A DNA stretch of 64,000 nucleotides, taken from Chitinophaga caseinilytica. GTDB taxonomy: Bacteria > Bacteroidota > Bacteroidia > Chitinophagales > Chitinophagaceae. The notes under the pieces were generated by a model. The model did not search any database, was not told the origin of the DNA, and saw nothing but the letters and a program-made list of their open reading frames with translations. The stretch is taken from contig NZ_CP150096.1 in NCBI RefSeq assembly GCF_038396765.1, positions 4,261,001 through 4,325,000 on the forward strand. Reading direction: 5' to 3'. The position numbers and the translations under genes were made by a program. Positions 1-64,000 of this stretch are shown here, in pieces (position 1 is the stretch's first letter; each line of letters starts with the position of its first letter).

Positions 1-3000
1 TCTCCAACACGGCTACGGCCACACCTTCGGAAGCGGGCGCAGACCCGGTTTCGGACGTCGAATCCACCGTGGTTTCCAAAGATGTGGACCTGACGATCGT
101 GAAAGCCGGGCCGGCATTCGCGGTGGCGGGTGAACAGATCGCTTATACCATCACCGTATCCAATACCGGCATTTCCAATTCTTCCAACTCAGTCATCCAC
201 GACCTGCTGCCCGCCGGCCTATCCAATGGCAGCTGGACGGCCACCGTTACACAAGGCACGGCGGTGATCGTTAGCGGCGCCTCCGGATCGGGAAATACCA
301 TCGACGTGACGGCCAACATGAACGCAGGCTCCACGATCACGATCATTGTGCATGCCACCATCGTTCCCGGCGCCACCGGCGTTATCCGCAACACATCCAC
401 GGTAACGCCTTCCGAGCCGGGCACTTCGCCGGTTACGTCTAACGAAGTGGTGACGGAATTGACTTCCCGCGCAACGCTGACGATCGATAAATCCGGGCCA
501 GACAATGCTTCTGCCGGCGATCAGATCACCTATGTCATTACGGTCGGCAATGCCGGACCGAGCAATGCACGGAATATTACGGTAACAGACGTGGTACCGG
601 CTTCGATTACGCGCGCCACCTGGTTTGCCGTAACGTCGGGCAATGCGATCATCACCAGTTCGCCCACCGGAACGGGTAATAATATTTCATTGACGGCCAA
701 CATCGATGCAGGGCAGAGCAACCTGATCCGGATCACCGTCAACGGTACGATCAGTCCCGATTTCGACGGTACCATCATCAACACGGCCATCGTGACGCCG
801 TCGGGCACCTCCAGCACAGGCGATACTTCCACCAAAGTCACGACCGTTCAGCGGACACCCGTGCTCGGGATTATCAAATCCGCGGTAGACACGGTTTTGG
901 CGGGAGACAGCATCATTTACAATATCGAAGTCTTTAATACCAGCAACGCTTCGGCGCAGAATGTAGTGATTACGGACGTAGTGCCCGCATCGATCAGTGG
1001 TGTGAGCTGGACGGCCACCCGCAGCGGACTGGCAACGGTTACCAGCGGCGCCACAGGAACAGGGAATAATGTTTCGGTGACGGCCAACATCCCGGCGGGC
1101 CGGGTACACCGCATCCTCATCACGGTGAAAGGGAAAACGAATCCCGCAATATCCGGGCAGATCCAGAACATCGCCACGGCAACGCCTTCAGAGCCGGGCG
1201 CTTCCGCCGTTTCCGATACGGCAACGGTAGTGGTGCAGCGCATCCCGGAACTGATCATCCAGAAAACCGGGCCGGCTAAATTATCGGCCGGAGAGCAGAT
1301 CGTTTATACCGTAAGCGTCCGCAACAATTCACCGTCTGACGCACAAAACGTTTCGATCACTGACCTCATTCCCGCACCGGTGACCAATGTTAGCTGGACG
1401 GCAGTGGGACAGGGTTCGGCCACGATACTCGGCGGTGCTTCCGGTACGGGGAATACTTTGGCTGTGCAGGCCAACATCCCGGGCGGCAATTCGGCCGGCA
1501 ACGTGGTGCTGATCACGGTTACCGGCATCGTGGACCCGCTGTTCAGCGGCAGCTTCACCAACACCGCAACGGCAACACCAACAGAGCCGGATGCAAAGCC
1601 GGTCACCTCGCAGCAGGTAACCACCACCGTCACCCGCGAAACATCGGTAAGAGTACGGAAGAACGGCCCTGCGACTGCGGCGGCCGGGGAAACGATCAGT
1701 TACACATTGATCGTGACCAATGGCGGCCCATCGGCCGTGAAAGAGGTGCAGATCACCGACGCGCTGAATGCCGTTCTGACGAACACGGCCTGGTTCGCCA
1801 CCGCAACGGGCGGCGCAACCATCACAGCTGGCGCTACGGGAACGGGGAACAGTCTGCTGGTGAAAGGCAGCATCCCCGCGGTACAGGGAATGATCACCAT
1901 CAACATCACGGGCTCCATTCGCCCGGATGCAACGATCGATACGATCCGCAATTTCGCGGTAGCGGTTTCTGACGAAGCCCCCGGCAAACCGGTGAACTCG
2001 GATACCGTAGTGACCGTGCTGAACAAGGTACCGGGCGTGCTCATCAGCAAAACCGGACCTGCCAATATTTTCGCCGGCGGTACCATCGTGTACAGGGTGC
2101 GCATCGCCAATACCGGGCCTTCCAATGCACGGGGCACCGTTATCCGGGATACGATCCCGGCAAATATCATCAACCCGACGTGGACCAGCTCCGCCACCGG
2201 CAACGCGGCCGTACTGACCGGCGCCACCGGTTCGGGCAATATCCTGGCGGCTACGGGCGACATTGCGGCCGGCTCCGGGAACGAAATCACTTTCACCATC
2301 ACCGGCCAGGTGGCCGACAATTTCGCGGGCTCCTTTACCAATAGGGCCGTGGCAGACCCGGCTGAGCCCAATACGCCGCCGGTTACATCTTCCGTAACTA
2401 CCAACGCTACAAAACAGGCGAGGATAAGAATTGAAAAATCGGGCCCGGCGGTGACGGAAGCCGGTACGCCGGGAGAATATATCATCCGCGTTACTAACGA
2501 CGGCCCCAGCCGCGCAGAAAATGTGACGATCAAAGATGTGCTGCCGCCTCAAATCCTGCAAGCAGTATGGGCTGCAACCGGCAGTGGCGGCGCAACGCTT
2601 ACCGGGCCGGCATCCGGCAGCGGCGATGTATTGACAACGGCCAACATCCCGCACGATCCTGCCGCCATCATCACCATTGTGGTGAGCGGAGTGCTCGATC
2701 CCGCGTTTACCGGGACAACATTTACCAATACCGCCATCGCGCTGAACGATCCGTCTACCACGCCCGTGGGCGGCGATACGGCAACGGTCACAACGCTCGT
2801 GAACAGGGTCGCCAATCTCAGGGTGGTGAAGGCCGGACCGGCGAATGCAGCTGCAGGCGAGCCGATAGAATACATCATCCGTGCGTATAACGACGGGCCT
2901 ACCGAGATTTTCGGCGCCGTGTTCCAGGACATTATCCCGGCCAGCATCCTGAACGTTACCTGGACCGCCACGGCACAGGGCAGCGTAGCCAACCTGACAC

Positions 3001-6000
3001 CAACTTCCGGAAACGCCAATAATATCTCGCTGACGGCCGATATGCCTTCGGACGGGGCCAGCTTTATTGAAGTGATCGTTCGGGGCGTAGTATCTCCGGC
3101 CATGGTGAATGGCAGCACGATCTCCAATACCGCTAGCATCAACCTGCCGGCCGGCAGCAATGCCACAGACCCGAATCCGGCAGACAATTCGTCGACCGTG
3201 ATCACCGTGATCGACAACGATCCCGTGGTGCGCATCGGTAAAACGGGCCCGGCGATCACGAACGTGGGGGATACGATCCGTTACCGCGTGGTGATCTCCA
3301 ACGGCGGTTCGGGCAATATCACCGGCGCCGTTATCACTGATAATGTTCCCGCTTCCATCCGCGTGTACGATTGGACGGCCGCCGCTACCGGCACCGCAAC
3401 AGTGACGGGCGCCACATCGGGCGCCACCAATGCAGTTTCCACAACAGGGGATATACCCGTGGGCACGGGCAACACGATCGTGCTGAACATCGCGGGCGTT
3501 GTACTGGAAAGCGCGGGGAGCACCATCGTGAACACGGCCAGCGTAACCGCAGGCTCGCACAAGGAAAGCTCCGTAACCACGTCCGTCAACCGTTCCACCG
3601 ATATTTCCATCCAGAAATCCGGGCCGCAGGCTGTGAACGCAGGTGAGGTGATCAACTATGTGATGGTGATCCGCAATCATGGTAAAGTGGGCAGCAACGA
3701 TATGCTCATCGAAGACCAGATCCCCGCTGCCATCACTAATGTAACCTGGACGGCCGAAGCCTTCGGCGATGCATCCATCCTGGATTCCGCCAGGATAGAC
3801 AGCAGCGGCAACCTGATCCGGCTGCCGGCGAAAATCGGCCCGGGCAAGGCGAACAATTTTATCGCCATCGCAGTGCGGGGTATCGTAAACCCCACGGCAG
3901 GCGGTACCGCCATCACCAATGTGGCTTCCGTGACACCGAACGACGTTACCGATTACAACCTGCCCAATAACCAGAGCATCGTCCTTACCGGTGTCGGCAA
4001 GCTGACGGGCCTGATCGTCCGCAAGACCGGCGCGGCCACCGCGCAGGCAGGCAGTGACATTTCGTACGACATCGTGGTGATCAATAATGGCCCGTCAGAC
4101 GCTACGGATGTAGACATCAACGACGTCGTTCCGCCGGAAATCACCAATGTGAAATGGGATGTAACCGTTGCAGGAGCCGCCATCATCACCGGGCCGTTCT
4201 CCGGCACGGGCAATAACGTGGCAACCTCCGCCAATATACCCGGCGGCACGGGCAACCTCGTGATCATCGGCATCAAAGGCACCATCGATCCCGACTTCGC
4301 CGGTACCATCAAGAATGTTGCGGTAGTGTCTGCACCGGGCATTCCGTCCATTTCCGATTCGGCCGTCACTGTTGTCGATAAGCAGGTAGCGCTGAAGGTG
4401 CGGAAAGACGGGCCGGCAAGGGTAACCGCCGGAGATGTCATGCAATACGTTATCACCGCCAGCAATGCCGGGCCGGCGAATGCCCGCGGCGCGGTGATCA
4501 CCGATACGATAGACAGCAGGCTGAACAATGTGGTATGGGTGGCCATGGCGGTGAATGGCGCAACAGTGACTACGGGCGCTACCGGCAGCGGTCCGCAGGT
4601 GCGTGTAACGGGCGATATTCCGCCCACGCCCGGCGCAGCCATTACCATCATCGTGAGTGGCGAAGTGGCCGAAGACGCGACGGGTACGCTGGTGAATACC
4701 GCAACGCTCGCGGGCAGTGAGCCGGGCGATATTCCGGTGGTTTCCCCGCCGGTGAACACCATCATCGACCGGAAAGCGAATTTATCCATCGTGAAATCCG
4801 GGCCGGCTACGCTGCATGCAGGCCAGCTCATCAGTTATACGCTCAACGTTTCGAACGCAGGGCCGAGCAGCAATAAGGGCATCAGCATTACAGACGTAGT
4901 GCCGGCCAACATACACGGGACACAGTGGATCGTGGCGCGAGCGGATGCAGGCGTAGTGGTAAATTCCGGACAATCGGGAACAGGCAACAACGTGAATATT
5001 TCGGTGGACATGCCGCCGAGAACGTCTTTGCTGGTGTTTGTGGAAGGGAGGGTAGACTCCTCGTTCGCAGGCACGCTCCTGAACACGGCGTACGTCATCC
5101 CGTCTGAGCCAGGCAGCAACCCCGACACCTCATCGGCACAAACCCTCATCACGCTGCAGCCCGAAGTGCAAATCACCAAATCCGGGCCTGCCAGCATTGT
5201 GGCGGGATCCGATATCACATGGGTGGTGACAGCCACCAATGACGGCCCGAGCCTCGCTAAAGACGCGCATATCATAGACGCCGTACCTGCCGCCGTGACC
5301 AATGTAACGTATACGGCCACGGTTACGGGTAATGCGCAGATTACGGGCCCGTCGTCCGGCACCGGCAACCCGATCGATATGACGGTTACCATCCCGCCGG
5401 GCGCCGGCCATAGCGTAACGCTTACCATCAACGGCACGCTGCTGCCCGATTACCGCGATTCGCTGTTCAATACGGCCATCATCCGGCCGGTAGAGCCTGG
5501 GGCTGTTGCAGACACGGCAACGGTAGGCACCAGGGTGGAAGTGCAGCCGAGGATCGTTGTCGAAAAGAGCGGTCCGGCGAGCATCGTGGCGGGCCAGCCC
5601 ATCCGGTACATCATCCGCGTCAGCAACCAGGGCCTGAGCAATGCGCTCGGTACTGTAATTACGGACGTGGTGCCGGCGGTTATCACCAATACTTTCTGGA
5701 CGGCCGTGCCTTATGGCCAGGCCACCGTAGTGAGCGGAAACGGCGCGATTTCGAACAACGTAGCCGTGACCGCCAATATTCCTGCAGGTGTAGCAAACGG
5801 CATCATCATCACCGTAGACGGCATCGTTGCACCGAATGCGGTCGCCACGATCGTTAACACCGCTACGGTAACACCGGCAGAACCGGGCGTACCGCCAGCC
5901 AATGCAACGGCGTCAACACTGGTAACGTCCGAATCGCATTTGTCGATCACGAAAACCGGCCCGGCGGAAATGAGCCGCGGCGCGCAGGCGACTTATACCA

Positions 6001-9000
6001 TCAGCTTCTCCAACGCCGGCCCCAGCGATGCGAACGGCGTAACGATGATAGACACGATCCCCGATGTGCTCGAAAACGTGCAATGGACGGTGCTTACGAG
6101 AAAAGGCGGTGTTGTGACCAGCGGCCAAAGCGGCACCGGGAACGTTGTTTCGGTGACGGCAAATCTCCCGGCCGCGGATACCGCTTCGCTGACCGTGCTC
6201 GTAACGGGCACCGTGCGGACCAATGCGCCAGACGGCACCGTACTGAATACGGCGCATCTCACAACACCCGGACAAGGGGAGATTTCTTCGAACACGGTAT
6301 CGAGCATTATCAAAGCACTCGCCGATGTATCGATCCGCAAAACAAGCCAGCACGAAGCGTATGAAGGCTCAACGATGTGGTTCGACCTCGAAATCGAAAA
6401 CCACGGCCCATCGCCGGCCAACGGCGCCATCGTTCGCGATACCATCCCGAACAGCCTGGTGAACCCCGTGGTAACGGTGGTTTCCAGCAACGGCGGCGTA
6501 GCAGGGATTTCGACGAGCGTGAACGGCAATGCGGTGATGGCAACCATCGGCACGCTGCCGCCTGGCGGCAAAGCCACGCTGCGGATCGTGGCCACGGCCG
6601 TAACGCCGGGGACCGTCGTGAATGCCGGGCTCATATTTACACCTGCCGGTGTTCCGGACAGCGACAGTTCCAACAACATCAGTACGGCTACTTCCAACAT
6701 CGTGGCAAAGAGCAAGCTCGACATCGATAAAACGATCAGTCCGGCTACCGGGCCTTATTACCCGGGAGAAACGCTGACATATACGCTTACGGCGCGAAAC
6801 GAAAGCAGCCGCGGCGTGAATCCCGTACAGATAACGGATACCCTGCCTGCCGCATCGCTCGTAACCGATCCTGTTTACAGCGCGCCGCCGCAGGGAACTG
6901 TTACGTTCAACCCCGCAACCCGCGTGCTGACGTGGGATGCAGGACTGGTGAACCCGTTCTCGGCCGTCAGCTGGAGCTACCAGGTGACGCTGAAAGATAC
7001 CGGCATGGTACGGAACGCGGCTTCGGTGACGGGCCCGCCTGACGTTTCCACCCCGGATACATCCACCGTTATCATCGATGTGGACCCGCTGGCCGATCTC
7101 AGGATCGTGAAAACGGGCCCGGCACAGGTGTACGTGGGCGGCGCGGTCACTTATCAGCTGGAAATCTTCAACGACGGCCCCGCGGCAGCCAACGGCGCCA
7201 CGGTGAAAGACACGCTGCCGGCGAACCTGAGCCAATTGGCGGTGCGCGTGGTGTCTAGCGCGGGAGGAGCGGGGAATGTGCAGACATCCCTCAATGGACA
7301 AATAGCCGGAGCGGTGATCGGGACATTCCCGAATGGAGGTTCCGTTGTCCTGGAAATCACGGCCATCGGGCCGGATCAGCCTGGCACCGCGGTGAACACG
7401 GGCTGGGTGGATACGCCGGCCGGCTTGAAGGACAGCGATAGTTCCAACAACCGGAGCACTTCGGTGAACACCTCCATCGTTGAGAAAAACAGACTGGAAA
7501 TCGCTAAATCGGTGGCGCCACCCAACGGCCCGTATAACCCCGGTCAAACACTGACGTACACCCTGCGCGCCACGAACCACGGTGCGGCAGCGGTGAGCCC
7601 GGTGACGGTGGTGGATACGATCCCCGTGACCAGGCTCGTTACCGATCCCGCGTTTGGAACACCGCCACAAGGTACCGCGTCCTTCGACCCGGCCACCCGC
7701 TTGCTGACCTGGAATATCGGCACGCTGAACGCCGGACAGACGCTGGACTGGACATATCAACTCACCCTGAAAGATACCGGCACGGTGCGCAATGCTGCGT
7801 CCATCACCGGCCCGCCGGATATTTCAACGCCTGATACATCGGTCGTTATCATCGATACTGATCCGATCGCCGATCTGCGGATCGTGAAAACCGGGCTGGC
7901 ACAGGTATACGTGGGCGGAACGATCACCTATCAACTGGAAATCTTCAACGACGGGCCGTCCGCCGCTGATGGTGCAACCGTGAAAGATACGCTGGCAGCG
8001 AACCTCGGCCAATTGGCGATGCGCGTGGTTTCTGCATCCGGTGGCGCGGCGAACGTGCAGACTTCCCTGAATGGACAAATAGCCGGAGCGGTGATCGGGA
8101 CATTCCCGAACGGAGGTTCCGTTGTCCTGGAAATCACGGCCATCGCGCCGGATCAGCCGGCTACCGCTGCGAACGTGGCCTGGATCAATACGCCGACGGG
8201 CATGGAAGACAGCGATAGTTCCAATAACCGGAGCGCAACGGTGAGCACCTCCATCGTTGAAAAGAACAGGCTCGAAGTCGCCAAGTCCGTGAACCCGCCA
8301 AGAGGGCCGTATTCCCCCGGTCAAACGCTGACGTACACCCTGCGCGTCACGAACCACGGCGCGGCTGCGGTGAGCCCGGTAATTGTGGTAGACACGATCC
8401 CGGCAGCGCGACTGGTTTCCGATCCTGTATTCAGCGCACCGCCGCAAGGCACCGCGTCCTTCGACCCGGTTACCCGCTTGCTGACCTGGAATGCAGGGCA
8501 GCTGAACGGCGGACAAACCGTAACATGGACTTATCAACTGACGCTCAAAGACACGGGCACCGTGCGGAATGCGGTATCGATAACCGGCCCGCCGGATATC
8601 TCCACACCCGACACGTCCGTAGTGATCGTGGAAACGAAGCAGTATGCGAACCTGAAAGTGCTGAAGAGCGCCGTGGCGCCGCAACCATTGAGCGTGGGAG
8701 GCATCATCCAGTTTACCATCACCGCTTCTAACCAGGGCCCGGATGGCGGCACGCAGATCGAGGTGAGGGATACGCTGGCGTCGATGCTCAGCAATCCCAT
8801 TACACTGACCGCCAGCAAGGGCCAGATCACGTTCCGCGAAAACGGGCGCATCATCGTCTGGACGATCCCCGCCATGGCGAACGGTTCCACCGAAACGGCG
8901 ACCTTCACCGCGAAGCTCCTGAACGGCGAAGCAGTGGTCAACAGTGTGAGCATCAAAGGGAAGGAAATCGATATCGATCTGAGCGACAACCGCTTTACCA

Positions 9001-9284
9001 TTGCGCCGATCCCTGTTACGGGAGACGATATCTTCATCCCCAACACCATCACGCCGAATGGCGACGGGCGGAACGATCAGTTCAAGATACCGGGCATCCA
9101 GCGGTACCCGGGTTCTGTGCTGACGATCTACAACCGTTGGGGCAACCTCATCTATCAGAACAAGAACTACGACAACACCTGGGACGGCGGCGGCCTCAGC
9201 CAAGGGGTGTACTATTACATCCTGGAACTGAAGACCCCAACGGGCACACGCCTCCTGAAAGGGTGGATCGAACTGCTGAGATAG
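1..9284 (+). CDS. Giant DUF11-repeat surface protein with T9SS type B sorting domain (5' end outside window)
   Basis: The reading frame is open from the first bases, so the N-terminus lies upstream. The visible part exceeds 3090 residues and consists of about 23 consecutive DUF11-type beta-sandwich repeats of roughly 110-130 residues. Each begins with a K-(S/T/A)-GP-like motif followed by AG(D/E), and contains NxGPS, DxxP and a closing NTA(T/S) strand. The last ~85 residues carry FIPNTITPNGDGRND, YNRWGNLIY and WDGG, the hallmark of the gliding-motility-associated C-terminal domain (type B T9SS signal). The family is secreted through the Por/Spr type 9 system and stays at the surface or is released; adhesion is inference. 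Repeats 19-20 and 21-22 are a recent duplication. A terminator follows the stop codon. Confidence 0.95.
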   Translation, partial: SNTATATPSEAGADPVSDVESTVVSKDVDLTIVKAGPAFAVAGEQIAYTITVSNTGISNSSNSVIHDLLPAGLSNGSWTATVTQGTAVIVSGASGSGNTIDVTANMNAGSTITIIVHATIVPGATGVIRNTSTVTPSEPGTSPVTSNEVVTELTSRATLTIDKSGPDNASAGDQITYVITVGNAGPSNARNITVTDVVPASITRATWFAVTSGNAIITSSPTGTGNNISLTANIDAGQSNLIRITVNGTISPDFDGTIINTAIVTPSGTSSTGDTSTKVTTVQRTPVLGIIKSAVDTVLAGDSIIYNIEVFNTSNASAQNVVITDVVPASISGVSWTATRSGLATVTSGATGTGNNVSVTANIPAGRVHRILITVKGKTNPAISGQIQNIATATPSEPGASAVSDTATVVVQRIPELIIQKTGPAKLSAGEQIVYTVSVRNNSPSDAQNVSITDLIPAPVTNVSWTAVGQGSATILGGASGTGNTLAVQANIPGGNSAGNVVLITVTGIVDPLFSGSFTNTATATPTEPDAKPVTSQQVTTTVTRETSVRVRKNGPATAAAGETISYTLIVTNGGPSAVKEVQITDALNAVLTNTAWFATATGGATITAGATGTGNSLLVKGSIPAVQGMITINITGSIRPDATIDTIRNFAVAVSDEAPGKPVNSDTVVTVLNKVPGVLISKTGPANIFAGGTIVYRVRIANTGPSNARGTVIRDTIPANIINPTWTSSATGNAAVLTGATGSGNILAATGDIAAGSGNEITFTITGQVADNFAGSFTNRAVADPAEPNTPPVTSSVTTNATKQARIRIEKSGPAVTEAGTPGEYIIRVTNDGPSRAENVTIKDVLPPQILQAVWAATGSGGATLTGPASGSGDVLTTANIPHDPAAIITIVVSGVLDPAFTGTTFTNTAIALNDPSTTPVGGDTATVTTLVNRVANLRVVKAGPANAAAGEPIEYIIRAYNDGPTEIFGAVFQDIIPASILNVTWTATAQGSVANLTPTSGNANNISLTADMPSDGASFIEVIVRGVVSPAMVNGSTISNTASINLPAGSNATDPNPADNSSTVITVIDNDPVVRIGKTGPAITNVGDTIRYRVVISNGGSGNITGAVITDNVPASIRVYDWTAAATGTATVTGATSGATNAVSTTGDIPVGTGNTIVLNIAGVVLESAGSTIVNTASVTAGSHKESSVTTSVNRSTDISIQKSGPQAVNAGEVINYVMVIRNHGKVGSNDMLIEDQIPAAITNVTWTAEAFGDASILDSARIDSSGNLIRLPAKIGPGKANNFIAIAVRGIVNPTAGGTAITNVASVTPNDVTDYNLPNNQSIVLTGVGKLTGLIVRKTGAATAQAGSDISYDIVVINNGPSDATDVDINDVVPPEITNVKWDVTVAGAAIITGPFSGTGNNVATSANIPGGTGNLVIIGIKGTIDPDFAGTIKNVAVVSAPGIPSISDSAVTVVDKQVALKVRKDGPARVTAGDVMQYVITASNAGPANARGAVITDTIDSRLNNVVWVAMAVNGATVTTGATGSGPQVRVTGDIPPTPGAAITIIVSGEVAEDATGTLVNTATLAGSEPGDIPVVSPPVNTIIDRKANLSIVKSGPATLHAGQLISYTLNVSNAGPSSNKGISITDVVPANIHGTQWIVARADAGVVVNSGQSGTGNNVNISVDMPPRTSLLVFVEGRVDSSFAGTLLNTAYVIPSEPGSNPDTSSAQTLITLQPEVQITKSGPASIVAGSDITWVVTATNDGPSLAKDAHIIDAVPAAVTNVTYTATVTGNAQITGPSSGTGNPIDMTVTIPPGAGHSVTLTINGTLLPDYRDSLFNTAIIRPVEPGAVADTATVGTRVEVQPRIVVEKSGPASIVAGQPIRYIIRVSNQGLSNALGTVITDVVPAVITNTFWTAVPYGQATVVSGNGAISNNVAVTANIPAGVANGIIITVDGIVAPNAVATIVNTATVTPAEPGVPPANATASTLVTSESHLSITKTGPAEMSRGAQATYTISFSNAGPSDANGVTMIDTIPDVLENVQWTVLTRKGGVVTSGQSGTGNVVSVTANLPAADTASLTVLVTGTVRTNAPDGTVLNTAHLTTPGQGEISSNTVSSIIKALADVSIRKTSQHEAYEGSTMWFDLEIENHGPSPANGAIVRDTIPNSLVNPVVTVVSSNGGVAGISTSVNGNAVMATIGTLPPGGKATLRIVATAVTPGTVVNAGLIFTPAGVPDSDSSNNISTATSNIVAKSKLDIDKTISPATGPYYPGETLTYTLTARNESSRGVNPVQITDTLPAASLVTDPVYSAPPQGTVTFNPATRVLTWDAGLVNPFSAVSWSYQVTLKDTGMVRNAASVTGPPDVSTPDTSTVIIDVDPLADLRIVKTGPAQVYVGGAVTYQLEIFNDGPAAANGATVKDTLPANLSQLAVRVVSSAGGAGNVQTSLNGQIAGAVIGTFPNGGSVVLEITAIGPDQPGTAVNTGWVDTPAGLKDSDSSNNRSTSVNTSIVEKNRLEIAKSVAPPNGPYNPGQTLTYTLRATNHGAAAVSPVTVVDTIPVTRLVTDPAFGTPPQGTASFDPATRLLTWNIGTLNAGQTLDWTYQLTLKDTGTVRNAASITGPPDISTPDTSVVIIDTDPIADLRIVKTGLAQVYVGGTITYQLEIFNDGPSAADGATVKDTLAANLGQLAMRVVSASGGAANVQTSLNGQIAGAVIGTFPNGGSVVLEITAIAPDQPATAANVAWINTPTGMEDSDSSNNRSATVSTSIVEKNRLEVAKSVNPPRGPYSPGQTLTYTLRVTNHGAAAVSPVIVVDTIPAARLVSDPVFSAPPQGTASFDPVTRLLTWNAGQLNGGQTVTWTYQLTLKDTGTVRNAVSITGPPDISTPDTSVVIVETKQYANLKVLKSAVAPQPLSVGGIIQFTITASNQGPDGGTQIEVRDTLASMLSNPITLTASKGQITFRENGRIIVWTIPAMANGSTETATFTAKLLNGEAVVNSVSIKGKEIDIDLSDNRFTIAPIPVTGDDIFIPNTITPNGDGRNDQFKIPGIQRYPGSVLTIYNRWGNLIYQNKNYDNTWDGGGLSQGVYYYILELKTPTGTRLLKGWIELLR
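7092..8645 (+). repeat. 777-bp tandem duplication inside the DUF11 gene
   Basis: Two adjacent copies, 7092-7868 and 7869-8645, each encode 259 residues (two DUF11 repeats). They are near-identical over long stretches, including the segment around ACAAATAGCCGGAGCGGTGA in both. The other repeats of the gene have diverged well at DNA level, so this duplication is the youngest. The period is a multiple of three and keeps the frame. Confidence 0.9.
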
Positions 9285-9304
9285 TGCTATACTTTTCAAC
9301 TTCC

Positions 9305-9334
9305 GGAAAACCCGCGCTTTGCCGCGGGTTTTCC
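9305..9334 (+). terminator. Rho-independent terminator of the DUF11 gene
   Basis: A perfect 12-bp stem, GGAAAACCCGCG (9305-9316) with CGCGGGTTTTCC (9323-9334), has a 6-base loop and is followed by TTATTT. It begins 21 bases after the stop codon of the repeat protein. Confidence 0.85.
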
Positions 9335-9362
9335 TTATTTTACGGAAAATCCCCTTTTTCAG

Positions 9363-9632
9363 ATGAAACGCCTGTACCTCGTTAGCTGCATGTTCCTGCT
9401 CCGCGCGTAATCCTATGCGCAAAAAATGGAGTTCCTCCGCAAATCGGAGACGTTCCAGAAAAGCGGAAAATCCAATGAATTTCATTATTGGTCAGTTGCG
9501 GAAGATACGCTGGGCCTCACTTACGTAGGCACGCTGCAAGCGCGCGGCACCGCCATGAACGGCGGGAAAAATCTGTACGAGCTCTGGAGCCGTATTGCGG
9601 TGATGGATAACGTCGCTGCCGGTTCCCGGTAG
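9363..9632 (+). pseudogene. Small secreted protein gene interrupted by an in-frame TAA
   Basis: From the ATG at 9363 the frame encodes a typical signal peptide start (MKRLYLVSCMFLLRA), then TAA at 9408-9410, then SYAQKMEFLRK and about 65 more residues in the same frame to TAG at 9630. SYAQ is exactly the cleavage-site sequence expected of a Bacteroidota signal peptide, so the stop lies inside what used to be one 89-residue ORF. Without readthrough only an unexported internal-start product (ATG at 9426) could be made. The mature part contains one central hydrophobic stretch and no recognised domain. Readthrough, a sequencing error or true decay are all possible; decay is simplest. Confidence 0.65.
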
Positions 9633-9654
9633 TGGTTTCACGATATGAAGAATT

Positions 9655-9683
9655 GGGCTCCTTGTGCCAGGGGGCCTTTTTTT
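9655..9683 (+). terminator. Rho-independent terminator
   Basis: Stem GGGCTCCTTG (9655-9664) pairs with CAGGGGGCCT (9668-9677) using three G-U pairs around a 3-base loop, followed by seven T. It ends the interrupted ORF at 9363-9632. Confidence 0.7.
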
Positions 9684-9761
9684 ACGCCCGTACTTTCCAA
9701 TGATGGGCGGATGCCCAGCGGATTTCAGGAGGAGCGGGGATAGCTTTGCGGGACGATGGGA

Positions 9762-10004
9762 TTATTTACCGTCGTCGTGCCGGAGCATGATGTCTGCAGG
9801 GATTTTGGCGTGGGGGTGATAATGTTGCACCACATACATTTTATCGCCGGCAGGGATCACCTGGCGGGAATGATCGGGTTGGAAAAGATGTACAGGGCCA
9901 CTTATGCTGATAGACGCATGTGTGATGCCATCTTCTGCAAGACTGTCGATAAATTCTTCAAGGATGATTTTCAATTGCGTGGCCGGGTTATTTTCCATGT
10001 GCAT
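9762..10004 (-). CDS. Small hypothetical protein (80 aa)
   Basis: An 80-residue acidic protein starting MHMENNPATQ; the second Met two codons in is an equally good start. It has no signal peptide, membrane segment or recognised family. The N-terminal half looks helical (LKIILEEFIDSLAED) and the C-terminal half beta-rich with several histidines (VVQHYHPHAK). It lies divergent to the xre gene with about 150 bases between them. A 111-residue ORF overlaps on the other strand. The minus strand was preferred because its composition reads as a soluble protein, while the plus-strand ORF has irregular clusters of His, Cys and Arg. Confidence 0.55.
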   Translation of the reverse strand: MHMENNPATQLKIILEEFIDSLAEDGITHASISISGPVHLFQPDHSRQVIPAGDKMYVVQHYHPHAKIPADIMLRHDDGK

Positions 10005-10158
10005 GATTTAGGTGAAAGGGGAACGCCAAAAAAATGGCGTGGCATTCAACTGCCGACAAAGCCTGATGGCTTCCTATTTATAGCAATATAAGTGAAAAAA
10101 TGCACGCAGCCTCACATACGAGGTCAATATATTTTCTGCTTTTCTTCAATTTGGCCGG

Positions 10159-10386
10159 ATGGATGAAATCCGGGACGATAAATTGCTGAAAGCCCTCGGC
10201 GCGCGCTTTAAACGGCTGCGCGAAGAAACGGGCATGAGCAACCGCGAGTTCGCGGATCGCGCCGGCATTGGCCATGCACAAATCAACCGGATAGATACAG
10301 GGCAAGTCAATGTGTCTATCAGCACCCTCAGCGCCATCGTCAAACAACTTGGCATTTCACTCAGCGAATTGTTCCAGGGCTTGTAG
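10159..10386 (+). CDS. XRE-family helix-turn-helix regulator
   Basis: A 75-residue single-domain protein. Residues ~10-68 form the five-helix Cro/C1 fold: LGARFKRLREETGMSNREFADRAGIGHAQINRIDTG has the helix 2-turn-helix 3 pattern, and the protein ends LGISLSELF as is typical of stand-alone Xre proteins. It would bind DNA as a dimer. The ATG at 10159 follows a TCAATTTGG sequence four bases upstream, resembling a Bacteroidota -7 box, so the message may be nearly leaderless. No toxin, phage or restriction partner is adjacent, and the target is unknown. The duplicated palindrome-bearing element directly downstream is one possible binding region (inference). Confidence 0.9.
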   Translation: MDEIRDDKLLKALGARFKRLREETGMSNREFADRAGIGHAQINRIDTGQVNVSISTLSAIVKQLGISLSELFQGL

Positions 10387-10432
10387 GGTTATCCCCCAAC
10401 TGTTCTCTCCACTCATTTCTTCCATGCATTAA

Positions 10433-10674
10433 ACCAACAAGTTTGAATTGTTCCCGGAACGGAAATCGTTCTGCTTAAGCAAGTTGATTGTTGGTACAAA
10501 AACAAAACCAGTCGCATCTCAAGATGCGGCCGGCTATAGAATTTGACATATTTACCAACAAGTTTGAATTTTTCCGGGAACGGAAATCGTTCTGCATAAC
10601 CACGTTCATTGTTGGTGCCAAAACAAAACCGGCCGCATCTCAAGACACGGCCGGATATTGAACTTGACAGAACA
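10433..10674. repeat. Tandem 121-bp element, two copies, each with a palindrome and a terminator hairpin
   Basis: Copy 1 spans 10433-10553 and copy 2 10554-10674, about 85% identical by eye. Each starts with ACCAACAAGTTTGAATT and contains the inverted repeat GAACG-gaaat-CGTTC (10457-10471 and 10578-10592). Each also has CCAACAA with a matching TTGTTGG about 50 bases on, and a minus-strand terminator hairpin (CGCATCT/AGATGCG in copy 1, CCGGCCG/CGGCCGG in copy 2). It separates the xre gene from the end of the leftward operon. Confidence 0.8.
10621..10654 (-). terminator. Terminator of the leftward amidohydrolase operon
   Basis: Read on the minus strand, CCGGCCG and CGGCCGG pair around a 12-base loop and are followed by TTTTGTTTTGG. 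It lies 27 bases past the stop of the M20 amidohydrolase. A second, similar hairpin with a T-rich tail lies 121 bases further on, in copy 1 of the tandem element. Confidence 0.75.
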
Positions 10675-10680
10675 TCAGTT

Positions 10681-11871
10681 TTACGAAGCACCCAGCGATC
10701 GCAGCGCCAGCCAGGCCATCAGCCCGGCGCCGATCTCCAGCGATCGTTCGTCGGCATCGAAAGTAGCGGTGTGCAGCCCGGAAGTAATACGGCGTTCCTC
10801 ATTGCCCACGCCCAACCGGTAAAAGCAGGCGTCAGCGACCTGGGAATAAGACGCGAAATCTTCCGCGGCCATCCAGATGGGAAGGTCCACCACATTGTCG
10901 GCACCCATATATTCTTCCGTAAGCGCCCGCACTTCGGCCGTCAATGCTTCATGGTTGATCAGAACGGGATAGCCTACACGAATATCCACCTCGCAGCTTC
11001 CGCCCATTCCCTCCGCAATGGCATGCGCCAGTTTACGGATCCGGTCGTGCGCATCGAAGCGCCAGGTTTCGTCCAGCGTGCGGAAGGTACCGTCGATGAT
11101 CACTTTGTCGGGTATGACATTGTGCGCGCCATCGGCGATAACTTTACCGATCGATAAAACCGACGGCATGGTTGGATTGGCATTGCGGCTCACGATTTGC
11201 TGAAACGCGATGATCATGTGGCTGGCGATGATCACGGGGTCTACGGTAGTGTGGGGCATGGCGCCATGGCCGCCCTTTCCGTACACTTCGATATAGATCT
11301 CATCGGCACTGGCCATATATCGCCCCGCCCGCATCCCGATCTTGCCCACCGGCAGTTCGGGCATAACGTGCTGCCCCAAAATGCGTGCAGGCGCGGGGTT
11401 CTGCAACACGCCTTCCTTAATCATCAGGCTCGCCCCGCCGGGAATGCATTCCTCGCCAGGTTGGAAAATGAACTTCACCCGGCCGGAAAATTCATGCCGC
11501 AATTGCAGCAGGATTTCCGCAACGCCCAGGAGCGAAGTAGTATGCACATCGTGCCCGCAGGCATGCATGACACCGGGGGATTGCGATTTATAAGGCACGT
11601 CGTTCAACTCCGTGATCGGTAACGCATCGATGTCGGCGCGCAGCGCGATCACTGCGTCTGACGGGCCTTTCGTTCCCTCCATGATCGCCACGAGCCCCGT
11701 GCCCGCCATCCTTTCGTAGGGGATGCCCAGTGCATCGAGCTTTGCGGCCAGGAATGCGGCGGTTTTCTCTTCCATGAACGATAGTTCCGGGTTGGCATGC
11801 AGATGCCGGCGCGTGGCTACGGCGTTGTCCTGCAAACTGCGGGCGATGTCCCGGATCTTTTCCTTCAGCAT
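10681..11871 (-). CDS. M20-family amidohydrolase (hippurate hydrolase/N-acyl-amino-acid amidohydrolase type)
   Basis: This 396-residue protein has the usual length of cytosolic M20D metallopeptidases. Visible motifs are RRHLHANPELSF near the N-terminus, ALRADIDALP, the metal-binding HACGHDVHTT, PGEE (general base and metal ligand) and the dimerisation/lid segment with GKGGHGAMPH. The family removes acyl groups from N-acylated amino acids or related amides. There is no signal peptide. It is the last gene of the four-gene leftward operon, 7 bases after the DapA-like gene, and shares the LacI-type control region at 15.3-15.6 kb. In this context it probably releases an acyl or amino acid group from a pathway intermediate (inference). 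The exact substrate is unknown. Confidence 0.9.
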   Translation of the reverse strand: MLKEKIRDIARSLQDNAVATRRHLHANPELSFMEEKTAAFLAAKLDALGIPYERMAGTGLVAIMEGTKGPSDAVIALRADIDALPITELNDVPYKSQSPGVMHACGHDVHTTSLLGVAEILLQLRHEFSGRVKFIFQPGEECIPGGASLMIKEGVLQNPAPARILGQHVMPELPVGKIGMRAGRYMASADEIYIEVYGKGGHGAMPHTTVDPVIIASHMIIAFQQIVSRNANPTMPSVLSIGKVIADGAHNVIPDKVIIDGTFRTLDETWRFDAHDRIRKLAHAIAEGMGGSCEVDIRVGYPVLINHEALTAEVRALTEEYMGADNVVDLPIWMAAEDFASYSQVADACFYRLGVGNEERRITSGLHTATFDADERSLEIGAGLMAWLALRSLGAS

Positions 11872-11878
11872 ATATGCA

Positions 11879-12916
11879 TTAAATTTTGTCCTTTTCGAGG
11901 AAAGCGCGCACGAATTCGTCGTCGGTATGTTCCGGGTATTCGCGCATCACCCTTTCGATTTCTTCGGCCTGGCCGGGCGACAGCACTTCATGATCGCTCA
12001 GGCACCAGGTCCCTTCCATCAGCCCCTGTTTCCGCAACACTTCATGCAGCCCGGCGATGGAGCCTTTGAAGGAATGGGAAGGGTCGAACAGCGCCGCGTT
12101 CATGTCCGTCACCGCGATATTGGTGCTCATGAGGCCCATATCTGCAGGGTTCTGCCGGATCTGGTTGAACAACTCCACCACTTTGCTGGTCCAAACCGAC
12201 CAGTGGCCCAGCAATCCGCCGGCGAAGCGCTTTTCCACGATCTTCCCGTTTACGGGAATGCGGTAGGTGGTCAGCAGGTCGGCCACGATGTTATCGTCGT
12301 TCCCCGTATACATCGCGATTTCGTCGCAACGTTCGGAGTGGCACACGGCGCGGAATACGTCGAGCGTCTGGTAGCGGTTGAACGGCGCCGTCTTGATGGC
12401 GAGCAGGTTGGGAATGTCGGCCATCCTGCGCCAGCAATCGTAACTCAATATACGACCTCCTACAGAAGGTTGGAGATAAAATCCGAAAACGGGGATCACT
12501 TCCGCCACGGCCGCCACATGTTCAACGAGCTGGGCTTCGGAATAGTCTTTCAGTCCACCCAGGCTTACAAGCCCGATATGATACCCAAGCTCCCTGGCGA
12601 TGCCGGCTTCCTTCACGGCCTGCTCGGTAGGCCCGGCGATCCCGGCTACGCGGATGAACGGACGGTTGAGCTGTGCTTTGTCGATCTCTTCCGCGGCGAG
12701 CCGGAGCACGCGTTCGTAGAGGTTGTATTGTGGCCAGCGGATCTCGAATTGGGTGGTGTGCACGCCCACGGCCACGCCACCTGCGCCGGAGGCGATGTAG
12801 TAGCGGGTGAGCCGGCGCTGGCGGGCTTCGTCGAGCTGCCGGTCTTCCGTGAGTGCCAGCGGATGGGCAGGGATGACCGTGCCGCTGTAAAGCAGTGATT
12901 TGATGGATGCGTCCAT
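11879..12916 (-). CDS. Dihydrodipicolinate synthase (DapA/NanA) family protein
   Basis: 345 residues counted from MDASIKSLLYSG. This start was chosen because upstream residues of the longer frame are not protein-like and it leaves a 26-base gap to the epimerase gene. The TIM-barrel family carries out Schiff-base aldol or retro-aldol and dehydration reactions on 2-keto acids. The N-terminal VIPAHPLAL region and GAGGVAVGVHTTQ fit the family, and the Schiff-base Lys is probably in NLLAIKTAPF. The sequence is clearly not housekeeping DapA: it is longer and the usual GTTGE is GVHTT. The operon context with epimerase, amidohydrolase and oxidoreductases suggests cleavage of a sugar-acid-like intermediate (inference). 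Confidence 0.85.
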   Translation of the reverse strand: MDASIKSLLYSGTVIPAHPLALTEDRQLDEARQRRLTRYYIASGAGGVAVGVHTTQFEIRWPQYNLYERVLRLAAEEIDKAQLNRPFIRVAGIAGPTEQAVKEAGIARELGYHIGLVSLGGLKDYSEAQLVEHVAAVAEVIPVFGFYLQPSVGGRILSYDCWRRMADIPNLLAIKTAPFNRYQTLDVFRAVCHSERCDEIAMYTGNDDNIVADLLTTYRIPVNGKIVEKRFAGGLLGHWSVWTSKVVELFNQIRQNPADMGLMSTNIAVTDMNAALFDPSHSFKGSIAGLHEVLRKQGLMEGTWCLSDHEVLSPGQAEEIERVMREYPEHTDDEFVRAFLEKDKI

Positions 12917-12942
12917 ATGTATGCGAATCGTAGTTGTGTTTT

Positions 12943-13959
12943 TTAGAATTTGCCCGTCCGGGTCTGGAAATGGGTGGGTTTTTTGATGGTGGCGCCACCG
13001 CTCTGGTACCATTCGAGCGTCATGCGGACCATATCGCGCAGGGTCACTTTCGGGTAGCCGAACAGGCGGAAGCTTTCGGCGGCGTTGTTGAGCAGTGCCG
13101 TATCCTGTTCCGCGTTCACGAACTGCGGCGTTTTGCCGGCCAGTTTGCCGAATTCCTCTGCGATCCAGCGAACGGAAGCCGTTTCAGGGCCTGTGATGTT
13201 GAGGTATTTGGCGGGAGCGGAAGTATGCAGGAAGGAGCGGAGCGCATATTCGTTGGCATCGCCCTGCCAGATTACGTTTACATGGCCCATGCGCAGATCG
13301 ATGGGGGTTTCGTTTACGACGGATTTGCAGATTTCCAGGAGCACGCCGTACCGGAGATCGTTAGCGTAATTGAGGCGGTAAATCAGCAGTTCCGTGCCGT
13401 ATTGCTGGGAGAAATGTTCGAAGATGCGCTCGCGGCCGAGGCAGGATTGCGCGTATTCGCCGACCGGGCCAACGGGCGTGCTTTCGTCTGCTCCGCCGGA
13501 GTACACGGGCACGAGGGGATATACATTCCCGGTGGAATATACCACGATCCGTGAGTTGCGGTATTTTTCCGCCACGCGGCCGGGGAGATAGGCGTTCATG
13601 GCCCACGTAAAGGCTTCCTTGCCGGTGGTGCCGAATTTGGTGCCGGCGAGGTAGAGCACGTTTTTAACGTCGGGCAGCGCGGCGAGGTCGGCTTCGTTCA
13701 GCAGGTCGGCGGAGATGGCTTCCACACCGGCGGCTTCCAGTTCTTCGCGGAGGCCGGGCTCGGAAAGCCGGCTCACGCCGATCACGCGGCGGGGAACGCC
13801 GGATGCGTCTACGGCCTGTTTGGCCAGTTTGGCGAGGCTGGGGCCGATCTTGCCGCCAACGCCGAGAATGAGGATGTCGCCTTCGAGGCGCGCGATGTCT
13901 GCTACCAATGCTTCGGAAGGCTTCAGCAGCTCTTCAACGGTCGAGAATATTGCGTCCAT
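12943..13959 (-). CDS. NAD(P)-dependent epimerase/dehydratase family protein
   Basis: 338 residues with an extended SDR (Rossmann) layout. The dinucleotide-binding region ILILGVGGKIGPSLAKLA departs from strict GxxGxxG (GVGGKIG). NVLYLAGTKFG follows, then a VVYSTGNVYP strand ending in the Ser/Thr site. The catalytic YxxxK expected next is not evident: EYAQSCLGRERI occupies that position, with Tyr but Arg instead of Lys. The family epimerises, dehydrates or reduces sugars or related metabolites with NAD(P). It is the second gene of the leftward operon between the transporter and the lyase, 21 and 26 bases from its neighbours. The specific reaction is unknown. Confidence 0.85.
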   Translation of the reverse strand: MDAIFSTVEELLKPSEALVADIARLEGDILILGVGGKIGPSLAKLAKQAVDASGVPRRVIGVSRLSEPGLREELEAAGVEAISADLLNEADLAALPDVKNVLYLAGTKFGTTGKEAFTWAMNAYLPGRVAEKYRNSRIVVYSTGNVYPLVPVYSGGADESTPVGPVGEYAQSCLGRERIFEHFSQQYGTELLIYRLNYANDLRYGVLLEICKSVVNETPIDLRMGHVNVIWQGDANEYALRSFLHTSAPAKYLNITGPETASVRWIAEEFGKLAGKTPQFVNAEQDTALLNNAAESFRLFGYPKVTLRDMVRMTLEWYQSGGATIKKPTHFQTRTGKF

Positions 13960-13980
13960 GTCGTATAGTTTGCGAGTTGA

Positions 13981-15234
13981 TTATGAAAAGAATAATGTTT
14001 TGACGTTGCTGGCGGCGAGGATGAACATGAAAATGAGGCCCAGTGCGCCGAAGAATTTCACGTACGGCGGGTTTTTCATGGGGCCCATGATCTTTTCGTC
14101 GTTGGCGACGAGGTACAGCGCCACACCGATGAAGGGAACGATGAAAATGGTGACCGCCTGCGCCAGCACGATGAGCTCCAGCGGCAGTTTCCCGAAGGAA
14201 AGGGCGACCGTGGCCCCGAGCGCCATGATGACGCCGATGAGTATCCTTACCTTACCCGATTGCAGTGAGCCGCCAAACCCGAGCGCGTCGCCCAGCAAAG
14301 TGCCGCCCAGTGCGGCGTTGCCGATCATCGCGGAGAAGGAGGCGCCAAAAAGGCCGGAAAGGAACAGCGCCGAAGCGAAGTTGCCGAAGATCGGCTCGAG
14401 GGCGATGGCCATGTCCGTCGCTTTGGTGACGTTGATGTTGCGGCTATGCAACACCGCCGCGCTGCACGACATCACGATGGCCGCGAGGATGCCGAGGATC
14501 ACCATGCCCGGGATGGCTTCCCGGCCCGTTTGTTTTGCCTGCGGATTGATCCGTTTGCGCTCCTGGACGAGGTAGGCCTGGTACAATGCGCCCACGATGG
14601 AGAAGCACGAGGCGATGAAAGCGATGGTGAGTGGCAGGGAACCTTCCGGCAGGGAAGGCACTGCAAAACCTTTGGCCACATCCGGCAGTGAAGGTTGGGT
14701 AAAGAAGAAAGTAGTGCAGAAGGCGAGGAGCATGAGCCCGATGAGCGCGATCATGACCTTTTCCAGCGATTTGTAAAAACTGCGGAAGAAAAGCATGACC
14801 ATCGCGGCGAGGTTGAACACGATCACCCAAATGCCCGGCGCCGTATGCGTGGCTTCGCCCACAGCGATCCCGATGCCGATGGAGTTGCCCGCCTGGAACG
14901 AAGCGCACACGAGGAAAACGCCCACGCCGATGGCGATGCGCGCGCCTTTGCCCCATTTTTTCCCGATGGTGGTGAGGGCGGATTCACTGGTGGCGATGCC
15001 GACCCGGGCCGCCATCACGGCGAAAATGATCATAAAGAAAATAGCGACCACCACCAGCCAGAGCAGGGCATAGCCATATTTGGCGCCCATCATGGAGGCA
15101 ACGGTGATCTTGCTGGGGCCGAACACGAGCGCGGCCGTGATGAGGCCGGGCCCGATGGCTTGCAGCCAGGCTTTACCGCGACTGGCGGCGGGTGCGGGAG
15201 CGGTGGAACGAACGGTGGCTGTCGAATCTTCCAT
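13981..15234 (-). CDS. Nramp-fold transporter lacking the canonical metal-binding motifs
   Basis: 417 residues with about 11 hydrophobic helices and an Nramp-type beginning (GPGLITAALVFGPSKI). In true Mn/Fe Nramps helix 1 carries DPGN and helix 6 MPH. Here the first reads GPSK, and helix 6 (GALYQAYLVQERKR) has no Met-Pro-His. Asp, Asn and Met ligands are therefore all absent, and a substrate other than Mn(II) or Fe(II) is likely. It is the first gene of the leftward operon, divergent from the oxidoreductase/nag operon across a region with four operator palindromes. That context suggests import of the pathway substrate, perhaps together with Mg or protons. Annotation as a divalent metal transporter would rest on fold alone. 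Confidence 0.85.
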   Translation of the reverse strand: MEDSTATVRSTAPAPAASRGKAWLQAIGPGLITAALVFGPSKITVASMMGAKYGYALLWLVVVAIFFMIIFAVMAARVGIATSESALTTIGKKWGKGARIAIGVGVFLVCASFQAGNSIGIGIAVGEATHTAPGIWVIVFNLAAMVMLFFRSFYKSLEKVMIALIGLMLLAFCTTFFFTQPSLPDVAKGFAVPSLPEGSLPLTIAFIASCFSIVGALYQAYLVQERKRINPQAKQTGREAIPGMVILGILAAIVMSCSAAVLHSRNINVTKATDMAIALEPIFGNFASALFLSGLFGASFSAMIGNAALGGTLLGDALGFGGSLQSGKVRILIGVIMALGATVALSFGKLPLELIVLAQAVTIFIVPFIGVALYLVANDEKIMGPMKNPPYVKFFGALGLIFMFILAASNVKTLFFS

Positions 15235-15271
15235 AAACGTTTTTTTATGCGATGACCTGGTTGTCTTTTTA

Positions 15272-15285
15272 CGGGTGCGTACACG
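15272..15285. promoter_or_regulatory. LacI-type operator site 1 (imperfect)
   Basis: CGGGTGCGTACACG, two mismatches from the palindrome, 37 bases upstream of the Nramp-like start codon. Confidence 0.65.
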
Positions 15286-15336
15286 GCGTCTGCTTTACTT
15301 TGTAGGAGCAGATTTCAGAAATACGTGGATGAAATC

Positions 15337-15350
15337 CGGGTACGTACCCG
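15337..15350. promoter_or_regulatory. LacI-type operator site 2 (perfect)
   Basis: CGGGTACGTACCCG, a perfect 14-bp palindrome with the central CG step typical of LacI/GalR-family operators. Confidence 0.75.
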
Positions 15351-15498
15351 AAAGTACAAGTCAATTCCGGAATTTGCAAATAAATTTCGCCGTTACCGGA
15401 TATTCCGGCAGGAGGGAGGCATTAATATAAGGGAACGGACAAAATATTTTTTTCCTTCCCGTTTTCCTTGCAATTATCCGATTTAAATTACTAACTTC

Positions 15499-15512
15499 CG
15501 GGTGCGTACCCG
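15499..15512. promoter_or_regulatory. LacI-type operator site 3
   Basis: CGGGTGCGTACCCG, one mismatch from the perfect palindrome. Confidence 0.7.
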
Positions 15513-15572
15513 ATGTTGCAGGGTATTTCACAGACAACGGTTGCCGGACAGCCGTTTTTAAGGAATGAGTTA

Positions 15573-15586
15573 CGGGTACGTACCCG
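15573..15586. promoter_or_regulatory. LacI-type operator site 4 (perfect)
   Basis: CGGGTACGTACCCG, 72 bases upstream of the first oxidoreductase start codon and the site closest to the rightward operon. Confidence 0.75.
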
Positions 15587-15658
15587 GAATTACCGAAATC
15601 CTTGCCAGACCAGATCTACAGACAGCGTAAATACAATACCAGAAGATAAAGTTCCACC

Positions 15659-16687
15659 ATGCATCAACGCTACGACCGCCGACAGTTCCTCCAGTCCATA
15701 ACCGCCGCAGGCATCGCCACCGGCCTTTCCGCCAGTCCGACCCTCCGCGCCATGGCCCTGGCCGCCGATCCCGTCCGCATCGGCATCATCGGTTGCGATA
15801 CCTCGCATGCCGTCGCCTTCGCGAAAAGTTTCAATAAAGATATAGTGACGCCCGGCCTCGAGGGGTTCCGCATCGTGGCCGCGCTCCCCGAAGCAAGCCC
15901 AGATATCGAGAACAACCAGAAACGCATGCCGGGCTTCGTGGAAGAACTGAAGAAACTCGGCGTGGAAATCGTTTCCGACATGGACGCGCTCCTCGCCAAA
16001 TCCGACGTGGTGATGGTGGAATCCAACGACGGGCGGCCCCATCTCCGGCAAGCCCTTCCCGCCATCCGCGCCGGGAAGAAAGTGTTCATAGACAAGCCCC
16101 TGGCCGCTTCCCTGGCCGAGGGCATCGAAATATTCAACCTCTCCGAAAAGCATAACGCGCCCGTGTTCTCCGCTTCTTCGCTGCGGTATGTAGATAATGT
16201 GCAGGCCGTGGCCGGCGGCTCTATCGGCAAAGTATTCGGTGCGGAAACCTTCAGTCCCTGCGCGCTGGAAAAAACGCATCCCGACCTTTACTGGTACGGC
16301 ATCCATGGCGTGGAAATGCTCTGTACCGTGATGGGGACCGGCTGCCAGACGGTTTCCCGGACTTCCACGGCCGACGCCGACGTTGTAGTAGGCGTTTGGG
16401 AAGGAGGGCGGATCGGTACGTACCGGGGCATCCGCGGCGGAAAGCAGGATTACGGCGGCAACGCCTTCGGCGAGAGCAGCATCGTACCGCTGGGGCCATA
16501 CAAAGGCTACGAACCGCTCCTGTTGCGGATTGCGGAGTTCTTCCGGACGGGTAAGCCACCCGTTTCCCGCGAAGCGACCCTCGAAATCCTCGCTTTCATG
16601 GATGCGGCAGACGAAAGCAAACGCAGGAAAGGCGCGCCGGTTTCCGTAGCGGCGATGTTCGACCGCGCCAGGAAACGCAAGCACTGA
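15659..16687 (+). CDS. Gfo/Idh/MocA-family oxidoreductase with Tat signal (first of pair)
   Basis: 342 residues. The N-terminus MHQRYDRRQFLQSITAAG is a twin-arginine signal (RRQFLQ), so the enzyme is probably exported folded with its nucleotide cofactor. The Rossmann part begins VRIGIIGCDTSH, and the conserved (E/D)KP motif appears as FIDKPLAAS. The C-terminal half is the alpha/beta substrate domain. The family oxidises or reduces sugars and cyclitols with NAD(P). It opens the rightward operon 72 bases after operator 4. Periplasmic members in Bacteroidota are known to make 3-keto-glycosides, which would fit a glycan locus, but no 3-keto-glycoside hydrolase (DUF1080) is present here. Substrate unknown. 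Confidence 0.9.
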   Translation: MHQRYDRRQFLQSITAAGIATGLSASPTLRAMALAADPVRIGIIGCDTSHAVAFAKSFNKDIVTPGLEGFRIVAALPEASPDIENNQKRMPGFVEELKKLGVEIVSDMDALLAKSDVVMVESNDGRPHLRQALPAIRAGKKVFIDKPLAASLAEGIEIFNLSEKHNAPVFSASSLRYVDNVQAVAGGSIGKVFGAETFSPCALEKTHPDLYWYGIHGVEMLCTVMGTGCQTVSRTSTADADVVVGVWEGGRIGTYRGIRGGKQDYGGNAFGESSIVPLGPYKGYEPLLLRIAEFFRTGKPPVSREATLEILAFMDAADESKRRKGAPVSVAAMFDRARKRKH

Positions 16688-16715
16688 ACATCCATCCACC
16701 CATAAAATCCACCTT

Positions 16716-18056
16716 ATGAAAAATACACGCAGATCGTTTTTGAAGAAAACCGCGCAAGGCACGGCCCTCATGGCCGCCGGCGGCATCCTCCCCGGCTTCA
16801 GCGCCAAAAGTTACGCCTCCATTCTCGGTGCCAACGAGCGCATCCGGGTAGGCATGATGGGCGTGAACGCCCGCGGACTGGCCCTCGCGCAGAATTATGC
16901 CAAACAGCCCGATTGCGAAGTGGTATCCGTTTCGGACGTAGATACCCGCGCCAGCGAAAAGTGCATCGCCAAAGTCAACGACATACAAAAAAAGCAGCCG
17001 GCCAACATCCCTGATTTCCGGAAAGCACTCGAGCAAAAAGATATGGACGCGCTCATCATCGCCGCGCCCGACCATTGGCACGCACCTGCCGCCATCCTCG
17101 CCGCCAAAGCCGGTAAGCACGTTTATCTCGAAAAGCCCTGCAGCCACAATCCACACGAAGGCGAATTGCTCGTTGCCGCGCAGAAAAAATACAAATCCGT
17201 TATCCAGATGGGCAACCAGCGCCGGTCCTGGCCCAATGTCATCAAAGGCATCCGGGAGCTGAAAGACGGTGCGATCGGCCGCGTTTATTTCGGGAAGGGA
17301 TGGTATACCAACAACCGCCAGTCGATCGGCCGCGGAAAGGAAACCGCCGTTCCCGAATGGCTGAACTACGAACTCTGGCAGGGGCCCGCGCCCCGCAAGG
17401 CTTTCCGCGATAACCTCATCCACTATAACTGGCACTGGTTCTGGAATTGGGGGACGGGCGAAGCCCTCAACAACGGCACCCACATGATCGACCTGCTGCG
17501 CTGGGGCATGGGCGTGGATTATCCCATCCGCGTGTCTTCCGCCGGCGGAAGATACCGTTACGAAGACGATTGGGAAACGCCGGACACGCAGGTCATCAAC
17601 CTCGAATTCGACAACAACAGCAGCATGGCCTGGGAAGGCCGGAGCTGCAACGGCAAACCGCTGGAAGGAAATACCGTTGGCGTCGTGTTTTATGGCGAAA
17701 AAGGTTCGCTCATGATCGACGGCAACGCCTACACCATTTACGACCTCGACAACAAAGTGGTCAAAGACGTGAAGAACGACATGAAGATCGACGCGCGCAA
17801 CCTTACCAATCCCGCCGAAGCGCTGGATGCGCTGCATTTCCAGAACTTCTTCTCCGCCATCCGCAGCGGCGCGCCGCTCAACAGCGACATCCTCAGCGGC
17901 CATCAGAGCACATTGCTCTGCCAGCTGGGCAACATCGCGCTGCGCACGCAAAGCACGCTGCATACCGACCCTTCCAACGGACGGATCAAAAACAACGCCG
18001 CCGCGCAAAAATTATGGAAACGGACTTACCAGCCGGGCTGGGAACCGACAGTATAA
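16716..18056 (+). CDS. Gfo/Idh/MocA-family oxidoreductase with Tat signal (second of pair)
   Basis: 446 residues starting MKNTRRSFLKKTAQG, a clear twin-arginine signal (RRSFLK) with an Ala/Gly-rich hydrophobic core. The Rossmann fold begins RIRVGMMGVNARG, and the signature EKPCSHNP contains the catalytic-site Lys. The following GNQRRSW and the GTHMIDLLRW segment (likely catalytic His) are typical of the long secreted subfamily common in Bacteroidota and Planctomycetota. It lies 28 bases after the first oxidoreductase and 17 before the permease, inside the same operon. The two oxidoreductases differ in length and motif (DKP against EKP), so they probably catalyse different steps rather than being recent duplicates. 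Confidence 0.92.
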   Translation: MKNTRRSFLKKTAQGTALMAAGGILPGFSAKSYASILGANERIRVGMMGVNARGLALAQNYAKQPDCEVVSVSDVDTRASEKCIAKVNDIQKKQPANIPDFRKALEQKDMDALIIAAPDHWHAPAAILAAKAGKHVYLEKPCSHNPHEGELLVAAQKKYKSVIQMGNQRRSWPNVIKGIRELKDGAIGRVYFGKGWYTNNRQSIGRGKETAVPEWLNYELWQGPAPRKAFRDNLIHYNWHWFWNWGTGEALNNGTHMIDLLRWGMGVDYPIRVSSAGGRYRYEDDWETPDTQVINLEFDNNSSMAWEGRSCNGKPLEGNTVGVVFYGEKGSLMIDGNAYTIYDLDNKVVKDVKNDMKIDARNLTNPAEALDALHFQNFFSAIRSGAPLNSDILSGHQSTLLCQLGNIALRTQSTLHTDPSNGRIKNNAAAQKLWKRTYQPGWEPTV

Positions 18057-18073
18057 ACCCGTAAATCAGACCG

Positions 18074-19453
18074 ATGCGGACACAAACCGGCATGGTAGAC
18101 CCCGGCTCGCTGAGCCGGCGGGATACGCGCATATCCATCCTTATTATCGGGATGCTGTTTTTCATCTTCGGCTTCGTGTCGTGGGTGAACGCCATCCTCA
18201 TTCCTTATTTCAGGATCGCCTGCGAACTGACGAGCCTGCAATCGTACCTCGTTACGTTCGCGTTTTATATTTCTTACCTGGTGATGTCTGTTCCGTCGTC
18301 GTACCTGTTGCGGTCGATCGGGTTCAAGCGGGGGATGATGATCGGATTCTGGGCGATGTCGCTCGGAGCTTTCCTCTTCGTACCGGCGGCCCTCATGCGG
18401 GCGTACCCCTTGTTCCTGCTGGGGCTTTTCACCCTGGGAATAGGGCTGGCCGTGCTGCAAACCGCCGCCAATCCCTACATCACGATCCTCGGGCCGAAGG
18501 AGTCTGCCGCGCAGCGCATCAGCGTAATGGGGATCTGCAACAAGTTTGCCGGCATCATTGCCCCGCTGATCTTCGCCGCGGTGATCCTGCGGGTGTCGGA
18601 TACTGACCTGGAGCGAACTTTGCCGGGCATGGGCGCAGCGGAAAGGGCAGCCGTACTGGATGCGTTCATCCGCCGGGTAATCATTCCGTACACCGTGCTG
18701 GGAAGCGTATTGTTCGTGCTGGGGCTCGTGGTGCGGTTTTCGCCGCTGCCGGAGATCGATACGGAAAACGAAAGCACGGAAACTGCGGCCATCAACAGCG
18801 GGAAGAAAAGCATTTTCGATTTTCCGCACCTGATCCTGGGCGCCATTGCGATCTTTCTGCACGTCGGAACGCAGGTCATAGCGATCGATACGATCATTTC
18901 CTACGCCGGTTCCATGGGCATCCCGCTCCTCGAAGCCAAAACGTTCCCGTCGTATACGCTGGGCGCCACGATCGTGGGGTATTTCATCGGCATCCTCCTC
19001 ATCCCGAAATTCGTGAAACAGGTGAACGCCCTCCGTTTCTGTACGGTACTTGGCGCGGTGCTTACGGTTTGCATCGTGAACATGCGCGGCATGGTGAACG
19101 TTTTCGGGCATGAAACGGATGTGTCCATTTGGTTCGTGGTGTTGCTGGGCCTGGCCAACTCGCTCGTTTGGGCGGGCATCTGGCCGCTGGCGCTCGACGG
19201 ACTGGGCCGTTTTACCAAGCTGGGCGCGTCTGTCCTGATCATGGGGCTTTGCGGTAACGCGGTGCTGCCGCTGGTGTACGGTTTTTTCGCGGACATAGCG
19301 GGGGAACGAAGCGCTTACTGGGTGCTATTGCCCTGTTACGCTTACCTCATGTATTATGCATTTTACGGGCACCTGGTGCGCAGCTGGTCGCTGTTGCGCC
19401 GGCCCGTTATTTCAACACCCGAATATGAATTCCAGGAAGATAAAAATCGTTAA
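18074..19453 (+). CDS. nagP: FucP-family sugar MFS transporter, probable N-acetylglucosamine permease
   Basis: 459 residues with 12 predicted membrane helices. It has FucP/GluP-family features: the early FFIFGFVSWVNAILIPYF helix, the helix 4-5 pattern GIGLAVLQTAANPYI and PKESAAQRIS. The family imports monosaccharides by proton symport across the inner membrane. It overlaps nagA by 29 bases and is followed by nagB, which matches the NagP position of known Bacteroidota and gammaproteobacterial GlcNAc clusters. GlcNAc or a close derivative is therefore the probable substrate (inference from context). No GlcNAc kinase is present in the window, so phosphorylation must be encoded elsewhere. Confidence 0.88.
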   Translation: MRTQTGMVDPGSLSRRDTRISILIIGMLFFIFGFVSWVNAILIPYFRIACELTSLQSYLVTFAFYISYLVMSVPSSYLLRSIGFKRGMMIGFWAMSLGAFLFVPAALMRAYPLFLLGLFTLGIGLAVLQTAANPYITILGPKESAAQRISVMGICNKFAGIIAPLIFAAVILRVSDTDLERTLPGMGAAERAAVLDAFIRRVIIPYTVLGSVLFVLGLVVRFSPLPEIDTENESTETAAINSGKKSIFDFPHLILGAIAIFLHVGTQVIAIDTIISYAGSMGIPLLEAKTFPSYTLGATIVGYFIGILLIPKFVKQVNALRFCTVLGAVLTVCIVNMRGMVNVFGHETDVSIWFVVLLGLANSLVWAGIWPLALDGLGRFTKLGASVLIMGLCGNAVLPLVYGFFADIAGERSAYWVLLPCYAYLMYYAFYGHLVRSWSLLRRPVISTPEYEFQEDKNR

Positions 19454-20651
19454 CGGCCGGATCATCACACCATACCGCATCATCAACGGCGGCACGGTGT
19501 TGACGGAGGGCAACCGCATCCTGGCGGTGGCGGAAGACGATATTCCCGTTTCCGGCGCCGTGGAGATCGATGCGAAAGGGCAATATATTTCGCCCGGTTT
19601 CATCGATATACATGTGCATGGCGGCGGCGATGCGGATTTTATGGACGGGGACGCGGCATCTTTCCTGAAAGTCGCCGAAACGCATATCCAATACGGCACC
19701 ACGGCCATGACGCCTACATCGCTCAGCAGCGATACCGACAGCCTGCGGCGCACGATTTCCACCTACGAAGCCGCGCATCCGCTCAACCGGAAAGGGTCGG
19801 AATTCCTGGGCATTCATCTGGAAGGGCCATACTTCGCCATGGAGCAACGCGGCGCGCAAGACCCGCGCTACATCCGCAACCCGGACCCCGCGGAATACGC
19901 GTCCGTGCTCGCGGATACGACATCAGTCGTGCGCTGGAGCGCCGCCCCCGAGCTCCCGGGCGCCCTCGCTTTCGGCGATTATCTCCGGCACCGGGGGATT
20001 TTGCCCGCCGTTGCACATACAGACGCTATTTACGAAGAAATGCTCGACGCCTGGGAGCACGGCTATTCCCACGCCACGCACCTCTATTCGGCGATGTCGG
20101 GCGTTACGCGGCGGAACGCCTTCCGCTACGCCGGCGTCATCGAAAGCGCGTTCCTGCTCGACGATATGACCGTGGAAATCATCGCAGACGGTGTGCACCT
20201 GCCGCCCGCGCTGCTCAAGCTCGTCTACAAGTTCAAAGGCCCGGAAAAAACCGCCCTCATCACCGACGCCATGCGCGCCGCCGGCATGCCCCCGGGCGAA
20301 AGCATCCTCGGCAGCCGGGAAAACGGACTGAAAGTGATCATAGAAGATGAAGTGGCGAAACTGCCCGACCGTACACAGTTTGCGGGAAGCGTGGCTACGG
20401 CCGACCGGCTCGTACGCAACATGGTAAAACTGGCGGACGTGCCCATGGCCGACGCCGTACGCATGATGACCGCCACGCCTGCTGCCATCATGAAGGTTTC
20501 CGGGAGTAAAGGGTCGCTCGCCACGGGGAAAGATGCCGACATCGTGTTGTTCGACGAAGACGTGCGCATCGATACGGTGATCCGCGGCGGAGAGGTCCTC
20601 CATCGCGCAGCAAACGCCCGGTCGGTACTGCACTTACCATCACAAGCATAA
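19425..20651 (+). CDS. nagA: N-acetylglucosamine-6-phosphate deacetylase
   Basis: 408 residues from MNSRKIKIVNG. This start, 29 bases inside the permease gene, was preferred to the upstream ATG at 19356 because the extra 23 residues have no family character. The amidohydrolase TIM-barrel motifs are present: DIHVHGGG (residues 61-68), metal ligand Glu133 in HLEGPYF, His198 (AHTD), His219 (SHATHL) and catalytic Asp281 in TDAMRAAGM. It deacetylates GlcNAc-6-P to glucosamine-6-P in the cytoplasm. Translational coupling to the permease is likely. The DIHVHGGG site has the usual single-metal composition. Confidence 0.95.
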   Translation: MNSRKIKIVNGRIITPYRIINGGTVLTEGNRILAVAEDDIPVSGAVEIDAKGQYISPGFIDIHVHGGGDADFMDGDAASFLKVAETHIQYGTTAMTPTSLSSDTDSLRRTISTYEAAHPLNRKGSEFLGIHLEGPYFAMEQRGAQDPRYIRNPDPAEYASVLADTTSVVRWSAAPELPGALAFGDYLRHRGILPAVAHTDAIYEEMLDAWEHGYSHATHLYSAMSGVTRRNAFRYAGVIESAFLLDDMTVEIIADGVHLPPALLKLVYKFKGPEKTALITDAMRAAGMPPGESILGSRENGLKVIIEDEVAKLPDRTQFAGSVATADRLVRNMVKLADVPMADAVRMMTATPAAIMKVSGSKGSLATGKDADIVLFDEDVRIDTVIRGGEVLHRAANARSVLHLPSQA

Positions 20652-20716
20652 AAAACCACCATACCACCGCTGCGGCAGCCACAGAGCGCCGTCCGGCATC
20701 AAAAACCTGTCAACAT

Positions 20717-21466
20717 ATGCATACATACCAACGAATCAATGTACACCAGTTTGAGGACAGGCGCCGGATGGGCGCTGCCGCGGCGGCTGCGGTGGCGGAA
20801 AGGATCCATTCGCTGTTACATTCGAAGCCACACATCAGCATGATCTTCGCCGCCGCGCCTTCGCAGCAGGAATTCCTGGAATCGCTGCGGACGGATACTT
20901 CCATTCCCTGGCACCGTATTAACGCGTTCCATATGGACGAATACATCGGTCTGCGCGAAGATGCGCCGCAAGGCTTCGGGAACTTCCTCCGGGAGCGCCT
21001 TTTCGGCCTCGTGCCGTTCAGAACGGTACATTACCTCGACGGACAAACGAAAGACACGCAGGCGGAATGCGAGCGCTATGCCGGGTTGCTGAACGGCGGA
21101 ACGGATATCGTTTGCATGGGAGTGGGGGAGAACACGCACATCGCGTTCAACGACCCGCACGCGGCGGATTTCAACGATCCCAAACTGGTGAAGGTGGTAG
21201 ATTTGGACGATGCCTGCCGGCAACAACAAGTGAACGACGGATGTTTTGCATCGTTGCAGGACGTGCCGACGCATGCCCTGACGCTTACGGTACCCGCCCT
21301 GTATCGCGGTACCTGGATTTATTGCATGGTGCCCGGCGCTGCGAAAGCGGAGGCGGTGCGGCACACGCTGCGATCGCCCGTAAGCCCGCAACATCCCAGT
21401 ACCATTTTGCGGGAACATCCGCGGGCGGCGCTTTTCATCGACAATGACAGTGCGGCGCTGCTTTAG
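20717..21466 (+). CDS. nagB: Glucosamine-6-phosphate deaminase
   Basis: 249 residues, close to the family length. The catalytic-region motif DEYIGL appears in FHMDEYIGLRED. GVGENTHIAFNDP replaces the usual G(I/V)GxxGHIAFNxP: the second Gly is Thr, while the catalytic His is kept. The early FAAAPSQQEF corresponds to the phosphate-binding loop, which more often reads GLxTGxTP, so this is a divergent NagB. It converts glucosamine-6-P to fructose-6-P and ammonia, feeding glycolysis. It is the last gene of the rightward operon, 65 bases after nagA, and convergent with lacI across 0 bases (the ends overlap by 4). Confidence 0.9.
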   Translation: MHTYQRINVHQFEDRRRMGAAAAAAVAERIHSLLHSKPHISMIFAAAPSQQEFLESLRTDTSIPWHRINAFHMDEYIGLREDAPQGFGNFLRERLFGLVPFRTVHYLDGQTKDTQAECERYAGLLNGGTDIVCMGVGENTHIAFNDPHAADFNDPKLVKVVDLDDACRQQQVNDGCFASLQDVPTHALTLTVPALYRGTWIYCMVPGAAKAEAVRHTLRSPVSPQHPSTILREHPRAALFIDNDSAALL

Positions 21467-22524
21467 TTTTTGTAATACATGTGGTTTTCGCGGGTGATGA
21501 TGTCGATCGGCATGAAGTGTTCCTTTTCGACGGGTGCGCCCAGCACGAGGTGCTGATATAGCGTCATGATGCCGCGATAGGCCTGTTCCTGGGGTTTCTG
21601 GCAGATCAGGAAATCGATCATGCCTTTCTGGAGCCACGAAACGTTTTCGGGAAGGAAGTCGTACCCCATCACCAGAATATCCTTTTTTCCGGCAGATTCC
21701 AGGAACTGCGCGATGAGATGCACGCGGGAACTGGTGACGAAAATGGCTTTGATGGACGCGTCTGCCGCGAGGGCTTCCGCTACTTTCCTTTCGATGGATT
21801 TCTCGTTGCTTTCGGGGACGTCGGTTTTGACGATCCTGTCCGGTTTCTCACCGAAATACGCCCTGAAACCTTCTTCCTTCCGCAACAGGGGATGCAATCC
21901 TTCGATTTCCTTCGTCATGTTCACCATGAGGATTTTATCGTCGGGCTGGAGGCAATAAGCCATAAGGTGCGCGGCGAGGTACCCGCTGCGGAAGAGCTCC
22001 GGGCCCACATAGCAAAGACTGCCCAGGCTGGGAATGTCGGAGTTGATAAATACGTAGGGAACGTTCTTTTCCTGCAGCTGTCCGCAGAATGCGGTGGCTT
22101 CATCTACGAAGAGCGGAGCCAGCAAAACCCCGTCCAGCGGCCCTTTCAGCAATTGCTTGGCGGCTTTGGGGAAGGAAGTGCGGTCGTTGAAATCGTAGTA
22201 ATACCGTTCGATGCGGACCCCCATCTGCCGGATTTCGTCTTCGGCCTGGGAAACGCCCGCCAGGAGGATTTCCCAGTATTCCGTTTCCGTAGAAACCGCC
22301 GGGAGCAATATGGCGAGGTTCAATACTTTGCGCGATGCCAGCCGGCTCGCAATGATATTGGGCTGATAGTTCAATTCCTGGATGATCTTCTCGATCTTGG
22401 CGCGTGTTTTGGCCGATACGCCCGTCCGGTTATGGATGACCCGGTCTACCGTGGCGATCGACACCTTCGCCCGCCGCGCTATTTCCTTGACGCCGCCGGG
22501 CTGATCTGGTTGTTTCCCTTTCAT
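21463..22524 (-). CDS. LacI/GalR-family transcriptional regulator of the amino-sugar locus
   Basis: 353 residues from MKGKQPDQPGG; a longer frame to 22716 is open but would run through the operator, so the inner ATG was chosen. Residues ~13-62 are the LacI helix-turn-helix (VKEIARRAKVSIATVDRVIHN, then hinge-helix IIASRLASR). The rest is a periplasmic-binding-protein-like effector domain (PF13407-like, starting LNLAILLPAV). The start codon lies 14 bases downstream of a 14-bp palindrome matching the four between the divergent operons. Autoregulation and control of both operons and of GH43 is a strong inference. The effector is probably a sugar or sugar phosphate from the pathway. Confidence 0.92.
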   Translation of the reverse strand: MKGKQPDQPGGVKEIARRAKVSIATVDRVIHNRTGVSAKTRAKIEKIIQELNYQPNIIASRLASRKVLNLAILLPAVSTETEYWEILLAGVSQAEDEIRQMGVRIERYYYDFNDRTSFPKAAKQLLKGPLDGVLLAPLFVDEATAFCGQLQEKNVPYVFINSDIPSLGSLCYVGPELFRSGYLAAHLMAYCLQPDDKILMVNMTKEIEGLHPLLRKEEGFRAYFGEKPDRIVKTDVPESNEKSIERKVAEALAADASIKAIFVTSSRVHLIAQFLESAGKKDILVMGYDFLPENVSWLQKGMIDFLICQKPQEQAYRGIMTLYQHLVLGAPVEKEHFMPIDIITRENHMYYKN

Positions 22525-22538
22525 GGAGTTATAGTGTA

Positions 22539-22552
22539 CGTGTACGTACCCG
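22539..22552. promoter_or_regulatory. LacI-type operator site 5
   Basis: CGTGTACGTACCCG, one mismatch from the palindrome seen four times at 15.3-15.6 kb. It lies between the divergent lacI and GH43 genes, 14 bases from the lacI start and 45 from the GH43 start. Confidence 0.75.
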
Positions 22553-22597
22553 AAAGTAGTGAAAAAGAATTGATTGGGATATTTTATTTTAGGGGAC

Positions 22598-23605
22598 ATG
22601 AAAACCATGTTTATTTCCCTGCTGCTGCTTGCCACCGTTGCCGGCACGCAGGCCCAGGATTCCACGTTCACCAATCCACTCCTGACTTCCGGCGCCGATC
22701 CGTATTCGTATTTCAAAGACGGATGGTATTATTACACGCACACTACGGCTAATTCCATCGTACTGTGGAAGACCCGCAGCCTGGCAGACCTCAAGTCCGC
22801 CCAACACGTCACCATTTACAAACCCACCGAAAACAACGCTTGGTCAAAAGACATCTGGGCGCCCCAGGTGCAGTTCCTCCGCGGGAAATGGTATGCTTAC
22901 TTCGCAGCCACCGGCGGAAAGAATGTCCAACATCGCATGTACGTCCTCGAAAACCCTTCGCCCGATCCCATGACCGGCAGCTGGACCTTCAAGGGCCAGG
23001 TTACCGACGCTACCAACAAATGGGCAATCGACGGCGATATCTTCGAATACAAAAAGGAACTGTACATGATCTGGTCGGGCTGGGAGGGAGATGCCGACAA
23101 GCAGCAGGATATTTACATCGCACAAATGAAAAATCCCTGGACGATTTCGTCGAAACGGGTTCGCCTGTCTGTCCCGGAACACGAATGGGAGAAAAGCGGC
23201 CAGAAAGTGACGGTGAACGAGGGCCCGCAGGCACTCATGCATGGCAAAAAACTCATGATCGTGTATTCCGCCAGCGGCTGCTGGACGGACCATTACGCCC
23301 TGGGCCTGCTTCGTTTCTCCGGAAAAGGCAGCCTCCTGGATTCCGCCCGGTGGACGAAACATCCCGAACCGATCTTCCAGACTTCGGTGGCGAATAGAGT
23401 ATGGTCGCCGGGGCATAATTCGTTCTTCAAAAGTCCCAACGGCAAGGAAGACTGGATCCTCTACCACGCCAATTCCCAGCCAGGCTGGGGCTGTGGCGGC
23501 AAACGATCTCCCCGTATGCAAAAGTTCAGCTGGACGGCAGACGGGATGCCGGTGTTCGGGGAACCTGTTGCGGAGGGCGTCGAATTGCAAAAACCGGCCA
23601 ATTAG
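22598..23605 (+). CDS. Secreted glycoside hydrolase family 43 protein
   Basis: 335 residues from MKTMFISLLLLATVAGTQAQ, a signal peptide cleaved after QAQ. The five-bladed propeller residues of GH43 can be placed: general base Asp34 (GADPYSYF), pKa-tuning Asp145 (AIDGDIF) and general acid Glu208 (VNEGPQAL). GH43 enzymes remove arabinose, xylose or galactose side groups from plant polysaccharides. It is divergent from lacI, with operator 5 between them, so co-regulation is likely. A GH43 enzyme next to an amino-sugar operon is unusual. About 143 bases of its 3' end recur almost unchanged at 24991-25133. Confidence 0.9.
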   Translation: MKTMFISLLLLATVAGTQAQDSTFTNPLLTSGADPYSYFKDGWYYYTHTTANSIVLWKTRSLADLKSAQHVTIYKPTENNAWSKDIWAPQVQFLRGKWYAYFAATGGKNVQHRMYVLENPSPDPMTGSWTFKGQVTDATNKWAIDGDIFEYKKELYMIWSGWEGDADKQQDIYIAQMKNPWTISSKRVRLSVPEHEWEKSGQKVTVNEGPQALMHGKKLMIVYSASGCWTDHYALGLLRFSGKGSLLDSARWTKHPEPIFQTSVANRVWSPGHNSFFKSPNGKEDWILYHANSQPGWGCGGKRSPRMQKFSWTADGMPVFGEPVAEGVELQKPAN

Positions 23606-23634
23606 TTAAATTCGCATTTTAATATCCTTTATCT

Positions 23635-24792
23635 ATGAATTGGAAATTTTTGTCCATTGGACTTTTGTTGACTGCAGGCGCGGGTAGCGCAACTGCACAA
23701 TCTTATATCCTGAACGATGCATCTGCCACACAAACCCCGGGAACTTTCAATATCTCCGGAACTGGTATCGCCAGGAGGCTGGTTGCGGTAGATACCATGC
23801 AAAATAACCTGACCGGCAACGTTCTTCTGGGCCTTCATAAGCACAACGCCGCATGGGCCGGGCTTCGATTTGGCATGGGGCTGATAAATAATGAAACAGG
23901 CACGAATGGCGTAGGCTCCAATTTTGCTATGTGGAGCTACAACGACAATGCCACCGTCCGCAGCAACTTCTTATTTGTCAATCGGGAAACAGGAGCGGTG
24001 GGTATCGGAACAACAACTCCGGTATCAAGATTTCATGTACAAGGATTCGGAAATTTCTTTAACGTAGACACGGTACAGGCAGGGATCAATATCGGTGCCG
24101 CTTCTAACAAAAGATGGGCACTGCTGCGAAGGGCTTCCGTAGAAGGCGCTACCAGCTATGGCTTTTCCATTTATGAAGATAACACGGGGGTTTCCGGAGG
24201 CAGTGGCGCCCGCTTACATATTGCGCCAGGCGGCCGTGTGGGCATCGGCACCACATCGCCCGAATCCGTGTTGCAGCTTGTATCTTCCGGACAAACGATC
24301 AAATTTGGCAGCGGCACCAACAGTTCCAGCTATGCGTTCGACCTGGGCGTAAACGACGATGGCATCAACTTTAATAATAACTCGACCGCCCGCGGCTTTA
24401 ATTTCACCAACGGCAACGGCCAATTGGTATCCATTGCGCCCAACGGCAATGTGGGAATAGCGGCATCGCCGGCCACCGGATATAAGCTGTCGGTAAACGG
24501 CAGTGCGCTTTTCACCAAAGCGGTGGTGAAAGCCTACGCCAACTGGCCCGATTTCGTGTTTGAAGAAGATTACCGCTTGCAGCCGATCGAAGAGGTTATG
24601 TTGTTTGTAAAGGAACATAAACACCTGCCTGGGATCCCCTCGGCCAAAGAAGTCGCCGAAAAGGGGCAGGACTTGGGCGAGATGAACGCAAAGCTCCTCC
24701 AGAAAGTCGAAGAACTGACGCTTTACATCGCCGAATTGAAAGCGGAAATGAAAAAGGAGATCGACACATTGAAAGCGGAGAAAAAGCAATAA
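23635..24792 (+). CDS. Secreted tail-fibre-like protein with C-terminal coiled coil
   Basis: 385 residues with a signal peptide (MNWKFLSIGLLLTAGAGSATAQ). The body has repeated VGIGTT(T/S)P segments (around residues 122-127 and 202-208) and short Gly/Asn-rich beta repeats as in phage tail-fibre shafts. It ends with the Bacteroidota-typical module DFVFEEDYRLQPIEEV, EHKHLPGIPSA and then a heptad coiled coil of ~50 residues. Such C-terminal modules resemble intramolecular-chaperone or trimerisation ends of S74-type fibres. A surface-exposed trimeric fibre is inferred, function unknown. It sits between GH43 and a duplicated GH43 fragment, so the gene may have been inserted there. A strong terminator follows. 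Confidence 0.85.
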   Translation: MNWKFLSIGLLLTAGAGSATAQSYILNDASATQTPGTFNISGTGIARRLVAVDTMQNNLTGNVLLGLHKHNAAWAGLRFGMGLINNETGTNGVGSNFAMWSYNDNATVRSNFLFVNRETGAVGIGTTTPVSRFHVQGFGNFFNVDTVQAGINIGAASNKRWALLRRASVEGATSYGFSIYEDNTGVSGGSGARLHIAPGGRVGIGTTSPESVLQLVSSGQTIKFGSGTNSSSYAFDLGVNDDGINFNNNSTARGFNFTNGNGQLVSIAPNGNVGIAASPATGYKLSVNGSALFTKAVVKAYANWPDFVFEEDYRLQPIEEVMLFVKEHKHLPGIPSAKEVAEKGQDLGEMNAKLLQKVEELTLYIAELKAEMKKEIDTLKAEKKQ

Positions 24793-24814
24793 TATCCAGC
24801 TCATAAAGCGACAT

Positions 24815-24845
24815 AAAAAAGCCGGGCTCGTTGGCTCGGCTTTTT
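24815..24845 (+). terminator. Terminator of the tail-fibre-like gene
   Basis: AAAAAGCCGGGC pairs with GCTCGGCTTTTT (one G-U) around a 6-base loop and ends in five T. It begins 24 bases after the stop codon. Confidence 0.85.
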
Positions 24846-24850
24846 CATGC

Positions 24851-24934
24851 ATTTGACACGTCCTGAAATAGGGTGACACATAATTTTTCAAAATGAGTAA
24901 ACAATCAACATATTCAGGTGCTCGTCGCAGTTAA
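24851..24934 (+). other. Possible insertion-sequence end with truncated OrfA start
   Basis: TTGACACGTCCTGAAATAGGGTGACACA resembles a terminal inverted repeat with an internal direct GACAC repeat. It is followed by ATG at 24893 starting MSKQSTYSGARRS and a stop, similar in style to IS3-type OrfA N-termini. No transposase body or partner repeat is present. The assignment rests on resemblance only. It lies exactly where the duplicated GH43 fragment begins (within ~60 bases), which supports a past rearrangement. Confidence 0.25.
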
Positions 24935-24987
24935 CATGATTATTAAGGTAGTCGGGAATTCGAAAAGGGCAATCTGAGATACAAGCA

Positions 24988-25161
24988 AGCCCCAACGGCA
25001 AGGAAGACTGGATCCTCTACCACGCCAATTCCCAGCCAGGCTGGGGCTGTGGCGGCAAACGCTCTCCCCGTATGCAAAAGTTCAGCTGGACGGCAGACGG
25101 GATGCCGGTGTTCGGGGAACCTGTTGCGGAGGGGACGGTGCTTCGAAGACCCGCGGAATAA
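24988..25161 (+). pseudogene. 3' fragment of a GH43 gene (57 codons), duplicate of 23435-23577
   Basis: Bases 24991-25133 match the 3' part of the GH43 gene with a single mismatch, in frame, from SPNGKEDW to PVAEG. The last codons differ (TVLRRPAE against VELQKPAN). There is no start codon and no 5' part. The different end suggests the fragment is the tail of a former second GH43 copy, homogenised with or derived from the intact gene by recombination. Confidence 0.9.
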
Positions 25162-25339
25162 TTCTCTAAATAATAGGTAGGATTGGTCAGGATCGCTAAG
25201 CGTTGCGATCCTAAATAATAAATAATTTAATTAAATACCCTTAATTAATTAAAATAAGTAATTATATTGTGTTTGTTATCCCATGCATGGATTCCACGAA
25301 ATGACAATTTGTTAAATTAACTCAAGACCCGCAATCACT
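25162..25339. other. AT-rich non-coding stretch with one hairpin
   Basis: Composition is strikingly AT-rich (runs of AATAAATAATTTAATTAAAT near 25215-25260) compared with the rest of the window. The hairpin AGGATCGC/GCGATCCT (25189-25212) with an 8-base loop has no T tract after it. No gene is seen. The region probably holds the promoter of the broken lipoprotein gene that follows. Confidence 0.5.
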
Positions 25340-25606
25340 ATGAACATTAAGATCCCTTTATGGGCGCTCGGCTTGGCCGGCATGTGCGCTTGTTCGAAAG
25401 ACGCTCAGAACGAATAAATCTTCAATCTATGGGAAATAACTGCAGACGGCTCAGCCAGAATATCCAACTGGCCGAATCACTATTTGGATACCGTTTCTTT
25501 CTTTCAATTTGATGCTATCCTGGCCCAAGGCGCAAGAATAGAAGGTGGTACTTTTGGCATCGGTTGGTCAACTTCATATGAAGGCGCTGGTATATCTCGT
25601 CACTAA
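25340..25606 (+). pseudogene. Lipoprotein gene interrupted by an in-frame TAA
   Basis: ATG at 25340 encodes MNIKIPLWALGLAGMCACSKDAQNE with a lipobox-like LAGMCAC, then TAA at 25415-25417. The same frame then continues without another stop for 62 codons (IFNLWEITADG to EGAGISRH) to TAA at 25604. The 88-residue composite looks like a short secreted lipoprotein. The continuation has no start codon of its own and no recognised domain. As at 9363, the stop comes shortly after the export signal. Decay by point mutation is the simplest reading. Confidence 0.55.
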
Positions 25607-25654
25607 AAATGTTCAGAATGTTCAATATTTAAAAGTGCCCTTTAAAAACTCGTG

Positions 25655-26404
25655 ATGAGAATGCTATTACTCGCTTTTTGCGTATTTTGCTGTAGCTGCA
25701 GTTCGGGTAAAAAAATGCCAGTACCCAACTCCGACGTTCCTTCCGGGCGCATTATCGTTAAAGGCAAAACGAGTGATCCAAGATTCCAGTTTTTAGTAGA
25801 CATACCGGAAATGATGTATTATGGCTCATTTTGTGTGGAACCAGTGGTTACGCAGAAGAACGTTTTTTCCATCGAGGTAAGCACCGACAATAATTCCGTA
25901 GTCACAACCTACGATACTGCTTTTATGTTGATCGACATGCAACGGGATAGCTGTTACCTGTTTAACCGTTTTTACGGGGACGTAAAACTGCTCGAACGGA
26001 TGTCGATGCCAGAGAAGAACCAGGGACTTACGGGAAACAGGCATCCAATTCCGGATTGGCGATATGAAGTAGGGGGATGGTTAAGCGATACGGTCATTGG
26101 CAAAGATACCTTTATGCAGCGTAAGGTTGCGAGAACCGTGATTCACAATCAACAACGGCTTGAAATTACCGGTACTCTTTTTTTCAAAAGGTCGATGAAC
26201 AATTTCCCGGACTTCATGGAGAATTTCTGGCTGGGGAGTAATTCAGAAAATGGTTTGTTGGGATTGGAAGTAGACGCACCTTATGCAAACGAAAACGGCA
26301 ATTTGACAGCATACAGGGCTTCTATTTGGTGGGAGATACAGCCTGATAGATTAAGCGAAACTGAGAAGGCAGGCATTCAGCAAATGATTGTAAAAGCGCG
26401 ATAA
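25655..26404 (+). CDS. Hypothetical lipoprotein (~249 aa)
   Basis: Starts MRMLLLAFCVFCCSCSS at the ATG at 25655 (a GTG one codon earlier is also possible). The Cys-rich hydrophobic start with CCSCSS indicates lipoprotein export. The mature part is about 230 residues, predicted mostly beta, with YDTAFMLIDMQRDSCYLFN and a C-terminal IWWEIQPDRLSETEKAGIQQM helix. No family is recognised. It stands alone downstream of the broken lipoprotein and upstream of a strong bidirectional terminator shared with the convergent SGNH hydrolase. The gene is less GC-rich than neighbours, hinting at different ancestry (inference by eye). Confidence 0.8.
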   Translation: MRMLLLAFCVFCCSCSSGKKMPVPNSDVPSGRIIVKGKTSDPRFQFLVDIPEMMYYGSFCVEPVVTQKNVFSIEVSTDNNSVVTTYDTAFMLIDMQRDSCYLFNRFYGDVKLLERMSMPEKNQGLTGNRHPIPDWRYEVGGWLSDTVIGKDTFMQRKVARTVIHNQQRLEITGTLFFKRSMNNFPDFMENFWLGSNSENGLLGLEVDAPYANENGNLTAYRASIWWEIQPDRLSETEKAGIQQMIVKAR

Positions 26405-26418
26405 GATACGTTCGACTA

Positions 26419-26470
26419 ACTTCAAATACGAAAGGCAGCTCCATAAGGAACTGCCTTTCGTATTTGAAGT
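26419..26470. terminator. Bidirectional terminator with 20-bp perfect stem
   Basis: ACTTCAAATACGAAAGGCAG (26419-26438) pairs perfectly with 26451-26470 around a 12-base loop, lying between convergent genes ending at 26404 (+) and 26480 (-). The stem contains its own A- and T-rich arms, so it can work both ways. Confidence 0.8.
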
Positions 26471-26479
26471 AACTTTTCA

Positions 26480-27154
26480 TCAAAGCCCCGTAATCGCTTT
26501 CGCCATTTGATCCGCCACGAACGCGTTGCCTTCCTTGTTGAGGTGCACGCGGTCGGAGGTGAGCAGGCCTTTCTCGCTGTTGTCTTTATTGTTGGCGGCT
26601 TCGTAGTCGAGGAACGCCTTGCGGAGGTCTACCAGCGGCAGGCTTTGTTCCTTGCTGATGGAGCGGATCAGGTCGCTGTATTTGTTGAGGTCGGCGTCCT
26701 GTTCATTATCTCCGTCTTTCTTTTCACCGATCACGGAAGGCGTGCAAACGATCACTTTCGCGCCGTTGTCCTGTATCTTTTTAATGAGCGCGCGATAGAA
26801 ACCGCCGAATTTGTCGAAATCCGTACCGGTGCGGCTGGAAGCTTTATGCCAAACGTCGTTGATGCCGACATAGATCACGACCACATCCGGTTTCTTTTCC
26901 AGCACGTCTTTTTCCATGCGGAGATAGAGATCGTAGACTTTATTTCCCCCGATCCCTGCGCCGATGAGCTCATATTGACCGGCATGCGATTGCTGCAACA
27001 TGGCGCCCAGCTGTGTGATGTACCCTTCCGGGCCAACACCGGCCTGTGTGATGGAATCCCCGAAGAAGATGACTTTTTTCTTCTTCTTCGCAACCCCGGC
27101 AGACAGGAGTGTCACGGCGCCCAGGGCAAAAAGAAGCATGGATAGTTTTTTCAT
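26480..27154 (-). CDS. SGNH/GDSL hydrolase family protein
   Basis: 224 residues from MKKLSMLLFALG, chosen because it begins a proper signal peptide; a longer frame to 27205 adds 17 residues without export character. SGNH blocks are complete: GDSIT (Ser nucleophile), the GIGGNKV Gly, GIND (Asn) and DRVHLN (Asp-x-x-His). These enzymes are esterases or deacetylases acting on carbohydrates or lipids, here exported to the periplasm or cell surface. A basic KKKKK tract follows the signal peptide. The SDR gene upstream on the same strand is 58 bases away. Confidence 0.92.
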   Translation of the reverse strand: MKKLSMLLFALGAVTLLSAGVAKKKKKVIFFGDSITQAGVGPEGYITQLGAMLQQSHAGQYELIGAGIGGNKVYDLYLRMEKDVLEKKPDVVVIYVGINDVWHKASSRTGTDFDKFGGFYRALIKKIQDNGAKVIVCTPSVIGEKKDGDNEQDADLNKYSDLIRSISKEQSLPLVDLRKAFLDYEAANNKDNSEKGLLTSDRVHLNKEGNAFVADQMAKAITGL

Positions 27155-27212
27155 AATCGCTGAAATGTTTATGGACGAACAAAATAGTAAAAAGTCCTTA
27201 TCCATGCCAGCG

Positions 27213-28007
27213 TTAATATATGGTCGGCACCAGGCCGCCTTCCACCCGGATGGCCGCGCCGTTGGTGGCAGACGAAAGCGGGCTGGCGATATAGGCGATC
27301 ATACTGGCGATCTCCGAAACGTCGGCGAACCGCTGCAGGAGCGAGCTGGGGCGCATATCGCGGAAGAAATTCTTTTCAGCGATTTCCGGGGTTACGCCCT
27401 GTTCCGTAGCCAGTTTGGCGAGGAAATCCACTACGCCTTCCGACTTGGTGGGGCCGGGGAGGATGGTATTGACCGTTACGCCCGTGTTTTTGGTGCGTTC
27501 CGCCAGGCCGCGGCTCACCGCGAGCTGGGCGGTTTTTGTCATGCCGTAATGGATCATTTCACTGGGGATCATGATGGACGATTCGCTGGAAATGAAAATG
27601 ATACGGCCCCAGTTGTTGGCGATCATTTTCGGGAAGAAGTGGCGCGACAGCCGCACGCCGCTCATGACGTTCACTTCGAAGAAGCGATACCAGTCTTCGT
27701 CGGGGATGTCTTCGAATGCTTTTGGCTCGAAGATGCCGGCGTTGTTGACGAGTATATCTATCGAAGGGAGTTTTTCCATCAGTTGCTCCACGTCGTCCAG
27801 TTTGGTGAAATCGGCGGCGATGCCGGAAACGGGGCAATTGGGGACGAGGTCTTTCAGTTTCTGCACGGCCTCTTTCACGCGGGCTTCCGTTCTGCCGTTG
27901 ATGATGACGGTGGCGCCTTCCTGGAGCAGGAGCCTGGCGGCGGCGAACCCGATCCCCTGGGTGCTGCCGCTGATGAACGCGGTTTTTCCTTTCAATTGTA
28001 AATCCAT
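27213..28007 (-). CDS. Short-chain dehydrogenase/reductase (SDR)
   Basis: 264 residues from MDLQLKGKTAFI; a GTG two codons upstream is less likely. The Rossmann motif is GSTQGIGFA (TGxxxGxG form with Ser), followed by the NNAG motif and catalytic Ser in ISSESSIMIPSEMIHYGMTK with the YxxxK pair. This is a classical cytosolic SDR of normal length that uses NAD(P)H. The C-terminal EGGLVPTIY is common in Bacteroidota members annotated as 3-oxoacyl-ACP reductase-like. Substrate unknown. It is followed after 58 bases by the SGNH hydrolase and preceded by the membrane protein pair. Confidence 0.93.
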   Translation of the reverse strand: MDLQLKGKTAFISGSTQGIGFAAARLLLQEGATVIINGRTEARVKEAVQKLKDLVPNCPVSGIAADFTKLDDVEQLMEKLPSIDILVNNAGIFEPKAFEDIPDEDWYRFFEVNVMSGVRLSRHFFPKMIANNWGRIIFISSESSIMIPSEMIHYGMTKTAQLAVSRGLAERTKNTGVTVNTILPGPTKSEGVVDFLAKLATEQGVTPEIAEKNFFRDMRPSSLLQRFADVSEIASMIAYIASPLSSATNGAAIRVEGGLVPTIY

Positions 28008-28028
28008 ATGCACAGTTTTGTTAAAGTT

Positions 28029-29177
28029 CTAAAATTCGCTGCTGGCGCCACCGCCGCCGCCAGACCCACCGCCGAATTGGAAAGATTCGTCGGCCTGGGG
28101 GGCATGCTGCATCGTTTCCGCGATGATAAGCCCTTCCAGCTGTTGCGCGCCGAAGCCGCGCGTATGCATGGCTGCCGTGGTGAACCCGTGTTTCGGGGTT
28201 TTGAGGTAGCGATGCACGAAATAAGATACTCCGACCAAAAATATCCCGCCGAGCACCATGGCCGTTTCGATGGGCATGACGGCGTGGTACGCCCTTATCG
28301 TGAAAACGGCCACTGCGATGAGGATGAGTCCCATGGCAAGGGGAATCCTGTCTTTCCGCCGAAGCCCCAACCAGATATAAACGGGCGGAATGGCGATCGA
28401 TAGTGTCCAGAAGAGCCATGGGAGTGGAGGTTCGCCTTCCATCCCCAGCAATTCCATGCCGGCGTTATGCACCACGTAATAGTTGCCGGCGAGGTACAGC
28501 GTAGCCAAAGTGGCCAGGCGCAACACATCCAGGCAAAGATCGTAATGCCGGAAGCGGAAGTTCCGCTGCATCCGGCTGAACAGCATATATGCCCCTGCAG
28601 AAATGCCCATCACAAGAAAAGGCAGCAAATACCGCGCCCCGGGTATATACAGGATGGCGGCATACACCACAATCATGATGCCACAAACCCAGCCGCAAAG
28701 GGCAATACCGGGGTCGGAAGTGCGGACCGTATACCAGGCGGCGAGCGCCGTCAGCATTATATAAAGTAATAGCGGACTTTCCGACTCCATCAGTGCGACC
28801 AGCGCCCCGGCAATATACACCACCGAAACCCAGGTGAGCCCGTCGTCTACGCCCGACCGGTAATGCCGGTGGCCCGACATCCACAGTTCCAGCGCACCAT
28901 AAGCCAGCACGCCCCACACGAGGAAAAATACTTCTATCGAACGGATCGCGCCGTCCATCATCATCAGGAAAAACAGACCGGTGGCCAGCAGCACGCACAA
29001 CACGGTGGCAAGCCCCAGCCCGATGCGCACGAAAATATTCGGCGAATACAGGGTGTAGGGATGCGCCGCTTTGATCCGGTCTGCCGTTTCCGGGGCAATC
29101 ACACCCGCGTCTTTCGCGTCGTCGGCCTCCTGGCGGATGAGGGCATTGTCGAGCTCAGCGGTATTATAGATCAGCAT
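28029..29177 (-). CDS. Polytopic membrane protein, partner of DUF2157 protein
   Basis: 382 residues with about 11 hydrophobic helices after a short soluble N-terminus (MLIYNTAELDNALI). The C-terminal tail ends FGGGSGGGGGASSEF, a Gly-rich tail often seen on bacterial membrane proteins of the DUF2157/DUF4401 kind. The start overlaps the upstream DUF2157 gene by 14 bases, so the two are translationally coupled and probably form one complex in the inner membrane. No transport or catalytic motif is visible, and function is unknown for the families. Assignment to DUF4401 is tentative. Confidence 0.85.
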   Translation of the reverse strand: MLIYNTAELDNALIRQEADDAKDAGVIAPETADRIKAAHPYTLYSPNIFVRIGLGLATVLCVLLATGLFFLMMMDGAIRSIEVFFLVWGVLAYGALELWMSGHRHYRSGVDDGLTWVSVVYIAGALVALMESESPLLLYIMLTALAAWYTVRTSDPGIALCGWVCGIMIVVYAAILYIPGARYLLPFLVMGISAGAYMLFSRMQRNFRFRHYDLCLDVLRLATLATLYLAGNYYVVHNAGMELLGMEGEPPLPWLFWTLSIAIPPVYIWLGLRRKDRIPLAMGLILIAVAVFTIRAYHAVMPIETAMVLGGIFLVGVSYFVHRYLKTPKHGFTTAAMHTRGFGAQQLEGLIIAETMQHAPQADESFQFGGGSGGGGGASSEF

Positions 29178-30159
29178 GTGATTTCAGTTTTCGGTTGAGG
29201 TGGATAAGGATGCGCGCCATGGCGATGGACGAAACGATCAGGTACAGGATGGAAAGGTACAGCACGCCCATTTCCAGGGTATCCAGCGCCTGGACGAGCG
29301 TGAAAATAACAAGGTACCCCAGGCCGATGTACGCATAAATCACCGTCATGAGCAAAAAATAGAACGACCGCAACCTCACGCCAAGGAAATAATAGAAAGC
29401 CAATGCCGCAACCAGCGCAGGCACGTACAGCAACAGCATCCCGTCTTCGAAGAACATGCCGCATAACGCGCCGATGCAAAAAACATGGACGGCGAAATTG
29501 TAGTACGTAAACGAAAAATGCGCTTTCCTGTTGAAGCGGCTGCTGGCATATCCCGCCGCCGTGAGCACCAGGCCGATGAGCAGCGCCGTATCGATGAGCC
29601 TGCGCTCCGTGCCGAACGCGTTGCTGGAAAGCAGATGCATGGGCGTGATGGCGATCCCGAGCCAGGCTGCGAAGTTCGTGATGGCGAGGCTCAAAACGCC
29701 CAGGTGATCGAAATAGTAAGCACTAATGAACAAAACCACCATCGGGATGAAAGTGGCGCTGCCCAGCCTCGTCCCGAAAACTTCGTATTGCCCTTGCAGA
29801 TAGGTGATGAACGAAATGAACAGCAGGCAGCCCAATAACACCACATAATCCCACCAGGCGTTGGGCGATTCGGTTTTCTCCCAGGTGAACGGGGCTTTAT
29901 GTTTGTTCGCATACCAGAAGCACACGGCGCAAAGCAGCCCGATGCCGGCCAGGATGGCCTGGTGGCCGATGGTGTCGATGTTTTTATAGATCAATGTGCC
30001 CAGGCCGCCGCTCAGCAGGAGCACGCCCAGGTACAGCAACGTCTTCAGTTCCCAGTGCAGGGAAAACATCCGGCTGCCCTGTTGCGCCTCCAGCCGGAGG
30101 CGTTCCGTTTCGCTCAGCAGCCCTTCGTCTGCCAGCTGATGGATGAAATTTTTTCGCAT
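29164..30159 (-). CDS. DUF2157-type membrane protein
   Basis: 331 residues. A short cytosolic N-terminus (MRKNFIHQLADEGLLSETERLRLE) is followed by about 10 hydrophobic helices, matching DUF2157 proteins where a coiled LxxxGxI-type head precedes the membrane part. It is the first gene of a coupled pair: its 3' end overlaps the next gene by 14 bases. Members are widespread in Bacteroidota without assigned function. The upstream pirin gene on the same strand lies 20 bases away, so the three may be one transcript. Confidence 0.85.
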   Translation of the reverse strand: MRKNFIHQLADEGLLSETERLRLEAQQGSRMFSLHWELKTLLYLGVLLLSGGLGTLIYKNIDTIGHQAILAGIGLLCAVCFWYANKHKAPFTWEKTESPNAWWDYVVLLGCLLFISFITYLQGQYEVFGTRLGSATFIPMVVLFISAYYFDHLGVLSLAITNFAAWLGIAITPMHLLSSNAFGTERRLIDTALLIGLVLTAAGYASSRFNRKAHFSFTYYNFAVHVFCIGALCGMFFEDGMLLLYVPALVAALAFYYFLGVRLRSFYFLLMTVIYAYIGLGYLVIFTLVQALDTLEMGVLYLSILYLIVSSIAMARILIHLNRKLKSHADL

Positions 30160-30179
30160 AGGTGGGGTTTAGTGAGGGA

Positions 30180-31034
30180 TCAATATTCGAGTTTGCCGAA
30201 AACACCGTTCCGGTAATCTTCCAGCGCCTGTTCCACTTCTTCGGCCGTATTCATGACGAAATTGTCTTTCGCGGCGATAGGCTCGTTGATCGGCTCGCCC
30301 GTGAGGAAAAGGATGCCTGCGTCGGTTCCGGCCGTAACTTCGATCTCATCACCGGCCGTATCGAACACATATAATTGATGCATCGCGGCAGGCGTTCCGT
30401 TGGCGGTCACTTCACCGCGGAAAACATATAACAGCGCCGGATCGCCGGGCCTGGCAGACAATCGCACGGTTTTGCCTGCGGCGATAGTACCGATAATCGC
30501 GGTAACAGGGGTGAAGCTTTTCATGGGACTGCGTTTCCCGTCCACCTCGCCGCTGGCCAGCCGGAGCGCCACGCCTTCCTGCTCCAGCACGAAAGGCAGT
30601 TGTTCTGCCGTGGCGGCCTGGTAATAGGGCTCGTCCCACTTATTGGCTTTTGGCACGTTCAGCCATATCTGGATCATTTCCCAGTTACCGCCGCGGGCGA
30701 GCATTTCTTTCGTGGGGCCTTCGCTGTGGAGGAGGCCTTTCCCCGCAAACATCCACTGGATGCCGCCGTCGCGGATCGTGCCGGAATGGCCGGCATTGTC
30801 CATATGGTACCCTTCCCCGGAAATCATGAACGTAACCGGCGAAAAACCACGGTGCGGATGCGGATGAATGCGCATTTCGGAACCCGCCGCAATGGTTTCG
30901 GGCCCGATATGATGTATCACGATAAACGGATTGGCGAATCTGAAATCTTTATGCGGAAGCGGCTGTATCACCGTTTCCTCCGGGGTAATCTGCTTGGCCC
31001 TGCCCGTCAGCACATGGGCGATGTTCTTCTTCAT
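30180..31034 (-). CDS. Pirin-family bicupin protein
   Basis: 284 residues from MKKNIAHVLTGR; the longer frame to 31079 adds 15 residues without support. The metal site of the N-terminal cupin is clear: HPHPHRGFSPV supplies two His and the following segment LLHSEGP and E complete the pirin set. The second cupin (residues ~170-280) is less conserved. Pirins bind Fe(II) and act as quercetin 2,3-dioxygenases or redox-sensing regulators. The substrate here is unknown. It is divergent from the frameshifted AraC gene, 111 bases apart. Confidence 0.92.
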   Translation of the reverse strand: MKKNIAHVLTGRAKQITPEETVIQPLPHKDFRFANPFIVIHHIGPETIAAGSEMRIHPHPHRGFSPVTFMISGEGYHMDNAGHSGTIRDGGIQWMFAGKGLLHSEGPTKEMLARGGNWEMIQIWLNVPKANKWDEPYYQAATAEQLPFVLEQEGVALRLASGEVDGKRSPMKSFTPVTAIIGTIAAGKTVRLSARPGDPALLYVFRGEVTANGTPAAMHQLYVFDTAGDEIEVTAGTDAGILFLTGEPINEPIAAKDNFVMNTAEEVEQALEDYRNGVFGKLEY

Positions 31035-31145
31035 GGGTTTCAGTTTTATGGAGGTAACAAATGTAGGGGTTTGCGGCACGCAAAAAAATTGTTGGCCGAT
31101 GCGGATGTCGGGAAAGGGATTATCTTTAAAGCCGAGTTACCCGCC

Positions 31146-32245
31146 ATGAAAATCGATCTGTTTTCGTTAGTCGTCCTGCTCGGTGCGCTGCAGGCCCTTT
31201 TTTTCGGGACATTCCTTCTGCTGGCCCGAACGGAAAACCGCTTCCAGAACCGGATGCTGGCCTTTTTCATGTTCATCTTCAGCTATAACGGGTTCGAAAC
31301 GCTGCACTGGTCGTCTGGCCTGTACCCGGATATCCTTTTTTTGATGTGCTTGCTTTCGTGCTCATTTTCGGTGTAGGGCCGTGTTTGTATTTGTATGTGC
31401 GGTCGTTCGGGAAGGAGGGAAGGCCGCCGTTCGCGGGCCGCCATTTCATCGTGGTGTGGATGGCCCTGGCCATCAGGGCAGGGTTCCTCGTGTGTTGGGG
31501 ACTGTACGTTATCGGCTGGCAATACCCGAAATGGATCGTAGGGCTGAATACTGCGTTCGATCGCATCGCGGAGCCATTGTCGGTTTCGTGGTTTGCGGCG
31601 TATTATATATTGTCGGTGCGGGCGTGGCTGCGCATGCGGAATGGGTTGATGGACGAGGAAGCGCGCTGGCTGAAAACGTTGGTCGGCGTGATGGGGGTAC
31701 TTCTTTTCTTCTGGGTGGCGACGGTGGTGATGCCTATGATATGGCCGGTCACGGGTTTGGAGAAATATACGGCGATCGAGGTGCTGCTCGTAGTATTCGT
31801 TTACTGGATGGGCTTCGCCGGATATCATAGGACGCGTGTCATTTATGCCGCGCAGCAGCAACAGGCGCGTTCCTATTTCGACCAGTTGGGGGATGATGAA
31901 GTGGCCCGCTGCGCGGATGCGCTGCACCAGGCTATGGCGTCTGGCCAACTGTACCTCGACCCGGAAATGACCGCCGCCACACTGGCCGCGCGGATCGGGG
32001 TGCCGGTGAAAACGCTGTCGGCCGTGTTGAACCGGCGGATCGGGAAGGGCTTTAATGAATACCTGAACGGTTGGCGGGTGGAAGCGGTCAAAGACCGGAT
32101 GATGGACCCCTCGAGCCGGCATCTCACGCTGACGGGCATCGCCTATGAGTGCGGGTTCAATTCCCAGCCTACTTTCCAGCGCGCCTTCCGGGCGAGCGAG
32201 GGTTGCTCGCCCAGGGAGTTCCAACGGCGGCAGCAAGCCCCATGA
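31146..32245 (+). pseudogene. Membrane-anchored AraC-family regulator, frameshifted in a T7 tract
   Basis: The ATG at 31146 starts MKIDLFSLVVLLGALQALFF and runs in frame to a stop at 31374. A second frame from about 31343 continues with DVLAFVLIFGVGPCLYLYVRSF, the expected next membrane segment, to the stop at 32245. The switch falls at 31336-31342, CTTTTTTTG. One more T would give a 366-codon gene with a ~6-helix membrane N-terminus and a C-terminal AraC helix-turn-helix (LAARIGVPVKTLSAVLNRRIG, then GIAYECGFNSQPTFQRAFR). This layout is common for Bacteroidota sensor regulators. Slippage, assembly error or decay can explain it. The C-terminal part alone could start at the GTG at 31346. Confidence 0.8.
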
Positions 32246-32493
32246 ACATGGAAAAAGGCCCGGAAAACCAGGCCTTGCCAATCAATCTCAAATAATGCTA
32301 CTAATGATTACGGGTCACGTATTAATAGTTGAGTGCTCCACAAAGTAAACCCTTCCTCCCCGCAAGCCGCCGGTAGCAAATACGCGAATCTTCCCGTAGA
32401 AATACGCAATCCTTCCATGCGAAATTTGATTATGTCAACCAATATGTTTGACAGAAGCAACGAAAATAATATCTTGCCATAAATTTACAATCG
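32246..32493. other. Intergenic region upstream of the MarR-GNAT gene
   Basis: Non-coding. It holds a weak hairpin AAGGCC/GGCCTT (32256-32276) past the AraC stop codon and, near its right end, the operator and -7 box of the following gene. Confidence 0.5.
32433..32453. promoter_or_regulatory. Candidate MarR autoregulatory operator overlapping the -7 box
   Basis: TGTCAACCAATATGTTTGACA is a 21-bp imperfect palindrome (8 of 10 pairs match), ending 40 bases upstream of the MarR-GNAT start codon. The sequence TATGTTTG inside it (32443-32450) fits the Bacteroidota TAnnTTTG core promoter, so binding would block transcription. Confidence 0.6.
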
Positions 32494-33423
32494 ATGTCAG
32501 ACCTCGAAATCATATCAGACATCCGGCAATTCAACCGTTACTACACCGCCCAGCTCGGGCTTTTGCAGCAGCATATTTTCGACAGCGAATATTCCCTAAC
32601 GGAAATCCGGGTGCTGTACGAAATCAACTTCAACCGCCAAACCACCGCCACCGGCATCCGCGAAGCGCTGCAGATCGATGCCGGCTATCTCAGCCGCATC
32701 CTCCGCAAATTGGAAAAAGCCGGCCTGGTCTGGAAACATCCCCTGCCGGAAGACGGCCGCTCCAGCTACCTCACACTGTCTGACCGCGGCCGGCGCCTCA
32801 TGGCGAAAATGGGCACCTTGTCCGACGACCAGATCCGCCAGATGCTGGCCCACCTTCCTGCAGCCGATCAGCAAACCATCGCCGTGTCTATGCGCGACCT
32901 GCGGCGCTTACTGGGTGCCCCTGGCAGCGAAATCACCATGGAACAGGTGGAGATCCGCACGGAGCTGGTTCCCGGCGATCTGGGGGATATCATTTCCCTG
33001 CACGGACAACTATACTGGAAGGAATACGGGTACGATGTCCGTTTCGAGCAATACGTCCTGGAAACGTTGCACGATTACGTCCGGGCGTTCGATCCCCGCC
33101 GCGACCGTATCTTCGTGGCATCGTCTATGGGCAGGATGGCGGGCGTGGTGGCGATCCAGCACCGGGAAGGGAAGGAGGCGCAGTTGCGGTGGTTCCTCAT
33201 CCGGCCGGAGTTCAGGGGCATCGGTTTGGGGAAAGCCCTCATGCAGCGGGCCATGGACTTCTGCCGGGAGCAGCGGTTCAGGAAAGTTTACCTGCTCACC
33301 ACCAACCAACAAACCACCGCGGCCGCGCTGTACAAAAAGTGGGGCTTCGAAAAGAAGGGTTCCGTCCCCGAAAAGCTGTGGGGCCACGATCTTTTCGAGG
33401 AACGCTATGAATGCGATCTCTGA
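32494..33423 (+). CDS. MarR-family regulator fused to GNAT acetyltransferase
   Basis: 309 residues in two domains. Residues ~1-145 are a MarR winged helix: SEYSLTEIRVLYEIN, recognition helix DAGYLSRILRKLEKAGLV, then the wing HPLPEDGRSSYLTLS. Residues ~155-309 are a GNAT fold with the acetyl-CoA loop IRPEFRGIGLGKALMQRAMDF and TTNQQTTAAALYKKWGFEK. Such fusions occur across bacteria, and the acetyltransferase may act on a small molecule sensed by the regulator (inference). A palindrome overlapping the promoter suggests autorepression. The gene is convergent with, and 3 bases from, the HGSNAT-like membrane protein. Confidence 0.93.
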   Translation: MSDLEIISDIRQFNRYYTAQLGLLQQHIFDSEYSLTEIRVLYEINFNRQTTATGIREALQIDAGYLSRILRKLEKAGLVWKHPLPEDGRSSYLTLSDRGRRLMAKMGTLSDDQIRQMLAHLPAADQQTIAVSMRDLRRLLGAPGSEITMEQVEIRTELVPGDLGDIISLHGQLYWKEYGYDVRFEQYVLETLHDYVRAFDPRRDRIFVASSMGRMAGVVAIQHREGKEAQLRWFLIRPEFRGIGLGKALMQRAMDFCREQRFRKVYLLTTNQQTTAAALYKKWGFEKKGSVPEKLWGHDLFEERYECDL

Positions 33424-33426
33424 TCC

Positions 33427-34614
<1,188 letters not shown>

Positions 34615-34737
34615 GGCATAGTATTATACCCGAATATAACCAATTTCCACCGCGTGAAATAATCCTATGTATTTTAAAATAATTATATATTTTCGTGTAC
34701 GATACCGGTAACGGTACTTTTAACCATTTCCTAGGAG

Positions 34738-34765
34738 AAACGCCGCTTTTCAGCGGCGTTTTTTA
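34738..34765. terminator. Hairpin terminator near the DinB gene end
   Basis: AACGCCGCT and AGCGGCGTT pair around TTTC (34739-34760), followed by TTTTT on the plus strand. It overlaps the stop codon side of the minus-strand DinB gene, for which it gives a hairpin with a short T run. Confidence 0.75.
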
Positions 34766-35230
34766 TTCGTTTTCAGCGTACTTCCGGATAAGGACGATCT
34801 GGCCGAGGTGATAGGCCGCGTGTTGCAGCACGCCCTGGATATAATAATAGGCGTTATGCTGGGTATTGGCGACGTTGGAGTAGAGTTTTTCTTCCGGGAA
34901 ATTGCGGATGGTTTCGGCCATATGCGTGATGGAATGGTCGAGCCGCTGCAGCGTAGCCTGCCAGTTGTTTTCGCCGTGGTTTTCGGGGAAATAGAAGTCC
35001 GGAAGGTCGCCTTCCTGCTCCGGTTTTTCACCTTTCAGTTTGCGGTCTACGTTCTGGTGCCAGAAAATAATGTGGTTGACCAGTTCCCAGATATTATGCG
35101 AAGTGTCGAAGCGGCGGGAGGCCTGCGCGGCGTCGAGCTCGCGGAGGTGCTCCATGAAGGTGACATCGAGCCAGGGCTGGCCCTGGTAAATGTGTTGCAA
35201 GGCTTCGGACAGCACTACGGGTAAAGACAT
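34763..35230 (-). CDS. DinB-family protein
   Basis: 155 residues forming the four-helix bundle of the DinB/YfiT family. The putative metal-binding His triad is visible: His in ELVNHIIFWHQ (residues ~53) and the HAAYHLGQI pair near 136-140. The family includes metal-dependent thiol transferases (mycothiol or bacillithiol) and many uncharacterised proteins. No signal peptide. It is monocistronic, with divergent small membrane protein genes on the left transcription boundary at 35345. Confidence 0.88.
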   Translation of the reverse strand: MSLPVVLSEALQHIYQGQPWLDVTFMEHLRELDAAQASRRFDTSHNIWELVNHIIFWHQNVDRKLKGEKPEQEGDLPDFYFPENHGENNWQATLQRLDHSITHMAETIRNFPEEKLYSNVANTQHNAYYYIQGVLQHAAYHLGQIVLIRKYAENE

Positions 35231-35344
35231 ATGGTTAGATTTTAGGGTAATCGTACAATTTATGTTCCATTCCTGTCATGGACTGTCCAAATTTAACACT
35301 ACTTTACATATCATCCTCGTTCCCAATGATTTTCGCCTGTAGCC

Positions 35345-35827
35345 ATGAAATTGACTTTATTTGAATACTTTATTTTCGGATTATTCTTTCTTTTCTGGAT
35401 CGTTTATTTCTGGCTGTTCGGAAATGCGTTTTACGTGTATCGGAACGGTACGGTAGTTGACGGTACGGTAACGCGGGTGGACAGGAGCTGCAATAAATAT
35501 TCGGACATAGATCTGCTGATCCACGAAAAGGTATACAGCATCCATATTTCATCAAAAGAATGCAGGGAAGGAAAATACCGGATCGGCCAGGCAGTGCCTG
35601 TTCGCTGGCACCCCGACCACAGTGATATCCTGTATCCTGACGAGGATCCGCGGCACGGTTTATACATTGTAATGGGCGCAATGGTTTTAGTTTTGGCTAT
35701 TAACTTCATTGGAAAACGCGGAAAGAGGAAAAGTAATAACGAAGAAGATAACGAAAAAGCAGTGGAGCGCGATCGTACCCGCCGCCGCTCGAAACGCGGT
35801 AAAACCGGGAAGTTTCCGCTGCCATGA
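35345..35827 (+). CDS. Small membrane protein, tandem paralogue 1 (DUF3592-like)
   Basis: 160 residues: membrane helix at ~8-28, a ~75-residue beta-rich domain (GTVVDGTVTRVDRSCNKYSD to RHGLY), a second helix at ~108-124 and a strongly basic tail (RTRRRSKRGKTGK). The layout matches DUF3592-like proteins. Two Cys (SCNK and KECREG) may form a disulfide if the domain faces the periplasm. It is the first of three adjacent genes with the same architecture; spacing is 24 and 19 bases. No function known. Confidence 0.8.
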   Translation: MKLTLFEYFIFGLFFLFWIVYFWLFGNAFYVYRNGTVVDGTVTRVDRSCNKYSDIDLLIHEKVYSIHISSKECREGKYRIGQAVPVRWHPDHSDILYPDEDPRHGLYIVMGAMVLVLAINFIGKRGKRKSNNEEDNEKAVERDRTRRRSKRGKTGKFPLP

Positions 35828-35851
35828 GGAATTTTGATAAATATTCGATCA

Positions 35852-36322
35852 ATGAGATCCGGTAGATGGGTATATGTCGTCTGTGTAATTTACCTTTTCC
35901 TGATAGTCAGATATATCTGGAAAGAGGTGAACGTTTATTGGTTCGGGACGATAAGACAGGCAAAGGTCGTTACCGTAAACCGAAATTGTTCCAACCGGAA
36001 TAACAGGGCAGATATCGAGCTGAATGGCCAGGTATTCTCGATGAAAATTAGCCGGGAAGAATGTGTAAACCAGGTTTTCCGGCCCGGAGATGCCGTCGAA
36101 GTTAAATATGATCCGGATTTTGATATCGTGCTGCGGCTCCATGAACGGCCCGACGTCTTCATGTATGCCATGCTTGGTGTCTTTATTACGGTTGTTACAT
36201 TTGTATCCGCACACTACTATTGGAAATGGCGGGAAGCCGCTGCAAAAAAGGCCCTGGGCCTTCAACCCGCCAAACGGATTTCGCCTCGCCAACGGCGAAA
36301 AATGCGGCGAAAGAATTTGTAA
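35852..36322 (+). CDS. Small membrane protein, tandem paralogue 2 (DUF3592-like)
   Basis: 156 residues from MRSGRWVYVVCVIYLF; the in-frame TTG at 35834 is a weaker start. It repeats the layout of its neighbour: helix 1, a beta domain with NRNCSNRNNRADIEL and SREECVNQVFRPGDAVEV (the same two-Cys pattern), helix 2 and a basic tail (RISPRQRRKMRRKNL). The pairwise pattern of Cys, RPGD and PDFDIVLR aligns with paralogue 1 (IGQAVPVRWHPDHSDIL). The function is unknown. Confidence 0.8.
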   Translation: MRSGRWVYVVCVIYLFLIVRYIWKEVNVYWFGTIRQAKVVTVNRNCSNRNNRADIELNGQVFSMKISREECVNQVFRPGDAVEVKYDPDFDIVLRLHERPDVFMYAMLGVFITVVTFVSAHYYWKWREAAAKKALGLQPAKRISPRQRRKMRRKNL

Positions 36323-36341
36323 GTTTTATTTTATCGAGAAG

Positions 36342-36845
36342 ATGGAGAAAATGCATTCGAAAGGCAGTATGGCAGGCGAATTGACGGTCTTTCTATTCCT
36401 TATATTGATGATTTGGAATACATATGACAGCTTTCAGGAATTATATGTAGGCTGGAACGGTACGGTGGAAAAGGCTGTAATAACACGCGTGCCCAAAGGC
36501 TATTCCCGCGGCTCAACCATTGACGTCGCCTATAATACGAAAGAATATTTACTTCCGATTATGCGGAGTGAATTTAAAAGCGGTAAATATGCTGTTGGCG
36601 ACACGATCAACGTTTGCGCGCTTCCCGGTTATGATTTTGTGTTGCGGGAAGATAACAGGAACGGAAGGAAATTCTGGATGGGGTTGGGAGGTACTCTCTT
36701 TCTTTTGGGAATAATTGTATGGAGCCAGCTGAAATCACGGAAGCGGAAGCCCCCCAGGAGAAGGACCAAAGCCGAAAAACGAAAAACCCGGAGAAAAAAA
36801 GGATTACGGCCATCACCCGGCGCCCATTCCCCCAAATTCCCTTAA
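36342..36845 (+). CDS. Small membrane protein, tandem paralogue 3 (DUF3592-like)
   Basis: 167 residues from MEKMHSKGSMAG; the longer frame to 36090 overlaps paralogue 2 and lacks protein character. Same architecture: helix 1 (ELTVFLFLILMIW), beta domain (VGWNGTVEKAVITRV to PGYDFVLREDNR), helix 2 and a long, very basic tail (RRRTKAEKRKTRRKKG). Unlike the other two it has lost both Cys of the beta domain, and it is the most diverged. It ends 26 bases before the acyl-CoA carboxylase gene. Confidence 0.8.
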   Translation: MEKMHSKGSMAGELTVFLFLILMIWNTYDSFQELYVGWNGTVEKAVITRVPKGYSRGSTIDVAYNTKEYLLPIMRSEFKSGKYAVGDTINVCALPGYDFVLREDNRNGRKFWMGLGGTLFLLGIIVWSQLKSRKRKPPRRRTKAEKRKTRRKKGLRPSPGAHSPKFP

Positions 36846-36871
36846 ATTGAATCTCTAAACAAAGCCACATT

Positions 36872-38509
36872 ATGGATATTCAGCAGATGGAATTCAACCG
36901 GAACGAAGATCATTTGAAATTGCTGGTCAGCACCATGAAACAAAGACTGGCGGTCATCGAACAGGGCGGAGGGAAAAAGGCATTGGAGAAAGTCCGTCAG
37001 CGCGGCAAGCTCACACCCCGCGAGCGGATCGCCAAATTGATCGATCCAAACAGCACATTCACCGAGCTCGGCGCTTTCACCGCCTACGAAATGTATGCCG
37101 AACACGGCGGATGCCCGGCCGGTGGCACCGTGGCCGGACTTGGATATGTGAGCGGCCGTCTCTGCATGATCGTGGCCAACGATATGACCGTGAAAGCCGG
37201 GGCCTGGTTCCCGCTCACGGGCAAAAAGAACCTGCGCATGCAGGAAATCGCCATGGAAAATAAATTGCCCGTCATCTACCTGGTAGACTCCGCGGGCGTA
37301 TATCTCCCCATGCAAGACGAGATCTTCCCCGACAAGGAACATTTCGGCCGCATCTTCCGCAACAACGCGAAAATGAGCGCCATGGGCATCACGCAGATCG
37401 CGGCGGTAATGGGGAGTTGCGTGGCCGGAGGGGCTTACCTGCCTATTATGAGCGATGAAGTGCTCATGGTCGAAGGTAACGGCTCCATTTTCCTGGCAGG
37501 GCCGTATCTCGTGAAAGCCGCCATCGGCGAAGACATCGACGCTGAAACCCTCGGCGGCGCCGTCACCCATACCGAAATTTCGGGCATCGCGGATTATAAA
37601 TTCCAATCCGACGAAGAATGCATCGAGCGCATCCGCCATATTGTGTCGCGCATCGGTAAACCCGCCTCCGCCGGGTTCGACCGCATCGCGCCCGAGGCGC
37701 CCGCGAAAAGTGACGATGAAATATATGGCCTCATTCCGGCCGACAGCTCCAAATCCTACGACGTCCGCGAAGTGATCCACCGGATCGTGGACGGATCTGT
37801 GTTCGAAGAATACAAGGAAGACTACGGAAAAACCATCCTCTGCGGATACGCCCGTATCGAAGGCTGGGCCGTGGGCATCGTGGCCAATCAGCGGAAAATG
37901 GTCAAAACCAAAAAAGGTGAAATGCAGATGGGCGGGGTGATTTATAACGACTCCGCCGACAAGGCCGCCCGCTTCATCATGAACTGCAACCAGAAAAAAA
38001 TCCCCCTCGTTTTCCTGCAAGACGTGACGGGCTTCATGGTGGGAAGCAGGTCGGAGCACGCCGGCATCATCAAAGACGGCGCCAAGCTCGTGAATGCCGT
38101 AAGCAACAGCGTGGTCCCCAAAATCACCGTGATCATCGGGAATTCTTACGGCGCGGGCAATTACGCCATGTGCGGCAAAGCCTACGATCCCCGTTTCATC
38201 TTCGCCTGGCCCAACGCCAAAATCGCAGTGATGGGCGGGGAACAGGCGGCGAAAACGCTGCTCCAGATCCAGGTGGCCTCGCTGAAAGCCAAAGGCCAGG
38301 AAATTACGCCGGAAGCCGAAGCGAAGCTCCTGAAAGAAATTACAGACCGGTACAACAGTCAGACCACGCCCTATTACGCCGCGGCGCGCCTGTGGGTAGA
38401 CGAGATCATCGATCCCCGGAAAACCCGTGAAACCATCGCCAGGTGCCTCGAAGCAACAGACTTCGCACCGGTGGAAGAGGCTTTCAGGACCGGGGTCATA
38501 CAAGTCTGA
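36872..38509 (+). CDS. Acyl-CoA carboxylase beta subunit (carboxyltransferase)
   Basis: 545 residues, the usual size for propionyl- or methylcrotonyl-CoA carboxylase beta subunits. The N-terminal RQRGKLTPRERI, the oxyanion-site GSCVAGGAYLPIMSDE, MGGEQAAKTLL and the second-half GGVIYNDSADKAARFI with VTGFMVG all match the crotonase-fold carboxyltransferase pair. The NCNQKKIPLVFLQDVTGFMVG stretch favours the methylcrotonyl-CoA type (leucine breakdown), but propionyl-CoA or a broader acyl-CoA is possible. No biotin carboxylase subunit lies next to it, so the alpha partner is encoded elsewhere. Confidence 0.93.
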   Translation: MDIQQMEFNRNEDHLKLLVSTMKQRLAVIEQGGGKKALEKVRQRGKLTPRERIAKLIDPNSTFTELGAFTAYEMYAEHGGCPAGGTVAGLGYVSGRLCMIVANDMTVKAGAWFPLTGKKNLRMQEIAMENKLPVIYLVDSAGVYLPMQDEIFPDKEHFGRIFRNNAKMSAMGITQIAAVMGSCVAGGAYLPIMSDEVLMVEGNGSIFLAGPYLVKAAIGEDIDAETLGGAVTHTEISGIADYKFQSDEECIERIRHIVSRIGKPASAGFDRIAPEAPAKSDDEIYGLIPADSSKSYDVREVIHRIVDGSVFEEYKEDYGKTILCGYARIEGWAVGIVANQRKMVKTKKGEMQMGGVIYNDSADKAARFIMNCNQKKIPLVFLQDVTGFMVGSRSEHAGIIKDGAKLVNAVSNSVVPKITVIIGNSYGAGNYAMCGKAYDPRFIFAWPNAKIAVMGGEQAAKTLLQIQVASLKAKGQEITPEAEAKLLKEITDRYNSQTTPYYAAARLWVDEIIDPRKTRETIARCLEATDFAPVEEAFRTGVIQV

Positions 38510-38533
38510 CGAACAAACGGTAAGGCATGCATG

Positions 38534-39718
38534 CTAGAAATTTAATCTGATCCCGGCGTTTGACTTACCGGCCAGGTTTAAATAAGCGGGTTTGGAGCGC
38601 TTCAATATCACTTTTCCCATGTTGTGCCGTGGGTTGGACAGGTTCACTATTTTGGTGGATACGAACATATCGTCTTTAAAATCGAACTCGATCCATTCCG
38701 CATGCACCCGGGCTGTGGCCGATTGATACGGCTTCAGTTTGAGGATTGCGGTTTTTCCTTTATGGTCATATAAAATATCATCGAAACCGAAGATTTCTGT
38801 GATCGAATCATTCATGGAAGAAAAAGCCATTTTCATATCAGTCCTGATTTCGATCTGGATGACCCGATCGATGCCAAAGGCATTTTCGATGGTCATTTCC
38901 CATTTACCGTCCATATTCATTTCGCTATGCTGCTTATTGAAGGAATTGAGGTATCCGAAAAGATCGAAGGGTTCCTTCGGTAAGCGCTGGGCAGCCGGCT
39001 TTGTCGCAAATATAGCCCGCTCTCTTCCTCTCCGTCTTTGCAATTCGTCCCTTTCATTACTGGTTTCCGTCAAGGCCTTTTGCAGGCGTTCCCGCTCAGT
39101 ATTAGCTTCCTGCAGCAACATTTGCTGGCGTTCCCGCTCGGCATTGGCTTCCAGCAGCATCGTTTGCAGTTTTTCCGCTTTCTCCATAGCCTCGGTCATC
39201 TGTTCCTGCAGTCGGTCTTTCTTTTCCTGCGCTTCATACATCCGTTTTTTTATCGCCTCTTTTTGGTCCGTCGCCTCTTTGGCCTGCTGTACGTAAATAC
39301 CGTTGGCAATGATCAATTCTTTCATTTGCTGGATGTACGAATGGTATTCCGCTTCGAGCTCCTGGTAATGTTTGACGGAAATCCAGGCACCTTTGGAGAT
39401 CTTTGCAGACGTTTGGGAAGTGATCGTCCGGAAATACTCGTTCAGCCAGGTATGCAGCATTTTTACCAAGGGGGTGATGAGCTGATAGGAAACCGCCATG
39501 ATCAGCGGCAGCCAGATCAGTTGGAAATAAGGCGTCGCCTCTACATATTTGATAAAGTTTTTGACATTCGCTTCCGCCAGGTAAGTTTCCGTATCACTCC
39601 CCCAAACGATCAGCACCCGCCAGTTCACCAGCAGCCACGATACCAGGAACGACCCGAATAACGGGTTCCGGGCCCTGTCGGTAATCGGGAAAACGAGGTT
39701 CTTCAGATCTTTAAACAT
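38534..39718 (-). CDS. Hypothetical membrane-anchored coiled-coil protein
   Basis: 394 residues. Two hydrophobic segments (~20-40 and ~66-90) are followed by a ~130-residue coiled coil (about 115-245), rich in Glu, Lys, Gln and Arg. It contains internal 14-residue repeats based on LLxEANxERERxQ. The C-terminal ~140 residues form a globular beta-rich domain (MDGKWEMTIENAFG to AGKSNAGIRLNF). It has no catalytic motif and no recognised family. The layout resembles membrane-tethered scaffolds or nuclease-associated coiled-coil proteins, but that is not more than analogy. It is convergent with the carboxylase gene and divergent from RNase HI. Confidence 0.75.
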   Translation of the reverse strand: MFKDLKNLVFPITDRARNPLFGSFLVSWLLVNWRVLIVWGSDTETYLAEANVKNFIKYVEATPYFQLIWLPLIMAVSYQLITPLVKMLHTWLNEYFRTITSQTSAKISKGAWISVKHYQELEAEYHSYIQQMKELIIANGIYVQQAKEATDQKEAIKKRMYEAQEKKDRLQEQMTEAMEKAEKLQTMLLEANAERERQQMLLQEANTERERLQKALTETSNERDELQRRRGRERAIFATKPAAQRLPKEPFDLFGYLNSFNKQHSEMNMDGKWEMTIENAFGIDRVIQIEIRTDMKMAFSSMNDSITEIFGFDDILYDHKGKTAILKLKPYQSATARVHAEWIEFDFKDDMFVSTKIVNLSNPRHNMGKVILKRSKPAYLNLAGKSNAGIRLNF

Positions 39719-39884
39719 GGGATGTCGATTTGAACGCTATTTTACCGGTTTGTGAGAATGAACTATGTTGCTGGTTTGTTAATGGTTGCAGGGAAGAAGG
39801 CTTGATTTTTGTTAATGAAATTTATGGCCGCGCGATGGGAAGCCGCTGGAATTTCCGTTATTTTGCTCCCTTAAAAACCAGGCT

Positions 39885-40349
39885 TTGACGAATCAGCATT
39901 TGATCATATATACAGACGGCGCGGCAAGGGGAAATCCCGGAAGGGGAGGATACGGCATCGTGTTGATATGGGGGAACACTCGCCGGGAAATGTCGGGCGG
40001 CTACCGGATGACCACCAACAACCGCATGGAGCTCCTCGCGGTGATCGTGGCACTGGAGGCGCTTACCCGCGACGGACTTTCCATCCAGATCTATACAGAC
40101 AGCCAGTACCTCGTGAACGCCGTCGAAAAAGGATGGCTGTGGAATTGGGTCAAGATCGGGTTTAAAGACAAAAAGAACCGCGACCTCTGGGAACGCTTCA
40201 TCCCGCTGTACCGCAAACATAAAGTCAAATTCAACTGGGTCAAGGGCCACGCTTCCAACCCCGAAAACAACCGCTGCGACCAGCTGGCCACCGCTGCCGC
40301 AGACGGCGGCAACCTCCTCGTTGATACCGGTTACGAACAGGGAGAATAA
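39885..40349 (+). CDS. rnhA: Ribonuclease HI
   Basis: 154 residues. The catalytic DEDD set can be placed: Asp in IYTDGAARGNPG, Glu in NNRMELLAV, Asp in IYTDSQYL and Asp in NNRCDQLAT; the basic handle region WVKIGFKDKKNRDLW is present. It cleaves the RNA strand of RNA-DNA hybrids. The first in-frame start is TTG at 39885, with no ATG before residue 42. TTG was kept because it leaves the first catalytic strand intact. A TTATTTTG sequence about 24 bases upstream may be the -7 box. Confidence 0.95.
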   Translation: MTNQHLIIYTDGAARGNPGRGGYGIVLIWGNTRREMSGGYRMTTNNRMELLAVIVALEALTRDGLSIQIYTDSQYLVNAVEKGWLWNWVKIGFKDKKNRDLWERFIPLYRKHKVKFNWVKGHASNPENNRCDQLATAAADGGNLLVDTGYEQGE

Positions 40350-40437
40350 TTCCGGAAAATATAGTAAATTAGTCTCGTCTTACAGCAATTAACTATTTGA
40401 ACCGTCGGGCATTCAACTTGAACCTTGAATCCTGACC

Positions 40438-41583
40438 ATGCCTCAGATTTTTCCCGTCGCGGTCATCGAGCATTCTGCCATGTCGTGGTTACCCCGCGTG
40501 CAGGTGCGATCCCAGATGATCTACACTTCCGTTTTGCTGGCTGTGCTCATTTGCATGCTGGCACTTCCGTTTATTTATGTGGACGTTTCCGTGAAATCCG
40601 CCGGCATCGTGCGGCCCGTTGCGGAAAAGAACGAACTGCGCAGCCTCGTTTCCGGAACCATCGCCGATGTGCTGGTCCGCGAAGGTTCGCATGTCGAAAA
40701 AGGACAGCTCATCCTGCGCCTGCAGGAAGATATCTCCAACAGTAAAATCTCCCAGGCTTCTTTCGAGCTCCAACAGCGCGAAGCCTACATCGCCGACCTG
40801 GCGCGCCTTTCCACCGGCGGCGGCGCCCCGAGGACAGCTCTGTACCAGCAGCAATACAGCCGGTTCACGGCAGCCATCAGCGAGCAACAGGCTACGATGG
40901 ACAAGCTCGGCCGCGATCTGGAGATGTATAAAAAATTGTTCGCGGACAAAGTGGTGGCCGAAAAAGAGCTGCGCGATAAACAATACGAATACGACCGCTC
41001 CGTTACCCTCTACCGTTCGGCCGTCCAGCAGCAGCGAAGCGCCTGGGCAGAGGAGCTCAGCCGTTTCCGCATGGAAAGCAACCGGCTGCAGGCAGACGCC
41101 GAGCAGCTGGAAAAACAGAAGGAGTGGAACCTCATCAAAGCCCCCGTCAGCGGCACCATCCAGCAATTCAACGGTAAATATCCCGGCGGCTACCTGCAAA
41201 CCGGGGAAATGATCGGTATTATCAGTCCAGACAGCAACCTCGTGGCCGAATGCCTCGTGAGCCCCAAAGACATCGGCTATCTCAAAGCCGGCATGCCCGT
41301 CCGTTTCCAGGTAGACGCATTTAATTATAATGAATGGGGCTCGGTGGAAGGAACGGTGCAGAGCGTCGATAACGACTTCACATTGGTCGACAACCAGCCC
41401 GTGTTCAAGGTGCGCTGCCAATTCGCCGCCACGGAAGTGGCTACCGCCAAAGGCGTGAAAGGCCAGCTGAAAAAGGGGATGACCCTCCAGGCCAGGTTCC
41501 TCCTTACCCGCCGCAGCCTGTTCCAGCTCCTGTACGATAAAACGGACGACTGGATGAACCCGAACGTTATCGCGAAGCACTAA
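40438..41583 (+). CDS. HlyD-family membrane fusion protein of a type 1 exporter
   Basis: 381 residues: one inner-membrane helix at ~30-50, a biotinyl-lipoyl half (KSAGIVRPVAEKNELRS), a long periplasmic hairpin of coiled coils (~100-225), the second lipoyl half (IKAPVSGTIQQF) and a beta-barrel domain. It is the periplasmic adaptor that links an ABC exporter to an outer-membrane channel. The peptidase-ABC gene follows after 51 bases, so the two form one unit. The TolC-like partner is not in the window. Confidence 0.92.
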   Translation: MPQIFPVAVIEHSAMSWLPRVQVRSQMIYTSVLLAVLICMLALPFIYVDVSVKSAGIVRPVAEKNELRSLVSGTIADVLVREGSHVEKGQLILRLQEDISNSKISQASFELQQREAYIADLARLSTGGGAPRTALYQQQYSRFTAAISEQQATMDKLGRDLEMYKKLFADKVVAEKELRDKQYEYDRSVTLYRSAVQQQRSAWAEELSRFRMESNRLQADAEQLEKQKEWNLIKAPVSGTIQQFNGKYPGGYLQTGEMIGIISPDSNLVAECLVSPKDIGYLKAGMPVRFQVDAFNYNEWGSVEGTVQSVDNDFTLVDNQPVFKVRCQFAATEVATAKGVKGQLKKGMTLQARFLLTRRSLFQLLYDKTDDWMNPNVIAKH

Positions 41584-41634
41584 CATATCTCAACCAGACA
41601 GGAAAAGCCCGTCCAGACCGGAAAATACAGCACC

Positions 41635-43812
41635 ATGTCCACCAACACCCGACTCAAAAAAAGCGCCCGCGTCCGCCAGCGGGACCTCAGCGATTGCGGC
41701 GCCACCTGCCTGGCCTCCGTCGCGGCATTCTACAACCTCGAAATCCCCGTTGCCCGCATCCGCCAGCTGGCCGCTACCGACAGCAAAGGCACCAATGTGC
41801 TCGGTATGGTGGAAGCCGCTACCCGCCTGGGTTTCCAGGCCAAGGGCGTGAAAGGCCCGTTCGAAGCACTGTATAATATTCCCAAACCCGCTATCGCACA
41901 CGTAGTCGTGAAAGGCGTGCTGCATCATTATGTGGTGATTTACCGCGTCACCAAAACGGACGTGACGGTGATGGACCCGGCAGACGGGCAATACCATCAC
42001 ATCCCACATGATACTTTCAAACAAATGTGGACCGGCGTGCTCGTGATCCTCATGCCTGGCGACGATTTCCGGGCCGGCAACGAGCGCACCTCGCACCTGG
42101 CGCGGTTCTGGTTCCTGCTCCGGCCGCATCGCTCCGTGGTAGCGCAAGCTTTGTTCGGCGCCATTATTTATACGGTACTGGGTTTGTCTACCTCCATATA
42201 TGTCCAGAAAATAGTCGATAATGTACTGGTGGAAGGGAATCGCAATCTCCTGAACCTCCTCGGCATCATCATGATCCTCATTTTACTGCTGCAACTGTTC
42301 ATCGGGCACGTCAAAAGCGTTTTTGCGCTGAAAACCGGCCAGCAGATAGACGCACAGCTGATCCTCGGTTACTACAAGCATCTGCTCCGCCTGCCGCAGC
42401 AGTTTTTCGATACGATGCGGGTGGGCGAGATCACGTCCAGGATCAACGACGCGGTGAAAATCCGCGTATTTATCAACGACGTGGCGATCGGGCTGGTGGT
42501 GAACGTTTTCATCGTGTTCTTTTCCTTCGCGCTCATGTTTACCTATTATTGGAAACTGGCGCTCCTGGTGCTGGCGATCCTTCCCGTTTACGGCCTCATT
42601 TACTGGATCAGCAACCAGGTCAACAAAAAAATGCAGCGCAAGCTGATGGAAGACAATGCGGAACTGGGCAGCCAGCTGGTGGAATCACTGAATTCCGTGG
42701 CCACCATCAAACGTTTCGGGCTGGAGGAATTCGCCAATATCAAAACGGAAGCGCGTTTCGTGCGATTGCTCAAAACGATCTTTTCGTCTTCCGTTACCAA
42801 TTTATATCTCGGCAACGCCAGTAGTTTCGCGACCAATGCGTTTGTGGTGATCCTCCTGTGGGCGGGCTCGTATTTCGTGATGGACAGGCAGCTCAGTCCG
42901 GGCGAACTGTTGTCTTTCTACGCGATAATCGGGTACTTTACCGGCCCGGCGATGAGCCTCATCGGCGCCAACCGCAGCATGCAGGACGCGCTGATCGCGG
43001 CCGACCGCCTTTTCGAGATCATGGACCTCGAGCAGGAGGAAACCGCCAACAAGGTTGCGCTTGCGCCTGAAATGGTCGGCGACATCCATTTTCAAAAGGT
43101 GAGTTTCCGGTATGGCACGCGCGTAGAGGTTTTCAAGCATTTCGATTTGCATATACCTCAAAGCCGGATCACGGCGGTGGTGGGTGAGAGCGGCAGCGGG
43201 AAATCGACGCTGATGGCGCTTTTACAGAATATTTATCCGTTGATGGAAGGAAGCATTCTCATCGGCCAGCTGGATATCCGGTATATCGACAACGATAGCC
43301 TCCGCAGGCAGGTGTCTGCCGTTCCGCAGCAGATCGATCTTTTCGCAGGATCTGTGCTGGAAAATATCGCCGTTGGCGAGTTTGAGCCGGACGTGCAGCG
43401 TGTGCTCCACGTCTGCAAGCTGTTGGGCATCCTCCAGTTCATCGAAAAACTGCCCGAAGGCTTCAATACGCCGCTTGGTGAACACGGGGTCAACCTCAGC
43501 GGTGGACAAAGGCAGCGGATCGCCATTGCCCGGGCGCTTTACCGCGACCCGCAGGTGCTTATCCTCGACGAAGCCACATCGTCCCTCGACTCCGTTTCCG
43601 ACCAATATGTGCAGGAAGCGATGCAGCAATTGAGAGACCAGGGCAAAACGATCGTCGTGATCGCGCACCGGCTCAGCACGGTCGTGAGCGCAGATAAAAT
43701 CGTAGTGCTGCAGGAAGGGAAGTTGGTGGAAGAAGGGACGCACTCCGAGTTGCTCGCCAACAATTCCGTATATGCGAAACTGTGGCATCATCACCAGGCG
43801 GTACTGGCCTGA
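41635..43812 (+). CDS. Peptidase (C39)-containing ABC exporter
   Basis: 725 residues in three parts. Residues ~10-135 are a C39 Cys protease (catalytic Cys21 in DCGATCL, His98 in LHHYVV, Asp114 in MDPADG) that cuts double-glycine leader peptides. Residues ~160-450 are the six-helix membrane domain. The rest is the nucleotide-binding domain with Walker A (GESGSGKST), LSGGQRQR signature and Walker B (VLILDEATSSLD). It is paired with the HlyD protein upstream. No double-glycine leader gene is recognisable within 1 kb, so the exported peptide is unidentified. Confidence 0.95.
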   Translation: MSTNTRLKKSARVRQRDLSDCGATCLASVAAFYNLEIPVARIRQLAATDSKGTNVLGMVEAATRLGFQAKGVKGPFEALYNIPKPAIAHVVVKGVLHHYVVIYRVTKTDVTVMDPADGQYHHIPHDTFKQMWTGVLVILMPGDDFRAGNERTSHLARFWFLLRPHRSVVAQALFGAIIYTVLGLSTSIYVQKIVDNVLVEGNRNLLNLLGIIMILILLLQLFIGHVKSVFALKTGQQIDAQLILGYYKHLLRLPQQFFDTMRVGEITSRINDAVKIRVFINDVAIGLVVNVFIVFFSFALMFTYYWKLALLVLAILPVYGLIYWISNQVNKKMQRKLMEDNAELGSQLVESLNSVATIKRFGLEEFANIKTEARFVRLLKTIFSSSVTNLYLGNASSFATNAFVVILLWAGSYFVMDRQLSPGELLSFYAIIGYFTGPAMSLIGANRSMQDALIAADRLFEIMDLEQEETANKVALAPEMVGDIHFQKVSFRYGTRVEVFKHFDLHIPQSRITAVVGESGSGKSTLMALLQNIYPLMEGSILIGQLDIRYIDNDSLRRQVSAVPQQIDLFAGSVLENIAVGEFEPDVQRVLHVCKLLGILQFIEKLPEGFNTPLGEHGVNLSGGQRQRIAIARALYRDPQVLILDEATSSLDSVSDQYVQEAMQQLRDQGKTIVVIAHRLSTVVSADKIVVLQEGKLVEEGTHSELLANNSVYAKLWHHHQAVLA

Positions 43813-43839
43813 TCATCCCGTATTTCATCCTTATTCAAT

Positions 43840-43867
43840 AAAAAAAGGCCCGCATAACGCGGGCCTT
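43840..43867. terminator. Terminator between the exporter and the META lipoprotein
   Basis: AAGGCCCGC and GCGGGCCTT pair around ATAAC (43845-43867). The A-rich 5' side gives seven T on the minus strand, so it is strongest for the convergent META gene and can also end the exporter transcript. Confidence 0.8.
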
Positions 43868-43891
43868 CCGATGTCCAAATCAGTCAGGCTT

Positions 43892-44332
43892 TTACTTAGC
43901 CATCAGCCTGACAAGTGTCTTGCCGTCCGTGTCTCCCAGGGTCAACACCCCGTCAACAACGGTCCAGGTTTTTATTTTGTCGGTAACACCGATGAATTTG
44001 TCTTCATATTGCATTTTGCCCATGCACATCATTTTCGTGGCGGCCATGGGCGTGAATGAAATCTTGTTGGGCGCTTCCAGCTTGAAGCCTCCCGTGATCA
44101 TGTTGCAACCCGCCGATCCATGCACGCGGCTGTCTGCCTGTTGGAACGTAAGCTCCGCGGGGCGTATGAGGCCGGCGGTATCTACCGGCAGGCCGTCCAC
44201 TTCCACCATCCGCCAGGTCTTATAGAGGTCGGCTTCGTTGTTGGTGCCGCCTGCGGCTTTGTTAGCGTTCGAACATCCCGCCATGAAAGCCGTTGCGGCA
44301 ATTGCGGTGCAAAAAGTCAGTATTCTATTCAT
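43892..44332 (-). CDS. META-domain (HslJ-like) lipoprotein
   Basis: 146 residues with a lipoprotein signal (MNRILTFCTAIAATAFMAGCS, lipobox MAGC). The META domain follows, with W(R)MVEVDG, SAGCNMITGGF and MCMGKMQYEDKFI. HslJ-type META proteins of Gram-negative bacteria are outer-membrane lipoproteins linked to heat shock and novobiocin resistance. The start is supported by an AAGGAG Shine-Dalgarno-like sequence ~14 bases upstream, uncommon in this window. Role here unknown. Confidence 0.9.
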   Translation of the reverse strand: MNRILTFCTAIAATAFMAGCSNANKAAGGTNNEADLYKTWRMVEVDGLPVDTAGLIRPAELTFQQADSRVHGSAGCNMITGGFKLEAPNKISFTPMAATKMMCMGKMQYEDKFIGVTDKIKTWTVVDGVLTLGDTDGKTLVRLMAK

Positions 44333-44384
44333 ATCTTATCTTTTTCTCCTTCTATAACAATACCGGCCTCAAAAAGTTACATTT

Positions 44385-45530
44385 TTAATACTGGCTGTAA
44401 AAACTTTGCAGGTCCCGCGCCAACCGGTCGTAAATCGGACGGGTCAGTTCGAGGAAAAGGTCTTGCGGGGGCGGCGGGGGAATGTCGCGGCCGCGGATGA
44501 GGCCTTTGTCGGCATCGCTGAGAGCGCGCTCGTCGCCACGGAAAGTACCGAACTGGTTCTGCCAGGTGAACGAACCGGGAAGGCGGTCTTGGCGGAGGAT
44601 GCGGTCGTTGGTGACGTCGATGATCCGGTAGTCGAGCAAACCGCTGGACTCCACGGTTTTCCTCGTAACGAAGATGGTCGCTTTCACGGTGATGTCTACC
44701 ATGGGATATTTGCCGGTGCTGTCGGGCTTGTTGCCCTTCACCTGGATCACTTTCGATACTTCGCGCTGGGAACGGTCTACATAAGTTTGTCCGACCATAA
44801 AGTCCATAAACCGCATTTCCATGTATTGATCGGGGTGGAAATCCTTTTCGCCACGAACCCTTCTTTCATCGTAAAACCGCACGAAAGTGTTGATGCGACG
44901 GTCTTCCAGGTTGCGCACGAGCGCATCGCGGAACTGGTCTGCGGAAAACTGAAAGTAAGACGAGCGGACATCGATTTCGCTTACCACCACATGTACGAGC
45001 CCGAGTTGGTAGGCTTGTTCTTTCAGGCTGGCGGCGTCGCGGAAATTGGGGCTGAGGCGGAGGGCGGCGTCGAACTCGTCGTAGGCTTGCCTGGCCGCGG
45101 CCTTGTTCCGTTCATCGAGGAGCTGGATGCCTCTGTCATAGCGAACTTCAGCGGCATTTTCGCCCGAAGCGGCGATGGCGGCGCTGTAATCTTTGGGCTT
45201 CACGACCGAACTGGCGGCGGGGGAGCTGCGGATCACATTATAGAGCGCCTGCATGGATCGGTATTCATTTTTGACGTCTTCCCATTTCAGGGGATTGTTA
45301 GAAGCGAGCGCCTGTTTGGCCCGGCCTTCATAAAAATCTTTGGCCGCGTCGTAGGCGGCGGGGAGGAGCCGGAGGGAGGTTTCGTCTTGCGGGCGGCGTT
45401 GCAGCTTTTTCACGAAAGCTTCGACGGCGGCGGAATAGCGGCCCTGGTTATACAGTTTTTCGCCGGATTTGCAGGCAAAGAGGATAACAGCCGGCAGGCA
45501 TACGGATAGGTAGCGGAGATACTTCAACAT
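44385..45530 (-). CDS. TPR-like lipoprotein
   Basis: 381 residues, beginning MLKYLRYLSVCLPAVILFAC with the lipobox LFAC. Helical repeats of tetratricopeptide kind follow (YNQGRYSAAVEAFVKKLQRRP, then DEFDAALRLSPNFRDAASLKEQAYQL). The C-terminal half is beta-rich, including FVRFYDERRVRGEKDFHPD and several ITVKATIFVTRKTV strands. It probably sits in the outer or inner membrane facing the periplasm. No partner or pathway is shown by the neighbourhood. The family is Bacteroidota hypothetical lipoproteins. Function unknown. Confidence 0.82.
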   Translation of the reverse strand: MLKYLRYLSVCLPAVILFACKSGEKLYNQGRYSAAVEAFVKKLQRRPQDETSLRLLPAAYDAAKDFYEGRAKQALASNNPLKWEDVKNEYRSMQALYNVIRSSPAASSVVKPKDYSAAIAASGENAAEVRYDRGIQLLDERNKAAARQAYDEFDAALRLSPNFRDAASLKEQAYQLGLVHVVVSEIDVRSSYFQFSADQFRDALVRNLEDRRINTFVRFYDERRVRGEKDFHPDQYMEMRFMDFMVGQTYVDRSQREVSKVIQVKGNKPDSTGKYPMVDITVKATIFVTRKTVESSGLLDYRIIDVTNDRILRQDRLPGSFTWQNQFGTFRGDERALSDADKGLIRGRDIPPPPPQDLFLELTRPIYDRLARDLQSFYSQY

Positions 45531-45626
45531 ATAGCTGTGTTTACGAACTTATATATTCAAACGGCACGCCAAATCATTCCCATCGGATAACAAAAGGAAA
45601 ATTAAGATGGTTTTAACATTGCGGGG

Positions 45627-46067
45627 TCAGATTTTGAAGTTGCGGCGGAGCTCACGGTCTACCTCGCGGGCCTTGATGCTGTCGCGCTTGTCGTGCAGTT
45701 TTTTACCTTTCCCGATGCCGATTTCCATTTTGGCCAGTCCTTTATCGGTAATGAACATCCGGAGGGGAATGATGGTGTATCCACGTTCCTGGATTTTCTT
45801 TTCCATCTTCTTCAATTCTTTCCGCTGGAGCAGGAGTTTACGTTCACGAAGGGGATCGTGGTTGGCGTAGGTACCGAATTTGTATTCGGCGATGTGCAGG
45901 CTTTTGACGAATAATTCGCCTTTGGAGAAATAGCAGAAGCTGTCATTAAAGCTCACCTTTCCACCGCGGATGGATTTGATCTCGGTTCCGGTCAATACCA
46001 ATCCGGCGATGTATTTATCTTCTATCGCGTATTCAAAATAAGCCGATCTGTTTCTTAATTCTGCCAT
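45627..46067 (-). CDS. smpB: SsrA-binding protein SmpB
   Basis: 146 residues. The oligonucleotide-binding beta-barrel motifs are present: AYFEYAIEDKYIAGLVLTGTEIKSIR, the GKVSFNDSF loop and ERKLLLQRKELKK, and the C-terminal basic tail (KGKKLHDKRDSIKAREVDRELRR) that enters the ribosomal mRNA channel. It brings tmRNA to stalled ribosomes. The tmRNA gene itself is not in the window. It is transcribed after accD, with a hairpin between them. Confidence 0.97.
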   Translation of the reverse strand: MAELRNRSAYFEYAIEDKYIAGLVLTGTEIKSIRGGKVSFNDSFCYFSKGELFVKSLHIAEYKFGTYANHDPLRERKLLLQRKELKKMEKKIQERGYTIIPLRMFITDKGLAKMEIGIGKGKKLHDKRDSIKAREVDRELRRNFKI

Positions 46068-46084
46068 GTTGAGGGTTACAAATG

Positions 46085-46108
46085 GGCCGGCTGCGTGGGC
46101 AGCCGGCC
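46085..46108. terminator. Hairpin between accD and smpB
   Basis: GGCCGGCTGC (46085-46094) pairs with GCAGCCGGCC (46099-46108) around GTGG. It lacks a T tract on the minus strand, so it may attenuate rather than stop transcription. Confidence 0.5.
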
Positions 46109-46122
46109 GGGGGAATATCGTT

Positions 46123-46968
46123 TTAGTGTTTGAACAGCTGGAGCAAAGTTCCGAGCTTGTTCTTCAGCTCTTTACGATCGGTGATGAAATCGAGGAACCC
46201 GTGGTCCAGGAGGAATTCCGCACTCTGGAACCCTTCCGGGAGGTCCTTTTTAATGGTTTCCTTGATTACGCGCGGGCCGGCGAAGCCGATGAGGGCGCCG
46301 GGCTCGGCGGTATTGATGTCTCCCAGCATGGCGTACGACGCGGTAACGCCACCGGTGGTGGGGTCTGTCATCAAGGAAATGTAGGGAAGGCGGGCAGCGG
46401 CCAGTTGGGTCAGCTTGGCCGAGGTTTTGGCCATCTGCATCAGTGAAAACGCGCTTTCCATCATACGGGCACCGCCCGATTTGCTGATGATCAGCAGCGG
46501 AAGCTTGTGCTGGATGCAATAATCGATGCTTCGTGCGATTTTTTCACCCACCACGGAGCCCATGGAGCCGCCGATAAAGTTGAAGTCCATACAGGCCACT
46601 ACGAGCCCGTTGCCGTTTACCATACCTACGCCGGCGCGCATGGCGTCGGAGAGACCGGATTTCTTCTGGGCGTCTTTCAGCCTGTCGCCATAAGGTTTCA
46701 GATCGTTGAAGCCAAGGAAGTCTTTCGGATAGATATTGGTGAAGAGCTCTTCAAAATTATTATCGTCGAAAATGATCTCGAAATATTCGGGCGAATTGAT
46801 ACGGTTGTGATAGTTACACTTATCGCAAACGTAAAGATTCGCTTTCAGATCCTTCATGGTGGTCGTCTTCTTGCATTTCGGGCATTTGTGCCATAAACCG
46901 TCCGGCGCCTCCTTCTTCTCACTGGTACTGGTGGAAATACCCTGTTTAATTCGCTTAAACCAGCTCAT
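46123..46968 (-). CDS. accD: Acetyl-CoA carboxylase carboxyltransferase subunit beta
   Basis: 281 residues. Four Cys (Cys29, Cys32, Cys48, Cys51) form the N-terminal zinc ribbon in HKCPKCKK and VCDKCNYH. The crotonase-fold carboxyltransferase body follows, with [14 protein letters not shown] and [15 protein letters not shown]. It transfers the carboxyl from carboxybiotin to acetyl-CoA in fatty acid synthesis, together with AccA, AccB and AccC encoded elsewhere. The protein is slightly shorter than E. coli AccD and of normal size for Bacteroidota. bioD lies ~4 kb away in the same region. Confidence 0.97.
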
Positions 46969-47044
46969 ACAGAATGTGTACTAAGTAATTAGATTAAAGA
47001 TTAGTGGTGCAAGATACGATAAAATTAAATTTTTCCGTAAATCA

Positions 47045-47073
47045 AAAGGCCCCTGAATATATCAGGGGCCTTT
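47045..47073. terminator. Terminator downstream of fructose-bisphosphate aldolase
   Basis: A 12-bp stem, AAAGGCCCCTGA (47045-47056) with TCAGGGGCCTTT (47062-47073), has a 5-base loop; on the minus strand it ends in TTTTGAT. It closes the aldolase transcript. Confidence 0.8.
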
Positions 47074-47096
47074 AACATATCATAACAACCTGTAAA

Positions 47097-48164
47097 TTAT
47101 GCGTTACGGTTGATGCAGTTGAGGTCTGTGAAAGCTTCTTCGAGGCGTTTCACGAAAGATTCCTCGCCTTTACGCAGCCATACGCGCGGGTCGTAGTATT
47201 TTTTGTTGGGCTTGTCCGCACCGTCGGGGTTGCCGAGCTGGGCCTGGAGGTAGCCTTCCTTATCTTTATAATATTTAAGGATGCCTTCCCAGAACGCCCA
47301 TTGCATGTCGGTATCGAGGTTCATTTTGATAACGCCGTAGCCGAGGGTTTCGGCGATCTGGTGTTTGGGAGAGCCGGAACCGCCGTGGAACACGTAATAA
47401 ACGGGCTTGGCGGCCGTGCCGAATTTTTTCTCAATATATTCCTGGCTGTTTTTCAGGATTTCAGGACGGAGCTCCACGTTTCCGGGGCTATATACGCCGT
47501 GAACGTTGCCGAAAGCGGCTGCCACGGTGAAGCGGGAACCTACCTGGCTGAGCTGCTCGTAGGAATAGGCCACGTCTTCGGGCTGGGTGTAAAGGAGGGA
47601 GTTTTCAACGCCGGAGTTGTCTACGCCGTCTTCTTCACCGCCGGTAACGCCCAGTTCGATTTCGATGGACATGCCCAGTTTATTCATTCTTTCGAAGTAT
47701 TTCTTCGAAATTTCGATGTTTTCGTGGATGGGCTCTTCCGACAGGTCGAGCATGTGGGAGCTGTAAAGGGGCTGGCCGTTCTCTTTCATGAACTTCTCGC
47801 CAGCGTCCAGCAGGCCGTCGATCCAGGGCAGCCATTTTTTGGCGGCGTGGTCGGTATGGAGCACTACGGGAACGCCGTAGTATTTGGCTACTTCATGTAC
47901 GTGTTTTGCACCGGAGATACCGCCGGAGATATTGGCCTGCAGCTTGTCGTTCGGCATCCCTTTCCCCGCGAAGAATTGCGCCCCGCCGTTAGAAAACTGG
48001 ACGATCACCGGAGAATTCACTTTTGCGGCGGTTTCGAGAACGGCGTTCACGGAATCCGTGCCTACCACGTTTACCGCGGGCATGGCATATCCGCTATCCT
48101 TGGCATCCTTGTAGAGCGCTTCCAGCTCTTCGCCGAATAATACGCCGGCTTTGTACTTTCCCAT
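47097..48164 (-). CDS. fbaA: Fructose-bisphosphate aldolase, class II
   Basis: 355 residues. Class II metal-site residues are visible: VLHTDHAA (Asp-x-His, Zn ligand and catalytic base), the EIELGVTGGEEDG loop, His in FGNVHGVY and His in VFHGGSGS, then NLDTDMQWAF. This is the longer class IIA (FbaA) form. It cleaves fructose-1,6-bisphosphate in glycolysis and runs in reverse in gluconeogenesis. Monocistronic, with a -7-like box 33 bases upstream and a clear terminator. Confidence 0.96.
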   Translation of the reverse strand: MGKYKAGVLFGEELEALYKDAKDSGYAMPAVNVVGTDSVNAVLETAAKVNSPVIVQFSNGGAQFFAGKGMPNDKLQANISGGISGAKHVHEVAKYYGVPVVLHTDHAAKKWLPWIDGLLDAGEKFMKENGQPLYSSHMLDLSEEPIHENIEISKKYFERMNKLGMSIEIELGVTGGEEDGVDNSGVENSLLYTQPEDVAYSYEQLSQVGSRFTVAAAFGNVHGVYSPGNVELRPEILKNSQEYIEKKFGTAAKPVYYVFHGGSGSPKHQIAETLGYGVIKMNLDTDMQWAFWEGILKYYKDKEGYLQAQLGNPDGADKPNKKYYDPRVWLRKGEESFVKRLEEAFTDLNCINRNA

Positions 48165-48196
48165 AGACGATGTAACTTTTAATTTTTAAAGGAAAG

Positions 48197-48204
48197 CAAA
48201 TATA
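48197..48204 (-). promoter_or_regulatory. Candidate -7 box of the aldolase promoter
   Basis: TATATTTG on the minus strand matches the Bacteroidota TAnnTTTG consensus exactly and would give a leader of ~27 bases. No TTG lies at the expected -33 spacing. Confidence 0.45.
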
Positions 48205-48339
48205 GGCATTTCAATTTTTAGATTTCTCTAAACTTATGGCCTGAAACAGGCGTTCGGCGTTGTTTTCATTCATTCGGGCACGCAAATTCGTTTGGATTGC
48301 CGACGGAAAAAGGGCCGGAATATCCGGCCCCCAAGCTCA

Positions 48340-48786
48340 TCAGGTAACAGTCAGGGTAGTTCCGTTGATGTTCACGGTGTATTTCGGCAGCGGGTTGGTG
48401 GCGGGCCCGTTGGCCACGGAGCCATCGGTGTTGAACTGGCTCCCGTGCCCGCAGGTACTGCCGCAAACGATCTTGCCGGCGTTGTAGGTAGACAGCGTGC
48501 AGCCCATGTGCGTACAGGTACTGGTAAACGCTGCGAAAGACGCGGGCACGTTGCCCGCAGCCAGGCGTATCAGCACTACGCCGCTTCCGATCATGAAACT
48601 GCCTACAGCCGTTAGGTCGTTGGCCAGGTTTACGGTCAGCTTAACATTGTTGCCGCCCCCGCCACCACCGCCGGGAGGGTTCACCGGTGCAGGATCGTCG
48701 CCCTTCCCGCCGCAAGCCGCCAAACCGCCTGCGCAGAGCACCGCCAGCGTGGCGCTCATGCCGGACAGAAAATCTCTTCTTTCCAT
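48340..48786 (-). CDS. Rieske [2Fe-2S] domain lipoprotein with non-standard second ligand motif
   Basis: 148 residues. The N-terminus MERRDFLSGMSATLAVLCAGGLAACGG combines a twin-arginine-like RRDFLS start with a lipobox-like LAAC, consistent with export of a folded Fe-S protein. A linker of seven Gly precedes the Rieske fold. The first cluster motif CTHMGC is normal. The second, expected as CPCHGS, reads CGSTCGHGS: a Cys lies two residues before the His, not three, and another Cys lies six before it. Cluster binding may therefore differ from the canonical CxxH. Electron partner unknown; no oxygenase subunit is nearby. Confidence 0.85.
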   Translation of the reverse strand: MERRDFLSGMSATLAVLCAGGLAACGGKGDDPAPVNPPGGGGGGGNNVKLTVNLANDLTAVGSFMIGSGVVLIRLAAGNVPASFAAFTSTCTHMGCTLSTYNAGKIVCGSTCGHGSQFNTDGSVANGPATNPLPKYTVNINGTTLTVT

Positions 48787-48951
48787 ATTGATTAGGTTGT
48801 TCGAAAAAGGTTACGGCGGGTTTTGCCATGCGGTTGCCTGTCCCTGAAAAATCATTTCACGAATAAGGCGGACGGGCGCGCCCTGCAACGCGAAACCCTT
48901 GCTGGCAGCACGTCGTAATTAACGGAATTATTTTTGGGAACCGGAAAGGGA

Positions 48952-49728
48952 TTAACGGAAAATATCCAGCAGCTCGTTGAAATACGCGGGCGCGTGCATC
49001 AACCGGCTTCCGTACCAGGAAAACATTTCTCCGTCCACCAGCGCGATCTCCGCGTCTGGCAGGTATTCCCGGATTTCATCGATGTGTTTCGACTTGAAAG
49101 GATAGGGCTCGCTGCTGAGCAGCACGCGTTTGACGCCGCTCGCCGCCAATTGCGGAAGCGTAACGGAAGGATATCGGCGCAGGTCTTCGAAAACATTGCG
49201 CAGCCCGCATCTGCGGAGCATGTCATTGATGAAAGTATCGCCGCCGGCCACCATCCATGGGTCGCGCCAGATGAAATAGGCCGTGGGAACGGAAGGGTAG
49301 AGGGGACGGATGGAAGAAAATCCCCCACTGATCCGGCCCGCAATTTCGCCGGCCGCTGTTCTTTTATCGAGGATTTCGCCGAGGGAATATATCATTTCGA
49401 GCGATTCTTCCAGCGTATGAATGTCGCTCGTCCAAACGGGGAACCGCTGCGCCAGGGCTTCGATCTGTTCCCGCTCGTTTTCTTCTTTATTGGCTATGAT
49501 GAGGTCTGGCCGCAGCTCCGTGATTTTATCGATATGCAATTGCTTCGTGCCGCCCACACGTGTTTTTTCGCGGAACCACGACTCCGGATGCACGCAGAAT
49601 TTGGTGATGCCCGTCACATCGGCCCCCAGGTCGTACAGCAACTCCGTCTGCGAAGGCACTACCGACACGATGCGCACCGGTGGCGCGTCCAGCGAGATCG
49701 TATGCCCGATTTGATCTGTATATCGCAT
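48952..49728 (-). CDS. BtuF-like helical-backbone metal/corrinoid receptor without signal peptide
   Basis: 258 residues with the periplasmic binding protein layout of class III: RIVSVVPSQTELLYDLGA, ITKFCVHPESW, LRPDLIIANKEEN, and a long connecting helix between two lobes. The best family match is the cobalamin-binding BtuF group. No signal peptide or lipobox precedes the domain, so either it acts in the cytosol or the start is elsewhere, but no upstream in-frame extension is available because the next gene ends one base before its start. The tight spacing to the CBS-type enzyme suggests one transcript. Confidence 0.85.
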   Translation of the reverse strand: MRYTDQIGHTISLDAPPVRIVSVVPSQTELLYDLGADVTGITKFCVHPESWFREKTRVGGTKQLHIDKITELRPDLIIANKEENEREQIEALAQRFPVWTSDIHTLEESLEMIYSLGEILDKRTAAGEIAGRISGGFSSIRPLYPSVPTAYFIWRDPWMVAGGDTFINDMLRRCGLRNVFEDLRRYPSVTLPQLAASGVKRVLLSSEPYPFKSKHIDEIREYLPDAEIALVDGEMFSWYGSRLMHAPAYFNELLDIFR

Positions 49729-49729
49729 G

Positions 49730-51088
49730 CTAATTCCCCAGCGCCTGGATGATATCGTATTTGGTGACGATGTGATAATTGCCGGAATCGTCCTGCGTGA
49801 GCACGGCGCCGTTTTCCTTATTGATATATACAGTGAGCTTTTCGATGGGCGTATCCATCGCCACTACGGGATAGGCTTTCTGCATGACATTGCGCACGGG
49901 CTGCTCCTTCAGGTCGGGCTGATCGATCAGTTTGCTGAACAATCCGCCTTCAGACAGGGCGCCGATCAATTCGCGGTCTTGCAGCACAGGCAAATGCTCG
50001 ATGTCGAACTTCTTCATTTTGCCGATGGCGTCGCTCACGCGGTCGTCCGGCGAAATTGTCACCAGCGGCAGGTTCCGGCGGCCGTTCACCACGTCGCGCA
50101 CGGTTTTGACGTCGAGGAACCCGCGTTCCATCATCCACTGGTCGTTATATACTTTCCCCACGTACCGCGATCCGTGATCGTGGAAAACCACCACCACCAC
50201 GTCGTCTGCCTTCAGTCGAGTTTTGAGTTGCAAAAGCCCTGCCACGGCCGATCCGGCGGAATATCCCACAAAAATCCCTTCTTCCTTCGAAATCCTTCTC
50301 GCCATTACCGCCCCGTCTTTATCGGTCACTTTTTCGAAATGGTCGATCACGCTCATGTCGTAATTCTTCGGCACGAAATCTTCGCCGATGCCTTCGGTAA
50401 TATAAGGATACACTTCGCTCATATCGATTTCGCCGGTATCGAAGAATTTCTTCAGCAGCGAGCCGTAGCTGTCTACCGCCCAGATCTGCACGTCGGGGTT
50501 CTGTTCCTTGAGGTATTTTCCCGTTCCGGTAATGGTACCACCGGTGCCAGTGGCCACAACGAGATGCGTGATCTTGCCCGCCGTCTGTTCCCAGATTTCG
50601 GGGCCGGTCTGTTCGTAATGCGCATCGCGGTTGGCGAGGTTATCGTATTGGTTGACGTAAAAACTGTTGGGGATTTCGCGCGCCAGGCGGGCAGATACCG
50701 AATAATACGACCGCGGGTCTTCGGGCAGCACGTTGGTGGGGCATACGATCACTTCGGCGCCCACGGCTTTGAGGATGTCGACTTTTTCCTTGGATTGCTT
50801 GTCGGTAGTCGTGAAAATACATTTATATCCTTTGATAACGGCCGCCAGCGCCAGGCCCATACCGGTATTGCCCGAAGTGCCTTCGATGATGGTGCCGCCG
50901 GGCTTGAGCAGACCCTTCTGCTCGGCTTCTTCCACCATTTTCAGGGCCATACGGTCTTTGATGGAATTGCCGGGGTTAAAGAATTCTACTTTGGCGAACA
51001 CGGGGCAGGGCAGTTCGGCCGTTACGCGGTGGAGTTTGACCAATGGGGTATGGCCGATCGTTTCGAGGATATTTTCACAGTACTTCAT
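49730..51088 (-). CDS. PLP-dependent cystathionine beta-synthase-type enzyme with CBS domains
   Basis: 452 residues: a fold-type II PLP enzyme (~1-320) and a pair of CBS domains (~335-452). The PLP-binding Lys44 lies in NPGNSIKDRMA, the phosphate-interacting loops are GTSGNTGMG and GTGGTITGTG, and the DNLANRDAHYEQTGPEI segment is typical of cystathionine beta-synthase. There is no heme-binding N-terminal extension as in the animal enzyme. It condenses homocysteine (or O-acetylserine) with serine or sulfide. The CBS pair probably senses an adenosyl ligand such as S-adenosylmethionine. The binding-protein gene follows by one base. Confidence 0.93.
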   Translation of the reverse strand: MKYCENILETIGHTPLVKLHRVTAELPCPVFAKVEFFNPGNSIKDRMALKMVEEAEQKGLLKPGGTIIEGTSGNTGMGLALAAVIKGYKCIFTTTDKQSKEKVDILKAVGAEVIVCPTNVLPEDPRSYYSVSARLAREIPNSFYVNQYDNLANRDAHYEQTGPEIWEQTAGKITHLVVATGTGGTITGTGKYLKEQNPDVQIWAVDSYGSLLKKFFDTGEIDMSEVYPYITEGIGEDFVPKNYDMSVIDHFEKVTDKDGAVMARRISKEEGIFVGYSAGSAVAGLLQLKTRLKADDVVVVVFHDHGSRYVGKVYNDQWMMERGFLDVKTVRDVVNGRRNLPLVTISPDDRVSDAIGKMKKFDIEHLPVLQDRELIGALSEGGLFSKLIDQPDLKEQPVRNVMQKAYPVVAMDTPIEKLTVYINKENGAVLTQDDSGNYHIVTKYDIIQALGN

Positions 51089-51138
51089 AATCTTTGTGCT
51101 TGGGAAACGAATTTAAGGTAATTGGCCGAATGATGATT

Positions 51139-51146
51139 TATATTTG
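51139..51146 (+). promoter_or_regulatory. -7 box of the bioD operon, close to the start codon
   Basis: TATATTTG fits the TAnnTTTG consensus and ends five bases before the bioD ATG. With a typical distance to the transcription start the mRNA would be leaderless or nearly so. A TTG lies 14 bases upstream, short of the usual 19. Confidence 0.5.
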
Positions 51147-51151
51147 CTTCC

Positions 51152-51793
51152 ATGAACAATATCTTCATAACCGGTATCGGCACCGGTGTGGGAAAGACGG
51201 TAGCGGCCGCCTGTGTGGCGGAAGCACTGAGCGCGCAGTACTGGAAGCCGGTGCAGGCGGGCTTTGAAGACGGAACGGACACCGAAACGGTACGGGCCCT
51301 CACTTCGCCGCAGGTTACCGTTCACGAAGAGCTGTACCGCCTGGCTATGCCCGCGTCTCCCCACCTGGCGGCCCGGGCGGAAGGGACCGTGGTGCAGGAA
51401 GACCGGATTTTGCAGCGTGCGCGGGAGTTGCAGCAGGAAGGGAGACCTTTGGTGATCGAAGGCGCCGGCGGCCTAATGGTGCCCCTCAACGGCAATTACT
51501 TTTTCCTCGACCTCGCCCGCGCGCTCGACGCCCGCGTGATCGTGGTGGCGCAGAATTATCTCGGCAGCATCAACCACAGCCTCCTCACGGCCATGGCGCT
51601 ACGAAGCGCCGGCCTCAACGTTACCGGATGGATTTTCAGCGGCGATCATCATTCCAATGAAGATGACGTGGTAGCCTGGAGCCGGTATCCGCTCATCACC
51701 CGGATCCCCAAAGCGCCGCGGCTCGACAAAGCCTTCGTTGCCCTCGAAGCCGAAGCGATGCGCCCCAAATTGCAAGAACTCCTGGCCCGATGA
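51152..51793 (+). CDS. bioD: Dethiobiotin synthetase
   Basis: 213 residues. The P-loop GIGTGVGKT (residues 8-16), KPVQAGFEDGTDT, and VIEGAGGLMVPL (with Glu and Gly-rich ATP site) match BioD. It makes the ureido ring of dethiobiotin from 7,8-diaminononanoate, ATP and CO2. It is the first gene of an operon with the folate ligase, lpxK and rnr, with four-base overlaps at the first junctions. Other bio genes are not in the window. The product supports biotin supply for the acyl-CoA carboxylases. Confidence 0.95.
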   Translation: MNNIFITGIGTGVGKTVAAACVAEALSAQYWKPVQAGFEDGTDTETVRALTSPQVTVHEELYRLAMPASPHLAARAEGTVVQEDRILQRARELQQEGRPLVIEGAGGLMVPLNGNYFFLDLARALDARVIVVAQNYLGSINHSLLTAMALRSAGLNVTGWIFSGDHHSNEDDVVAWSRYPLITRIPKAPRLDKAFVALEAEAMRPKLQELLAR

Positions 51794-52389
51794 ATACTGC
51801 CGCCGCCAAACAGGCCATCCGAAAGGAATACCTGGCCAAAAGAAAAGCCCTTTCGCCGGAAACGATGCAGCAACTGAACGCCTCGCTTATGGCGCAATGT
51901 AGCGGCCTGGCGCTCGGAGACCCTTCCTACATCCACCTCTTCCTGCCCATTGCGGCCAAAAACGAAGTGGACACATGGCCCCTGGCCGATTGGCTCCGCG
52001 CACAATTCCCCCGCGCCAAACTCGTGCTCTCCCGCTCGTTCCTCGCCACCGGCGATATGCAGCATTTCGTGTGGGACGCCGGCACGCAGCTCATCGAAAA
52101 CGCGGTCGGCATTCCCGAACCGGAAGGCGGGGAACCCGTTCAACCCGGCCTGCTCGACGTGGTTTTCGTTCCCCTGCTGGCTTTCGACGAAGCCGGGCAC
52201 CGGGTAGGCTATGGCAAAGGCATGTACGACGGGTTTCTCCGGCAATGCAGGCCAGACGTGCTTTCCGTGGGGCTCAGCCTCTTCGGGCCGCTCCCGGAGC
52301 TGATCACAGACGCCTGGGATGGCGATGTTCCGCTGCGAGCGGCCGTCACCCCAGAAAAGGTATATTACTTTAAAGACGAAAAACGATGA
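51790..52389 (+). CDS. 5-formyltetrahydrofolate cyclo-ligase
   Basis: 199 residues. The N-terminal AAAKQAIRKEYLAKRKAL and the C-terminal signature VPLLAFDEAGHRVGYGKGMYDGFL (with the GYGKGxYD loop for ATP/Mg) identify the family. It converts 5-formyl-THF to 5,10-methenyl-THF with ATP. The start overlaps the bioD stop as ATGA, so translation is coupled. Length normal. Confidence 0.94.
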   Translation: MNTAAAKQAIRKEYLAKRKALSPETMQQLNASLMAQCSGLALGDPSYIHLFLPIAAKNEVDTWPLADWLRAQFPRAKLVLSRSFLATGDMQHFVWDAGTQLIENAVGIPEPEGGEPVQPGLLDVVFVPLLAFDEAGHRVGYGKGMYDGFLRQCRPDVLSVGLSLFGPLPELITDAWDGDVPLRAAVTPEKVYYFKDEKR

Positions 52390-53486
52390 ATAGTCCCCTG
52401 TGGCAATATCTTAGCTTCCTCCTTTATCCCTTCGCATTGCTCTATGGCCTGGTGCTCTGGGTCCGCAACCGCCTGTACGACGCCGGCATGCTCACTTCCG
52501 TGGAATTCAGCGTGCCGACCATCGCCGTGGGCAACCTTTCGGTAGGCGGCACCGGCAAAACGCCCCATGTGGAATACCTCATCCGCCTGTTGAAAGACCG
52601 CCACCGCGTGGCCACCCTCAGCCGGGGATACAACCGTAAAACGAAAGGTTTCCAGCTCGCCGCGGCCAAAACCACCGCTGCAGACATCGGCGACGAGCCC
52701 ATGCAATTCCACCTGAAGTACCCGGATATTACCGTTTGCGTAGGCGAAGAGCGCATGCTGGCGGTGCCGCAGCTCATGAGCGACCGTCCGGATACGGAGG
52801 TTATCCTGCTGGACGATGCCTTCCAGCACCGTTCCATCAAACCCGGCCTCAACCTGATGGTGACCGATTACAGCCGCCTTTTCACCCGCGACCATGTAGT
52901 GCCCGTGGGCAGGTTACGGGAGGGAAGGAAGGGATATCACCGGGCAGACGGGATCATTGTGTCGAAATGTCCGGCCGATCTTTCGGTGGTCGAAAAAGAA
53001 AATATCCGGAAAGAAATCAACCCGCTGCCGCACCAGGAATTATACTTCACCACGCTCCGGTACGGCGTTCCAGCCGATATGCTCACCGGCGAGCCCGTCC
53101 TTATTCCGGAGAACGCGAAGCTGCTGGTGGCCTGCGGGATCGCCCGACCGGAACCACTGGTACAACATTTGCGGCAAAGGCACGGGAACGTGAACCTCCT
53201 GTCGTTCCCCGACCATTATTATTACAACCGGAACGACCTGGAAAAGATCCAGCTGGAACTGGGGCACATGGATGGTGATGGCCCCGCTTATATCGTAACT
53301 ACGGAAAAAGATGCGGTAAGGCTGAACTTGCTGCGCGACATCATCGCGAACATGCAGCTGCCTTTTACCGTTATACCGGTGGAAGTGGCTTTTCTCTTCG
53401 GAGAAGCCCCGGCTTTCGACCGGTTCGTTACCCGGTACACGGAAAATGCATTGTTGGCGGCGAACGAAGACCCTGCGGGAACGTAG
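52386..53486 (+). CDS. lpxK: Tetraacyldisaccharide 4'-kinase
   Basis: 366 residues. An N-terminal hydrophobic segment (~8-30) anchors the protein at the inner membrane. The P-loop is VGNLSVGGTGKTPH (residues ~49-61), followed by SRGYNRKTKGF, GDEPMQ and LDDAFQHRSI. It phosphorylates the 4' position of the lipid A precursor. It overlaps the cyclo-ligase stop codon by four bases. Presence of lpxK shows that the organism makes lipid A and is Gram-negative. Confidence 0.96.
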   Translation: MNSPLWQYLSFLLYPFALLYGLVLWVRNRLYDAGMLTSVEFSVPTIAVGNLSVGGTGKTPHVEYLIRLLKDRHRVATLSRGYNRKTKGFQLAAAKTTAADIGDEPMQFHLKYPDITVCVGEERMLAVPQLMSDRPDTEVILLDDAFQHRSIKPGLNLMVTDYSRLFTRDHVVPVGRLREGRKGYHRADGIIVSKCPADLSVVEKENIRKEINPLPHQELYFTTLRYGVPADMLTGEPVLIPENAKLLVACGIARPEPLVQHLRQRHGNVNLLSFPDHYYYNRNDLEKIQLELGHMDGDGPAYIVTTEKDAVRLNLLRDIIANMQLPFTVIPVEVAFLFGEAPAFDRFVTRYTENALLAANEDPAGT

Positions 53487-53515
53487 GCGCGCCGCAACCC
53501 CTAAAAATCATGTAA

Positions 53516-55588
53516 ATGACCAAGAAGAAAGAAAAGAAACAGAAAAGCAGTAGCCAGAAGAAGACCTATAAAGGCATCGTGGACGTCACCCGCTCGGGTA
53601 TGGCGTTCGTTGTCGTGGAAGGGTTGGAAAGTGACATCATGGTGAAACAGAAAAACCTCAATTCCGCCCTGGACGGCGATGAAGTACTCGTAGACGTCAT
53701 CCGCCAGGGCAAAAGCATGGGCAGGATGGAAGGGCATGTCACAGACGTGCTCGTCCGCAAAAAGACCGAATTTACCGGCACCATCCAGCTGAGCAAGACA
53801 TTCGCGTTCCTGCTGCCCGAAAAAGGCAGCTGGCTCCCCGATATCTATATTCCCGAAAATTCCCTCAAAGGCGCCAAAGACGGCGATCGTGCGGTAGTGA
53901 AGGTAGTGGCATGGGGCGAAAAGAGCCGCAAGCCGGTTGGTGAGATCGTCGAAATCCTCGACGCCACCAACGCCAACGACCTGGCCATGAAGGAAATCCT
54001 CGTGGAAAGCGGATTCCCGCTGAACTGGCCCAAGGATGTGCTCGACGAGCTGGCCGCCATGCCGGGCGCGGGCGACCTGAGCGCCAAAGACCGCGAAGGC
54101 CGCAAGGATTTCAGCAAAATACTCACTTTTACCATTGACCCCGTAGACGCCCGTGATTTCGATGACGCCATTTCCATCCGCCGGTTGAAAAACGGCTTGC
54201 TGGAAATCGGTGTGCACATCGCGGACGTGAGCCATTACGTGCAGCCCGGCACCGCACTGGACAAGGAAGCGGAGCACCGCGCCACTTCGGTGTACCTGCC
54301 AGACCGGGTGCTGCCCATGCTGCCGGAAAAAATCTCCAACGAGCTTTGCTCGTTGCGGCCGCATGAAGACCACCTGTGCTTTTCCTGCGTGTTCCAGATA
54401 GACGACAAGGCGAAAGTGAAGCAGTACTGGATGGGGAGGACCATCATCCATTCCCGCCACCGGTTCACTTACGAAGAGGTGCAGGAGATCATCCAGACCG
54501 GCGAAGGGCCGTATTTCGAGGAGGTGTTGCTATTGAACAAACTTTCCCAGACGCTGCGTGCCGCGCGGTTCAAGGACGGCGCTATTAATTTCTCGAGCCA
54601 GGAAGTCCGCTTCCAGCTGGATGAGAACGCCAAGCCCGTGGGCGTGAAGATCAACGAAAGCGACGAATCGCACCAGCTGATCGAGGAACTGATGCTGCTG
54701 GCGAACCGTACGGTGGCGGAATACGTGTCCAAACAAAAGGTGAATACCCATCCCGTTCCGTTCCCATACCGGGTCCACGATACGCCGGATGAAGAAAAAA
54801 TGCACGTTTTTGCCGTATTTGCAGGTAAATTCGGCTATAAATTCGACGCCACGAGCCCCGATACCATCGCTGCATCCTTCAACAAGATGCTGACTCTGGT
54901 GAAAGGGAAACCGGAACAGCATGTGCTGGAAACCCTCGGCATCCGTACCATGGCCAAGGCCATTTACACGTCCGACAACATCGGGCACTACGGCCTGGGG
55001 TTCCCGTACTACTGCCATTTCACCTCGCCCATCCGCCGCTACCCGGACGTGCTCGTGCACCGCATCCTGGCACAAGTGCTGGCGGGAGACATCAAGCCCG
55101 ACAAGCAGCTCGAAAAACGCTGCAAACACTCCTCTGACATGGAACGTAAGGCCATGGAAGCGGAAAGGGCCGGCAACAAGTACAAGCAGGTGGAATACAT
55201 GCAGGATTTCATCGGTGAAACGTTCGAAGGCATCGTGTCGGGCGTGGCGCATTTCGGATTCTGGGTGGAAACCGTTTTTGCGAAGTGCGAAGGCCTGGTC
55301 AGCGTGCATGGGCTGCGGGAGGATTACAAGCATTCCGAGACCGATTATGCCCTCATCGGCATGAGAACGGGCAAGCGCATCCGGATCGGCGACAAAGTGA
55401 CCATCCGCGTGGTATCCGCCAGTTTGGCCAAACGCCAGCTCGATTATGAACTGGTCGAAGAAGGCAGCGATCTGCCGCCGCTCAAGAAAAGTGGGCGGAG
55501 CGAACGGCCGGAGCGGAACGACCGGAGCGATAACAGGAAGAAGACAGGCAAGGCGCCGCAACATAAATCAAGGAAGAAAAAGAAGTAA
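53516..55588 (+). CDS. rnr: Ribonuclease R
   Basis: 690 residues: a very basic N-terminal leader (MTKKKEKKQKSSSQKK), cold-shock domains (~20-200), the RNB catalytic domain with TIDPVDARDFDDAIS (four Asp that bind Mg) and YLPDRVLPMLPEKISNELCSL, an S1 domain (~570-650) and a Lys/Arg-rich tail. It degrades structured RNA 3' to 5' and co-operates with tmRNA/SmpB quality control. Length is slightly shorter than E. coli RNase R, with a smaller N-terminal region. It follows lpxK by 29 bases. Confidence 0.96.
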   Translation: MTKKKEKKQKSSSQKKTYKGIVDVTRSGMAFVVVEGLESDIMVKQKNLNSALDGDEVLVDVIRQGKSMGRMEGHVTDVLVRKKTEFTGTIQLSKTFAFLLPEKGSWLPDIYIPENSLKGAKDGDRAVVKVVAWGEKSRKPVGEIVEILDATNANDLAMKEILVESGFPLNWPKDVLDELAAMPGAGDLSAKDREGRKDFSKILTFTIDPVDARDFDDAISIRRLKNGLLEIGVHIADVSHYVQPGTALDKEAEHRATSVYLPDRVLPMLPEKISNELCSLRPHEDHLCFSCVFQIDDKAKVKQYWMGRTIIHSRHRFTYEEVQEIIQTGEGPYFEEVLLLNKLSQTLRAARFKDGAINFSSQEVRFQLDENAKPVGVKINESDESHQLIEELMLLANRTVAEYVSKQKVNTHPVPFPYRVHDTPDEEKMHVFAVFAGKFGYKFDATSPDTIAASFNKMLTLVKGKPEQHVLETLGIRTMAKAIYTSDNIGHYGLGFPYYCHFTSPIRRYPDVLVHRILAQVLAGDIKPDKQLEKRCKHSSDMERKAMEAERAGNKYKQVEYMQDFIGETFEGIVSGVAHFGFWVETVFAKCEGLVSVHGLREDYKHSETDYALIGMRTGKRIRIGDKVTIRVVSASLAKRQLDYELVEEGSDLPPLKKSGRSERPERNDRSDNRKKTGKAPQHKSRKKKK

Positions 55589-55589
55589 G

Positions 55590-56561
55590 ATGCATTCATT
55601 CAAAGAATTATCAGCGAAATTCGAACAGCAGTTCAGTCAAAGACAATTTCCCGAACACCCGGCCAACCTGTACGATCCTGCCCAGTACATCCTGGGGATC
55701 GGTGGCAAGCGCATCCGGCCCGTGCTTTGCCTGCTGGGCAACGAGCTCTTTGCCGACCTGGAGCCGGACGCCTTCCATGCCGCCAACGCGGTGGAACTGT
55801 TCCACAATTTCACGCTCATTCATGACGATATCATGGACAAGGCGCCCCTGCGCAGGGGGATGCCCACCGTCCACACGAAATACAGCGATTCGGCAGCGAT
55901 CCTCGCGGGCGACGTGATGCTCATCCACAGCTACGAACATCTCAACAAGATCGCCGGAAAGTACCGCCAGAAGATCGTTTCCGTGTTCAACCGCGCTGCC
56001 CGCGAAGTATGCGAAGGGCAGCAGCTGGATATGGATATGGAGCAAACGGCGCCCGAACAGGTGAAATATGAAGACTATGTGAACATGATCGCCCTGAAAA
56101 CCTCCGTGCTACTGGCCGCCAGTCTCCAGATGGGCGCCATTTGCGGCGGCGGGAGCGAAGGGAACCAGCAGCACCTGTACGAATTCGGCAAAAACGTGGG
56201 CATCGCCTTCCAGATCCAGGACGATTACCTCGACGCATTCGGCGACCCGGATAAATTCGGCAAGCAGCAGGGTGGAGACATCCTCGTCAACAAAAAAACC
56301 TTCCTGCTCCTCAAAGCCCTCGAGCTATGTAACGGCACCCAACGCCAGAAACTGCACGAGTTGCTGCAAACCAGCCCGGCAGATAAGGTAGCTTCCGTGC
56401 TCCAGATCTTCCGCGATTGCCGGGTAGACGCCTGGGCCGAGAAGGAAAAAGAACGTTTCTCCCAGATCGCTTATGAGCACCTCGATGCCATCGCGGTGAT
56501 CTCCGGCCGGAAGCAGCCCCTGCGCGAACTGGCGGATTTTCTCCTCGTCCGGCAACATTGA
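55590..56561 (+). CDS. Polyprenyl synthetase (all-trans prenyl diphosphate synthase)
   Basis: 323 residues from MHSFKELSAKFE; the ATG overlaps the last bases of rnr. The frame is open further upstream within rnr, but those residues are shadow. The two Asp-rich motifs are present: LIHDDIMDKAPLRRG (first, with RRG) and FQIQDDYLDAFGD (second), together with GGKRIRPVL. These enzymes make C15-C50 isoprenoid diphosphates. Chain length cannot be fixed by eye, but the two residues before the first motif (LI) fit medium to long chains such as the menaquinone side chain. Last gene before a terminator. Confidence 0.93.
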   Translation: MHSFKELSAKFEQQFSQRQFPEHPANLYDPAQYILGIGGKRIRPVLCLLGNELFADLEPDAFHAANAVELFHNFTLIHDDIMDKAPLRRGMPTVHTKYSDSAAILAGDVMLIHSYEHLNKIAGKYRQKIVSVFNRAAREVCEGQQLDMDMEQTAPEQVKYEDYVNMIALKTSVLLAASLQMGAICGGGSEGNQQHLYEFGKNVGIAFQIQDDYLDAFGDPDKFGKQQGGDILVNKKTFLLLKALELCNGTQRQKLHELLQTSPADKVASVLQIFRDCRVDAWAEKEKERFSQIAYEHLDAIAVISGRKQPLRELADFLLVRQH

Positions 56562-56575
56562 GTAAGGATTATTTT

Positions 56576-56583
56576 TATATTTG
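56576..56583 (+). promoter_or_regulatory. Candidate -7 box of the amino acid permease promoter
   Basis: TATATTTG, an exact TAnnTTTG match, overlaps the upstream side of the terminator, with TTG 15 bases before it. Transcription from here would begin inside the 5' arm of that hairpin, which would then not fold in the permease leader. Confidence 0.4.
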
Positions 56584-56624
56584 GCCGTTATTGACAGTTT
56601 TTGGCCGTCAGTAACGGCTTTTTT
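56584..56624 (+). terminator. Terminator of the bioD-polyprenyl synthetase operon
   Basis: GCCGTTATTGAC (56584-56595) pairs with GTCAGTAACGGC (56607-56618) with one G-U, followed by six T. It starts 22 bases after the stop codon. Confidence 0.85.
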
Positions 56625-56648
56625 AATATCAACCCTTAAACGCAACAA

Positions 56649-58283
56649 ATGTCTAACTCGCTTTTCAGGAAAAAATCCCTGACCAGCATTCTCCATGAAG
56701 CAAAAGCCGGAGACGGCGACGCGCACATGTCGGGCCTGAAGAAGGTGCTCACCGTACGCGACCTCACGCTGATGGGCGTGGCGGCCGTGATCGGAGCGGG
56801 GATCTTCTCCACGATCGGGCAGGCGGCTTTTAATGGAGGACCTGCGGTTATTTTCCTGTTCCTCCTCACCGCCGTTACCTGTGGCTTTACCGCGCTTTGC
56901 TACGCCGAGTTTGCTTCCAGGGTGCCCGTGGCCGGGAGCGCCTATACCTATTCGTACGTTACCTTCGGCGAAATGGCCGCCTGGATCATCGGCTGGGCGC
57001 TCATCCTCGAATACTCCATCGGCAACATCGTGGTAGCCATTTCCTGGAGCAGTTATTTCAACAACGTTCTTGAAGGGATGGGCATCCATCTCCCCGCGTA
57101 CCTCACTACCGATTACAATACCGCCAAAGCCGCCGCCGGAGACGCGTGGAACACCGCGCCCTTCATCGGCAACTTGCGCGTCATCCTCAACATTCCCGCT
57201 TTCATAATCGTGGTGCTCGTCACCATTCTGGCGTATGTAGGCATCCATGAGAGTAAGAAAAGCGCCAATTTCATGGTGGGCCTCAAGATCGTGATCCTCC
57301 TCATAGTGATCGCCATCGGGATGTTCCATATCAATTCCGACAACTGGCAACCCTTCATGCCCAACGGCTTCAACGGCGTGCTGATGGGCGTTTCGGCCGT
57401 GTTCTTCGCCTATATCGGGTTCGATGCCATTTCCACCACGGCGGAAGAAAGCGCCAATCCGCAGCGCGACATGCCCCGTGCCATGATCTATTCCCTCATC
57501 ATCTGCACGATCATTTACGTGGTGGTGACGCTCGTGATCACCGGCATGGTGCATTATTCCGAGTTCCAGCACGTGAGCGACCCGCTGGCGTACGTGTTCG
57601 ACAAGCTGAATATGAAGACCATCGGCTACGTTATTTCCATCAGTGCCGTAATAGCCGCCACCAGCGTGATCCTCGTGTTCCAGATCGGCCAGCCCCGCAT
57701 CTGGATGAGCATGAGCCGCGACGGGCTGCTCCCGAAGAAATTCGCCAAAGTGCATCCCAAATACCACACACCTGGTTTTTCGACCATCGTGACCGGCGTG
57801 ATCGTGGCGATCCCTTCGCTGTTCGTGGAAAGCGGCATCGTGACGGACCTCACCAGCATCGGCACCCTGTTCGCCTTCGTGCTCGTTTGCGGCGGCGTGC
57901 TCATGCTGCCGAAAGTGCCGAAAGGAGAGAAGAAGTTCAATCTGCCTTACATCAACGGCCTGTTTATAGTGCCCGTAATCTTCGGGGTGTTCACCTGGTT
58001 CTTCCGCGACCGCATCGCCGAGAGTTTCAGTGGCATTGCCGCGATGGACCACGACCATGTGCTGTACGTCATTTTCTACATCCTGGCCACCGTCATCACC
58101 TTGCTTACGATCGTCAAGCGGTTGTCGCTCATTCCCGTATTGGGCATGCTTTGCTGCCTGTACCTCATGATCGAGATCCCCGTCCGCAGCTGGGTGGTGT
58201 TCTTCGGCTGGATGGCAGTTGGTTTGGCGATTTATTTCCTGTATGGTTATTGGAAAAGTAAATTGGCGGGTAAGAAAGCGTAA
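56649..58283 (+). CDS. APC-superfamily amino acid permease (cationic amino acid transporter type)
   Basis: 544 residues with 14 or so helices. GVAAVIGAGIFSTIG in helix 1 is the APC substrate/Na-site motif, and FFAYIGFDAISTTAEESANPQRDMP in helix 6 is the CAT-type signature. Size and C-terminal extra helices match YfnA/CAT-like permeases. It imports an amino acid by proton or sodium coupling. Substrate is not fixed by sequence. It is monocistronic. Confidence 0.93.
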   Translation: MSNSLFRKKSLTSILHEAKAGDGDAHMSGLKKVLTVRDLTLMGVAAVIGAGIFSTIGQAAFNGGPAVIFLFLLTAVTCGFTALCYAEFASRVPVAGSAYTYSYVTFGEMAAWIIGWALILEYSIGNIVVAISWSSYFNNVLEGMGIHLPAYLTTDYNTAKAAAGDAWNTAPFIGNLRVILNIPAFIIVVLVTILAYVGIHESKKSANFMVGLKIVILLIVIAIGMFHINSDNWQPFMPNGFNGVLMGVSAVFFAYIGFDAISTTAEESANPQRDMPRAMIYSLIICTIIYVVVTLVITGMVHYSEFQHVSDPLAYVFDKLNMKTIGYVISISAVIAATSVILVFQIGQPRIWMSMSRDGLLPKKFAKVHPKYHTPGFSTIVTGVIVAIPSLFVESGIVTDLTSIGTLFAFVLVCGGVLMLPKVPKGEKKFNLPYINGLFIVPVIFGVFTWFFRDRIAESFSGIAAMDHDHVLYVIFYILATVITLLTIVKRLSLIPVLGMLCCLYLMIEIPVRSWVVFFGWMAVGLAIYFLYGYWKSKLAGKKA

Positions 58284-58304
58284 TCATTTGATAATCAAAT
58301 AAAA

Positions 58305-58337
58305 GAAGCGGCGGATGTGATTGATCCGCCGCTTTTG
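58305..58337. terminator. Terminator downstream of the permease
   Basis: AAGCGGCGGAT and ATCCGCCGCTT (58306-58334) pair around a 7-base loop, followed by TTGTTT. It lies 21 bases past the permease stop. Confidence 0.85.
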
Positions 58338-58352
58338 TTTAAAGAAATACCT

Positions 58353-58754
58353 ATGAGATTCCATGTACATGACTTTCAATTTCAGCACATGATTGACCGG
58401 AAGGGCGCGCCGGAAGACCCGTTTTTCGTTTCTGTCAATATCTATGTAAGTTTTTCGGAGCATGAACTGGCAGGAGGCGAATTGCAGTGTTTCCAGATTT
58501 ATGCCTGCAATTTGAGCGGAAAGCAGGCGTTTAACGCAAAAATGCTGTCGTCCGGAGATGCGCCTCATCCTTCGGAGTTGGACCCCATTGCATGTTTCGG
58601 TACGTACGACGAAGCTGTCATCATGCAATTTTTGAAGGAAAATATTGAGGGTCTAATCGGCAGGAACGAGCGGGAATTGATCATGAACGCATTCCAGCAT
58701 TTTAACTGGAAAGGGCTTAACAATCCTGAACAAAAGAGACGATTTTTCAAGTGA
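58353..58754 (+). CDS. Hypothetical protein, faint resemblance to immunity protein Imm8
   Basis: 133 residues from MRFHVHDFQFQHM, chosen because the 12 residues of the longer frame come from the terminator. The body has a beta-rich half (PFFVSVNIYVSFSEHEL to CNLSGKQAF) and a helical half (YDEAVIMQFLKENIEGLIG). It ends in the HFNWKGLN aromatic segment, whose order resembles Imm8 proteins that protect against polymorphic toxins. No toxin gene is adjacent, so this stays tentative. The gene is monocistronic and ends 102 bases before the DoxX gene. Confidence 0.65.
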   Translation: MRFHVHDFQFQHMIDRKGAPEDPFFVSVNIYVSFSEHELAGGELQCFQIYACNLSGKQAFNAKMLSSGDAPHPSELDPIACFGTYDEAVIMQFLKENIEGLIGRNERELIMNAFQHFNWKGLNNPEQKRRFFK

Positions 58755-58855
58755 AATTTGGCAAAAGCAAACAGCCATAGCAAAGGATTTACATCCAATG
58801 GCATGGAAATTTCGTAACTTCAGGGAGAGTTCTTTTCACTGCTAAAACTTTCGTT

Positions 58856-59305
58856 ATGAACCTCCTGCAACGTATAGAACGCTGGGGTGACAACCATCAT
58901 CCCAAATGGGTGGACGGTTTGCGGATCTTGCTGGGATTGTTCCTCATGTGGAAGGGTATTCAGTTCGTCGATAATATCGATCTGCTGAAATCCCGCATCG
59001 CGGAACAGCCATTTTTGACCGCGGTATCGTTCTGGCTGGCTCACTACATCGTTTTTGCCCACACCGTAGGCGGACTGTTCATCGCACTGGGCCTGCTTAC
59101 CCGCGTAGGCGTCATCGCCAACCTCCCGGTCCTCATCGGCGCAGTATTTTTCATCAATTCTTCCACCAATCTTTTCAGCGTGTATCCCGAAATGAGCCTC
59201 TCTATCGTAGTGCTGCTCGGCCTGTTGTTCTTCCTCGTTGAAGGCAGCGGCAGGGTTTCGGTGGACGAATATATGCGTACGCACCCGGAGAAAAGCGCCG
59301 CCTGA
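58856..59305 (+). CDS. DoxX-family membrane protein
   Basis: 149 residues with four predicted helices. The pattern GLRILLGLFLMWKGIQF in helix 1 and the FAHTVGGLFIALGLLTRVGVIANLPVLIGAVFF block in helices 2-3 match DoxX/DoxD proteins. They are quinone-linked or stress-linked membrane proteins. Soluble N-terminus (MNLLQRIERWGDNHHPKW) and C-terminal tail face the cytosol. Stop lies one base before the promoter of the following gene. Confidence 0.9.
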   Translation: MNLLQRIERWGDNHHPKWVDGLRILLGLFLMWKGIQFVDNIDLLKSRIAEQPFLTAVSFWLAHYIVFAHTVGGLFIALGLLTRVGVIANLPVLIGAVFFINSSTNLFSVYPEMSLSIVVLLGLLFFLVEGSGRVSVDEYMRTHPEKSAA

Positions 59306-59335
59306 TTGCAGTAACCGCGCCTTTGCTTAATTTTG
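59306..59335 (+). promoter_or_regulatory. Promoter of the DUF2027-Smr gene
   Basis: TTG (59306-59308), 19 bases, then TAATTTTG (59328-59335) fits the Bacteroidota -33/-7 pattern exactly. The -7 box ends six bases before the ATG at 59342, predicting a leaderless or very short leader mRNA. The -33 starts immediately after the DoxX stop codon. Confidence 0.6.
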
Positions 59336-59341
59336 CCTGCT

Positions 59342-60361
59342 ATGAAATATACAGTAGGCGACAAGATACTATTGCTCCATTCCAAAGAAGAAGGGACTGT
59401 GCTGGATATCATCAACGATAAAATGGTGCTCGTTGAGGTAGGCGGCACCAAATTCCCCGTGTACCTCGACCAGATCGATTTCCCCTATTTCCACCGCTTT
59501 ACCCAGAAACAGGCCCCGCTGCCGCCCAAACGGACGCCGGGGGAGGAAATCAAGCGGGAAAAACCCCAGCCGAAGGTCAACAAGCCGGAAAGAGGCGTTT
59601 TCCTCACCATGCTGCCCGTCTGGAGCCACGACGGGTGGGACGATGTCGTGGATACCCTTAAATTCCACCTCCTCAACGAAACCAACCGCGCCTACACCTA
59701 CCGTTTCGAGATTTGGCTGAACAACACACTGTTCCTCGAACTGAAACAGGAGGTCCCCGCGCAGCAGCATATCTACCTGGCCGACCTCAATTTCGACCAG
59801 CTCAACGATAAAGCCCGTTTCGAGTTCAAATTCCAGCCGAAGGAAGCCGACCTGACACTGGCCCCCGAATTGGCGAAAACCTGGAAAATCAAAGCGAAAC
59901 AGCTCTTCCAGCAGCTGGAGAAAGTGCGGGAAGAAGGCAAGGCGACCATCGAGTACGAATTGTTCATCAAATACCCCCCGCGCCAGGAAACCGACTCGTT
60001 CGGGTTCACGCCGCAGGAAAAGAAGAAACTCAATACCCTGACCGATGTTCGCCAGCTCAAGTCGCCCGAAAGGCTGGATGCCCGCTATGAGATCGATCTC
60101 CACATCGACCGCCTGGCAGATAACTGGCGCGATCTCAAGCCCCTGGAAATCCTGGCCATCCAGCTCAACGAGTTCCAGCATTACCTCGACCTGGCCATTT
60201 CCCAGCGGCTGCACAGCATGATCATCATCCACGGCGTGGGTACCGGCAAGCTCCGCGACGAGCTGCACGACATCCTGAAAACCATTCCGGAAGTAAAATT
60301 CTTCGTGAATCAGTACCATCCTTTCTACGGTTACGGGGCAACAGAGATATTTTTTAAGTAA
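59342..60361 (+). CDS. DUF2027 and Smr-domain protein
   Basis: 339 residues from MKYTVGDKILLLHSKEEGTV (a TTG three codons earlier is less likely). The N-terminal SH3-like region (~1-60) and the middle beta-rich domain (~90-225, DUF2027) are a Bacteroidota-specific combination. The C-terminal Smr domain (~250-339) shows EIDLHID and the IIIHGVGTGKLRDEL loop typical of MutS2-type Smr nucleases that cut structured nucleic acids or stalled-ribosome mRNA. Function in this combination is not established. It directly precedes rnpB, 17 bases away. Confidence 0.92.
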   Translation: MKYTVGDKILLLHSKEEGTVLDIINDKMVLVEVGGTKFPVYLDQIDFPYFHRFTQKQAPLPPKRTPGEEIKREKPQPKVNKPERGVFLTMLPVWSHDGWDDVVDTLKFHLLNETNRAYTYRFEIWLNNTLFLELKQEVPAQQHIYLADLNFDQLNDKARFEFKFQPKEADLTLAPELAKTWKIKAKQLFQQLEKVREEGKATIEYELFIKYPPRQETDSFGFTPQEKKKLNTLTDVRQLKSPERLDARYEIDLHIDRLADNWRDLKPLEILAIQLNEFQHYLDLAISQRLHSMIIIHGVGTGKLRDELHDILKTIPEVKFFVNQYHPFYGYGATEIFFK

Positions 60362-60378
60362 TTTCGCAGCTCGTTTTT

Positions 60379-60759
60379 ACGTCACCCGGCGCAGTGGTGC
60401 TGCCGTTCCTGCTTTATGCAGGGAAGGAAAGTCCGGACAGCGCAGGGCAACGCACCACCTAACGGGTGGGGCGCCCGGAAACGGGCGTACAGAAAGTGCC
60501 ACAGAGAATAACTGCCACGGAGCGATCCGGGGCGAGGGTGAAAACGTGGGGTAAGAGCCCACGCTGGTGGCGGGCAACCGTTATCAGGGGTAAACCTTGC
60601 GTGCTGAAATGCCATGTATACGGTCGATTGAAGGCGGCCCGCCTGATGACCGAGGGTAGGCAGATACAGGCGCACCGTGATGTGCGTCGCAGATAAATGG
60701 CAGCAACGTTTGCTTCGGCAGGCGTACAGAATCCGGCTTACAAGCTCGCCGGGTGACGT
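60379..60759 (+). ncRNA. rnpB: RNase P RNA (class A)
   Basis: Bacterial RNase P consensus elements are all visible in order: AGGGAAGGAAAGTCCGGACA (CR I side), ACAGAAAGTGCCACAGAGAA, GGTAAGAGCCCACG, GTAAACC, AGATAAATGGCAGC and ACAGAATCCGGCTTAC (CR V). The P1 stem is 13 bp, ACGTCACCCGGCG (60379-60391) with CGCCGGGTGACGT (60747-60759), which fixes the ends within a few bases. The 381-nt size is normal. TAATTTCG at 60359-60366 may be the -7 box. It is the catalytic subunit maturing tRNA 5' ends; RnpA is not in the window. Confidence 0.96.
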
Positions 60760-60770
60760 AAACACGAAAA

Positions 60771-60806
60771 AAAACCGGGCGCATCCGATTGGGTGCGCCC
60801 GGTTTC
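60771..60806. terminator. Bidirectional terminator between rnpB and the S8 peptidase
   Basis: AAACCGGGCGCATCC pairs with GGGTGCGCCCGGTTT (one G-U) around GATT. Plus-strand T tract is weak; the minus strand has eight T, so it also ends the convergent protease gene. Confidence 0.85.
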
Positions 60807-60826
60807 CGTTTATACGTTTCCGTGAA

Positions 60827-62500
60827 TCAGTCCTTTTTCAGGTTCACTTTGGCTTTGTTCTTTTTCACGTTCTCGCCTTTGGTTTTGGCCGCCAGCTTGA
60901 TGGCTTCGTAAGCGTTCACCATGCCGCCGGATTTGGAAAGCTCGGAGAATTCGACTTCCTCGTCTTTAGCACCTGGTTTGTTCACTTTTTCGCCGCCGGG
61001 CAGGGGAGTCGCCGATTTCTCGATGATCTGCTTCAACTGGCGCGCACTCAGGTCGGGATAATACGACAGGATCATGGCTGCCAGGCCGGCCACAACGGGC
61101 GAAGCCATGCTCGTACCGCTGGCGCTGCCGTATTTGTCGCCGCCGGGAACAGTGGAATAGATCTGCACGCCGGGGGCGAACACATCCACTTCCTTCTTGC
61201 CGTAGTTGCTGAAACCCGCGATCTTGCTACCTACACGGCCGTTGGAAGAAGCGCCCACGGTAATCATGTTGTCTGCTTCCTTGCCGTCTTCGAAAGTATC
61301 TTTGGGATAGTTTTCCGTTTGGTCGTTGTTGGCGCCGTCGTTACCTGCGGCATGTACCAGCAGCACGCCTTTTTCCTGCGCATAGCGGATGGCGTCGTCT
61401 ACCCACTGTTTCTGGGGAGAGAAGCCTTTGCCGAAGCTCATGTTGATTACTTGCGCGCCATTGTCTACCGCATAACGGATGCCGAGCGCCACGTCTTTAT
61501 CGCGCTCATCGCCCTCAGGCACTACTTTCACGGTCATGATGCGCACGTTATCGGCCACACCGTCCATTCCCACGCCATTGCCGCGCGCCGCACCGATGAT
61601 GCCGGACACGTGCGTGCCATGGAAGGCGAACTGGCCCATTACATCGGCGTTGCCGTAGTAGCGGTCGTTGATGTCGTTGATATTGTCGCCCACGATGGTG
61701 GTGCGTTTATCTACGGGTTCGGCCCCGGTCACTTCTGCTTTCTTTTTCAGTTCCTTGATGTATTCTCCCAGGTCGGTTTTGAGCGCCTGGTAGGTCATAC
61801 CTTCTTCGCCGGTGCTGCCGAGCAGGCGCAGGGCGAACCCGCGGGCGAACATGACATCGGAGTCCGAAGATTTGAGGGTATCGAGCTGTTCTTTAGTGAA
61901 GTCGCTGGTTTTGAGGAATTCCGTGAGGACGCTCTCGCATTTCAGGAGGTTTTCCTGCACTTTGAGCATCATTTTGTAATCGGTTTTCGCTTGCGTGGAA
62001 GGCTTCTGGCTACGGTCTTTCAGGCGCGTCCAGTAAGCATATTCCTTTGAATCGGGCTTCAGGGCGGAGTCCGGGTTGCCGTAGAGGCGGCGGTAGCGGT
62101 AAAACTCGCGGGTGGCCTCGTCGGAGTCTTCTTTTACGGAAGATCCGTCTTTGGCGCCGAGGAAGTTCCATCCGTAGATATCGTCTACATAACCGTTTCC
62201 GTCGTCGTCGATATTGTTACCGGGGATTTCGTTTGGGTTTTTCCAGAGAATGGGGCGAAGGTCTTCGTGGGTGGTATCCACGCCGGAATCGATCACGGCT
62301 ACGATCACCGTTTTCCCGGTTTTGCCTTGCAACAGTTCGCGGTATGCCTTTTCGACACCGATCCCGTACACACTGTCTGTCCCGTAACTCAGCAACTGCC
62401 AGTTTTGGGGAACGGACGGTTTAGACTGTCCGTAACCTTCGGATGTGATCAACATGGCTACACTTGCTCCAACGGCCAGGGCTCTGCAGATGCTTTTCAT
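60827..62500 (-). CDS. Secreted S8 (subtilisin-like) serine protease with large insertion
   Basis: 557 residues from MKSICRALAVGASVAMLITSEGYGQ (signal peptide); a longer frame to 62533 adds 11 residues without a signal start. The catalytic triad is complete: Asp71 (VIDSGVD), His294 (HGTHVSG) and Ser464 (GTSMASP), with oxyanion Asn387 in AAGND. Usually 30-60 residues separate Asp and His; here ~165 extra residues (about 120-285), mostly charged and helical, are inserted between them. The C-terminal tail is Lys-rich. Substrate specificity is not predictable. It is followed by a bidirectional terminator shared with rnpB. Confidence 0.94.
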   Translation of the reverse strand: MKSICRALAVGASVAMLITSEGYGQSKPSVPQNWQLLSYGTDSVYGIGVEKAYRELLQGKTGKTVIVAVIDSGVDTTHEDLRPILWKNPNEIPGNNIDDDGNGYVDDIYGWNFLGAKDGSSVKEDSDEATREFYRYRRLYGNPDSALKPDSKEYAYWTRLKDRSQKPSTQAKTDYKMMLKVQENLLKCESVLTEFLKTSDFTKEQLDTLKSSDSDVMFARGFALRLLGSTGEEGMTYQALKTDLGEYIKELKKKAEVTGAEPVDKRTTIVGDNINDINDRYYGNADVMGQFAFHGTHVSGIIGAARGNGVGMDGVADNVRIMTVKVVPEGDERDKDVALGIRYAVDNGAQVINMSFGKGFSPQKQWVDDAIRYAQEKGVLLVHAAGNDGANNDQTENYPKDTFEDGKEADNMITVGASSNGRVGSKIAGFSNYGKKEVDVFAPGVQIYSTVPGGDKYGSASGTSMASPVVAGLAAMILSYYPDLSARQLKQIIEKSATPLPGGEKVNKPGAKDEEVEFSELSKSGGMVNAYEAIKLAAKTKGENVKKNKAKVNLKKD

Positions 62501-62633
62501 TGTTTTGTTCAAATTTTCCAGATTGTTTTGCAATTCAGGTACCGCAATTCGTTAAAGATATGGTAAATGCGTTACAACAGCTACCGGGATGTGGTGAGTG
62601 GCTTGGCGGGCGGACTATTGGTCTGCATTGCAA
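62501..62633. other. Non-coding leader region of the S8 protease
   Basis: Upstream part of the 362-bp gap between the protease and the histidine phosphatase-like gene. It contains no recognisable structured element; the minus-strand pseudogene begins at 62634. Confidence 0.4.
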
Positions 62634-62845
62634 CTAGGCAACTATATCCCTCCGCCTTATCCAGCCTTCCCGATTCGCCCCTTCAAATGCCCCATTGATC
62701 ACATACCGCTCGTATCCGCCAGACAGATTGTGTAATTTCACCATATCCGCATAAAAGCCGCAAAGATTCTCTTTTTCGCTGGATAACCGGAGCGGTTTAA
62801 CATTTCCTTCACGAAATCACAAACTTCTATGTAAAGTTTTTTCAT
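62634..62845 (-). pseudogene. 70-codon ORF with a one-base deletion
   Basis: On the minus strand ATG at 62845 opens MKKLYIEVCDFVKEM. Around 62798-62801 the frame changes, and the -1 frame continues VKPLRLSSEKENLCGFYADM to GWIRRRDIVA and TAG at 62634. The span is 212 bases, so one missing base exactly restores a 71-codon gene. The product would be a small soluble protein with no recognised domain. No other ORF explains this stretch. It is divergent from the phosphatase-like gene, starting 17 bases from it. Confidence 0.55.
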
Positions 62846-62862
62846 AAACCCAATCTTCCGCC

Positions 62863-63384
62863 ATGATTAAAACCATTCTGATGACGCTGGTCCTTGGGGC
62901 CAGCCCGCCCGATCCGGGCCCAGGCCGTGCGCCTACCACGGTCATTTTCGTGAACTGCGCCGAACAGGAACAGGGGCAGCTTACCGCCACGGGCCGCGAC
63001 CAGGCCGGCCTGCTGGTCAATTTCCTTGAAAGTGAGAAGATCAGCGCGGTGTACGCGCCTTTCAATCCCTGCCTTGTCGAAACCGTCAAACCGCTGGCGG
63101 CATCGAAAGGGCAGGAGGTGACCTATTTCCGGGACGCCTGCGACGACGATGAGCCCGTCATGGAGCACATTCTGGACGTAATGCTGGAGAAAAATGCCGG
63201 CAAAACGATCGTGGTATGTGCCAAAGCGGGCAGTATCGAAAAAATGTCGAAAATGCTCGGAATAAAGAAAAATTCGCTGAAACCCAATACAGGCGCGTTT
63301 GGAGAGGTATTGATCGTCAATATTTTATATAAAGGGGAAGCGGTAGCACAAAAGTTGAATATGAATTTTCAAAAAAAAGTGTAA
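62863..63384 (+). CDS. Degenerate histidine-phosphatase-fold protein (probable pseudoenzyme)
   Basis: 173 residues: signal-like start MIKTILMTLVLGASPP, then a phosphoglycerate-mutase-like fold. Strand 1, TTVIFVNCAEQEQGQLTATGRDQAGLL, aligns with the family pattern T-x-I-x-VRHAEx...LTxxGxxQA, but the catalytic Arg-His is Asn-Cys. YAPFNPCLVETVKPLA matches the YSSxxxRxxxTAxPLA segment without its Arg. The later GHS/GHD His is replaced by CAKAGS. All key catalytic residues are gone while the fold pattern remains, so a non-catalytic role such as binding is likely. Exported or lipid-anchored status is uncertain. Confidence 0.7.
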   Translation: MIKTILMTLVLGASPPDPGPGRAPTTVIFVNCAEQEQGQLTATGRDQAGLLVNFLESEKISAVYAPFNPCLVETVKPLAASKGQEVTYFRDACDDDEPVMEHILDVMLEKNAGKTIVVCAKAGSIEKMSKMLGIKKNSLKPNTGAFGEVLIVNILYKGEAVAQKLNMNFQKKV

Positions 63385-63462
63385 TATTTGGCTCAGAGAG
63401 TGCGAAGTCTGCACCCTGCAACTCGCACTTTCTCATAAGCATGGTTTCCGTTTAACGAAAAA

Positions 63463-63484
63463 GCGGGGTTCTCCAACCCCGCTA
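63463..63484. terminator. Hairpin after the phosphatase-like gene
   Basis: AGCGGGGTT (63463-63471) pairs with AACCCCGCT (63476-63484) around CTCC. On the plus strand no T tract follows; on the minus strand five T follow. It may end readthrough from either side. Confidence 0.5.
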
Positions 63485-63623
63485 TTCTCTTGCCCGTCAC
63501 ACCTTTTTTTCGTGTTTCCCTCACACCTTTTTCGCCTGGATGCCGGGCCGATGGTTTTTTAGTCCGGTTGGGGCTGGTTTTCGATCCAATTTTCTTTTTG
63601 AAACATCTCTGCAACGAAATGCA

Positions 63624-63660
63624 TAAAAAAATCCCTCCAGGCCAGGGCCCGGAGGGATGC
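63624..63660 (-). terminator. Terminator of the aldehyde dehydrogenase gene
   Basis: Minus strand: ATCCCTCC and GGAGGGAT (63631-63658) pair around a GC-rich 12-base loop, followed by seven T. It begins 24 bases past the dehydrogenase stop codon. Confidence 0.85.
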
Positions 63661-63683
63661 GTATGTTTACCTGGTACCGGAAA

Positions 63684-64000
63684 TCAGAAATCGAATTTGA
63701 TCCCCTGTGCCAGCGGCAGTTTCGTGCTGTAATTGATGGTATTGGTCTGCCGGCGCATATAAGCCTTCCAGGCGTCGGAGCCGCTTTCCCGGCCGCCGCC
63801 CGTCTCTTTTTCGCCACCGAAAGCACCGCCGATCTCCGCACCGCTCGTACCGATGTTGACGTTAGCGATCCCGCAGTCGGAGCCCGCCTGCGAAAGGAAT
63901 TGCTCCGCTTCCCGGAGGTTCAGCGTCATGATGGCCGACGAAAGCCCCTGGGGCACGCCGTTCTGCAATGCAATGGCTTCCTCCAGTTCGGAGAATTTGA
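63684..64000 (-). CDS. Aldehyde dehydrogenase family 7 (antiquitin-like), C-terminal part
   Basis: The frame is open to the window edge, so only the last ~105 residues are seen. [19 protein letters not shown] and the terminal [14 protein letters not shown] match the ALDH7 (antiquitin, L-aminoadipate-6-semialdehyde dehydrogenase) C-terminus. The catalytic Cys and NAD site lie outside. The enzyme oxidises aminoadipate semialdehyde (lysine breakdown) and related aldehydes. A strong terminator follows the stop codon. Confidence 0.92.

Follow-up and report, generated by a model that had tools for sequence, protein, structure and literature searches.

The window, a 64,000-nucleotide stretch of DNA from the soil bacterium Chitinophaga caseinilytica, carries two divergent gene arms, a LacI-family regulator, and a GH43-family glycoside hydrolase. 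The left arm, on the minus strand, includes an M20 amidohydrolase of the N-acyl-amino-acid hydrolase type (10681–11871; PF01546, 138.6 bits; TIGR01891, 345.1 bits), whose four PDB matches at E ≤ 1e-40 are an M20 peptidase (4ewt), YxeP, an IAA-amino acid hydrolase, and an N-acyl-glutamine aminoacylase. Beside it lies a DapA/NAL-like class I lyase (11879–12916, minus strand; ATG start inferred at 12916; PF00701, 27.8 bits, cut-off 22.1; AF2 pLDDT 90.9). Its Tyr147 and Lys175, which a profile comparison aligns with a Tyr and a Lys of N-acetylneuraminate lyase, recur in 109 of 109 homologues among the matches listed; since the wider locus set was limited to the best 80 of 576 relatives, with DapA motifs as the seed, this conservation is partly circular in those loci. 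Lys175 is presumably the Schiff-base lysine and Tyr147 its partner.

The lyase belongs to a populous family, with at least 8000 relatives at E ≤ 0.001 (the 120 listed are 65–97% identical), and no named NCBIfam model (DapA, NanA, KdgA) matched it at E 0.001. Against the PDB, 16 of the 18 matches of its family profile are N-acetylneuraminate lyases, by name mostly variants of one enzyme and at best scoring 37 bits, while the single sequence is closest to DHDPS, not to N-acetylneuraminate lyase; neither profile nor sequence is closest to an aldonate aldolase. The profile result could mean that the protein is a true sialic-acid-type lyase, releasing pyruvate and an N-acylamino sugar that passes to NagA and NagB. 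The nag genes of the locus and an SSS symporter encoded elsewhere would suit such a scheme, as would the action of Gfo/Idh-type proteins on dehydrated sialic acids (PMC7315737, PMC7535918). We nevertheless consider it improbable in view of the modest profile score and the DHDPS-like single sequence, the lack of nag genes in most of the loci listed and of a sialidase among the scanned genes, and a PQQ dehydrogenase and aldonate dehydratase that it leaves unexplained. A sialic-acid operon was likewise set aside, the profile match being weak.

The adjoining gene (12943–13959, minus strand; PF01370, 35.8 bits, cut-off 20.9; AF2 pLDDT 89.9) had been called an epimerase in the first-pass annotation. 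An SDR-like fold is borne out by the Pfam match, but the designation is a family name only: the catalytic motif of SDR enzymes is YxxxK, this protein has YxxxC, and the lysine is absent from all 107 homologues among the matches listed, replaced by C in 99, T in 4, S in 3, and V in 1. The arm also contains an Nramp-family carrier (13981–15234, minus strand; PF01566, 227.5 bits) with FGPSK in place of DPGN, the metal-binding motif of Nramp transporters. Among the matches listed, DPGN occurs in 0 of 51 homologues, which carry FGPSK (45) or GPGS (6). Because the motif is missing throughout, carriage of an organic solute is compatible with the sequences, and the protein may serve the import role first proposed for it; a metal role is nonetheless conceivable, since the Nramp-related protein NrmT carries Mg2+ (PMC4072509).

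The exported oxidoreductases initially assigned to the left arm do exist, as two Gfo/Idh proteins, but they sit in the nag arm on the plus strand. Gfo1 (15659–16687; PF01408, 42.8 bits) has a signal-like start and, by eye, GCDTSH where GxGxxG is expected; its homologues occur in 31 of 109 loci, 14 of them in the Bacillota set (among the loci listed). Gfo2 (16716–18056), with a start that looks twin-arginine-like by eye and 8tdf and 8tdh as best PDB matches, is only remotely related to the glycoside 3-dehydrogenase BT_2158 family (NF058561, 146.2 bits against a cut-off of 750). A 3-keto pathway was reportedly presented in a 2024 Nature paper. Such routes include that of BT_2158-type Gfo/Idh enzymes and 3-ketolactose (PMC9007349) and a 3-keto-type route for levoglucosan (PMC7676230); the resemblance lies in Gfo/Idh oxidoreductases that start glycoside breakdown, and the low NF058561 score of Gfo2 marks the difference. 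Of the genes scanned with Pfam in the window and in a second locus described below, none matched DUF1080.

Downstream on the same strand are a NagP-like MFS transporter (18074–19453; NF046060, 377 bits, below the cut-off of 625; TIGR01272, 252.6 bits, above that of 202.55), the GlcNAc-6-P deacetylase NagA (19425–20651, ATG start inferred; TIGR00221, 259.7 bits, above the cut-off of 225.65), and a NagB-like deaminase of a diverged subfamily (20717–21466). The nag trio recognised at the outset is therefore present in kind, with NagB reduced to NagB-like by its TIGR00502 score (113.2 bits, cut-off 236.9). An alignment of relatives contains D-to-N and E-to-D changes in a stretch that we take to be catalytic in E. 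coli NagB. That enzyme binds phosphate through Arg and Lys, and because both have counterparts in the alignment, we dropped the suggestion that the substrate of the NagB-like protein is an unphosphorylated sugar. The cluster genes include no kinase. The transporter, deacetylase, and deaminase families are those of NagP–NagA–NagB GlcNAc salvage, from which the Chitinophaga arm departs in its sub-threshold deaminase and in control apparently shared with an oxidative module. A plain GlcNAc operon was rejected because it leaves the left arm unexplained; peptidoglycan recycling was also set aside, the scanned loci showing MurQ in L056 and GH20 in L047, L056, and L065.

The regulator (21463–22524, minus strand, ATG start inferred) combines the helix–turn–helix of the LacI family (PF00356, 63.8 bits) with a periplasmic-binding-like effector domain (PF13407, 122.3 bits), both over cut-off. 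Divergent to it runs the GH43 gene (22598–23605, plus strand, ATG start inferred; PF04616, 198.8 bits), whose product has no NCBIfam match; its orthologues adjoin lacI in six other loci (L105, L108, L112, L122–L124), and it is possibly co-regulated with lacI.

LacI-family proteins typically bind palindromic operators with a central CG. A scan of the window for CGGGTACGTACCCG with up to three mismatches returned 13 sites, as against a mean of 3.18 and a maximum of 9 in 100 dinucleotide shuffles. The four palindromes originally seen between the divergent operons are there as predicted operator-like sites, at 15272–15285 (two mismatches), 15337–15350 (exact), 15499–15512 (one mismatch), and, upstream of Gfo1, 15573–15586 (exact); the fifth, in front of both lacI and GH43, was recovered at 22539–22552 (one mismatch), 15–28 bp ahead of the probable lacI start codon (ATG, 22524). 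All five are real matches, but of uneven quality. A site also precedes lacI in relatives (for example, L102, L108, L112, L120, and L122–L124). Genome-wide, eight sites have at most one mismatch, compared with two for the reversed control pattern; those outside the window lie at 5880389 (exact) and at 5893837, 5893893, and 5894015 (one mismatch each). At up to two mismatches the excess is weak (43 versus 28 for the reversed control), so two-mismatch sites elsewhere in the genome are regarded as background.

Evidence that the palindrome belongs to this LacI comes from its distribution. When 79 Chitinophaga genomes were sorted into 21 with a close LacI (≥58% identity), 22 with a distant LacI only, and 36 with none, the mean number of palindromes per genome was 5.05, 1.14, and 1.36, respectively, compared with 1.19, 0.95, and 0.92 for the control pattern; in the first group, 10 of the 21 have no more than 1–4 sites. 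Among the Bacteroidota DapA loci listed, GGGYACGTRCCC occurs in 13 of 20 that are LacI-linked and 0 of 54 that are LacI-less (0 of 53 once L060 and L216, which share a contig, are merged, reducing 108 loci to 107 distinct ones), always between genes at the start of an operon. Eight of the 13 positive loci come from one genus, Dyadobacter, and L151 and L152 are Chitinophaga loci closely related to the window; the exact 12-mer is missing from 7 of the 20 LacI-linked loci, of which two carry the variant TGTGTACGTACACG. The P values of the main tests (1.4e-9 to 2e-11) are too optimistic because the genomes are related. The palindromes might instead belong to another regulator with LacI as a bystander, a reading that draws on the presence, within the genus, of remote LacI paralogues that have similar sites (L106, L135, L138). 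It is very improbable given that the site tracks linked LacI across families and stands in front of lacI itself. The comparisons thus support the association of LacI with a predicted operator, CGGGYACGTRCCCG, before lacI, at the divergent Nramp/Gfo1 promoters, and before SusC/SusD and PQQ dehydrogenase genes. The early suggestion of a single LacI regulon across both arms holds up well, and a regulon predicted to extend over three chromosome sites, taking in the window arms and distant loci, is well supported.

The four sites outside the window that have one mismatch or none all lie 1.6 Mb away. Three precede SusC/D genes, and one stands between the gene for a PQQ dehydrogenase and that for a lactonase, where GSDH and SGL domains were found. 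A GntR regulator gene lies upstream of the distant SusC, and SusC/D is followed by an aminotransferase (a PLP enzyme), a galactonate-type dehydratase, an SDR, a ceramidase-like protein, and an SSS symporter. The DgoD-like dehydratase exceeds the galactonate dehydratase cut-off (NF010624, 328.2 bits versus 311), and its D, H, E, E, and H aligned to 3rr1 are presumably the metal-ligand and catalytic residues of acid-sugar dehydratases. In eight other Chitinophaga loci (L115, L117, L118, L126, L127, L129–L131), the main parts of the window and the distant loci are joined as one cluster, on which basis we assign the two sets of genes to one pathway. DapA and the second-locus aminotransferase co-occur in 22 of 79 genomes, in 13 of them no more than 21 kb apart; 9 have DapA only, 1 the aminotransferase only, and 47 neither.

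The wider distribution tells against a simple union of the two arms. A genome survey found matches in 32 of 244 genomes, 29 strong (E ≤ 4.8e-25) and 3 weak (E about 1e-3), and the neighbourhoods of 27 genomes (28 loci) were read, leaving aside G000 itself and an 81-residue fragment in G107; genes in these comparisons are simple open reading frames with BLAST best matches rather than curated models. In Chitinophaga, the left operon does keep company with nag genes, as first supposed: 18 of the 21 genomes with a close LacI have DapA within about 21 kb of it and nag genes beside (G252 and G313 are exceptions, and G304 is degraded). Beyond that genus the linkage fades. The epimerase–DapA pair is tight across Bacteroidota and Bacillota but mostly without nag genes: at the thresholds applied, only 11 of the 74 Bacteroidota loci listed, and none of the 34 from Bacillota, have a NagP, NagA, or NagB orthologue near DapA. 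The left arm is therefore best seen as an independent module, and its amino-sugar chemistry stays conjectural given the 63 of 74 and 34 of 34 loci in which the pair lacks nag genes. The proposed order of lyase and epimerase steps followed by entry of GlcNAc-6-P into NagA/NagB is not supported, on the same count; as judged from gene content, the pair would be a module in its own right that this locus has combined with GlcNAc salvage, and not evidently a step feeding NagA/NagB.

Such mobility invites a model in which GlcNAc is joined to an unrelated group, the nag arm taking the amino sugar and the Nramp-epimerase-DapA(-M20) genes the other half, which then need not be an amino sugar. Besides the nag-free Bacillota loci, it can cite eight Dyadobacter loci with LacI, site, Nramp, epimerase, and DapA but no NagP/NagA/NagB orthologues (one, L179, has a 34% NagB-like gene nearby), a PQQ dehydrogenase and SusC/D in five of the Dyadobacter loci, and two loci (L046, L060) where the left module accompanies AgaS-like (370 bits, cut-off 529), sugar-kinase, and class II aldolase genes. 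We find it rather doubtful, because nag genes are enriched in LacI-linked loci (9 of 20 versus 2 of 54 LacI-less loci, among those listed) and because the M20 and PLP enzymes point to nitrogen handling in the left arm too. In four Paenibacillus loci (L196, L200, L213, L229), genes for Fe-S L-serine ammonia-lyase subunits separate DapA from M20.

Other relatives hint at a glycan of uronic acid and hexosamine, with the epimerase and DapA-like lyase processing KDG-type products of unsaturated uronides: GH88 is over cut-off in L045 and L164, as are KduI and KduD in L164, a pectate-lyase-like beta-helix protein follows SusD in L127 (70 bits) and L208 (where it has weak rhamnogalacturonidase matches only), and GlcN and GalN gene sets both occur. 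This substrate is unlikely: among the selected genes scanned, these features appear in few loci, L050 has a GH88-like gene that falls below cut-off, and the genes scanned in the window and second locus include no GH88.

The explanation we prefer, though we rate it a little short of an even chance, is that the locus forms the core of one LacI regulon for oxidative breakdown of an N-acetylhexosamine conjugate together with GlcNAc salvage. An N-acetylhexosamine-containing oligosaccharide or conjugate would enter through SusC/D and be oxidised in the periplasm by the PQQ dehydrogenase and exported Gfo/Idh proteins, and a lactonase (SMP-30) would open the resulting lactone. The Nramp-like and/or SSS carrier would take up the sugar acid, and M20 would de-acylate it. 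Loss of its amino group or of water, through the class III PLP enzyme, the DgoD-like dehydratase, and the SDR-like "epimerase", would leave a 2-keto-3-deoxy acid for the DapA-like lyase to cleave, without phosphorylation, to pyruvate and an aldehyde. In parallel, free GlcNAc would pass through NagP, a kinase encoded elsewhere, NagA, and NagB, and an intermediate, most simply an amino sugar or its phosphate, would release LacI. We count in favour of this scheme the distribution of the sites, the joined clusters, the enrichment of nag genes in LacI-linked loci, the DapA Tyr/Lys pair, the DgoD-like, GSDH/SGL, and M20 assignments, and the L-serine ammonia-lyase subunits. Against it stand the nag-free pairs, the DapA profile nearer to N-acetylneuraminate lyases, the conceivable metal role of the carrier, the unexplained SDR-like protein, and the GntR gene upstream of SusC.

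Two known systems offer parallels. Archaeal non-phosphorylative Entner–Doudoroff metabolism employs an aldose dehydrogenase, an enolase-superfamily aldonate dehydratase, and a DapA-superfamily 2-keto-3-deoxy-aldonate aldolase; the same three enzyme kinds recur here, the aldolase role being predicted, and Chitinophaga adds amino-sugar genes, the Lys-less SDR-like protein, and the Nramp-like carrier. The ong pathway of Pseudoalteromonas, which degrades oxidised chitin (GlcNAc1A), resembles the predicted route in TonB-type outer-membrane import, an SSS inner-membrane carrier, a PLP enzyme, de-acylation as for N-acyl amino acids, and a sugar acid left unphosphorylated until late (PMC9537276). However, ong has the MurR/RpiR repressor OngR, the D-aminoacylase OngB, and KdgK, whereas Chitinophaga has LacI, M20, a PQQ dehydrogenase, a DapA-family lyase, and nag genes in the same regulon; the genes scanned in the window and second locus include no KdgK.

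Open-licence PMC text yielded no recognised description of the epimerase–DapA pair or of this regulon; in PMC10434189, the three family names searched stand at separate loci of Bacteroides. We tentatively propose that the pair is an undescribed, widely exchanged catabolic unit in which an SDR fold without the catalytic Lys works with a pyruvate-releasing class I lyase, that the Nramp-like protein imports an organic acid, and that LacI in Chitinophaga couples both to GlcNAc salvage in a new oxidative route for amino-sugar conjugates, a combination made slightly less likely by the Mg2+-carrying Nramp relative. The analysis thereby points out a conserved two-enzyme module whose members are annotated no further than family level, for instance as "dihydrodipicolinate synthase family protein," and, for a carbon source unreadable from any single locus, it provides a concrete, testable regulon of operators and genes. 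If Nramp-family proteins without DPGN in sugar regulons do carry organic acids, their annotation as metal transporters would need revision.

Re-examination of the window, which spans genome positions 4261001-4325000, bore out the first-pass annotation: the five palindromes described there are real, as is the order of the genes. The leftward arm encodes Nramp-like, epimerase-like, DapA-like and M20 proteins, and the right arm Gfo1, Gfo2, NagP, NagA and NagB; after the right arm comes a leftward lacI with a palindrome just before its start, and next to it a rightward GH43 gene (198.8 bits). The 14-mer palindrome matches the window 13 times at three or fewer mismatches, compared with 3.18 times in shuffles. 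Among the matches listed, the nearest relative of the window DapA is that of Chitinophaga sp. NPDC101104 (97%). Gfo/Idh enzymes usually carry the motif GxGxxG; by eye, Gfo1 (window 15659-16687) and its homologues have G-(C/L)-D-T-S-H in its place, and thus their NAD binding may be altered. The locus is adjoined by a 3071-residue open reading frame (window 69-9284) with repeated surface-protein-like modules and a gliding-motility-type C-terminus, likewise recognized by eye.

The earlier inference of regulation by a single LacI is strengthened, as the regulon extends past the window to sites elsewhere in the 6.5 Mb genome, where only sites with at most one mismatch were taken. An exact site at genome position 5880389 is flanked on one side by an SMP-30 lactonase and on the other by a PQQ sugar dehydrogenase that includes a cytochrome c domain. 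Three further sites (genome 5893837-5894028, at most one mismatch), which with the five of the window bring the number to nine, precede SusC/SusD, downstream of which a class III PLP enzyme (the aminotransferase), a DgoD-like dehydratase, an SDR, a ceramidase-like protein and an SSS symporter are encoded. A GH130 beta-1,2-mannosidase (621 bits, over cut-off) and an amidohydrolase-2 protein adjoin this second locus (L005 1-2317, genome 5874000-5876316).

The palindrome follows this particular LacI in two tests, in both of which the relatedness of genomes or loci makes the P values optimistic. Across 79 Chitinophaga genomes, sites with at most one mismatch averaged 5.05 where a close LacI is present (21 genomes, taken at a best E of about 5e-135 or better, with the degraded copy of G304 added), 1.14 where no more than a distant LacI occurs (22 genomes) and 1.36 where there is none (36 genomes), compared with 1.19, 0.95 and 0.92 for a control pattern. 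Ten of the 21 have only one to four sites, a number near background; these ten carry an exact site upstream of Gfo1 (nine) or Gfo2 (G252). In the degraded G304 copy of the locus (L141), LacI is interrupted by stops; given a listed completeness of 65% for this genome, sequencing errors are possible. The second test, for the most part on loci from other genera, covered 74 Bacteroidota DapA loci: of the 20 linked to a LacI relative of at least 45% identity, 13 contain the 12-mer GGGYACGTRCCC, always intergenically at an operon start, versus none of the 54 without such a relative; it was found in none of 34 Bacillota-set loci, drawn from the best 80 of 576 relatives. Dyadobacter contributes eight of the 13 positive loci, and two more, L151 (from C. 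deserti) and L152, come from Chitinophaga closely related to the window. In Dyadobacter, LacI stands before Nramp-epimerase-DapA or, in L208, before Gfo1-Nramp; in five of the eight, a PQQ dehydrogenase and SusC/D come next, and SusC has a second site of its own (with a mismatch in L191; with an intervening GntR gene in L208). Dyadobacter is where the regulon looks smallest, comprising LacI, Nramp, epimerase, DapA, PQQ dehydrogenase and SusC/D. The overall pattern is not easily accounted for unless LacI and the site form a regulator-operator pair. Chitinophaga also has paralogous LacI systems (49-51% identity; L106, L135, L138, L139) that sit with SusC/D and show similar operators in front of SusC; several include genes for a DegT aminotransferase, a ceramidase-like protein and an amidohydrolase.

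In eight Chitinophaga genomes (G255, G260, G261, G272, G282, G300, G315, G316), the window genes and those of the second locus form one cluster: aminotransferase, dehydratase, SDR, ceramidase-like, SSS, lacI, a third Gfo/Idh-type protein, PQQ dehydrogenase and Nramp, then a site, Gfo1, Gfo2, NagP, NagA, NagB, epimerase, DapA and M20. This order was pieced together from 20 kb stretches, each showing a part and some with genes unrecognized; SusC or SusD is present in some of them. Among the 79 genomes, DapA occurs in 31, the aminotransferase in 23 and both in 22; in 13 of these 22 the two share a contig, 12-21 kb apart, and in the other nine they are apart, on other contigs or at a distance not measured. 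Because five of the 13 (G177, G246, G298, G305, G314) have no close LacI, the linkage is independent of the regulator. That the two gene sets belong together is thus supported by conserved linkage, independently of the sites.

The epimerase-DapA pair is more widespread than the regulon. In 106 of 108 loci (L060 and L216 being one contig), the gene directly upstream of DapA is epimerase-like, and in the two exceptions (L071, L209) DapA is at a contig end; the Bacillota-set DapA proteins, among the best 80 of 576 relatives, are 61-66% identical to that of the window. Within 9.5 kb in 109 loci, the window included, companions are Nramp (51), M20 (42), Gfo1 (31), PQQ dehydrogenase (25), LacI (17), NagB (11), NagP (9) and NagA (8). 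Fe-S L-serine ammonia-lyase subunits lie downstream of DapA in ten Bacillota-set loci, both over cut-offs in L213, with the complete order DapA, beta, alpha, M20 in L196, L200, L213 and L229. DapA keeps the class I lyase Lys and Tyr in all 109 loci, a set partly seeded by DapA motifs. No NCBIfam model matched the window DapA; its family profile is nearest N-acetylneuraminate lyases (16 of 18 matches, best 37 bits), and the single sequence nearest DHDPS (26.7 bits). AlphaFold models of DapA and the epimerase are confident (pLDDT 90.9 and 89.9). The SDR catalytic Lys is absent from the epimerase-like protein in 107 of 107 cases, and DPGN from the Nramp-like protein in 51 of 51; since an Nramp-related protein that transports Mg2+ has been described (PMC4072509), the missing DPGN alone does not decide the cargo.

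Other neighbors vary. The pair is joined by a protein of roughly 450 residues in 24 of the 34 Bacillota-set loci (e.g., L213 6915-8264, whose sole Pfam match is a sub-threshold GGDEF_GdpP) and by a secreted-looking one of about 650 residues in 18 of the 109 loci, in both phyla (L199 2015-4018, with kelch-type matches; L155 11059-13041, with no NCBIfam match). Five loci have an ApbE-type flavin transferase gene next to DapA/M20 (L052 660-1661; Pfam match), a hint that some variants include a flavin enzyme. In Neobacillus citreus (L164 3357-14884), the presence of GH88, KduI, KduD and ABC-transporter genes alongside the pair suggests that uronides are used.

The first-pass annotation suggested an order in which the lyase and epimerase feed NagA/NagB, which the gene neighborhoods do not support: at set orthologue thresholds, the left core lacks nag genes in 63 of 74 Bacteroidota and all 34 Bacillota-set loci, with more distant NagA- or NagB-like genes in a few (e.g., L045, L179, L197), and NagP/NagA/NagB orthologues were not found in the Dyadobacter loci. 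Nothing therefore requires the lyase and epimerase to supply NagA/NagB; instead, each arm may treat one half of a single molecule. The regulon nevertheless remains tied to amino sugars, judging from gene neighborhoods, because nag genes are commoner with a linked LacI (9 of 20 versus 2 of 54 Bacteroidota loci without), SIS (AgaS-like), sugar-kinase and class II aldolase genes occur in L046 and L060, and the genus has distant LacI relatives that lie near NagP, NagA or NagB orthologues in five of 11 stretches (L133-L135, L137, L138; none found near LacI in L106, L110, L132, L136, L139, L140).

The non-phosphorylating aldonate route employs an aldose dehydrogenase, a lactonase, a galactonate-type dehydratase and a DapA-type lyase, and all these families are present here; an N-acetylated 2-amino sugar acid would require M20 together with either a PLP enzyme or a serine-type ammonia-lyase. 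Substrate would enter via SusC/D and be oxidized in the periplasm by the PQQ dehydrogenase and Gfo proteins; after opening of the lactone, the acid would be taken up, de-acylated by M20, stripped of water or ammonia and finally split by the lyase to give pyruvate, while NagP-NagA-NagB would salvage GlcNAc. Co-regulation and conserved linkage of the pathway genes are supported by the genome comparisons. The nearest described pathway, that of N-acetylglucosaminate from oxidized chitin, shares an SSS carrier, de-acylation and deamination but differs in enzyme families and regulator (PMC9537276). As far as literature searches show, the proposed pathway is new as a combination of parts. The result is a well-delimited regulon, its substrate now open to direct testing, around a widespread, uncharacterized enzyme pair and an Nramp-family carrier without DPGN.
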